Source: a virus
Direction: 5' to 3' (one strand)
DNA length: 31,416 nucleotides
IMG/VR virus record: IMGVR_UViG_3300029309_000199
Span: 1-31,416 of that record
Shown: in pieces, positions 1-31,416 of the stretch
Position numbering within the stretch: the first letter of the stretch is position 1
How the letters are laid out: every line of letters begins with the position of its first letter
Translations under genes and position numbers: made by a program
Notes under the pieces: model-generated
Databases searched by the model: none
The model's input: only the letters and a program-made list of their open reading frames with translations
Told to the model about the DNA's origin: nothing

Positions 1-662
1 GTACTACTGTTACTGATACTATTGGTACTATTAATGGCACTCTTCAATCTTCTGGAATGTTTGAAAACACTAATAGTGGTGTATTTAATTTTGATGGGAG
101 TACTAATTATATAGTAGCAAATTCTTTAGCTTCAACAATGGCTAATGCTTCTGAAGGTACTTTTTGTTTGTGGGTAAAACCTCAAGGAGGTAATACTAAT
201 AGAAATGGCGTTAGTTTTGATGATTTAAATGGTAATACCACAATTCAAATAGCAGTACATGGAAGAGATAATGGGAGTAGCCCTGGATCTATATATTGGT
301 TTTGTAGAGTAAGTGGCACAAATCAATTTATAGTTACTTCCGAAAATAATGTTAGTGTAGATAATGAATGGGCATATGTTTGTGGAGTTCAAACAGCTGA
401 TACTAATGCTCCTCTTTTATATCGAAATGGTCAATTATTATCTGCTACAAATTCAATAAGTACTAATAATGCATACTTTTTTTCTTCTGATACAAGTAAT
501 ATTATTGATGGTTTTAGCATTGGAAGATATAATAGTGGGTATAACCCAAATGAAAATCATTTTTACGGAGATATGGGGTCTGTACACATCTACAACCGCG
601 CCTTATCAGCAACAGAAGTCCTACACAACTATAACGCTTTAAAAGGAAGATTTGGTTTATAA
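1..662 (+). CDS. LamG/concanavalin-like fold protein, 5' end cut by window
   Basis: The reading frame is open from base 3 with no stop upstream of the first ATG at 57, so the gene almost certainly begins outside the window; the ATG at 57 is internal. The visible 219 codons contain the beta-sandwich signature FNFDGSTNYI, a WVKPQG strand, and the C-terminal block HIYNRALSATEVLHNYNALK typical of the LamG/concanavalin-like lectin superfamily (Laminin_G_3 type). The last 78 bases match the ends of two other LamG genes near the right edge of the window (71 of 78 identical to the one ending at 31130). Such domains usually bind carbohydrate; in a phage this suggests an adhesin, fibre or virion-decoration role, which is inference. 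The gene lies just upstream of the tail module and is followed by a late-type promoter motif. Confidence 0.8.
   Translation, partial: TTVTDTIGTINGTLQSSGMFENTNSGVFNFDGSTNYIVANSLASTMANASEGTFCLWVKPQGGNTNRNGVSFDDLNGNTTIQIAVHGRDNGSSPGSIYWFCRVSGTNQFIVTSENNVSVDNEWAYVCGVQTADTNAPLLYRNGQLLSATNSISTNNAYFFSSDTSNIIDGFSIGRYNSGYNPNENHFYGDMGSVHIYNRALSATEVLHNYNALKGRFGL
585..662 (+). repeat. 78-base 3' repeat of LamG genes, left copy
   Basis: The final 78 bases of the left-edge LamG gene. The match to 31053-31130, over 30 kb away in this window, links the two LamG loci. Confidence 0.85.
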
Positions 663-702
663 AAAAACCCTACATACATTATACCTTAACATAAACTTAC
701 AG

Positions 703-711
703 TATTTATAA
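703..711 (+). promoter_or_regulatory. Late-type motif TATTTATAA upstream of the 82-residue protein gene
   Basis: TATTTATAA ends 20 bases before the ATG at 731, in an intergenic gap. It is the same nonamer found before the sheath, tube, gp26-like, tape-measure and other late genes. It is the reverse complement of the T4 late box (TATAAATA) plus one base. Promoter function is inferred from repetition and position. Confidence 0.5.
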
Positions 712-730
712 TCACACAAAAAAATAAAAA

Positions 731-979
731 ATGGAAAATAAAGTTTTAGATAAAGAAGAAGTAGAAACATTAACTTCGTTACAACAGGAACAAAATGATT
801 TAGTATATCAATTAGGACAGATTGAATACCAAATCGGATTTTTTACAAGACAAAAAGAACTAGTAACACAAAAATTAGAAGCTTTTGAAAAAAGACAACA
901 AGAACAAGCACAAAAATTAGAAGAAAAGTATGGTCAGGGTACTGTAAATCTAGAAAGTGGTGAGTTTATTAAAGCTTAA
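731..979 (+). CDS. Small coiled-coil protein, unknown function
   Basis: An 82-residue, charged, almost entirely helical protein. Residues about 8-66 are rich in Gln, Glu, Lys and Leu with heptad-like spacing, so a coiled coil of prefoldin-like character is likely; there is no membrane segment or signal peptide. The start at 731 follows an A-rich leader with no Shine-Dalgarno sequence and lies 20 bases after a late-type motif. It sits directly upstream of the tail sheath gene, which has its own late motif, so expression with the virion genes is likely. It could be a minor structural protein or an assembly factor. I do not recognise a named family. Confidence 0.75.
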   Translation: MENKVLDKEEVETLTSLQQEQNDLVYQLGQIEYQIGFFTRQKELVTQKLEAFEKRQQEQAQKLEEKYGQGTVNLESGEFIKA

Positions 980-1003
980 TTGCATTTTTAAAGGCTTTTG
1001 CAA

Positions 1004-1012
1004 TATTTATAA
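1004..1012 (+). promoter_or_regulatory. Late-type motif TATTTATAA upstream of sheath gene
   Basis: TATTTATAA ends 21 bases before the sheath ATG at 1033, matching the spacing seen at other late genes. Function as a late promoter is inferred. Confidence 0.55.
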
Positions 1013-1032
1013 ACAAAATTAATTCATAAGAC

Positions 1033-3162
1033 ATGGCAGAAGTATTAGTATCCCCCGGTGTATTAGCAAGGGAAAACGACCAAACTTTTTTAGAGGCTCA
1101 ACCTGTACAAGCAGGAGCAGCTATAGTAGGACCAACAGTTAAAGGACCAGTTGGTATCCCAACACTAATTACAACATATTCAGAATATCAAAATGTGTTT
1201 GGTACTACAGTAGAAAGTGGTAGTGGTCAATTTACCTATCTTACATCAATTTCAGCATTTAATTATTTCCAACAAGGTGGAGATTCTTTATTAGTAACAA
1301 GAGTAGTAAGTGGTTCTTTTACAAGTGCTACTAGTACAACAATTGCTAATGGTCAAAACATCACGGGAGCTGCCGCAGCTACAGGTTCGTTAACAATAGC
1401 AGGAACATTTGGTCAAACAGTTGATGATGAATTTCAAATTACAGTAGGAGGAAGTGAATTTAGATTTATTGCTGCGGATCCAGCAGGTGGTCTACCAGCA
1501 GATAGTAACCCCGTATTTTTCTTAGCAACAGGATCTAACACAGCGGGATACATAGATAACTTGGTAACTAAAATTGATGGTGCTAGTATAGGAGTAAATG
1601 CTACTGATGCTACAACAGCTATTCAGTTAACAGCTTCTTCAGCAGGTACAGCAGGAAATTTAATTTCAGTAGATACAGGTTCTGGAACTACATTTAGTGA
1701 TGTTTTAACATTAGAAGGTGGAGTAGCGGGAGTAGGAAGTACTAACGCGTTTACATTAAAAACTATATCTGAAGGAGTTATTGCTAATAGTGACGGTGCA
1801 GAAGGTACTAATAATACTTTAGCAAATGGTACTTCAGATAATGTTAGATGGGAAATTGTTAATCCAAATGTATCAACTGGAACATTTAGCTTATTAATTA
1901 GAAGAGGAGATGATGCTTCCAATGATAAGGTAGTATTAGAAACTTTTGCTAATTTATCAATGGATCCAAATTCAAGTGATTATATTGAAAAAGTAGTTGG
2001 AAATTCAAAACAAACGGTTACTGCGGATGGTACTGAGTACTATATTAAAAATGAAGGTACTTATTTAAATAGAAGTAAATTTGTTTATGTTGATTCCGTA
2101 TCAACTCCAACATTAAATTATTTTGATAATAATGGAGATGCTAAAACAGCATTAACATCTTCTATACCAGTAGCAAGTTCGGGTTCATTTAATAGTGCAA
2201 CAGGAACAGTATTTACAGCTGCTAATAGTCCTGCTTTATTTTATGAAACTATTAATAATACTAATAGCCAAGGGTTTGATGCTGCTGCTTTAGGAGATAC
2301 TACATCAAATGGAACTTATGCTGTAGCATTTAATTTATTAGCTAACCAAGATGATTTTCAATTTAATTTAATTACTGCACCAGGTTTAATTAAAGGAAAT
2401 GGAAATGCTTCTAGTGAATTAACAACATTAGTTAATAATGCACAGTCAAGAGGAGATAATTTAGCAGTAATAGATTTAGTAAATTGGAATTCAACTATTT
2501 CAACTGTAACAGCAGGAGCAACAGCAGTAGATTCCTCATACGCAGCTACATATTGGCCATGGTTACAAACCATTGATCCAGATACTAATAAAACAGTTTG
2601 GGTACCAGCTTCAACAATGATACCTGGAGTATATGCTTTTAATGATAGATCAGCGGAAGCATGGTTTGCACCAGCTGGATTAAATAGAGGTAGTTTAACT
2701 ACAGTAGTTAGAGCTGAAAGAAAATTAACTAATGGCAATAGAAATACTTTATACACTTCAAATGTTAACCCAATAGCTACATTCCCAAATTCGGGAGTAG
2801 TAGTATTTGGTCAGAAAACATTACAGAAAAAAGCAAGTGCATTAGATAGAGTAAATGTAAGAAGATTATTAATAGAACTTAAATCATTTATTTCACAAGT
2901 AGCAGATAATTTAGTATTTGAACAAAATACAGCAACTACAAGAAATAATTTCTTAAGCCAAGTTAATCCATTCTTATCAAGTGTACAACAAAGACAAGGA
3001 TTATTTGCCTTTAGAGTAGTAATGGATGATAGTAATAATACACCAGATGTAATAGATAGAAATCAATTAGTAGGACAAATATTCATACAGCCAACTAGAA
3101 CAGCTGAATTTATTTACCTAGATTTCAACATATTACCAACTGGAGCTACTTTCCCGTCATAA
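1033..3162 (+). CDS. Tail sheath protein (T4 gp18-like)
   Basis: At 709 residues this is slightly longer than T4 gp18 (659). It forms the contractile outer layer of the tail. The N-terminus (VLVSPGVLARENDQT, then an AAIVGPTVKGPVG segment) and the C-terminal domain are typical of myovirus sheath proteins: FISQVADNLVFEQN, about residues 617-630, and the end block containing DVIDRNQLVGQIFIQPTRTA and LDFNILPTGA. The central part, about residues 90-480, is Ser/Thr/Gly/Ala-rich and is the usual variable surface domain. It is followed directly by the tail tube gene, the standard gp18-gp19 order. A late-type motif lies just upstream. Confidence 0.95.
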   Translation: MAEVLVSPGVLARENDQTFLEAQPVQAGAAIVGPTVKGPVGIPTLITTYSEYQNVFGTTVESGSGQFTYLTSISAFNYFQQGGDSLLVTRVVSGSFTSATSTTIANGQNITGAAAATGSLTIAGTFGQTVDDEFQITVGGSEFRFIAADPAGGLPADSNPVFFLATGSNTAGYIDNLVTKIDGASIGVNATDATTAIQLTASSAGTAGNLISVDTGSGTTFSDVLTLEGGVAGVGSTNAFTLKTISEGVIANSDGAEGTNNTLANGTSDNVRWEIVNPNVSTGTFSLLIRRGDDASNDKVVLETFANLSMDPNSSDYIEKVVGNSKQTVTADGTEYYIKNEGTYLNRSKFVYVDSVSTPTLNYFDNNGDAKTALTSSIPVASSGSFNSATGTVFTAANSPALFYETINNTNSQGFDAAALGDTTSNGTYAVAFNLLANQDDFQFNLITAPGLIKGNGNASSELTTLVNNAQSRGDNLAVIDLVNWNSTISTVTAGATAVDSSYAATYWPWLQTIDPDTNKTVWVPASTMIPGVYAFNDRSAEAWFAPAGLNRGSLTTVVRAERKLTNGNRNTLYTSNVNPIATFPNSGVVVFGQKTLQKKASALDRVNVRRLLIELKSFISQVADNLVFEQNTATTRNNFLSQVNPFLSSVQQRQGLFAFRVVMDDSNNTPDVIDRNQLVGQIFIQPTRTAEFIYLDFNILPTGATFPS

Positions 3163-3178
3163 AAATTAAAGAATTAGA

Positions 3179-3187
3179 TATTTATAA
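3179..3187 (+). promoter_or_regulatory. Late-type motif TATTTATAA upstream of tail tube gene
   Basis: TATTTATAA ends 22 bases before the ATG at 3209. It gives the tube gene its own copy of the motif although the sheath gene is only 46 bases upstream. Promoter role inferred. Confidence 0.55.
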
Positions 3188-3208
3188 CAAGAAATAAATT
3201 AGAACAAA

Positions 3209-3697
3209 ATGCCAATAATAGATCCCAACGAAATATTTTTTACCGCTTTTGAACCAAAGCAGGCCAATAGATTTATAATGACTCTAGATGGTATACCCAG
3301 CTTTATAGTAAAAGGATTAAGTGCAATTTCAGTAACACAAGGTGAAGTAATCCTAAACCATATAAATATCCTAAGAAAAGTTAAAGGAAAAACTATATGG
3401 AATGATGTAACAATGACATTATTTGACCCTATTACACCATCAGGTGCCCAAGCAGTAATGGAATGGATAAGATTACACCATGAATCAGTAACAGGTAGAG
3501 ATGGTTATTCTGATTTCTATAAAAAAGATCCAGTTTTACAAGTTTTAGGTCCTGTAGGTGATGTAGTTTCAGAATGGATATTAAAAGGTGCTTTTGTTAA
3601 AGAATCTACATTTGGAGATTATAACTGGGATACAGAAAACGAAGCAAAACAAATTGAAGTAACATTAGGAGTTGATTATTGTATATTAAATTTCTAA
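3209..3697 (+). CDS. Tail tube protein (T4 gp19-like)
   Basis: The 162-residue length is essentially that of T4 gp19 (163). Tube proteins polymerise as hexameric rings forming the inner channel inside the sheath. Visible family features are the N-terminal segment with FEPKQANRFIMTLDG, the IPSFIVKGLSAISV strand, a loop containing KVKGKTIWNDVTMTLFDPI, and a C-terminal WILKGAFVKESTFGDYNW segment, which together fit the tail-tube beta-barrel. The gene lies immediately after the sheath and is followed by a strong hairpin terminator at 3723-3750. That arrangement is expected for a highly expressed major structural protein. Confidence 0.92.
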   Translation: MPIIDPNEIFFTAFEPKQANRFIMTLDGIPSFIVKGLSAISVTQGEVILNHINILRKVKGKTIWNDVTMTLFDPITPSGAQAVMEWIRLHHESVTGRDGYSDFYKKDPVLQVLGPVGDVVSEWILKGAFVKESTFGDYNWDTENEAKQIEVTLGVDYCILNF

Positions 3698-3722
3698 GAA
3701 AAAATAAATATTTTATTAAAGG

Positions 3723-3750
3723 GAGCTTGGCTATGTCAAGCTCTTTTTTT
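3723..3750 (+). terminator. Rho-independent terminator after tail tube gene
   Basis: A perfect 7-bp stem, GAGCTTG (3723-3729) with CAAGCTC (3737-3743), encloses a 7-base loop and is followed directly by seven T (3744-3750). Upstream A/G bases can extend the stem by pairing with the T run. It separates the sheath/tube genes from the gp26-like gene. It is the only classic intrinsic terminator I see in the window. Confidence 0.88.
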
Positions 3751-3757
3751 ATATTGG

Positions 3758-3766
3758 TATTTATAA
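3758..3766 (+). promoter_or_regulatory. Late-type motif TATTTATAA upstream of gp26-like gene
   Basis: TATTTATAA lies 8 bases after the T run of the terminator and ends 30 bases before the ATG at 3796. A motif placed immediately behind a terminator and before a gene supports promoter function, which would restart transcription here. Confidence 0.6.
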
Positions 3767-3795
3767 CAAAATTAAGTTATTAATAAATAAAAGAT

Positions 3796-4524
3796 ATGTC
3801 AGATTTTAAATTCCCATCGGAAACAATTGAATTACCCTCAAAGGGCTTACTATATCCTGAAGATAATCCTTTATCAAGTGGCAAAATAGAAATAAAGTAT
3901 ATGACTGCTAGAGAAGAAGATATTTTAACTAACCAGGCTTATATAGAAAAAGGTACAGTTTTAGATAAACTAATTGAATCTTTAATAGTAGATAAAAATA
4001 TAAACTATAAAGACTTAATTGTAGGAGATAAAAATGCCGTTCTAGTAACTGCTCGAGTTTTAGGATATGGTAAAAATTATACTTTTACTTTAAAAGGAGA
4101 AGAACATACTGTGGATTTAACAGAGGTAGATAACAGAGAAATAGATGAATCCAAGTATACAAAAGGTAAAAATAGTTTTTCTTTTAAATTACCTAATAGT
4201 GGTAATGAAATTACATATAAGATTTTAAATGGTCATGATGAAACTAAAATAGAACAGGAATTAAAAGGACTTAAAAAAATTAATAAAGATGCTTCTCCTG
4301 AATTATCTACTAGATTAAAATATTTAATCACATCAGTTAATGGCGAAACCGAAAATAAAAAAATTAGAGAATTTGTAGATAATTATTTATTAGCTATGGA
4401 TTCTAGAGCCCTAAGAGAACATATTAGAGACACTCAACCAGATGTAGATTTAATCTTTGATATAGAAGGTGAAGGGGAGGTCACGGTCCCAATAGGGATT
4501 ACGTTTTTTTGGCCTGACGCGTAA
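3796..4524 (+). CDS. Baseplate hub / tail assembly protein (T4 gp26-like)
   Basis: A 242-residue protein whose N-terminus (ETIELPSKGLLYPEDNPL, then IEIKYMTAREEDILTN) is the hallmark of the T4 gp26-like family (T4_baseplate in Pfam); T4 gp26 has 208 residues. It is thought to act in baseplate hub assembly. The position between tail tube and tape measure is also that of the tail assembly chaperones of many long-tailed phages. The frame stops only four residues after a run of seven T (4504-4510), and a second open frame continues for 96 codons past that run, so a longer frameshift product of about 334 residues is predicted. The start is the first in-frame ATG after the late motif. Confidence 0.82.
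   Translation: MSDFKFPSETIELPSKGLLYPEDNPLSSGKIEIKYMTAREEDILTNQAYIEKGTVLDKLIESLIVDKNINYKDLIVGDKNAVLVTARVLGYGKNYTFTLKGEEHTVDLTEVDNREIDESKYTKGKNSFSFKLPNSGNEITYKILNGHDETKIEQELKGLKKINKDASPELSTRLKYLITSVNGETENKKIREFVDNYLLAMDSRALREHIRDTQPDVDLIFDIEGEGEVTVPIGITFFWPDA
4504..4510 (+). promoter_or_regulatory. Candidate programmed ribosomal frameshift site (T7 run)
   Basis: In the gp26-like frame the run is read ACG TTT TTT TGG. A Phe tRNA on the second TTT could re-pair with TTT after slipping +1 (or -2), moving into the frame that reads GGC CTG ACG and stays open to 4799. The zero frame ends 14 bases after the run. The two open frames overlap only at 4496-4524, exactly where the run lies. A one-base homopolymer error in the sequence would look the same. 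Confidence 0.55.
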
Positions 4525-4801
4525 AATAGTACCCCAAGTTAGATCAAATTTATTTAAACAAATTCATGAAATAGTTTTTCATGGTAAAGGAGGATATGAT
4601 TATTATACTATATATCATATGCCTACATGGTTAAGAAAATTTACTTTTAAAGAAATTTCAGATTTTTATAAGGAAAAAAATAAATCTCAAGAAAAGTCTT
4701 CGGGTAAAAATTCTTCCACAATAATGGATTCCTCAGGAAAAATTAACCCAAAAAATATCCCATCTTCTCCGGCTAGTAGGGGTAAAACTTCATATAAATA
4801 A
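4511..4801 (+). CDS. Frameshifted C-terminal extension of the gp26-like protein (gp51-like or chaperone-like)
   Basis: This frame encodes 96 residues after the T7 run and is open upstream only to 4496. It has no ATG, GTG or TTG before 4619, yet the region before that ATG reads like real protein: SNLFKQIHEIVFHGKGGYDY, then a YHMPTWLRKFTFKEISDFY block. Starting at 4619 would cut the protein inside this block and leave only 60 residues, so I prefer translation by frameshift from the gp26-like gene. The C-terminal 40 residues are Ser/Lys-rich and probably disordered. In tailed phages the two-frame gene between tube and tape measure encodes assembly chaperones that coat the tape measure. Equating this part with T4 gp51 is a weak positional guess. 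Confidence 0.6.
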   Translation, partial: GLTRKIVPQVRSNLFKQIHEIVFHGKGGYDYYTIYHMPTWLRKFTFKEISDFYKEKNKSQEKSSGKNSSTIMDSSGKINPKNIPSSPASRGKTSYK

Positions 4802-4811
4802 TTTTTTTTAA

Positions 4812-4820
4812 TATTTATAA
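4812..4820 (+). promoter_or_regulatory. Late-type motif TATTTATAA upstream of tape measure gene
   Basis: TATTTATAA ends 14 bases before the ATG at 4834, in the 32-base gap after the frameshift extension. Promoter role inferred from repetition. Confidence 0.5.
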
Positions 4821-4833
4821 TAAATATCTTTAA

Positions 4834-7407
4834 ATGGCTACTGAAGAAGAATTAAATAAACAAAATCAAAAACTTGAGGATCAAATATCTCTTCAACAGG
4901 AATTAAATAGAATTATTCAAGAACGTGTAGGAATTTCCTCCCGAGCTTTATCGGGCCAACAAGAATCATTTAATGTTTTACAAGATCAACTTAAACTAGT
5001 AACATTTGAAAAAGCTGAGAGAATGGTTATACTCCAATCTCTTAGAAAGACAAATAAAATTGCTCTCAAAAATTATTCTATTTTAAGTGATGAACTAGGT
5101 ACTACTAGGGGATTAAAAGAGTTAGCTAAGGATAAAATAATATTAGATAAAGAAATTCTTACATTACAAGATCAGCAAGCTAAATTTGCTGAAATTGCTA
5201 AGGAAGAAGATATAGAAAGATCAAGATTAGGTAAAAATATTTCAGATAGTTTAAAAAACCAAATCAGTGAATTACAAGAAACACAAAAAGAATTAAAAAA
5301 AGTTACTGAACTTTCTGGGAAAATTGCTAACGATTTTGGGGTAAAAACTTTTGGGGCCCTTGAAGATATAACTAGAAAGATCCCAGGACTTAGAAAATTT
5401 GCGGAACCTTTTCAAAAAGCAGCGGAAGCAGCTAGAGCAACGGCAACTGATAACGCTCTTGAAAAAGAAAGAGTAGATTTAAAAAACGAAGCAGCGGAAG
5501 CACAATTTGAATCCGATAAAGCGGCTTTAGAATCTGGAAAAGGTTTAACTAAAGATGTAATTAAAAGATTAGGCTTAGAGAAAAATCACGAAGCTAAACA
5601 AAGAATAGCGGATTTAGAATCACTTAAAACAGGAAAGGGTTTAACTCGGGAAAAAATAAAAGAATTAGGTTTAGAAAAAATACTAATATCTAAAAAGGGA
5701 AAAGCATTAACAGGATCATATGCAGCAAGTGTAGCAGCAGCTAAAAATGCAAAAAACATGTTAGGGGGATTGGGTGCACAAGCTGCGGCATCAGTTAAAG
5801 CACCACTAAAAGCTGTTGCTAAAACCTCCTCAGCTTTTAAAGCAGGAGCTAAAATATTGGGGAAATCTCTTAGTAAAGCATTAGGTCCTATAGGATTACT
5901 TTTAGAGCTTATAATGGCTTTAGTTAGAGGGGATAAAGCAGCAGGAGATTTAGCTAAGTCTATGAATATGACTTACAATGAAGCTCTTGCCACTAGGAGA
6001 GAATTTACAATGATAGCTGAGGAATCAGGAGAAACTTTTGTTACCACTAAGGGCATACAGGAATCAATGATAGCTTTAAATAAATCTTTAGGTACTAATG
6101 TAATGCTAAATAAAGATAATCTTATATTTGCAACTATGATGAGAGAACAAATGGGTTTTTCTCAAGAAGCAATAGTTGGTACTAATAAACTCTCAGAAGC
6201 TTTTGGAAAAACTATAGAACAAATTACGGGAGAGGTAATAGCCCAGGCTGATATAACTGCTACTAACTTAGGTGTTCAATTAGAAGAAAAAGAAATTTTA
6301 GAAGAGGTATCTAAGGCCTCAGCGGCAACAACTTTATCTTTAAAAGGTAGTGGTAGAGAATTAGCAAAAGCAGTAACTACTGCTAAAGCTTTAGGTATGA
6401 CATTACAGCAGATTGAAAAAATATCTGATAGTATATTAAATTTTGAACAATCTATTTCAAGTGAGTTAAAAGCAGAATTATTAATAGGTAGAAATCTTAA
6501 TTTAGAAAGAGCTAGATTAGCAGCTATTAATAATGACATAGAAGGAGTAGCTAGAGAAATTGCATCACAATTTGGTAGTGCTGCTGAGTTTGGGGATTTA
6601 AATAGAATTCAACAAAAAGCTATAGCTGAGGCAGTTGGAATGACAAGAGATGAATTAGCTGAAACTTTATTTACTCAACAAGCTATAGGAAATGCAACTG
6701 GAGAAGAGGCAAAAGAAAGAAAGGCAGTAATAGCGGGAATGTTAAAAACAATGTCTATTGAGGAAGCTCAAAGAAAACTAGAAAAAGAAGGTATTGAAAA
6801 CCTAAAAAAACAAGCTTCAACTCAAGAAAGATTTAATGCAATGTTAGATAAGCTAACAGAAATTGCAGTTCAAATAGGTGAACCTTTATTAGAGATAATA
6901 GGTCCGATAGCAGACTTAGCAGAATTTATCTTACCTAAACTAACTGGAGCTTTACAACCTATAGTAGGTGTTATTAAAGCAATATTTTTAGGTATAAAGG
7001 GTATAGGCCAAGCTATTGGTGCTCTTTTTGGAAATGAAGAAGCAGCAAAAAGTTATGGAGATACTTTTTCTGAAGCAGGAGAGGCCCTTATGTTTGGTTT
7101 TAATAGAGGATTTGATACAGGGATGGGTAAGGATTCATTTGCAGCAGAATTGGGACTAGATTTTGGCACTGTTGCTGGTATAGGAAAAGAATCAACAGTA
7201 TTTGGAGATAATTCAATATTTACCGGAGGAGCTAATGCAAATACTAATAATAATAATCAAAGTTCAGCCCTAGAACTGGATAGACTAAGACAATTAAATG
7301 AACGTAATTATCAACAACAACAAAGAGATATGAGGGAATTAATTAACGCAGTTAGAGAAAACAGACCTGCTGTTGATGTATTTGGGAATGAATTCTATGG
7401 GTCCTAG
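4834..7407 (+). CDS. Tail tape measure protein
   Basis: An 857-residue protein in the position of the tape measure, after tube and gp26-like genes. Residues 1-320 are strongly helical and charged (long coiled coils, Ala/Lys/Glu-rich). They include two tandem copies of a roughly 29-residue unit with core GKGLTxxxIKxLGLEK, near residues 232-252 and 261-283. Hydrophobic helices lie near 345-365 and 690-735, as is usual in tape measures, which may interact with the host membrane on DNA ejection. The middle part contains Gly/Ala-rich helices (GMTLQQIEKISDSILNFEQS). The last 60 residues are Asn/Gln-rich. T4 gp29 has 590 residues; if the usual length rule holds, a tail somewhat longer than T4's is implied. 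Confidence 0.85.
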   Translation: MATEEELNKQNQKLEDQISLQQELNRIIQERVGISSRALSGQQESFNVLQDQLKLVTFEKAERMVILQSLRKTNKIALKNYSILSDELGTTRGLKELAKDKIILDKEILTLQDQQAKFAEIAKEEDIERSRLGKNISDSLKNQISELQETQKELKKVTELSGKIANDFGVKTFGALEDITRKIPGLRKFAEPFQKAAEAARATATDNALEKERVDLKNEAAEAQFESDKAALESGKGLTKDVIKRLGLEKNHEAKQRIADLESLKTGKGLTREKIKELGLEKILISKKGKALTGSYAASVAAAKNAKNMLGGLGAQAAASVKAPLKAVAKTSSAFKAGAKILGKSLSKALGPIGLLLELIMALVRGDKAAGDLAKSMNMTYNEALATRREFTMIAEESGETFVTTKGIQESMIALNKSLGTNVMLNKDNLIFATMMREQMGFSQEAIVGTNKLSEAFGKTIEQITGEVIAQADITATNLGVQLEEKEILEEVSKASAATTLSLKGSGRELAKAVTTAKALGMTLQQIEKISDSILNFEQSISSELKAELLIGRNLNLERARLAAINNDIEGVAREIASQFGSAAEFGDLNRIQQKAIAEAVGMTRDELAETLFTQQAIGNATGEEAKERKAVIAGMLKTMSIEEAQRKLEKEGIENLKKQASTQERFNAMLDKLTEIAVQIGEPLLEIIGPIADLAEFILPKLTGALQPIVGVIKAIFLGIKGIGQAIGALFGNEEAAKSYGDTFSEAGEALMFGFNRGFDTGMGKDSFAAELGLDFGTVAGIGKESTVFGDNSIFTGGANANTNNNNQSSALELDRLRQLNERNYQQQQRDMRELINAVRENRPAVDVFGNEFYGS

Positions 7408-7408
7408 A

Positions 7409-7417
7409 TATTTATAA
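7409..7417 (+). promoter_or_regulatory. Late-type motif TATTTATAA upstream of the Asn-rich protein gene
   Basis: TATTTATAA begins 2 bases after the tape measure stop and ends 22 bases before the ATG at 7440. It may drive the following structural genes to 15432, which have no further copy of the motif in their short gaps. Confidence 0.5.
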
Positions 7418-7439
7418 TAAACAATTAAAATTTAAAATT

Positions 7440-7919
7440 ATGCCACATACACCCGGACTAAGAAATTTACTAGAAGATCCTGGAACAGGTCATGGATCAA
7501 CACTTGCAGCAGAAAAACATGGTGGTCTTCCTGCCAGTGCAAATAACCCATTAATTGGAGGAAAAGGGAATAATGTTTCTACTAATAGTGTTCCTAACAA
7601 CCCTATATCTTCAACATTACACTCTAATGGAGATCCTACTAATAGTTATTCATTAAATGGTAGCAATCAATCTGATGTTAATCAGGGCTATCAACAATAT
7701 AATGATGGAGTTCCAAATAACTTACCTAAACCAGCAAGATTAGATATAAATAATATGGGACAAAATAATACTGTTTTAAATGGTTTACCTGTTGGAGGAG
7801 CTTTTTTACCTACATCAAATTTAACTAGTGCAAATAATGGAGTTTCACCTATGAATAATTCATTTGTAAATGGAACTTACTTTGCAAGTGCACCACCAGA
7901 AGGACTAGGAAATTTTTAA
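7440..7919 (+). CDS. Asn/Gly/Ser/Pro-rich low-complexity protein, probable minor structural protein
   Basis: A 159-residue protein with no recognisable domain. The composition is dominated by Asn, Gly, Ser and Pro, almost without Cys, aromatic clusters or long hydrophobic runs, so it is likely extended or disordered. The N-terminus MPHTPGLRNLLEDPGTGHGS is the most structured-looking part and may be a docking segment. It has its own late motif and ends 7 bases before the large baseplate gene, so co-expression with baseplate genes is expected. A linker or scaffold role is a guess. Confidence 0.65.
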   Translation: MPHTPGLRNLLEDPGTGHGSTLAAEKHGGLPASANNPLIGGKGNNVSTNSVPNNPISSTLHSNGDPTNSYSLNGSNQSDVNQGYQQYNDGVPNNLPKPARLDINNMGQNNTVLNGLPVGGAFLPTSNLTSANNGVSPMNNSFVNGTYFASAPPEGLGNF

Positions 7920-7926
7920 AATATAA

Positions 7927-10284
7927 ATGCCATTAATACAATTACAAACTAACCTTAAATCTCTTACATTTGGGAGGGATAGGCCAGGAGGGGGAAGTAG
8001 TAATCAACCTTATATCACAGTAGACATTCCTCAAAACTTTGAGGATTTTCCAGAAGGTTTTGAAATTGCATTCCAAGGAGGCAATATTACTATTCCCGGG
8101 GGGTTAGGTAATATTAATATCCCTGGAGGAACAGTTAATATTCCCGGAGGACCAGATACTGATTTTTTAGTAAGAAATGGTTTAAATGTTGCTACTGATG
8201 TAACTAAAGATTTAGTAAGACTAGGTAAATATTTTGCCGGACCTTTTCCTCAAGGAGGAAGTCCTAGCGGTCTTTTATTTACAGCAAAACAAAATTTACT
8301 ATCAAGAATATCAACTAAAACTCAATTTAGTGGGGTTTTAAATGAAGGAGTATACACACCTTTATCCAGTTTAACTCAGGCGGGTATTAATGCATTTGGT
8401 TTACATGTTAGAAAACAGGGTTTAATTCCTTTTATAGAGCCTAAAACATATATAAACGAACTTAAAAATAGACTTGAATTCAGTAATACTTTAAACTTTT
8501 CAAATTTTAAAGATATTAATAGATTAGTTAGATTAACTGGGATTAAAATAGATAATTCCTCAACTTGGGAAAGAAAAGATAGAAGTAGAAACCAAATATC
8601 AGAGGACTCTAATGAAATTTTAGCTTATGGTGGGGGACCAAATTCAATAATAGGAATAGGTAAAACAAGAATAAAATTTGCAACTGATAGATTTGAAAAT
8701 CCCTTACAAACTGGCAGAAATAATTGGAAATTAAATACTAATAATGCTTTAGAGGGAATGCCTACTGATTTCTTTAGCTTTAGAACAGGTGAAAATGTCT
8801 ATAATTACACAGTACCGGGATATTATGGTTTAGGGGGGGTTAGTTCTTTTTTACCTGATAAAACTTTAGGAGTACCAACATTTATAAATAAAAATTCTAA
8901 AGAAAATGGTAAAGTTTTTGAAGTAGGAGGTCCTGTAGAAAAACTTTATAATCCCTCGGTTTATAAAACAAATGATATTGAAAGTAATGATTTTCTTTCT
9001 TTCGATGTTATAGGTTTAAGAATACCACGAAATGATTTAAAAACATATCAAGTAGGAAGTAAACTAAATTTTACTACTAACCAATTTAAACCAATTTTAC
9101 GTGGAGGAGCTGGGGCTAAATATCTTAATGCTTTAGAAGCATTAGGAAATTCTAATAATGTAATTTTAAATAAGTTCTTAAGTGTAACTTTAGGGGGAGG
9201 TTTAACTTTTGAACCTAATTTTGAAACCTCAGTATACGTATCATCTCCAACTGGATCCCTAAAAAATTCAACAAGAATATTTGATAATAATACTTTTACT
9301 TTAAATACTCAACAACTTCAAGATAAGGCTATATTATCCCTTAGTAATGGAGAATTCCCAGATTTTAGAAAAACTCTTATAGATGATAACAATATAAAAG
9401 AATCTTCAACTTTAAGTATTTCTCCTAGTTATAAAAATGCTAGAAATAGAGCAATAGACGGTCCTACAGATTCTAGAATTAATTATGCTTCACCTGGTCA
9501 AAAAGGTAATATTATTAGTTATACTAAGGGAAAAATAAATACTTTAGGTAAAATAAATATTACAGACAGATTAAATGCTTTACCTCTATATAAATCCAAA
9601 AATGTAGCAGCTACTCAAGAGGGAGATGCAGGGGGATTTAAAAATGATTTAGTTAAATTTAGAATAGCTGCTATAGATACAAATAATCCTACTAAAAAAA
9701 CATATATGCATTTTAGGGCATATATAGATTCATTTTCTGATCAATATAATGCAAATTGGAACCAGCAAAAATATATGGGTAGGGGAGAACTATTTTACAA
9801 ATACGATAATTTTCAAAGAGATATAAATTTATCATTTACAGTTGCTGCCCAATCAAAACCAGAAATAATGGTTATGTATAGAAAATTAAATTACCTTGCC
9901 TCCACACTAGCTCCTGATTATACTCCAGCTGGATATATGGCAGGAAATTTAGTACAATTAACAATGGGTGGGTGGTGTTATGAACTACCTGGATTTATAC
10001 GATCATTAACATTAGATGTACCTGAAGAATCACCTTGGGAAATAGGTATAGATGATGAAGGATTATTTGATAGTACAGTTAAAGAAATGCCTCATATTTG
10101 TAAAGTAACAGGATTAACATTCACACCAATCCATACATTCAGACCTTCTATTATGAAATTAACTAAATCGATGTCTAAACCAGATGATAATTTAGCAGAT
10201 AATAATGAATATGGAAATCAAAGATATTTAGCATTAAAAGCTACTAATAATAATTATGATAGTAAAGTAAATTGGTATATATAA
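7927..10284 (+). CDS. Large baseplate / tail-tube-like protein (gp48/gp54 region)
   Basis: A 785-residue protein. The C-terminal 200 residues look like a tube or baseplate domain: YMHFRAYIDSFSDQYNANW, a GRGELFYKYDNFQRDINLSF strand pair, and KPEIMVMYRKLNYLASTL. These resemble the tube-initiator/cap proteins that sit between hub and tube (T4 gp48/gp54), though I cannot assign one. Residues 51-75 hold three short repeats with core NIxIPGG, suggesting a small beta-solenoid or turn-rich stalk. The gene lies between tape measure and the gp53-like gene, fitting baseplate assembly. It starts 7 bases after the preceding stop. Confidence 0.6.
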   Translation: MPLIQLQTNLKSLTFGRDRPGGGSSNQPYITVDIPQNFEDFPEGFEIAFQGGNITIPGGLGNINIPGGTVNIPGGPDTDFLVRNGLNVATDVTKDLVRLGKYFAGPFPQGGSPSGLLFTAKQNLLSRISTKTQFSGVLNEGVYTPLSSLTQAGINAFGLHVRKQGLIPFIEPKTYINELKNRLEFSNTLNFSNFKDINRLVRLTGIKIDNSSTWERKDRSRNQISEDSNEILAYGGGPNSIIGIGKTRIKFATDRFENPLQTGRNNWKLNTNNALEGMPTDFFSFRTGENVYNYTVPGYYGLGGVSSFLPDKTLGVPTFINKNSKENGKVFEVGGPVEKLYNPSVYKTNDIESNDFLSFDVIGLRIPRNDLKTYQVGSKLNFTTNQFKPILRGGAGAKYLNALEALGNSNNVILNKFLSVTLGGGLTFEPNFETSVYVSSPTGSLKNSTRIFDNNTFTLNTQQLQDKAILSLSNGEFPDFRKTLIDDNNIKESSTLSISPSYKNARNRAIDGPTDSRINYASPGQKGNIISYTKGKINTLGKINITDRLNALPLYKSKNVAATQEGDAGGFKNDLVKFRIAAIDTNNPTKKTYMHFRAYIDSFSDQYNANWNQQKYMGRGELFYKYDNFQRDINLSFTVAAQSKPEIMVMYRKLNYLASTLAPDYTPAGYMAGNLVQLTMGGWCYELPGFIRSLTLDVPEESPWEIGIDDEGLFDSTVKEMPHICKVTGLTFTPIHTFRPSIMKLTKSMSKPDDNLADNNEYGNQRYLALKATNNNYDSKVNWYI

Positions 10285-10286
10285 TA

Positions 10287-10703
10287 ATGAGACGTTATAG
10301 CCCCATATCAACAAAACCAACACTAACAGGTAAAACAATATATAATACTGTACGTTATCCTGAAATACCTAGATCACCAAGTGATATATATGTTTATACT
10401 AGTATAGGGGATAGATTTGATACCCTAGCGGAACAATACTATGATGATTCTTCTTTATGGTGGATTATATCTATAGCGAATGGAAATTTTAAACAGGATT
10501 CATTAACTCCCCCTTTAGGACAACAAGTTAGAATCCCAGCAGATCCATCATCTATTATAGCTAATTATGAAAATTTAAACCCAGAAACTACTACTTCTAC
10601 AAGAAGTACTACTATAGCAAGAGGAAGTAGTGCGGGATCTAGTGGTGGAGGAAGTGCTGGATCTAGTGGTGGTGGTGCTGGATCTGGTGGTGGTGGATAT
10701 TAA
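10287..10703 (+). CDS. Baseplate wedge protein, T4 gp53-like with LysM-like fold
   Basis: A 138-residue protein from ATG 10287; a TTG 15 bases upstream would overlap the previous gene and is less likely. Residues about 30-80 read DIYVYTSIGDRFDTLAEQYY, then LWWIISIANGNF and a PPLGQQVRIP end. This is the LysM-like pattern shared with T4 gp53 (compare the ELANAIYG...LYWVLLMCN segment in T4). gp53 joins the baseplate wedges around the hub. The C-terminal 45 residues are Thr/Ser- then Gly/Ser-rich and end in GSGGGGY, resembling the end of the protein at 14500-15432. Confidence 0.75.
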   Translation: MRRYSPISTKPTLTGKTIYNTVRYPEIPRSPSDIYVYTSIGDRFDTLAEQYYDDSSLWWIISIANGNFKQDSLTPPLGQQVRIPADPSSIIANYENLNPETTTSTRSTTIARGSSAGSSGGGSAGSSGGGAGSGGGGY

Positions 10704-10715
10704 AAATTAAGGGTT

Positions 10716-13700
10716 ATGATAACGGGAGAACCTTTTGAAGATTATTTAAAAAAACAAATTTCCGATAGGCAAATTGTTCACGGAAAAGGAGTTAACCAAA
10801 ATAGAACTCCTCAGGAATTAGCATATTTAAATTCTAGAACTTCTTGGGTTAAATTAGCTTCTAGTACTAATATTGACCAATTTAGATTAGATCTAATTCC
10901 TGAATTAAAAGGATCGGGTTTTACTGGTACATCTTTAGCTCAACAATATGTTTTATTTAACGGTTCTACCCAAATATTAACTAAAGAAACCTCACCATAT
11001 ACTGCTATATCTACTACTCCTGGTAGTGGAGGACCTACAACGATAAAAGCACAAAAGGCGGATGCACCTCCAGGAACAATGGTAGATATCCCAAACCCAG
11101 ATTATACCCCTCCTGGAATTACTACTACTACTATTCCTGGTTCATTTACTGGAAAACAAGGTTCTCCAAGAGCTGGTATATTAGGAGGTTCACCCAACCC
11201 GGCATATGGTGCAACGGGTAATACAGATTTTGGTTTAGTACCTATGCCAGGAATAGAAGAAGCTACTATAACAACTCTAGAAATGGGGTCTATAAAAAGA
11301 GCTTCATTAGTCATTAAAGCACATAATAGACTACAATTTGATATAATAGATATGCTATATTTAAGGTTAGGATTTACTATTATGTTAGAATGGGGAGATT
11401 CTCATTATATAGAAAATGATACAAGAGAAATTAAAAAAATAGGAAATACTTTAATTGAAAACTTTTGGTTTAAACAAAACCCAGACACAATTAATTCTTT
11501 TAAGATATTAGGAAAAATAGAAAAACAAAGAGAAAAATATTCAGCAAGTTATGATGCTTTATTTGGAAGAATAGAAAATTTTAAATGGACATTTAATCCA
11601 GATGGTTCTTATACTATTAATTTAGATATTTTAAGTATGGGTGATGTTATAGAATCATTAAAGATGAATACACCTGCTTATAAAAATTTTGAGGATCTTT
11701 CGATTCCTCCTAAAAACCCTACTTTTTTAAATGATAATCTATTTAAAACTACTTTAGAAAACTTATTTTACCCTATTTTAAAATATTATAATGAAGAGGC
11801 TAATGAAGAAGGGGTTGGGGGTACCCAACAATCTAATAAGGGTGAAGAAATAAAAATAATTTCTTATAAATTTGGAGATGAAGAGATAGTAGGAAATACA
11901 ATTCCCTACGAAGTTATAGATTCTTTAAAATTATTACCAAAATATGACCTTGCAAATACTAATGATGAACCTGGCACTATAAGATGGAATAAAGCATTTA
12001 ATCAAGGTTCCCAAGTTACTAAAGCCCAATTTAATAAGGCTTATACAGTACCACCTGTAGATTATATAAGAACAACTTTTTTACCTAAGGCACATTCATA
12101 TTATATAAGATTTGGAGCTTTATTAAATATTATAGAAAAAATTATTTTACCTTATATAAATCGAGATACGGATAATCCTATGGTAAAAATTGATAATAGA
12201 GTAGAAAATAATTTAATGTATTATGTTCCTAACATGGTATCTATAGATCCTAGAGTGTGTATTATAAGCAATGATTTATTTAAACAACCTAATCCAGAAG
12301 GAACTGCTATAGTTGATGAAAAAGGACTTTTTACTAATATTGAAAAATTTGTTTATCGTAATGAAAACGGAAATAGTTCATATGGAAGAATCATGAATAT
12401 TTATCTAAATTTTAGTTATTTAATTAAATCAGAACTAGATTTTAAAACGGATAAAAAAGGAAATGTTTTTATAATGGATTTTTTTAGAAATCTATGTGAT
12501 AATATAAATAGGGTTTTAGGAGGTGTTAATAATTTAACCCCTAAAATGAGACCCTCGGATAATACTATTTATTTTTTTGACCAAAGTGCTTTACCCGGAA
12601 AAGAAGAACTTCCTGAATATATATTTAAAAAATCTTCATTACCAAAAGGAGTAGGCCAATTTAACCTGTATGGATATGGCATTGGAGGTACAAATAAACC
12701 CCCTAAAAATTCTTCTAATTTTATACATCGCGTAGGAATTGTAACCTCAATTACCCCAGAATATGCTACTATAATATCAATAGGGGCAACTGCAGCGGGA
12801 CATGTTGTAAATGAAGATGCCACAGCTTTTTCTAAATGGAATATAGGGATAAAAGATAGATTTCGTACTGATGTAGCTACTGGTTATGATAATATCCAAA
12901 TAATACAAAACCAACAGAAAAAAGAACGAAAAAAATATCAAATTAATAAGCATTATTTTTATACTATTGGAAAACGATATGATGAAAGATTTTTATATTT
13001 AGGATTAAATATAGAAACCCCCTCCCCAGGCTTTTTTTCGGGGTTTGGTAATTTTGCAAAAAACATATTTTTAGGCCAAGCATTACTTGGTACTTATGTA
13101 TTTAATGGTCTCCCTTTTACTGATGTAATAAGGAACCGGATTATAAGTTATTACCAAAATCAATCTTCTGATGACCAAAACTCAGACCCAAATGGTCAAC
13201 CTTTAAATATTAATGATGAATTAATTGCACAAAATTTACAAGTATTTACAGCTTATTATAAATCTATTCATAATGAAGCTTATCAAACATATGATAAAGC
13301 TGCGGGTACAGTTGGTTTTATGCCCTTTAGACTTCAATTAGATATGGATGGGATTTCAGGAATGAAAATATATAATAAAATAGATATAGATTCTAGATTT
13401 TTACCTTCAAACTACCCAGAAACTTTAGAATTTATAGTAACAAATGTTACTCATACTATAAAAAACCATCAATGGGTTACGTCTATAGATAGCATAGCAT
13501 CTGTTGGAAATTTATTTTCTACTAAAGAATTAGAATCAGTATCAGCATTACCCGAAAATTTCCAAGTTATAAACTTTTTACCTGCAGTAGGCCAATTTGG
13601 AGGTGTTACTAATGTTAACCAATTAGCAAAATCACAATCAACAAATGGTCCTAATGCAAATAAATTAAGAGCTACTTTAGCACAATTAGGATATAGAGAA

Positions 13701-14483
13701 AAAGGAGTTGAAATAGATAATGGGGGAGATATTACAGCTAACACTGAAAAAATGGCTAGTGCAATATTTAGAAAAATTAAAGAATTATACCCTTTTATCC
13801 AAATTACAGTAACCGGAGGTAATGATTATTTCCATACTCAATTATCTTATACTTCTCGTCATACAAGGGGTAAAGGAATTGATTTTGTAATATCCCCAGC
13901 AACGGAACAAAATTTAGATAATGTAGTAAGTGTATTAGATGGTTTTGCTAAGGGAGGAAATGGTAATATAAGATATATTGATGAATATAGAGATCCTTCT
14001 ACTTCAGCATCTGCAAAACATTTTCACATTTCTTATGGACAAGGAACAGAAGGAGCTAGTACATTAAGAAAGGCTCAACAGTCAGACGCAGTAGCCTATA
14101 CTGTACCAAATGATGATCCAGATGATCTACCTAATGGTGTTAGTGGAGAAGATAGAGAAAGTATGTATAGAGCTAAACAACGAGAAATTAAAGAAATTAA
14201 TCAAGAAATATTAAAACTAGGAGGTACTAGACAATTTGATCCTAATATAATTGTAGGAACAGGCAAGTCCTATAATGCTATTAACCCAGAACTTCAGGAT
14301 GCAAGAGAATTTTTAAATTATTTAAAAAGAAACCCAAATGCCCAATATGGACCTACATCTACCCAAGACCTTTTAGATCAATCTCCTACGGGTAATACTG
14401 GTACTCTTCCTAATATATCTTTTGGTAACCCTGTAGACCCAAGTTTAATTGACCCCGATACTGGGTTTATAATAGATCCCTAA
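10716..14483 (+). CDS. Baseplate hub protein with C-terminal M15-type peptidase domain
   Basis: A 1255-residue protein. The N-terminal half contains hub-like segments (LYLRLGFTIMLEWGDSHYI, then FKILGKIEKQREKYSASYDA and FKWTFNPDGSYTINLDILSM, about residues 210-320) resembling phage baseplate hubs of the gp27 type. Residues about 985-1115 form a domain with the M15/VanY zinc-peptidase pattern: SRHTRGKGIDF gives H1049 and D1056, and AKHFHISYG gives H1102 and H1104. Such enzymes cut peptidoglycan peptide bonds. By analogy with T4 gp5 lysozyme it could open the wall at infection, but by peptide cleavage. The last 140 residues are polar with Pro/Asn-rich stretches. No late motif precedes it; it follows the gp53-like gene by 12 bases. 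Confidence 0.75.
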   Translation: MITGEPFEDYLKKQISDRQIVHGKGVNQNRTPQELAYLNSRTSWVKLASSTNIDQFRLDLIPELKGSGFTGTSLAQQYVLFNGSTQILTKETSPYTAISTTPGSGGPTTIKAQKADAPPGTMVDIPNPDYTPPGITTTTIPGSFTGKQGSPRAGILGGSPNPAYGATGNTDFGLVPMPGIEEATITTLEMGSIKRASLVIKAHNRLQFDIIDMLYLRLGFTIMLEWGDSHYIENDTREIKKIGNTLIENFWFKQNPDTINSFKILGKIEKQREKYSASYDALFGRIENFKWTFNPDGSYTINLDILSMGDVIESLKMNTPAYKNFEDLSIPPKNPTFLNDNLFKTTLENLFYPILKYYNEEANEEGVGGTQQSNKGEEIKIISYKFGDEEIVGNTIPYEVIDSLKLLPKYDLANTNDEPGTIRWNKAFNQGSQVTKAQFNKAYTVPPVDYIRTTFLPKAHSYYIRFGALLNIIEKIILPYINRDTDNPMVKIDNRVENNLMYYVPNMVSIDPRVCIISNDLFKQPNPEGTAIVDEKGLFTNIEKFVYRNENGNSSYGRIMNIYLNFSYLIKSELDFKTDKKGNVFIMDFFRNLCDNINRVLGGVNNLTPKMRPSDNTIYFFDQSALPGKEELPEYIFKKSSLPKGVGQFNLYGYGIGGTNKPPKNSSNFIHRVGIVTSITPEYATIISIGATAAGHVVNEDATAFSKWNIGIKDRFRTDVATGYDNIQIIQNQQKKERKKYQINKHYFYTIGKRYDERFLYLGLNIETPSPGFFSGFGNFAKNIFLGQALLGTYVFNGLPFTDVIRNRIISYYQNQSSDDQNSDPNGQPLNINDELIAQNLQVFTAYYKSIHNEAYQTYDKAAGTVGFMPFRLQLDMDGISGMKIYNKIDIDSRFLPSNYPETLEFIVTNVTHTIKNHQWVTSIDSIASVGNLFSTKELESVSALPENFQVINFLPAVGQFGGVTNVNQLAKSQSTNGPNANKLRATLAQLGYREKGVEIDNGGDITANTEKMASAIFRKIKELYPFIQITVTGGNDYFHTQLSYTSRHTRGKGIDFVISPATEQNLDNVVSVLDGFAKGGNGNIRYIDEYRDPSTSASAKHFHISYGQGTEGASTLRKAQQSDAVAYTVPNDDPDDLPNGVSGEDRESMYRAKQREIKEINQEILKLGGTRQFDPNIIVGTGKSYNAINPELQDAREFLNYLKRNPNAQYGPTSTQDLLDQSPTGNTGTLPNISFGNPVDPSLIDPDTGFIIDP

Positions 14484-14499
14484 AAACAAAGTATAAAAA

Positions 14500-15432
14500 A
14501 TGGCGCAATATTATCCTAAATCTCAAATAATAACTAATCTATATACTGATGGAGGAGAATTTATATTATCTACAACAGGGAAAAATTATATAGGAGATTA
14601 TTATAGTACTTCAAATGGGGTTAGTTATACTGGAAAAAATCCTAAAGATGGTGAATCTATACCTATATTACGTCCTTCCCTTTTTACAAGTAATGAAAAT
14701 ATAACATCTGATGCAAGTACCCCAGGTAGTGATATAATAGTATTATCTACTAACATAAACCCAAATGTAGACATTGGAGATAATAATTATAAATTAGTAG
14801 AGGATTATTTAAAATTACCCATAAGTAGTAAACAAAGTAAAAGAAAAATCCCACAAAATTTTTATCCTCAACCTACGGAATCCGATTATCAATTTAAAGA
14901 ATTTCAAAGGTATTTTTGCAAAAAAAATAATGAACTAATTTATATAGAAATAAATGCTGAAACCTATAGAAAATTATCTAGTAATAATTCCAATATAGCA
15001 TCTGAAATGTATACTCCTTTTCAAATTACATGGACTATATCAGGGGAAGAAAGAAAAGTATTTAATATCAATAAAAGAGTAGTATCAACATTTGAAAGAA
15101 ATAATAGGTCTTTATATGGGTTTAGTGCTTATTTTAAAAATAACTTTACTCAATTTTTTAAACCAGAAGTAAAAGAGAATTTATTTACTGATGGAGGAGA
15201 ATATCTTACTGAAGATGGTAGGGAATATATAGGAGACTATCATATTCACCCAGATAAGGGTCCAATGGTAGGAGCTGTCCATGTTAATGTTCCACATGAT
15301 TATTTATATCCTATTTCAGAAACAAATATGCAATTCACGGGTTCTATATCTCCATCGGTACCAATATCTACTCCTTCACCTCCAACTTATACCCCACCTG
15401 CTCCAAGTGGTGGAGGAGGAGGTGGATATTAA
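14500..15432 (+). CDS. Virion structural protein with duplicated TDGGE...YIGDY module
   Basis: A 310-residue protein. The same motif occurs twice: NLYTDGGEFILSTTGKNYIG near residues 13-32 and NLFTDGGEYLTEDGREYIGD near 227-246. The second copy continues into YHIHPDKGPMVGA. Repeated copies suggest a duplicated small beta module used for assembly on the baseplate or tail. The C-terminus is Pro/Thr/Ser-rich and ends in SGGGGGGY. It lies at the end of the baseplate gene run, directly before an early-type promoter, so it marks the module boundary. I recognise no biochemical function. Confidence 0.7.
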   Translation: MAQYYPKSQIITNLYTDGGEFILSTTGKNYIGDYYSTSNGVSYTGKNPKDGESIPILRPSLFTSNENITSDASTPGSDIIVLSTNINPNVDIGDNNYKLVEDYLKLPISSKQSKRKIPQNFYPQPTESDYQFKEFQRYFCKKNNELIYIEINAETYRKLSSNNSNIASEMYTPFQITWTISGEERKVFNINKRVVSTFERNNRSLYGFSAYFKNNFTQFFKPEVKENLFTDGGEYLTEDGREYIGDYHIHPDKGPMVGAVHVNVPHDYLYPISETNMQFTGSISPSVPISTPSPPTYTPPAPSGGGGGGY

Positions 15433-15450
15433 AAATATCCTTCGTATATT
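15422..15450 (+). promoter_or_regulatory. Early-type promoter before the polymerase-like gene
   Basis: GTGGAT (15422-15427), 17 bases, then TATATT (15445-15450) preceded by TTCG. The same arrangement occurs at 17164 and 26032, there with TTGGAT or TTGGCT. The predicted transcription start lies almost at the TTG start codon at 15458, so the message may be nearly leaderless. This copy has the weakest upstream box of the three. A GGATATT/AATATCC inverted repeat with an AAA loop (15424-15440) lies within it and overlaps the preceding stop codon. Confidence 0.6.
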
Positions 15451-15457
15451 TACATAA

Positions 15458-16726
15458 TTGTTTTGGCTAATTGAAAATACTGACCAATTAAAAGGTTTTT
15501 ATAATAAAGGTTACAAAGAAGCTTACATAGAAGTTATACCATATTCTTATAAAACTCATCCTGTAACTAATAAAATATCTTTAGTATATGTACATCCTTT
15601 AGATGCACATAAGGGCTATATCATCTCAATAAACCATAGCGAATCTATGCCGTTAAACAGCGAGTATATTGCTGAATTAATTAGTAGTTATGGTACATTA
15701 TATGTTTGGGGTAAAAAAGAATTTTTGCATTATTACGTGCATAAAAATATAATAGATATTTCTTTAACATCCCCAGAATATGAAATGGAAACTACTAAAG
15801 CTCACCAAATCTTACAACAAAGAACTAAAGATAAGTTGGATATTAATAGAATAGTTCCTATCGTTAAGCATTATGAAACTTGTGAAAAAAATTACAATAA
15901 TTTAAAACAATATTTTAATGAACCAGTCAACGAATTTTACAATAGCAGAGTACCATTGGTATTCAACGCCATCGAAAGGAGTGGAATACGAGTTAATAGA
16001 AAACTCTTCAAACAATACTTTGACAAAGATTGGGGAGATAAAGTGTACACACAATATAATTACAGAACAACTACAACAAGGCCCTCAAATAGGTTCGGAG
16101 GGGTCAATTTTGCAGCTTTAAATAAAGATAATGGTTGTAGAAAATCCTTTATACCAGAAAATGATAAACTTCTTGAAATCGATATATCAGCTTATCACCC
16201 TACTCTTGCTAGTTCCCTTATTCATTATACTTTTGATGATGGAGATATTCATAAATCTTTCGCAAAAATGTATGGGGTGGATTACCAAAAAGCCAAAGAA
16301 TTAACATTTAAGCAACTTTATGGAGGTGTATTTAAACAGTATAAAAATTTAGAATTTTTTGCTGGTATTCAAAAATACATAGATCAATTATGGTACTTTT
16401 TTAAAAAAAATGGTTACATAGAATGTCCTATATCAAAACATAAATTTGAGTATGGTAAGTTGGATAATATGAACCCACAAAAACTATTTAATTATTTACT
16501 ACAGAATTTGGAAACTGCAATTAATGTTCGTATATTATGGGATATAATTAAGTTACTAAAAGGTAAAAAAACAAAATTAATTCTTTACACATATGATGCT
16601 TTTTTATTAGATGTGTGCAAGGAAGAAAAAGAAGATATTAAAAAAATACTTAAAGTGTTTGATAAATATAAGTTAAAAACAAAAATTAAACATGGAGACA
16701 GCTACGATTTTACAGAACGAGATTAA
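15458..16726 (+). CDS. Divergent family-A DNA polymerase-like protein
   Basis: A 422-residue protein from a TTG start; no ATG lies near the N-terminus. The order of motifs fits the family A fold: thumb-like region about 130-190; TTTTRPSNRFGG with R208 (place of the TGR motif); motif A LLEIDISAYHPTLA (D242); motif B KELTFKQLYGG (K280, Y288); motif C LILYTYDAFLL (D380). The usual motif A Glu is His (H247), the motif B Arg is Tyr (Y276), and the motif C HDE reads YDA. The N-terminal 130 residues occupy the place of a 3'-5' exonuclease but lack a clear DxE motif. The length is far below Klenow fragment (about 605) or T7 gp5 (704). It heads the replication module; polymerase activity is not certain. 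Confidence 0.6.
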   Translation: MFWLIENTDQLKGFYNKGYKEAYIEVIPYSYKTHPVTNKISLVYVHPLDAHKGYIISINHSESMPLNSEYIAELISSYGTLYVWGKKEFLHYYVHKNIIDISLTSPEYEMETTKAHQILQQRTKDKLDINRIVPIVKHYETCEKNYNNLKQYFNEPVNEFYNSRVPLVFNAIERSGIRVNRKLFKQYFDKDWGDKVYTQYNYRTTTTRPSNRFGGVNFAALNKDNGCRKSFIPENDKLLEIDISAYHPTLASSLIHYTFDDGDIHKSFAKMYGVDYQKAKELTFKQLYGGVFKQYKNLEFFAGIQKYIDQLWYFFKKNGYIECPISKHKFEYGKLDNMNPQKLFNYLLQNLETAINVRILWDIIKLLKGKKTKLILYTYDAFLLDVCKEEKEDIKKILKVFDKYKLKTKIKHGDSYDFTERD

Positions 16727-16727
16727 T

Positions 16728-17162
16728 ATGTATAAGGCGAATTACGACTTTGAAAGTCCTTATAATATTAGTGATTTGAATAATAAACTGTTTTGTACTT
16801 TTACCACATTAGAGGGGTTAGAGGGACTAGTCAAAAGTCTCTCTTCTAAATACTCAATAATGTATAACAAAATGTTTGCATTGTATATAAAAAGCAATGA
16901 TGAGTATGTTCTGACTTATAATGTTGATCAAGGTAATGTGAGTGAAATCCCTAAAAATACAATATTAGTCCATAGAAAAAAAGAAACTAATACTTTATAT
17001 ACTATAAACGCATTAAACGAGCTAATCAAAAGCCTAAATGGGGGAGTAGTAAATACTAAATTCCCTATAAACTGGAAGCATTACAGAAACTGTATATTGC
17101 TTACCCAACACAATGAGTTAAAACAACTCAATACTAAAATTCACAAAATAATTGAATTATAA
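16728..17162 (+). CDS. Conserved-looking protein of unknown function upstream of gp32-like gene
   Basis: A 144-residue protein if started at ATG 16728, one base after the preceding stop; an in-frame ATG at 16692 would add 12 residues overlapping the polymerase-like gene. I prefer 16728 because the extra residues merely re-read the polymerase gene's end. It is a mixed alpha/beta globular sequence: LFCTFTTLEGLEGLVKSLSS, an IMYNKMFALYIKS strand, and an ILVHRKKETNTLYTINALNE segment. There are no membrane segments and no catalytic motif I can name. Position between polymerase-like and ssDNA-binding genes suggests a role in replication or its regulation. Confidence 0.7.
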   Translation: MYKANYDFESPYNISDLNNKLFCTFTTLEGLEGLVKSLSSKYSIMYNKMFALYIKSNDEYVLTYNVDQGNVSEIPKNTILVHRKKETNTLYTINALNELIKSLNGGVVNTKFPINWKHYRNCILLTQHNELKQLNTKIHKIIEL

Positions 17163-17177
17163 TTTGGATCCCAAATT
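17161..17177. repeat. Inverted repeat overlapping the promoter upstream box
   Basis: AATTTGG (17161-17167) and CCAAATT (17171-17177) are perfect inverted complements around a 3-base loop. There is no T run after it, so it is not a classic terminator. It covers the TTTG/TTGGAT box of the promoter at 17164-17192 and could be an operator or a weak transcript-end hairpin; it may be chance. Confidence 0.35.
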
Positions 17178-17192
17178 TATGGTTCGTATATT
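17164..17192 (+). promoter_or_regulatory. Early-type promoter of the gp32-uvsX replication cluster
   Basis: TTGGAT (17164-17169), 17 bases, TATATT (17187-17192), with the extended GGTTCG just upstream of TATATT. Written the Bacteroidota way it is TTTG at 17163-17166, 20 bases, TATATTCA. It shares the 14-base string GGTTCGTATATTCA with the promoter at 26032. The ATG at 17225 lies about 26 bases after the predicted start point. Confidence 0.68.
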
Positions 17193-17224
17193 CACGTTGA
17201 AATTTTTAAAAAACAGTTACAATT

Positions 17225-18055
17225 ATGGATTTAAACAAAATCAAAAGTCGTTTAGACAACCTAAATCAGGCTGCTAAACCTAAAAACACAGAAAAAAAAG
17301 ACTATACTTTAGTCTATTGGAAACCAAAAGAAGAAGGAAAATATCAAATTAGATTTGTACCTTCAAAAATCAACAAGGATAACCCATTTCAAGAAGTTTT
17401 TATGCATTATGGAGTTGGAAAATACCCAATAGTAGCATTAACAAACTGGGGAGAAGATGATCCAATAGTTGATTTTACTAAAAAATTAAGAAAATCATCT
17501 GAATCAGAAAACTGGAGACTAGCAAAACAACTAGACCCTAAAATGAGAGTATTCGCTCCTGTTATTGTTAGAGGAGAAGAAGATAAAGGTGTTAGATTAT
17601 TTGAATTTAGTAAAACTATTTATATGGAATTACTATCAATTGCAGATGATGAGGATTATGGTGATTTTACAGATGTAGCTCAAGGTTTTGACTTTGTAGT
17701 TAATGCTTCTAAAGTACAAGATAGACCGGGATTTGCTCTTAGTTTAAGACCTAAACCAAAGCAATCACAGCTTAGTTCAGATGCTTCTCAAATTCAAACT
17801 TGGTTAGATAACCAACCAATTTTATTAGAGGAAAGATATAAATACACTTACGATAAACTAAAAGAAGAATTACAAACATTCATATCTGGAGGTGAAGAAA
17901 AAGAAGATGATATTATATCTGAACCTGCTAGTGGTTTTGAAGATGATTCACCAGCTAAAGAACAAAAGAAATTTACATTATCAACTCAAGGTACACCAAA
18001 AAAAGCAAAATCAGAGGAATTTGATTCACTTTTTGAGGATGATTTACCATTTTAA
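17225..18055 (+). CDS. Single-stranded DNA-binding protein (T4 gp32-like)
   Basis: A 276-residue protein (T4 gp32 has 301). It coats ssDNA and organises replication and recombination proteins. Evidence: the OB-fold-like core begins YWKPKEEGKYQIRFVPSK (about residues 31-48) and continues through HYGVGKYPIVALTNWGEDDP; residues 180-225 are helical. The tail (about 225-276) is acidic and ends FDSLFEDDLPF, a typical SSB tail for partner binding. Unlike T4 gp32 there is no cysteine anywhere, so the gp32 zinc site is absent. It is followed 10 bases later by uvsX, as expected for a gp32-uvsX-rnh-gp41 cluster, and preceded by an early-type promoter. Confidence 0.88.
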   Translation: MDLNKIKSRLDNLNQAAKPKNTEKKDYTLVYWKPKEEGKYQIRFVPSKINKDNPFQEVFMHYGVGKYPIVALTNWGEDDPIVDFTKKLRKSSESENWRLAKQLDPKMRVFAPVIVRGEEDKGVRLFEFSKTIYMELLSIADDEDYGDFTDVAQGFDFVVNASKVQDRPGFALSLRPKPKQSQLSSDASQIQTWLDNQPILLEERYKYTYDKLKEELQTFISGGEEKEDDIISEPASGFEDDSPAKEQKKFTLSTQGTPKKAKSEEFDSLFEDDLPF

Positions 18056-18065
18056 TTAGATTTAT

Positions 18066-19142
18066 ATGCCTAGAGTAAAAAAATCATTATCGGAGGCAGT
18101 CTCCAAAGAAATAAGATCTAAGTTTGATTTAAGTTCCTTCAAGGAAAAGAAGGGACTAAAACAAAATGTTAAGTTTAAAGAACAAACTTGGATACCACTT
18201 TCACAAGCATTTCAAGATGTTACCTCAATACCAGGTATTCCTCAAGGACACATTGTTTTATTAAGAGGACATTCGGATACAGGTAAAACAACAGCATTAT
18301 TAGAAACAGCAGTATCAGCTCAAAAAAGAGGTGTTCTACCTGTTTTTATTATTACAGAGATGAAGTGGAATTGGGAACATGCAAAGCAAATGGGATTGCA
18401 AGTAGAAGAAGTAGTAGATAAAGATACTGGAGAAATCACAAATTACGAAGGTGAATTTATTTATGCTGATAGAGAAACTATCCACACTATAGAAGACGTA
18501 GCTAAATTTATTTTAGATTTAATTGATGAGCAGAAAAGAGGTAATTTACCCTATGATTTAGTATTCTTATGGGATTCAATAGGATCAGTACCTTGTGAAA
18601 TGTCTGTTAAATCAAATAAAAATAATAATGAATGGAATGCAGGTGCAATGTCTACACAATTTGGAAACAGTGTTAACCAAAGAATTACATTATCAAGAAA
18701 AGAATCATCTGAATTTACTAATACATTAGTTTGTATTAATAAAGTATGGACAGCAAAAGCAGAATCACCAATGGGTAAACCAAAACTAATGAATAAAGGT
18801 GGATTTGCAATGTGGTTTGATTCTACATTTGTAGTTACATTTGGTAATATTTCAAATGCTGGTACATCTAAAATTAAAGCAATTAAAGATGGTAAACAAG
18901 TAGAATTTGCTAAACGAGTTAATTTACAGATTGATAAAAACCATATTAATGGAGTTACTACAAGAGGTAAAATTGTAATGACACCACATGGTTTTATTAA
19001 TGACAATGATAAGGAACTTAAAGAGTATAAGAACGAGAATGCACAAGCTTGGAAAGACATATTAGGTGGAGCAGATTTTACAATTGTAGAAGAAGAGCAA
19101 GCATACAACGACATTACTACTTACACAGAAGAACCACAATAA
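18066..19142 (+). CDS. uvsX: Recombinase UvsX (RecA-like)
   Basis: A 358-residue RecA-family strand-exchange ATPase (T4 UvsX has 391). Walker A is GHSDTGKTT at residues 68-76, and the Walker B strand is LVFLWDSIGSVP near 160-171. A QFGNSVNQRITLSRK segment and the ITEMKWNWEH motif after the ATP loop are typical of T4-like UvsX. The C-terminal 40 residues are acidic. It catalyses recombination-dependent replication and repair on gp32-coated DNA. Placement right after the gp32-like gene and before the 5' nuclease supports the call. The start at 18066 gives a natural lysine-rich N-terminus. Confidence 0.92.
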   Translation: MPRVKKSLSEAVSKEIRSKFDLSSFKEKKGLKQNVKFKEQTWIPLSQAFQDVTSIPGIPQGHIVLLRGHSDTGKTTALLETAVSAQKRGVLPVFIITEMKWNWEHAKQMGLQVEEVVDKDTGEITNYEGEFIYADRETIHTIEDVAKFILDLIDEQKRGNLPYDLVFLWDSIGSVPCEMSVKSNKNNNEWNAGAMSTQFGNSVNQRITLSRKESSEFTNTLVCINKVWTAKAESPMGKPKLMNKGGFAMWFDSTFVVTFGNISNAGTSKIKAIKDGKQVEFAKRVNLQIDKNHINGVTTRGKIVMTPHGFINDNDKELKEYKNENAQAWKDILGGADFTIVEEEQAYNDITTYTEEPQ

Positions 19143-19146
19143 AATT

Positions 19147-20172
19147 ATGGACAAGAAAAACTTACTTAAACTTCTCAATGATACTGAGGAGAATGATACC
19201 GGCTCATCTGAAGGTACAAGAACACTACTTATAGATGGTTTAAATTTATTTTTTAGAAATTTCGCTATGATGAATATGGTTAATCCAAGTGGTATTCACA
19301 TAGGAGGTTTGGGTGGGTTTTTCCGTTCATTAGGAGCTGAAATTCGTAGAACACAACCTGATCAAGTTTATGTTGTATTTGATGGAGCATCTTCTACTAC
19401 AAATAGAAAAAATATAATATCAGAATATAAATCAGGTAGAGAAGATCAACGAGTTACAAATTGGGAAGTATTTGATTCATTAGATGATGAGCATGATTCT
19501 AAAATAGATCAAATAGTTAGAGTAATACATTATTTAAAAACATTACCAGTCAAAACTGTTATATTAGATAAAGTTGAGGCGGACGATATTATAGCTTATC
19601 TGTGTGATACATTACCAAATCACCCAGAAGATAAAATATTCATAGTATCTAGTGATAAGGATTTTTTACAGTTGGTAAACAAAAATGTTATTGTTTATAG
19701 ACCAATGGAAAAGAAATATTACACTGAAGAAGTATTTAAAGAAAAATATAAAATGTCTCCTCAAAACTTTATTTTACATAAAACACTTTTAGGAGATAAT
19801 TCAGATAAAATTAAAGGGGTTAAAGGATTAGGTGAAAAGGGATTACTTAAAAAATTTCCTGAACTATCAGAACGTAATCTTACATTTGATGATATTTTTG
19901 AAATATGTGAGAAGAAATTTAAAGAACATGTTGTATATGCTCGTATTATACAGGGTGTGGATGATTTAGAAAAAAATTATAAAGTAATGGATTTATCAAA
20001 TCCAATGATAGATGAAAATGAAAAAAAATACTTAAATGAAGTTGTCAAATCAAAAGAATTAAATTACATTCCTGAGCAGTTCATTTCGTTATATAACGAA
20101 GATCAGTTAGGTGGAATGATTAGAAATTTAGATTATTGGTTAAAAGAAAATTTTGAAAGGTTATATAAATGA
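19147..20172 (+). CDS. RNase H / 5'-3' flap nuclease (T4 rnh-like)
   Basis: A 341-residue member of the FEN/T4 RNase H family (T4 RNase H has 305), which removes RNA primers from lagging-strand fragments. Metal-binding carboxylates are visible in order: TLLIDGLNLFFRNF (D30), VYVVFDGASSTTNRK (D79), VEADDIIAYL, and VSSDKDFLQL. The helix-three-turn-helix segment GDNSDKIKGVKGLGEKG follows and binds the DNA behind the cut. About 25 residues precede the first strand, a little more than usual. Its stop overlaps the helicase start (ATGA), so the two are translationally coupled. Confidence 0.88.
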   Translation: MDKKNLLKLLNDTEENDTGSSEGTRTLLIDGLNLFFRNFAMMNMVNPSGIHIGGLGGFFRSLGAEIRRTQPDQVYVVFDGASSTTNRKNIISEYKSGREDQRVTNWEVFDSLDDEHDSKIDQIVRVIHYLKTLPVKTVILDKVEADDIIAYLCDTLPNHPEDKIFIVSSDKDFLQLVNKNVIVYRPMEKKYYTEEVFKEKYKMSPQNFILHKTLLGDNSDKIKGVKGLGEKGLLKKFPELSERNLTFDDIFEICEKKFKEHVVYARIIQGVDDLEKNYKVMDLSNPMIDENEKKYLNEVVKSKELNYIPEQFISLYNEDQLGGMIRNLDYWLKENFERLYK

Positions 20173-21521
20173 CATTAAAAAGTATACAAGAGTACGGTAA
20201 GGGATTTCAAATAAAGGTTTTATCTTCTTTATTAACACATAAAGAATTTTTAGCTAATATATATGATATTTTAAATGAAGAAGATTTTAACAACCAAGCA
20301 CATAGATGGATTGTTAAAGAAATTATAAAATATTATGATAAGTATCATACTACACCTTCATTGGATATACTTAAAGTTGAGGTTAAAAAAATAGAAAACG
20401 AAGTACTACAACTATCAATTAAAGAACAATTAAGAGAAGCATACATAGCTTCAGATGAAGATTTAAAATACGTACAAGAAGAATTTTCTACATTCTGTAA
20501 AAATCAGGCGCTTAAAAAAGCACTACTATCATCTGTAGATTTACTAAAAGCAGGTGATTATGATTCTATAAAATTATTAGTAGAAAATGCTATGAAAGCA
20601 GGTGCTGATAAGAATATAGGACACGAATACAACTTAGATATAGAAACCAGATATAGAGAAGACAATAGAATGCCAGTTGCTACACCTTGGCCTAAAATAA
20701 ATGATTTACTACAAGGTGGATTAGGACAGGGAGATTTTGGTTTAGTATTTGGAAACCCTGGAGGTGGTAAAAGTTGGTGTTTAGTAGCATTAGGTGGACA
20801 TGCTATTAGAATGGGTTACAATGTTCTGCACTATACTTTAGAACTTGGAGAAGATTATGTTGGAAGACGTTATGATTCTTTCTTTACTAAAATACCTGTT
20901 AATAAAATAATGTTGGAAAAAGAAAGTGTAGAAGAGGTGATACCACAATTACCTGGAAAATTAGTAATTAAAGAATTTCCTACTGGGAGAGCAAGTATTC
21001 ACACAGTAGAATCCCATATTAGAAAATGTATAGACCAAGATGTCAAGCCAGATCTTATACTAATTGACTATGTTGACCTTCTTTCATCAAAAAGAAAGAA
21101 TGTTGATCGCAAGTATGAAATAGATGATATTTATACTAGTACAAAAGGTCTTGCTAGAGAATTAAATTTACCAATATGGTCAGTTTCTCAAGTAAACCGA
21201 GCAGGTGCGAAAGACGATGTTATAGAAGGAGACAAAGCAGCTGGATCTTATGATAAAATAATGATAACAGATTTTTGTCTTTCCCTGTCTAGAAAATCGA
21301 AAGATAAAATAGAAGGTACCGGAAGGTTCCATGTAATGAAAAATAGGTACGGAATGGATGGTTTAACATTTGGAGTAAAAGCTGATACATCAACAGGACA
21401 TTTTGAGGTTCATGATTATAATGAGGAAAATGAATTAGTGGCTCCTTCAATACCAGTTAACCCACATTCTAACCTGGATCATTTTGATCTAAAACGACTA
21501 AATCGAGAGTTTAATTCTTAA
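20169..21521 (+). CDS. Replicative DNA helicase (T4 gp41 / DnaB-like)
   Basis: A 450-residue DnaB-family hexameric helicase (T4 gp41 has 475). The N-terminal domain (about 1-140) is helical, as in DnaB. The RecA-like domain has Walker A GNPGGGKS (195-202), the HYTLELGEDYVGRR segment after it, Walker B DLILIDYVDLL near 294-304, and SVSQVNRAG near 331, corresponding to the Gln/Asn sensor. It unwinds DNA ahead of the phage polymerase and works with a primase not seen in this window. It overlaps the 5' nuclease gene by 4 bases and precedes the ribonucleotide reductase gene. Confidence 0.92.
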   Translation: MTLKSIQEYGKGFQIKVLSSLLTHKEFLANIYDILNEEDFNNQAHRWIVKEIIKYYDKYHTTPSLDILKVEVKKIENEVLQLSIKEQLREAYIASDEDLKYVQEEFSTFCKNQALKKALLSSVDLLKAGDYDSIKLLVENAMKAGADKNIGHEYNLDIETRYREDNRMPVATPWPKINDLLQGGLGQGDFGLVFGNPGGGKSWCLVALGGHAIRMGYNVLHYTLELGEDYVGRRYDSFFTKIPVNKIMLEKESVEEVIPQLPGKLVIKEFPTGRASIHTVESHIRKCIDQDVKPDLILIDYVDLLSSKRKNVDRKYEIDDIYTSTKGLARELNLPIWSVSQVNRAGAKDDVIEGDKAAGSYDKIMITDFCLSLSRKSKDKIEGTGRFHVMKNRYGMDGLTFGVKADTSTGHFEVHDYNEENELVAPSIPVNPHSNLDHFDLKRLNREFNS

Positions 21522-21535
21522 AAATTAATAAAATT

Positions 21536-23398
21536 ATGGCAAATTTAAATATGTCCCAGGAGATTCTATCTAAAATTGTAGTGTATAACAAATATGCAAA
21601 ATATGATAGGGATAAGGGAAGAAGAGAAACATGGACGGAAATAGTAGATAGAAATAAAACTATGCATTTATCAAAATTTCCAAATTTAAAAGAAGAAATA
21701 GAAGAAGTATATAAATTTGTATACGATAAAAAAGTTTTACCTTCAATGAGAAGTTTACAATTTGCAGGTAAGCCTATTGAAATAAATAACTCTCGAATAT
21801 TTAATTGTTCTTATTTACCTGTAGATGATTGGAGATCATTTAGTGAAGTAATGTTTTTACTACTTTCTGGATGTGGGGTAGGTTATTCTGTACAAAATCA
21901 CCACATAGAAAAACTTCCTGAAATAAAGGTACCAACTAAAACTAGAAGATTTTTAGTAGGGGATTCTATAGAAGGATGGGCTGATGCAGTAAAAGTTCTA
22001 ATGAAATCTTATTTTGGTATATCTAATTCAAGACCTAAATTTGATTTTAGAGACATTAGACCTAAAGGAGCAGAACTAATTACAGTAGGAGGTAAAGCAC
22101 CAGGTCCAGAACCATTAAAAGAATGCTTATTCCAAATACAAAAAGTTTTAGATAGAAAAAAAGATGGAGAACAGTTAAAACCAATAGAAGCACATGATAT
22201 TATTTGTCATATAGCTGATGCTGTACTATCTGGTGGTATTAGAAGAGCAGCACTAATTTCATTATTTGATTTACATGATGAAGAGATGTTAACTTCAAAA
22301 TATGGTTTTTGGTGGGAGAAAAATCCTCAAAGAGGTAGAGCTAATAATTCTGCTGTAGTAATTAGATCTAAAGTAAGAAAAAAAGATTTCTTTCAATTAT
22401 GGGATAAAATAGTAGCCAGTAATTCAGGTGAACCTGGTGTTTATTTTTCAAATGATAAAGATTGGGGAACTAATCCATGCTGTGAAATAGCCTTAAGACC
22501 TTACCAATTTTGTAATTTAACAGAAATTAATGTTTCAGACATTGAAACACAAGAAGAATTAAATGCAAGAGTAAAAGCAGGAGCGTTTTTAGGTACATTA
22601 CAAGCTAGCTATACTGATTTTCATTATTTAAGAGATATTTGGAGAAGAACAACTGAAAGGGATGCTTTACTAGGAGTAGGAATGACAGGAATAGGATCAG
22701 GTAATATTTTAAAATTTAATTTAAAAGAAGCAGCTCAAGAAGCTAAAACGGCTAATGCCGAAATAGCAAAAATTATAGGTATTAATAAAGCAGCTAGAGT
22801 AACTACAGTTAAACCATCAGGAACTAGTTCATTAGTATTAGGAACATCATCGGGTATTCATGCTTGGCATAATGATTATTACATTAGAAGAATGAGATTA
22901 GGTAAAAATGAAGCTTTATATGAATACTTGGCAAGTAATAATCCTAAACTAATAGAAGATGATTTCTTTAAACCTACTTTACAAGGTGTAGTTTCTTTAC
23001 CTCAAAAAGCACCTGAAGGAGCTATATTAAGAACTGAATCTGCTTTGGAACTACTTGAAAGAACTAAAAAATTCAATGTAGAATGGGTAAAAGAGGGTCA
23101 TAGAAAAGGAGATAACACTAATAATGTTTCAGCTACAATATCAGTTAAAGAAGAAGAATGGGAAAATGTGGGTAAATGGATGTGGGAAAATAGAAGAACT
23201 TTTAATGGTTTAGCTGTTTTACCTTATGATAATGGATCTTATACCCAAGCCCCATTTGAGGATATAGATGAAGAAATGTATCTTAAAATGGAAAAATATT
23301 TAAAAAACATTGATTTAACATTAGTTAAAGAAACTTCAGATGAAACTGATTTAAATAATCAAGTAGCATGTGCTGGAGGAGCTTGTGAAATAGTTTAA
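21536..23398 (+). CDS. nrdJ: Class II (adenosylcobalamin-dependent) ribonucleotide reductase
   Basis: A 620-residue monomeric reductase making deoxynucleotides for replication. The radical-site motif is TNPCCEI (C315, E317). The reducing pair is C91 (FNCSYLPVDDW) and C326 (FCNLTEIN). The C-terminal shuttle pair is C612/C617 in ACAGGAC. The conserved KPSGTSSLVLGTSSGIH loop is near 425. The GGIRRAAL stretch and absence of an ATP-cone resemble the compact monomeric type (Lactobacillus enzyme 739 residues), so this is a shortened form. Substrate level (di- or triphosphate) cannot be told. Needing B12 means the host must make or import cobalamin. It starts 14 bases after the helicase. Confidence 0.9.
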   Translation: MANLNMSQEILSKIVVYNKYAKYDRDKGRRETWTEIVDRNKTMHLSKFPNLKEEIEEVYKFVYDKKVLPSMRSLQFAGKPIEINNSRIFNCSYLPVDDWRSFSEVMFLLLSGCGVGYSVQNHHIEKLPEIKVPTKTRRFLVGDSIEGWADAVKVLMKSYFGISNSRPKFDFRDIRPKGAELITVGGKAPGPEPLKECLFQIQKVLDRKKDGEQLKPIEAHDIICHIADAVLSGGIRRAALISLFDLHDEEMLTSKYGFWWEKNPQRGRANNSAVVIRSKVRKKDFFQLWDKIVASNSGEPGVYFSNDKDWGTNPCCEIALRPYQFCNLTEINVSDIETQEELNARVKAGAFLGTLQASYTDFHYLRDIWRRTTERDALLGVGMTGIGSGNILKFNLKEAAQEAKTANAEIAKIIGINKAARVTTVKPSGTSSLVLGTSSGIHAWHNDYYIRRMRLGKNEALYEYLASNNPKLIEDDFFKPTLQGVVSLPQKAPEGAILRTESALELLERTKKFNVEWVKEGHRKGDNTNNVSATISVKEEEWENVGKWMWENRRTFNGLAVLPYDNGSYTQAPFEDIDEEMYLKMEKYLKNIDLTLVKETSDETDLNNQVACAGGACEIV

Positions 23399-23408
23399 CT
23401 TTTTCACA

Positions 23409-23419
23409 TATTTATATAA
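23409..23419 (+). promoter_or_regulatory. Late-type motif (TATTTATATAA) before the small AT-hook and lysis genes
   Basis: TATTTATATAA is a variant of TATTTATAA with an inserted TA. It begins 11 bases after the nrdJ stop and ends 19 bases before the ATG at 23439. It would give the small AT-hook/holin/endolysin block late expression separate from the replication genes. Confidence 0.45.
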
Positions 23420-23438
23420 AACAACAAAATAAAAATAA

Positions 23439-23669
23439 ATGAAATATTTAAGAAGATTTTGGAATTGGTTACTAGGAAAAACTACTATTGACGAGAAAAT
23501 CGAAGCTAAAGTAGACGAAATTGTTGAAGAAGTAAAAGAACGAGTTGATAGGATAAAAGAAGAAGTTGCTGATGTAAAAGCAGCGGCTTCTGAAGTAGCT
23601 AATCAAGCAAAAGACGTAGTTGATGCTGCCAAAGGTAAAAAACGAAGAGGTAGACCTAAAAAAAAATAG
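23439..23669 (+). CDS. Small basic coiled-coil protein with C-terminal AT-hook
   Basis: A 76-residue protein. The N-terminus MKYLRRFWNWLLGKT is amphipathic and aromatic/basic, able to sit on a membrane. Residues 17-64 are a regular charged helix (Glu/Lys/Val/Ala heptads). The C-terminus GKKRRGRPKKK contains the AT-hook core RGRP (70-73), which binds the minor groove of AT-rich DNA. The combination suggests a small nucleoid-type protein, perhaps linking DNA to the membrane or packaged with it; this is inference. It follows a late-type motif and precedes the holin-like gene by 35 bases. Confidence 0.72.
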   Translation: MKYLRRFWNWLLGKTTIDEKIEAKVDEIVEEVKERVDRIKEEVADVKAAASEVANQAKDVVDAAKGKKRRGRPKKK

Positions 23670-23704
23670 TCAACTAAATAATTAAGTTTTAAAAAAATAG
23701 TTTT

Positions 23705-23980
23705 ATGAGATTAATAACTTATATAAAACATAAACTTATGGCTTTTAGAGACATGTTTAAGGATGAAAATGACATTAATGAAAAAAATGTTGTTGGGTTT
23801 GCATCCTTTGCTGTAATGGTAATATTTGCAATTGCGGATATAATTACTGGGTGGGTAGGAGACCCTTTAACAATTAATGAATTTATTTATAATTCATTTT
23901 TATGGATTACCCTAGGTAGCTTTGGTATAGCTGAAGCAGGAAAAATATTTGGTGGTAAAAAAGATAATATTGAAGAATAA
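23705..23980 (+). CDS. Holin-like membrane protein
   Basis: A 91-residue protein with two predicted membrane helices, about residues 29-50 (VVGFASFAVMVIFAIADIIT) and 60-83 (FIYNSFLWITLGSFGIAEAG), separated by a short loop. The N-terminus is basic and the C-terminus charged (GGKKDNIEE). Its stop codon TAA shares its last A with the ATG of the endolysin gene, so the pair is translationally coupled. Size, topology and partner fit a holin that permeabilises the inner membrane to time lysis. The call rests on context, as holins have little sequence conservation. Confidence 0.7.
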   Translation: MRLITYIKHKLMAFRDMFKDENDINEKNVVGFASFAVMVIFAIADIITGWVGDPLTINEFIYNSFLWITLGSFGIAEAGKIFGGKKDNIEE

Positions 23981-24927
23981 TGTTACTAAAAAAAGGATCA
24001 AGAGGACCAGATGTTAAAGAATTACAAGAAGCTCTAGGATTAGCAGCAGACGGTATATTTGGTTCTGGCACTGAAGCAGCAGTAAAAAAATTTCAAAAAG
24101 AAAATAATTTAGATGTTGATGGTTTAGTAGGTAAAGGTACTTGGGAGGCTTTAGGTTTAGATACTGATACCTCAGATTGGAACCCTGCTACAGACAAAGA
24201 TGGTAAATTAGAATATTTGGGTAAATATACTACTAAAGATGGTTTAGAAATAGATAGAGCTTATTTAGATGGAGATGAATATGTAAGAGATTATGGTAAA
24301 ATAGAACCATTAGGATTTTTTATTCATCACACTGCTGGCTGGGATAATCCTTATAATACAATTAATAACTGGAACCGGGATACAAGAGGTAGAGTAGCTA
24401 CACAATATTGTATAGGTGGTACTAATGTAAAAGGTAAAGATGCACCTCATGATGGTGTAGTAGTAGAATGTTTTCCAAATAACTATTTAGGATGGCATTT
24501 AGGTAAAGTAGGTGGATTTGCTATATCTAAATTTTCAGGAGGTGTAGAATTAAACAATTTTGGTTATTTAACTAAAAAAGGAGATAAATACTACACTTAT
24601 GTTAATACAGAAGTTAAACCAGAATATGTTTGTGATTTAGGATATAAATTTAGGGGCCACCAATACTGGCATGCTTACTCAGATAAGCAAATAGAAAGTT
24701 TAAGACTACTTATTTTACATTTAAAAGACATTTATCCAAAAATGGATCTAGAAAATGGTATTCCTAAAATGTTAAAAGAAGGAGTACACCCAAAAGAAGC
24801 ATTTGAGTTTAACGAAGATGCATATAATGCAAAACAATTTGGGTTATGGTCACACACATCTGTAAGAAAAGACAAGTTTGATTGTTTTCCTCAAGAGGAA
24901 CTTGTCAATATGCTAAGGAATTTGTAA
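23980..24927 (+). CDS. Endolysin: N-acetylmuramoyl-L-alanine amidase with peptidoglycan-binding domain
   Basis: A 315-residue enzyme. Residues 1-60 form a PG_binding_1 domain (KGSRGPDVKELQEALGL, DGIFGSGTEAAVKKFQ, DGLVGKGTWEALG). Residues about 108-250 form an Amidase_2-type domain with FFIHHTAG (H116/H117), GWHLG (H173), GVELNN (E190) and FRGHQYWHAYSDKQ, consistent with the zinc site and catalytic residues. It cuts the bond between N-acetylmuramic acid and L-alanine in the wall. There is no signal peptide, so it needs the holin encoded just upstream. It is distinct from the M15-type peptidase domain of the hub, which would act on entry. Confidence 0.92.
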   Translation: MLLKKGSRGPDVKELQEALGLAADGIFGSGTEAAVKKFQKENNLDVDGLVGKGTWEALGLDTDTSDWNPATDKDGKLEYLGKYTTKDGLEIDRAYLDGDEYVRDYGKIEPLGFFIHHTAGWDNPYNTINNWNRDTRGRVATQYCIGGTNVKGKDAPHDGVVVECFPNNYLGWHLGKVGGFAISKFSGGVELNNFGYLTKKGDKYYTYVNTEVKPEYVCDLGYKFRGHQYWHAYSDKQIESLRLLILHLKDIYPKMDLENGIPKMLKEGVHPKEAFEFNEDAYNAKQFGLWSHTSVRKDKFDCFPQEELVNMLRNL

Positions 24928-24936
24928 ATTAATCTT

Positions 24937-26025
24937 ATGATTAAAAAAATAACAGATAGGATATTCCCTGCTTTAATTGCTTTATCTGCACTTTCCGTAT
25001 CTGCTTCGGCAGCATTTTACTCAATTAGTGGATTAAGTAAGTTATTTGCAGGAGCAGCATTTGCAGTTATAGTAATGGCAGCTTCATTAGAAGTAGCTAA
25101 ATTAGTAATAGCATCTTTACTTTACCAATACAGAAAAACATTACCATTTTTACTTAAAGCTTATTTATCTATTGCTTGTGTTGTATTAATATTAATTACT
25201 TCAATGGGTATATATGGGTTTTTATCTGCTGCTTACCAGGATACAGCAAATAAAGAAGGTAATGTTGAAACTCGCATTGTATTAATAGAAACTAAAAGAG
25301 ATAATGTTAAAGAACAATTGGAAGTTTATACTGAAGAAAAAACATCTATAAATGAAGCAGTAGCTGAACTTAGAAAAGGTTTATCTAATAATAAAATACA
25401 GTGGAGAGATAAAGAAACTAACCAAATTATTACTTCAACTTCTAGTAGAACTAGAAAAGCACTAGAAAAACAATTAGATCAAGCCATAATTAGACAAACA
25501 GAAATAAATGCCAAAGTGGATGTTTTAAATGAAAAAATATTTGAATATGAAACTGAAATAGTAGAAACTAGAATAGGAGATGGTTCTACAAGTGAATTAG
25601 GCCCACTTAAATATCTTTCAGGTTTAACAGGTTTACCAATGGATAGAATAATAAACTATCTTTTATTAACAATAATATTTGTATTTGATCCTCTAGCAAT
25701 AGCATTAGTAATAGCAGCTAATTTTGCATTTGCTGGATTAAGAAAACCAACCAGAGAAAATTTATATGGTGAAACAGTAGAATGTTCTGTTCCTGAAGGC
25801 AAAGAATTTAATACACCTTATGATATAGATGATTTAATAGAATCAGAACCTGAAGAAGAAGTTAATGATGATTCCCAAACTATAAATGAAAAAGAAGAAC
25901 AAATCAAAAAATTAGAAGAAGAAGCAGCTAAAATGGAAAATAGACCACTTTTTGAGAATGCTTATAATAAAGTAAAAAATCAAATTAAAAAATTAAGGGA
26001 TGAAGATAATACGATTACTTACTAA
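24937..26025 (+). CDS. Four-helix membrane protein with coiled coils, unknown
   Basis: A 362-residue protein. Predicted membrane helices lie at about residues 10-31, 36-63 and 72-98, then a charged coiled-coil region to about 210 (KRDNVKEQLEVYTEEKTSIN, later KALEKQLDQAIIRQTEINAK), a fourth helix about 238-265 (INYLLLTIIFVFDPLAIALV), and an acidic, charged tail. It is not an obvious spanin, which would have one helix or a lipobox. It starts 9 bases after the endolysin and ends before the next early promoter, so it belongs to the lysis block. A role in envelope remodelling, lysis control or superinfection exclusion is possible. I recognise no named family. Confidence 0.72.
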   Translation: MIKKITDRIFPALIALSALSVSASAAFYSISGLSKLFAGAAFAVIVMAASLEVAKLVIASLLYQYRKTLPFLLKAYLSIACVVLILITSMGIYGFLSAAYQDTANKEGNVETRIVLIETKRDNVKEQLEVYTEEKTSINEAVAELRKGLSNNKIQWRDKETNQIITSTSSRTRKALEKQLDQAIIRQTEINAKVDVLNEKIFEYETEIVETRIGDGSTSELGPLKYLSGLTGLPMDRIINYLLLTIIFVFDPLAIALVIAANFAFAGLRKPTRENLYGETVECSVPEGKEFNTPYDIDDLIESEPEEEVNDDSQTINEKEEQIKKLEEEAAKMENRPLFENAYNKVKNQIKKLRDEDNTITY

Positions 26026-26031
26026 AAGTAT

Positions 26032-26060
26032 TTGGCTTCCTCAATAAAGGTTCGTATATT
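26032..26060 (+). promoter_or_regulatory. Early-type promoter of the 7-deazaguanine operon
   Basis: TTGGCT (26032-26037), 17 bases, TATATT (26055-26060) with GGTTCG directly before it; in Bacteroidota notation TTTG (26031-26034), 20 bases, TATATTCA. The ATG at 26066 lies only 5 bases after TATATT, so transcription would begin at or next to the start codon and the message may be leaderless. Confidence 0.68.
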
Positions 26061-26065
26061 CAAGT

Positions 26066-26578
26066 ATGGTTAAACATTATATTTACGATGTAGATAAAGA
26101 TACAATTTTAGAGAAAATATCCCAACTACAACCCCTTAATTACAATCAATTTAGATGGTGGAGAAGATTCGATACTCCAAATAAACCATTACATAAAAAT
26201 TCTGATTTACTCAGAAAAATTAAAAATGGTGATTATGAATTTTCACATTATTATTGGCAAGCTAGATATGCTGAAATAGAAATAAACGAATTACATCATG
26301 AAACATACCCTGATGCTGTTCTATTTAATGAAAAAAATGCTATGAACGGTGCTAGAAGAAAACGTCTATGGGATGATTTTGAAAAAGATGAGAAAGAACG
26401 TATGGATAATTTTACAAAAGATCTTTACCATACATTTAAAATGTCTCGAGAACAAATAAAAAAAGAAATGGAGGAATTTGGAGGTACGCTAGAGGATTTT
26501 TATCATTACTGTGATAAAGAATTTGGAATAAGACAAGAAAAATTACAAACACGAGGAAGACCAAGAAAAGTTATATGA
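26066..26578 (+). CDS. Unknown protein with C-terminal AT-hook, first gene of deazaguanine operon
   Basis: A 170-residue, charged, aromatic-rich protein without a known domain. Visible blocks are NYNQFRWWRRFDTPNKP (about 25-41), a helical segment SHYYWQARYAEIEINELHHE (about 60-79), an acidic/basic helix KRLWDDFEKDEKERMDNFTK, and the C-terminus RGRPRKVI with the AT-hook core RGRP (163-166). It has its own promoter and overlaps the next gene, the transglycosylase-like gene, by 4 bases (ATGA). Placement at the head of the DNA-modification operon suggests a DNA-binding partner of the transglycosylase, a regulator or a target selector; all are inference. Confidence 0.75.
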   Translation: MVKHYIYDVDKDTILEKISQLQPLNYNQFRWWRRFDTPNKPLHKNSDLLRKIKNGDYEFSHYYWQARYAEIEINELHHETYPDAVLFNEKNAMNGARRKRLWDDFEKDEKERMDNFTKDLYHTFKMSREQIKKEMEEFGGTLEDFYHYCDKEFGIRQEKLQTRGRPRKVI

Positions 26579-27366
26579 AAGTATCACATGAAGCACCCAT
26601 CCCATATATGAGACAAGTTAGAGGGATGATTGATTATGATTATTGTTTACCACACTTATTAGATGAAAGTGCAGAATATAAATTATATTTTCAAGAATCT
26701 AAAGAAATGGGACGTTATATTATTATGGATAACTCCTTACATGAATTAGGAGAGCCATATGATAAAGAACGTTTAGCTCATTGGTTATATTATTTTGAAC
26801 CAGATGAATTTATAGTACCGGATTATTGGCAAGATAAAACAGCTACACTAGTATCAGCTAAAGAATGGATTAATAAAACATATCCTGACAATACTACACC
26901 AGTAGCTGTAGTACAAGGAAATAATGCATCAGAAGCTAGAGAATGTTATAGAATATTAAAATACCAGGGATATGAAAAAATAGCTTTTAGTTATGGTGCA
27001 GATTGGTATTATGATGAAGGTAAATCATCAATACCTAACTTAGAAAATGTAGTAGTAACTAAGGCTCATGGTAGATACAATTTTATAAAAGAATTATTTA
27101 ATGATAATACAATTAAAAAATCAGATAATATACATTTATTAGGGTGTAATGTACCACAAGAATTTAGTTGGTACAAAAATATGCCTTTTATTAAAACAAT
27201 AGATACATCAAACCCAGTTATACATGGTTTAGCAGGAATCAAATATAATGATTGGGGGTTAGATGAAAAAATATCTACTAAGGTAGATAAATTTGAAGGA
27301 AAAGCTGAACATTGGGAAACAGCAATTTATAATATACAAAAATTTAAAACATTTATACCAGTATGA
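26575..27366 (+). CDS. TGT-like deazaguanine DNA transglycosylase (DpdA-like)
   Basis: A 263-residue protein with the motif order of the tRNA-guanine transglycosylase superfamily: YIIMDNSLHELGEPY (D52, base-binding region), FIVPDYWQD, PVAVVQGNN (the VQG motif, 113-115), NIHLLGC (HLLG, 187-190) and FIKTIDTSNPVIHG (D210, place of the nucleophilic Asp). The cysteine zinc site of bacterial TGT is absent, and it is shorter than bacterial TGT (about 375). DpdA-type members exchange guanine in DNA for a 7-deazaguanine. The neighbours QueC, QueD and QueE make the base precursor, and genes overlap by 4 bases on both sides, so I infer a phage DNA-modification enzyme. A tRNA target is not excluded. Confidence 0.7.
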   Translation: MKVSHEAPIPYMRQVRGMIDYDYCLPHLLDESAEYKLYFQESKEMGRYIIMDNSLHELGEPYDKERLAHWLYYFEPDEFIVPDYWQDKTATLVSAKEWINKTYPDNTTPVAVVQGNNASEARECYRILKYQGYEKIAFSYGADWYYDEGKSSIPNLENVVVTKAHGRYNFIKELFNDNTIKKSDNIHLLGCNVPQEFSWYKNMPFIKTIDTSNPVIHGLAGIKYNDWGLDEKISTKVDKFEGKAEHWETAIYNIQKFKTFIPV

Positions 27367-28235
27367 AACAAGCAGTATTAAGTTTAAGTGGTGGGATGGA
27401 TAGCAGTACACTATTACTTCACCTATTAGCACATGACTATAAAGTAACAGCTCTTAGTTTTGATTATGGACAAAAACATAGAGTTGAATTAGAAAGGGCA
27501 CAACAATTAGTAGATTATTTAAATAGTAAAGCAGATGAAACTTTAGCTAAAAATGATTTAGGAGAAGTTATTAAACACCATTTTAAGCCTATTACATATC
27601 AAACAATTAAATTAGATGGTTTAACATCACTACTAAATTCAGCTTTAGTATCAGGAGGAGATGAAGTACCAGAAGGTCATTATGAAGAAGATAATATGAA
27701 AGCTACAGTAGTACCTAATAGAAATAAAATATTTTCTTCAATTACACAAGCAGTAGCATTATCAATAGCAAATAAAACAGAATCACCTGTTAAAATAGCA
27801 ATGGGTATTCACGCTGGTGATCATGCAATTTATCCTGATTGTAGACAAGAATTTAGAGATGCAGATTATAAAGCATTTACTGAAGGTAACTGGGAAGCAT
27901 CAAGGGTATCATATTATACACCTTATTTAGAGGGAGATAAATATGATATTTTAAAAGATGGAGAATCATGTTGTGGAGCTTTAGGAATTGATTTTAATGA
28001 AGTTTATAAAAGAACAAATACATCATACAAACCAACAGCTGAAGGATTATCAGATTACAAATCAGCATCATCAGTAGAAAGAATAGAAGCATTTTTAAAA
28101 TTAGGTAGAAAGGATCCCGTTGTGTATGTTGATGGATGGGATGTAGCAAAATCTCATGTTGAAAAATTATTAGCAGAGCATGCAAATAACCCTAATATGA
28201 ATGATACAATTGATATAGTAAATAATATGCAATGA
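27363..28235 (+). CDS. queC: 7-cyano-7-deazaguanine synthase-like protein (QueC), zinc site altered
   Basis: A 290-residue QueC-family protein (bacterial QueC about 220-230). QueC converts 7-carboxy-7-deazaguanine to preQ0 with ATP and ammonia. The PP-loop SGGMDSS is at 9-15; VVPNRNKIF (116-124) and GIHAGDHAIYPDCRQEF (149-164) are family signatures; VERIEAF (238-244) and DPVVY (251-255) match its end. The usual zinc cysteines (SCY, then CxxCxxC before ER) read TSY (220-222) and DYKSASS (231-237), so all four are missing. An insertion around 55-110 adds length. It is coupled by ATGA overlaps to the transglycosylase-like gene before it and the small membrane gene after it. Confidence 0.85.
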   Translation: MKQAVLSLSGGMDSSTLLLHLLAHDYKVTALSFDYGQKHRVELERAQQLVDYLNSKADETLAKNDLGEVIKHHFKPITYQTIKLDGLTSLLNSALVSGGDEVPEGHYEEDNMKATVVPNRNKIFSSITQAVALSIANKTESPVKIAMGIHAGDHAIYPDCRQEFRDADYKAFTEGNWEASRVSYYTPYLEGDKYDILKDGESCCGALGIDFNEVYKRTNTSYKPTAEGLSDYKSASSVERIEAFLKLGRKDPVVYVDGWDVAKSHVEKLLAEHANNPNMNDTIDIVNNMQ

Positions 28236-28387
28236 AATATCCAGACGCAAAATTACACCAAATAACAAGTTTTATAAAATCAGGAATACGGATTATAGGG
28301 TATTGTTTTATACCTTACAATTTAATGATAGCAGCTATCATGTTAGTATTAAGTGAAATAGTAGGAATAATAGAAGAATTAGTATAA
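28232..28387 (+). CDS. 51-residue membrane peptide between queC and queD
   Basis: A short frame opened by an ATG overlapping the queC stop (ATGA) and closed by a TAA whose last A is the first base of the queD ATG. Exact coupling on both sides shows that it is a real gene. Residues 1-19 are basic/polar (MKYPDAKLHQITSFIKSG), and 20-47 form one hydrophobic helix or hairpin (IRIIGYCFIPYN, LMIAAIMLVLSEIVGII), ending EELV. No function is recognised; it could be a small inner-membrane accessory factor or an unrelated passenger. Confidence 0.75.
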   Translation: MKYPDAKLHQITSFIKSGIRIIGYCFIPYNLMIAAIMLVLSEIVGIIEELV

Positions 28388-28851
28388 TGGGAAAACATCA
28401 ATCAAGTAAAGTTTTTGACGGGTTTAGTACAGTGTTTCGTCAATGGAAAGCAGAAGATACACACTGTAGATTTTTACATGGATACGGAATTTCATTTAAA
28501 GTATATTTTGAAGGTGAATTAGACCATAGAAATTGGGTTTGGGATTTTGGAGGTATGAAAAGAGCTAAAACTAAAATAGATGGAATGTCTCCTAAAGCAT
28601 GGATGGATTACATGTTTGACCATACATTGATTGCAGCAAAAGATGATCCAGCCGTAGATGTTTTGGAAGAAATGAATGAAAGAGGCATCATACAATTAAG
28701 ATGGGTTGAAGCAACTGGAGCAGAAAAATTTGCTGAATATATTTATAATAAGCTAAATAATTTTGTACATGAAGAAACCGAGGGTAGAGTAAGAGTTACT
28801 AAAGTTAAATTTATGGAGCATGGTAAAAATGCAGCTTATTATACAGAATGA
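28387..28851 (+). CDS. queD: 6-carboxytetrahydropterin synthase-like protein (QueD)
   Basis: A 154-residue protein of the QueD/PTPS family, which makes 6-carboxy-5,6,7,8-tetrahydropterin, the QueE substrate. The core THCRFLHGYGISFKVYFEGE contains the catalytic Cys (C27) and H31; WVWDFGGMKRAK is the DF motif; DHTLI (D78, H79) and VKFMEHG (E144) match catalytic positions. Two of the three zinc histidines of bacterial QueD appear replaced: the FxAAH position reads FSTVF (F17) and HGH reads HGY (Y33). The ATG shares a base with the preceding TAA. Activity as QueD is likely but the metal site is unusual. Confidence 0.82.
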   Translation: MGKHQSSKVFDGFSTVFRQWKAEDTHCRFLHGYGISFKVYFEGELDHRNWVWDFGGMKRAKTKIDGMSPKAWMDYMFDHTLIAAKDDPAVDVLEEMNERGIIQLRWVEATGAEKFAEYIYNKLNNFVHEETEGRVRVTKVKFMEHGKNAAYYTE

Positions 28852-28895
28852 TTAGTAAAACAGTGAACGAAAAACCACTTTAAAAAATTTACAAC

Positions 28896-29669
28896 ATGTT
28901 AAAAAGAATAAAGGATTACAATAGAGTACTCCCTGTACTAGAATTGTATAGGTGTGTACAATCAGAAGGGTCAAGATTTGGAAGACCTACAATAGCAGTA
29001 AGAACAACAGGATGCACGCATAGATGCTACTTTGGAGAAGGTGGATGGTGCGATTCTTGGTATACAAGTATACACCCAGAAAGGGGCACATTTACTTTTA
29101 ATGACATTATTAAAATATATGATGATAACCCTCATGTAAAAGAAATGATGTTAACGGGAGGATCACCAACAATGCATCCTGCTTTAGTAAATGAATTAAC
29201 TCATTTTGCAAATGAAAGAGATATATTAATAACAATTGAAACTGAAGGATCTCATTTTTTAGAAACGGATCATCCTTTAGATTTAATATCTTTATCACCT
29301 AAATTTTCTAATTCTGTACCTGTAGTAGGAGCTGAAACACCTAATGGTGCCATAGTAGATGAAAGAATGATTAAGGTACATAATCGTTTAAGATTAAATA
29401 GAGATGCTATTAGAAAAACAATAAACTATCATAAAGATTACCATTTTAAACCAGTATGGGATGGTACAGATAAAAATTTAGAAGAGATAGAAGCATTTAG
29501 AGTTGAAATGGACATTCCAAAAAATAAAACGTTTATAATGCCTGCGGGAGATACTAGAGAAACATTAGTTGAAATGTACCCTAAAGTATTTGAATTATGT
29601 GCTGAAAAGGGATATAATATGACAGGTAGAGATCATATCATTGCTTTCAATACAGAACGAGGAGTATAA
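28896..29669 (+). CDS. queE: 7-carboxy-7-deazaguanine synthase-like radical SAM enzyme (QueE)
   Basis: A 257-residue radical-SAM protein. QueE rearranges carboxytetrahydropterin into 7-carboxy-7-deazaguanine. Support: LYRCVQSEGSRFGRPTIAVR (QueE substrate-strand motif with QSEG), cluster cysteines C40, C44 and C52 in TGCTHRCYFGEGGWCDSWY, LTGGSPTMHP (GGEP-type SAM motif), IETEGS and LSPKF. The cysteine spacing is CX3CX7C instead of the common CX3CX2C. It is separated from queD by a 44-base gap without a clear promoter, so it probably shares the operon transcript. No GTP cyclohydrolase gene is in the window, so the first pathway step comes from elsewhere in the phage or the host. Confidence 0.87.
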   Translation: MLKRIKDYNRVLPVLELYRCVQSEGSRFGRPTIAVRTTGCTHRCYFGEGGWCDSWYTSIHPERGTFTFNDIIKIYDDNPHVKEMMLTGGSPTMHPALVNELTHFANERDILITIETEGSHFLETDHPLDLISLSPKFSNSVPVVGAETPNGAIVDERMIKVHNRLRLNRDAIRKTINYHKDYHFKPVWDGTDKNLEEIEAFRVEMDIPKNKTFIMPAGDTRETLVEMYPKVFELCAEKGYNMTGRDHIIAFNTERGV

Positions 29670-29683
29670 TCTTTTTCTATTTT

Positions 29684-29704
29684 TATGTTATATTTATTAA
29701 CATA
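29684..29704 (+). promoter_or_regulatory. Variant late motif inside an inverted repeat before LamG gene
   Basis: TATTTATTA (29691-29699) is one base off the late motif and lies 4 bases before the ATG at 29704. It sits between the arms of a perfect 7-bp inverted repeat, TATGTTA (29684-29690) and TAACATA (29698-29704), whose right arm reaches the start codon. A promoter or start-site control role is possible; the AT-richness makes chance symmetry plausible. Confidence 0.4.
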
Positions 29705-30411
29705 TGAGTATAAAAAGAGGTGAAATAACAACTAAGATTATAAAAAATGGGCTAGTATTCAATATGGATGCGGCTAATAGAGCAAGTACTATACCTAGTA
29801 CGAGTACTACTAAAACCTTTAATACTATAGATACTTCTATATCTGGAGCATTTTCATCAAATGCCCAATGGGAAGGCCCAATTACTGCAAGTTTTACTTT
29901 TGATGGAGCAGATGATTTAATTACTTGTTCTCCTTCAAATATTCCAACAGGAGCAGTAACAGTCAATTGTTGGTTAAAAACCACAGAAACAACTTATGAT
30001 ATTGTATTTACAACAGGATATCAAAGTTCTGGGGTAGCAGGTTCAATAGAATTACTAATAAGTAGTGGTAAGGCAAGATTTAGAAGAGGAGATAATTCAA
30101 GTAATGAAGTTACTTTAAATAGTAGTAATACTTTTAATGATGGTAATTGGCATAATATAACTTTAACAGATACACATTTATCCAATGGTATGAGAGTTTA
30201 TATAGATGGGAGTGATAATAGTAGTTCTACTTCAATAGGTTCTACAAGTTTTACCCCAGCTAATGGAACATTTTTATATATAGCAGGTCAAAATTCATTT
30301 CATGGGGATTTTAAAGGAAATCTTGCTTGCATGCAAGTATATAACCGCGCCTTATCAGCAGAAGAAGTACTATACAACTACAATGGTTTAAAATCAAGAT
30401 TCGGATTATAA
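29704..30411 (+). CDS. LamG/concanavalin-like fold protein, array copy 1
   Basis: A 235-residue protein. Residues 1-45 (with IIKNGLVFNMDAANRAS) match the next gene closely; the middle varies; a FTFDGADDLITC strand, a WLKTTE strand and a C-terminal block with YNRALSAEEVLYNYNGLK give the Laminin_G_3/concanavalin-like fold. Such jelly-rolls usually bind sugars. There is no signal peptide, so a virion adhesin or decoration protein made late in infection is more likely than a secreted lectin. The stop TAA shares a base with the ATG of the next LamG gene. Confidence 0.82.
   Translation: MSIKRGEITTKIIKNGLVFNMDAANRASTIPSTSTTKTFNTIDTSISGAFSSNAQWEGPITASFTFDGADDLITCSPSNIPTGAVTVNCWLKTTETTYDIVFTTGYQSSGVAGSIELLISSGKARFRRGDNSSNEVTLNSSNTFNDGNWHNITLTDTHLSNGMRVYIDGSDNSSSTSIGSTSFTPANGTFLYIAGQNSFHGDFKGNLACMQVYNRALSAEEVLYNYNGLKSRFGL
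29737..29771 (+). repeat. 35-base 5' repeat of LamG genes, copy 1
   Basis: These 35 bases are identical to 30444-30478 and encode the start of the common N-terminal block (KNGLVFNMDA). Exact identity at DNA level, including synonymous positions, contrasts with the divergent cores of the two genes. Confidence 0.85.
30334..30411 (+). repeat. 78-base 3' repeat of LamG genes, middle copy
   Basis: The last 78 bases of this gene correspond position by position to 585-662 and 31053-31130, sharing the string AACCGCGCCTTA and the same stop. This copy is the most diverged of the three. Confidence 0.75.
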
Positions 30412-31130
30412 TGGGAGTACAAGGAGGAAGCATAACAACAGATATTATAAAAAATGGGCTAGTATTCAATATGGATGCTGCAAATAGGGCAAGCACTATA
30501 CCTAGTACTAGTACTGATAAAACATTTAATACTGTAGATACTAGCGTTTCTGGATCTTTTATTAATGATACATTTTATGATTCCAGTACTATTTCTCCTA
30601 GTTTTGATTTCGATGGTACTGATGATTATATTCAAACAAATTTTTTACAAGATGCAACTAATAATTTTAGTGTTTTTAGTTGGATAAATGTTGATTCGCC
30701 TTCAAATACAAAATATCAGTTTTTAGGTACAAGAGAAGAGTCTACAGGTGCAAGTACTTCAAAAGGTTTTGTTTTTCAGTTAAATGGCTCTAGAGAAGTA
30801 CAGGCAAGAATATTTACTACAACTTCAAATATAACACAAGTAAATGCTGGAGTAGTTACAAATGGTATTTGGGCTAATGTTGCTTTTACTTATGTAGCAA
30901 GTATAAAAACTTTAAAAATATTTCGTAATGGAATTGAAGTTGGTTCTGCAACGGGAACTGCTGCAGGTGTAACAAGTCCTGATAGTATGAGTATTGGTAG
31001 AGCTGCTACCGGTGGACAATATGGTTATTTTGATGGCAATATAGGTCCAATCCACATCTACAACCGCGCCTTACCATCAAACGAAGTCCTACACAACTAC
31101 AACGCATTAAAAGGCAGATTTGGTTTATAA
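30411..31130 (+). CDS. LamG/concanavalin-like fold protein, array copy 2
   Basis: A 239-residue paralogue of the preceding protein. It has the same N-terminal block (IIKNGLVFNMDAANRAS), a FDFDGTDDYIQTNF strand, a VFSWINVDSP strand, a KIFRNGIEVGSATG strand and the end block HIYNRALPSNEVLHNYNALK. Its last 78 bases are nearly the same as those of the gene at the left window edge (71 of 78), closer than to its direct neighbour. That points to exchange of end modules. It is translationally coupled to the gene before it by a TAATG junction. Confidence 0.82.
   Translation: MGVQGGSITTDIIKNGLVFNMDAANRASTIPSTSTDKTFNTVDTSVSGSFINDTFYDSSTISPSFDFDGTDDYIQTNFLQDATNNFSVFSWINVDSPSNTKYQFLGTREESTGASTSKGFVFQLNGSREVQARIFTTTSNITQVNAGVVTNGIWANVAFTYVASIKTLKIFRNGIEVGSATGTAAGVTSPDSMSIGRAATGGQYGYFDGNIGPIHIYNRALPSNEVLHNYNALKGRFGL
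30444..30478 (+). repeat. 35-base 5' repeat of LamG genes, copy 2
   Basis: Identical to 29737-29771. The similarity continues beyond with scattered differences for about 70 more bases. Confidence 0.85.
31053..31130 (+). repeat. 78-base 3' repeat of LamG genes, right copy
   Basis: Matches 585-662 at 71 of 78 positions by direct comparison, and 30334-30411 more weakly. It includes an island of higher G+C (CAACCGCGCC) in an AT-rich background. Confidence 0.85.
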
Positions 31131-31132
31131 CA

Positions 31133-31141
31133 TATTTATAA
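31133..31141 (+). promoter_or_regulatory. Late-type motif TATTTATAA before third LamG gene
   Basis: A perfect TATTTATAA begins 2 bases after the previous stop and ends 4 bases before the ATG at 31146. If it is a promoter, the message starts at or near the start codon. Confidence 0.45.
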
Positions 31142-31145
31142 TAAG

Positions 31146-31416
31146 ATGGGATTAGCACACGGAGCAAATATAGTAAATGATGGATTAGTATTTTTAGTAG
31201 ATCCTATAAACCCTAGATCATGGACTGGACCTGATTCTAGTACTGTAAACAGTTTAAAAGGAGGTATAACAGGTTCTATAAATAATGATACATCTGGAAG
31301 TTATGGTTTAAATAATAGTTTTGACTTTGATGGAACTGATGATATTATCCATACAAATACTAACCCAAGAACATTAATAGGAAATAATAGTAGTTACAGT
31401 GTTTCTATTTGGGTTT
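31146..31416 (+). CDS. LamG/concanavalin-like fold protein, array copy 3, cut by window end
   Basis: The first 90 codons of a gene running off the right edge. The N-terminus MGLAHGANIVNDGLVFLVDP differs from the first two copies but keeps the NGLVF-type block. SFDFDGTDDIIHTN and YSVSIWV are the same beta-sandwich strands seen in the others. It follows the preceding gene by 15 bases and has its own late motif. It extends the array to at least three consecutive members here. Confidence 0.75.
   Translation, partial: MGLAHGANIVNDGLVFLVDPINPRSWTGPDSSTVNSLKGGITGSINNDTSGSYGLNNSFDFDGTDDIIHTNTNPRTLIGNNSSYSVSIWV

Follow-up and report, generated by a model that had tools for sequence, protein, structure and literature searches.

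With a probability of about 0.87, the six-gene operon described here is a DpdA3-type system for replacing guanine in DNA by a 7-deazaguanine, carried by a tailed phage that probably infects Bacteroidota. It lies in the sequence of an aquatic phage, a virus record of 31,416 bases that was analysed over its whole length (the window). Genes for tail sheath, tail tube, baseplate, single-strand DNA binding protein, UvsX-like recombinase, DnaB helicase and ribonucleotide reductase are found in the window, and the sheath, tube, baseplate and replication/recombination genes therefore mark it as part of a contractile-tailed phage. The host is probably a member of the Bacteroidota, judging from two clues. 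A Shine-Dalgarno-like site was found in 1 of 30 genes (1.35 expected), and few such sites are usual in Bacteroidota; the nearest named relatives infect Flavobacteriia. DpdA-type enzymes swap G for 7-deazaguanine after replication and thereby block restriction (PMC6884629). The initial annotation had read the operon as a pathway for the synthesis and insertion of a 7-deazaguanine, and this reading is upheld by family matches for QueC, QueD and QueE and by a TGT-fold protein related to the DpdA of Flavobacterium phage immuto.

The six genes run head to tail on the + strand from 26066 to 29669 (Table 1). Re-reading of the coordinates gave the gene order and spacing that had been claimed: overlaps of 4 bases between the genes for the 170-aa and 263-aa proteins, between the latter and queC, and between queC and the gene for the 51-aa peptide, an overlap of 1 base between this gene and queD, and a gap of 44 bases between queD and queE. 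The proposed promoter at 26032 (TTGGCT-17-TATATT) was not distinguishable from chance, since 48 promoter-like sites were found and 48.0 were expected from shuffled sequence. Relatives share the operon block with protein identities of about 60-92%, except for one QueD slot at 40%, and its recurrence in the same order is therefore far beyond chance.

Table 1. Positions in the window of the operon genes and of the replaced QueC zinc-ligand codons
Feature	Position	Strand	Basis
170-aa helical protein with C-terminal AT-hook (RGRPRK)	26066..26578	+	RGRPxK end and NYNxFxWW motif, alignment A5
DpdA3-type DNA guanine transglycosylase, 263 aa	26575..27366	+	phrog_19058 E=4e-46; homology; fold match
QueC-type preQ0 synthase, SDSS class, 290 aa	27363..28235	+	Pfam QueC E=5e-37
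Codons of QueC S221, D231, S234, S237	28023..28073	+	replace E. coli zinc C188, C197, C200, C203
51-aa hydrophobic (membrane-type) peptide	28232..28387	+	family seen in DpdA3 loci
QueD, phage-type, 154 aa	28387..28851	+	Pfam PTPS E=2e-14; phrog_2389 E=5e-40; THC..LHGY and DHT motifs
QueE, radical SAM, 257 aa	28896..29669	+	Pfam Radical_SAM E=2e-7; phrog_2076 E=2e-48; CX3CX7C

Several features of the surrounding sequence were also recorded. Upstream of the operon (24937-26025) lies the gene for a 362-aa membrane and coiled-coil protein, the family of which was found in 50 of 108 DpdA3 loci and also in long relatives without modification genes. Repeated related structural proteins of the phrog_8510 type occupy 1-662 and 29704-31416, and two of them directly 3' of the operon (29704-30411 and 30411-31130) are near copies at their starts. 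The ribonucleotide reductase encoded between dnaB and the operon (21536-23398) is of the B12-type class II, with an RNR-II insertion domain. Relatives carry a class I enzyme (large and small chains) at the equivalent place, for example at 1963-4662 of locus L004, which amounts to a swap of reductase class.

The initial annotation had taken the 263-aa product for a TGT/DpdA-like protein, and a structure search agreed. The best PDB fold match of the predicted structure, a model of moderate confidence (mean pLDDT 65, pTM 0.70), was 7ui4, the DNA preQ0 insertase DpdA (E=6.8e-6, probability 1.0), and many tRNA-guanine transglycosylases followed. A translated search of isolate phages found full-length relatives at 37-38% identity in immuto, where the homologue is annotated as a DNA guanine transglycosylase, and in the Campylobacter CP220-group phages, where it is a hypothetical protein. 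This transglycosylase group we take to be DpdA3 (name from Cui 2023), which is said by the same authors to go with complete replacement of G; the window protein was not detected as DpdA1 or DpdA2. Profile similarity was weaker: the NCBIfam DpdA profile matched the window protein at E=0.003 and 4 of 19 family members in all, the best at E=3.5e-5. The PHROG family that matches the protein (Table 1) is of unknown function, and no Pfam family matched. Searched alone against PDB sequences, the protein gave no match; the family profile returned mostly designed TIM barrels, with DpdA 7ui4 at E=0.013. Alignment by hhalign to a three-sequence TGT/DpdA profile was likewise weak (probability 27%). Given this weak profile similarity and the pLDDT of 65, membership in the TGT family leans on the fold search and the intermediate relatives.

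Three aspartates, D52, D83 and D210, were invariant in 19 diverse family members. D52 and D210 sit in TGT-like motifs, the D52 region being placed by hhalign, weakly, near the TGT DSGGF, and their motif positions make them the likely catalytic pair; the catalytic aspartates of TGT we take to be D102 and D280 (Z. mobilis numbering).

Within 7 kb of dpdA, queC was found in 96, queD in 84, queE in 72 and FolE in 40 of 108 nonredundant loci, which have transglycosylases more than 5% different from one another and include many truncated contigs. The linkage of dpdA to queC, queD and queE, together with FolE in 12 of 12 long relatives, argues for DNA replacement, as does the finding that long relatives lacking DpdA3 are also without QueC and the AT-hook protein. 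These data bear on a different use of the genes, in which the phage would supply preQ0 to the host pathway and so boost host tRNA queuosine during infection, leaving phage DNA unmodified. The tRNA pathway uses these same enzymes, QueD, QueE and QueC, and such a role has been proposed for phages that have these genes but no DpdA (PMC6884629). Here, however, the operon itself contains a dedicated TGT-fold gene of the DpdA3 group, which accompanies QueC from contig to contig, the CxCxxC zinc motif of E. coli Tgt was missing from all 159 transglycosylase sequences checked, and relatives of the transglycosylase come from phages whose DNA contains dADG (PMC8306585). We consider a tRNA role very unlikely. 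DpdA3 relatives were also present in contigs binned into metagenome-assembled genomes (L186-L194) of Woesearchaeota, Flavobacteriales, Winogradskyella and Legionellales; these contigs are probably phage, so the binning may be wrong.

The QueC of the operon departs from its family at the zinc site. Two features define the family, SGGxDS and a C(x)8CxxCxxC zinc motif; the zinc site is said to be required by the family, and Y35, R99, Y131 and Y189 are essential in the E. coli enzyme (PMC13329287). The window protein shares SGGxDS, YxQxHxxE, VPxRN, YPDC, K165 and Y189 with canonical QueC (PF06508 cluster 1, PMC13329287) but has S..D..S..S in place of the zinc motif, and because all four zinc cysteines are replaced we file it as a QueC variant and not as canonical. 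The claim of a motif set for each enzyme needs correction for QueC, whose set is incomplete. Among 171 aligned QueCs (163 from the loci and 8 reference rows, with some proteins present twice), 152 are exactly SDSS, 15 are CCCC and 4 are cut short; with near-copies removed there were 94 SDSS against 9 CCCC sequences. The S-D-S-S set is invariant in the 94 distinct phage proteins despite a mean pairwise identity of 70%, and the CCCC/SDSS difference needs one change on the QueC tree (SH-aLRT 96). The SGGxDS ATP loop and Y35, R99, Y131 and Y189 are kept in the window QueC and in nearly all of the 163 sequences. Canonical CCCC proteins were seen in CP220, Seurat-type, Rosebush-type, phiSM, ValKK3 and Youna2 phages, in E. 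coli, and in KurtStettler, which differs in this from the window. No account of an SDSS class turned up in the papers examined, among them the main text of the 2026 QueC family survey, and within that literature the class is likely new.

Loss of all four zinc ligands could mean that the SDSS protein is not a full preQ0 synthase. QueC proceeds through ADG in two ATP-dependent steps (PMC13329287); the variant might stop there or use another acid, so that ADG or another base would be inserted, and dADG is the base found in the DNA of CP220 and CPt10 (PMC8306585). We regard this as unlikely. CP220 arrives at dADG through a QueC of the ordinary CCCC type, all tested catalytic positions are kept, Y189 included, and the SDSS QueC stands alongside QueF in immuto and in loci L112, L116, L124 and L171. 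The substrate of QueF is preQ0, and this coexistence suggests that SDSS proteins probably still make preQ0. A general sparing of zinc in these phages was considered and rejected: the zinc ligands C111, H114 and C182 (E. coli numbering taken from the alignment) are all retained in FolE, and the QueC change is therefore not part of a wider abandonment of zinc.

At the catalytic Cys and zinc histidines of QueD (C..HGH), the window protein reads C..LHGY, a feature conserved in this phage QueD class. It is only 40% identical to the window protein in L004 (9680-10162) and L007 (8173-8655), where the other operon genes are at 60-89%, while the QueD of L005 is of the window type (77% identity); the sequences thus indicate that queD has been replaced in place in some relatives. 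In L005, moreover, queC and queD are separated by an insertion (7255-7928) that encodes a SET-domain protein and a thioredoxin. The cluster motif of QueE, CX3CX7C (GCTHRCYFGEGGWC), was found in 111 of 122 QueE sequences and exceeds the usual CX3CX2C in spacing; the spacing in CP220 QueE is longer still. Members of the 51-aa peptide family were present in 50 of the 108 nonredundant DpdA3 loci and are often longer (72-87 aa).

The initial annotation had noted that FolE and QueF are absent. There is no folE in the 31,416-base window, but this is probably an effect of the contig end. Each of the 12 long relatives carries FolE, and in the closest of them (92,958 bp, with the same operon order and with transglycosylase, QueC and QueE at 86%, 91% and 91% identity) folE lies downstream of dpdA, its start 5.2 kb after the dpdA start. 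The equivalent place for the window phage is at about 31.8 kb, past the end of the window, and folE of this phage is probably located just beyond the contig end. The absence of QueF, on the other hand, is supported by the closest relatives, the window itself being a fragment: no QueF was detected in the window, in relatives of 54 kb and 39 kb, or in the three long relatives nearest to it. The gene was found in 2 of the 12 long relatives (in one of them over the family cut-off) and in immuto. With no QueF seen, preQ0 and ADG are the most likely candidates for the inserted base.

The product of the first operon gene belongs to a family marked by a conserved NYNxFxWW motif and a long helix, and most members end in RGRPxK (49-member alignment A5); Pfam AT_hook was recognised in 9 of the 49. 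Searches of Pfam and PHROG gave the 170-aa protein no identity beyond the AT-hook itself, its confident AlphaFold2 model (pLDDT 88) had no PDB fold match, and a search of isolate phages gave no match. Of 80 loci found in a scan seeded with the family, 67 had the transglycosylase; in 10 of the remaining 13 the sequence stops within 1.3 kb. Conversely, the protein was present in 28 of 35 DpdA3 contigs of at least 50 kb, or in 20 of 27 when the 8 contigs found via the AT-hook family itself are left out to give an unbiased figure.

The AT-hook protein is a conserved companion of DpdA3. It might nevertheless be unrelated to modification and just a neighbour carried in the same phage lineage, a reading we hold to be somewhat improbable. 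The contigs all come from related phages and represent few independent events, 7 of the 35 long DpdA3 contigs have no detectable copy, and none was seen in the CP220 and immuto regions examined. Against this, the gene precedes dpdA in most loci but follows it immediately in G064 and G065, and it lies 13-48 kb from dpdA in G054, G014, G034 and G038; since it is retained when moved, the association is more than frozen gene order. In the long relatives G049 and G052 (108 and 205 kb) it is missing together with DpdA3 and QueC. Loci found via a different neighbour gene had both proteins in 27 cases, DpdA3 only in 6, the AT-hook protein only in 1 and neither in 5 (Fisher p=0.004, a test that ignores phage relatedness and overstates independence because all these phages are related).

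Among the closest known systems, the DpdA3 system of immuto (Flavobacterium phage vB_FspM_immuto, MW353176) shares the transglycosylase (38%), an SDSS QueC (64%), QueD (68%) and a QueE with CX3CX7C (67%). It differs in having folE, queF and an accompanying formyltransferase beside dpdA, in its scattered genes, with queC 15 kb away, and in the lack of an AT-hook protein in the region examined. The CP220 group (Firehammervirus) shares a full-length transglycosylase at 37% and has folE, queE and queC, with QueF not found; its QueC keeps the four zinc cysteines, its genes are scattered and its QueE is only about 25% identical. In Firehammervirus DNA, G is fully replaced by 7-deazaguanine derivatives (PMC10273834). 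The DpdA of Escherichia Seurat-type phages and the DpdA2 of Vibrio phage nt-1 (PMC6884629) have the same chemistry, TGT fold and QueD/QueE/QueC supply, but belong to other transglycosylase subfamilies and give partial replacement of G.

From the families, the TGT fold, the gene linkage, the loss of the QueC zinc ligands and the AT-hook co-occurrence, all computed here, we infer how the system would act in this phage. QueD, QueE and QueC make CPH4, CDG and preQ0 in turn. FolE (GTP cyclohydrolase) would start the pathway, QueD would convert 7,8-dihydroneopterin triphosphate to CPH4, QueE would form CDG, and QueC preQ0. The TGT-fold protein would then act on phage DNA after replication and put the 7-deazaguanine in the place of guanine, probably at most G positions or at all of them, and this would block restriction enzymes. 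The AT-hook protein would probably hold the transglycosylase on DNA or open AT-rich DNA for it. The general system is already known; the SDSS QueC and the conserved AT-hook companion mark this new member of the DpdA3 kind as a variant. A bolder proposal, that these phages form a distinct branch of G replacement in which a QueC that works without its zinc site, an invariant S-D-S-S set holding it together, is combined with a dedicated new-fold AT-hook protein that delivers the small DpdA3 to DNA, essentially every G being exchanged, we consider rather doubtful.

With the SDSS QueC it can be tested directly whether the enzyme needs its zinc site for catalysis or for stability only. As to how a small transglycosylase could modify DNA with no strong preference for sequence, the AT-hook companion is a testable candidate for the factor that is missing. 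Should 7-deazaguanine occur throughout the genome, these phages would be protected against many restriction enzymes and would be misread by some sequencing-based methods. DpdA3-type replacement looks common in aquatic phages, with at least 594 relatives of the transglycosylase in a scan of IMG/VR against 18 full-length close relatives in isolate phage records.
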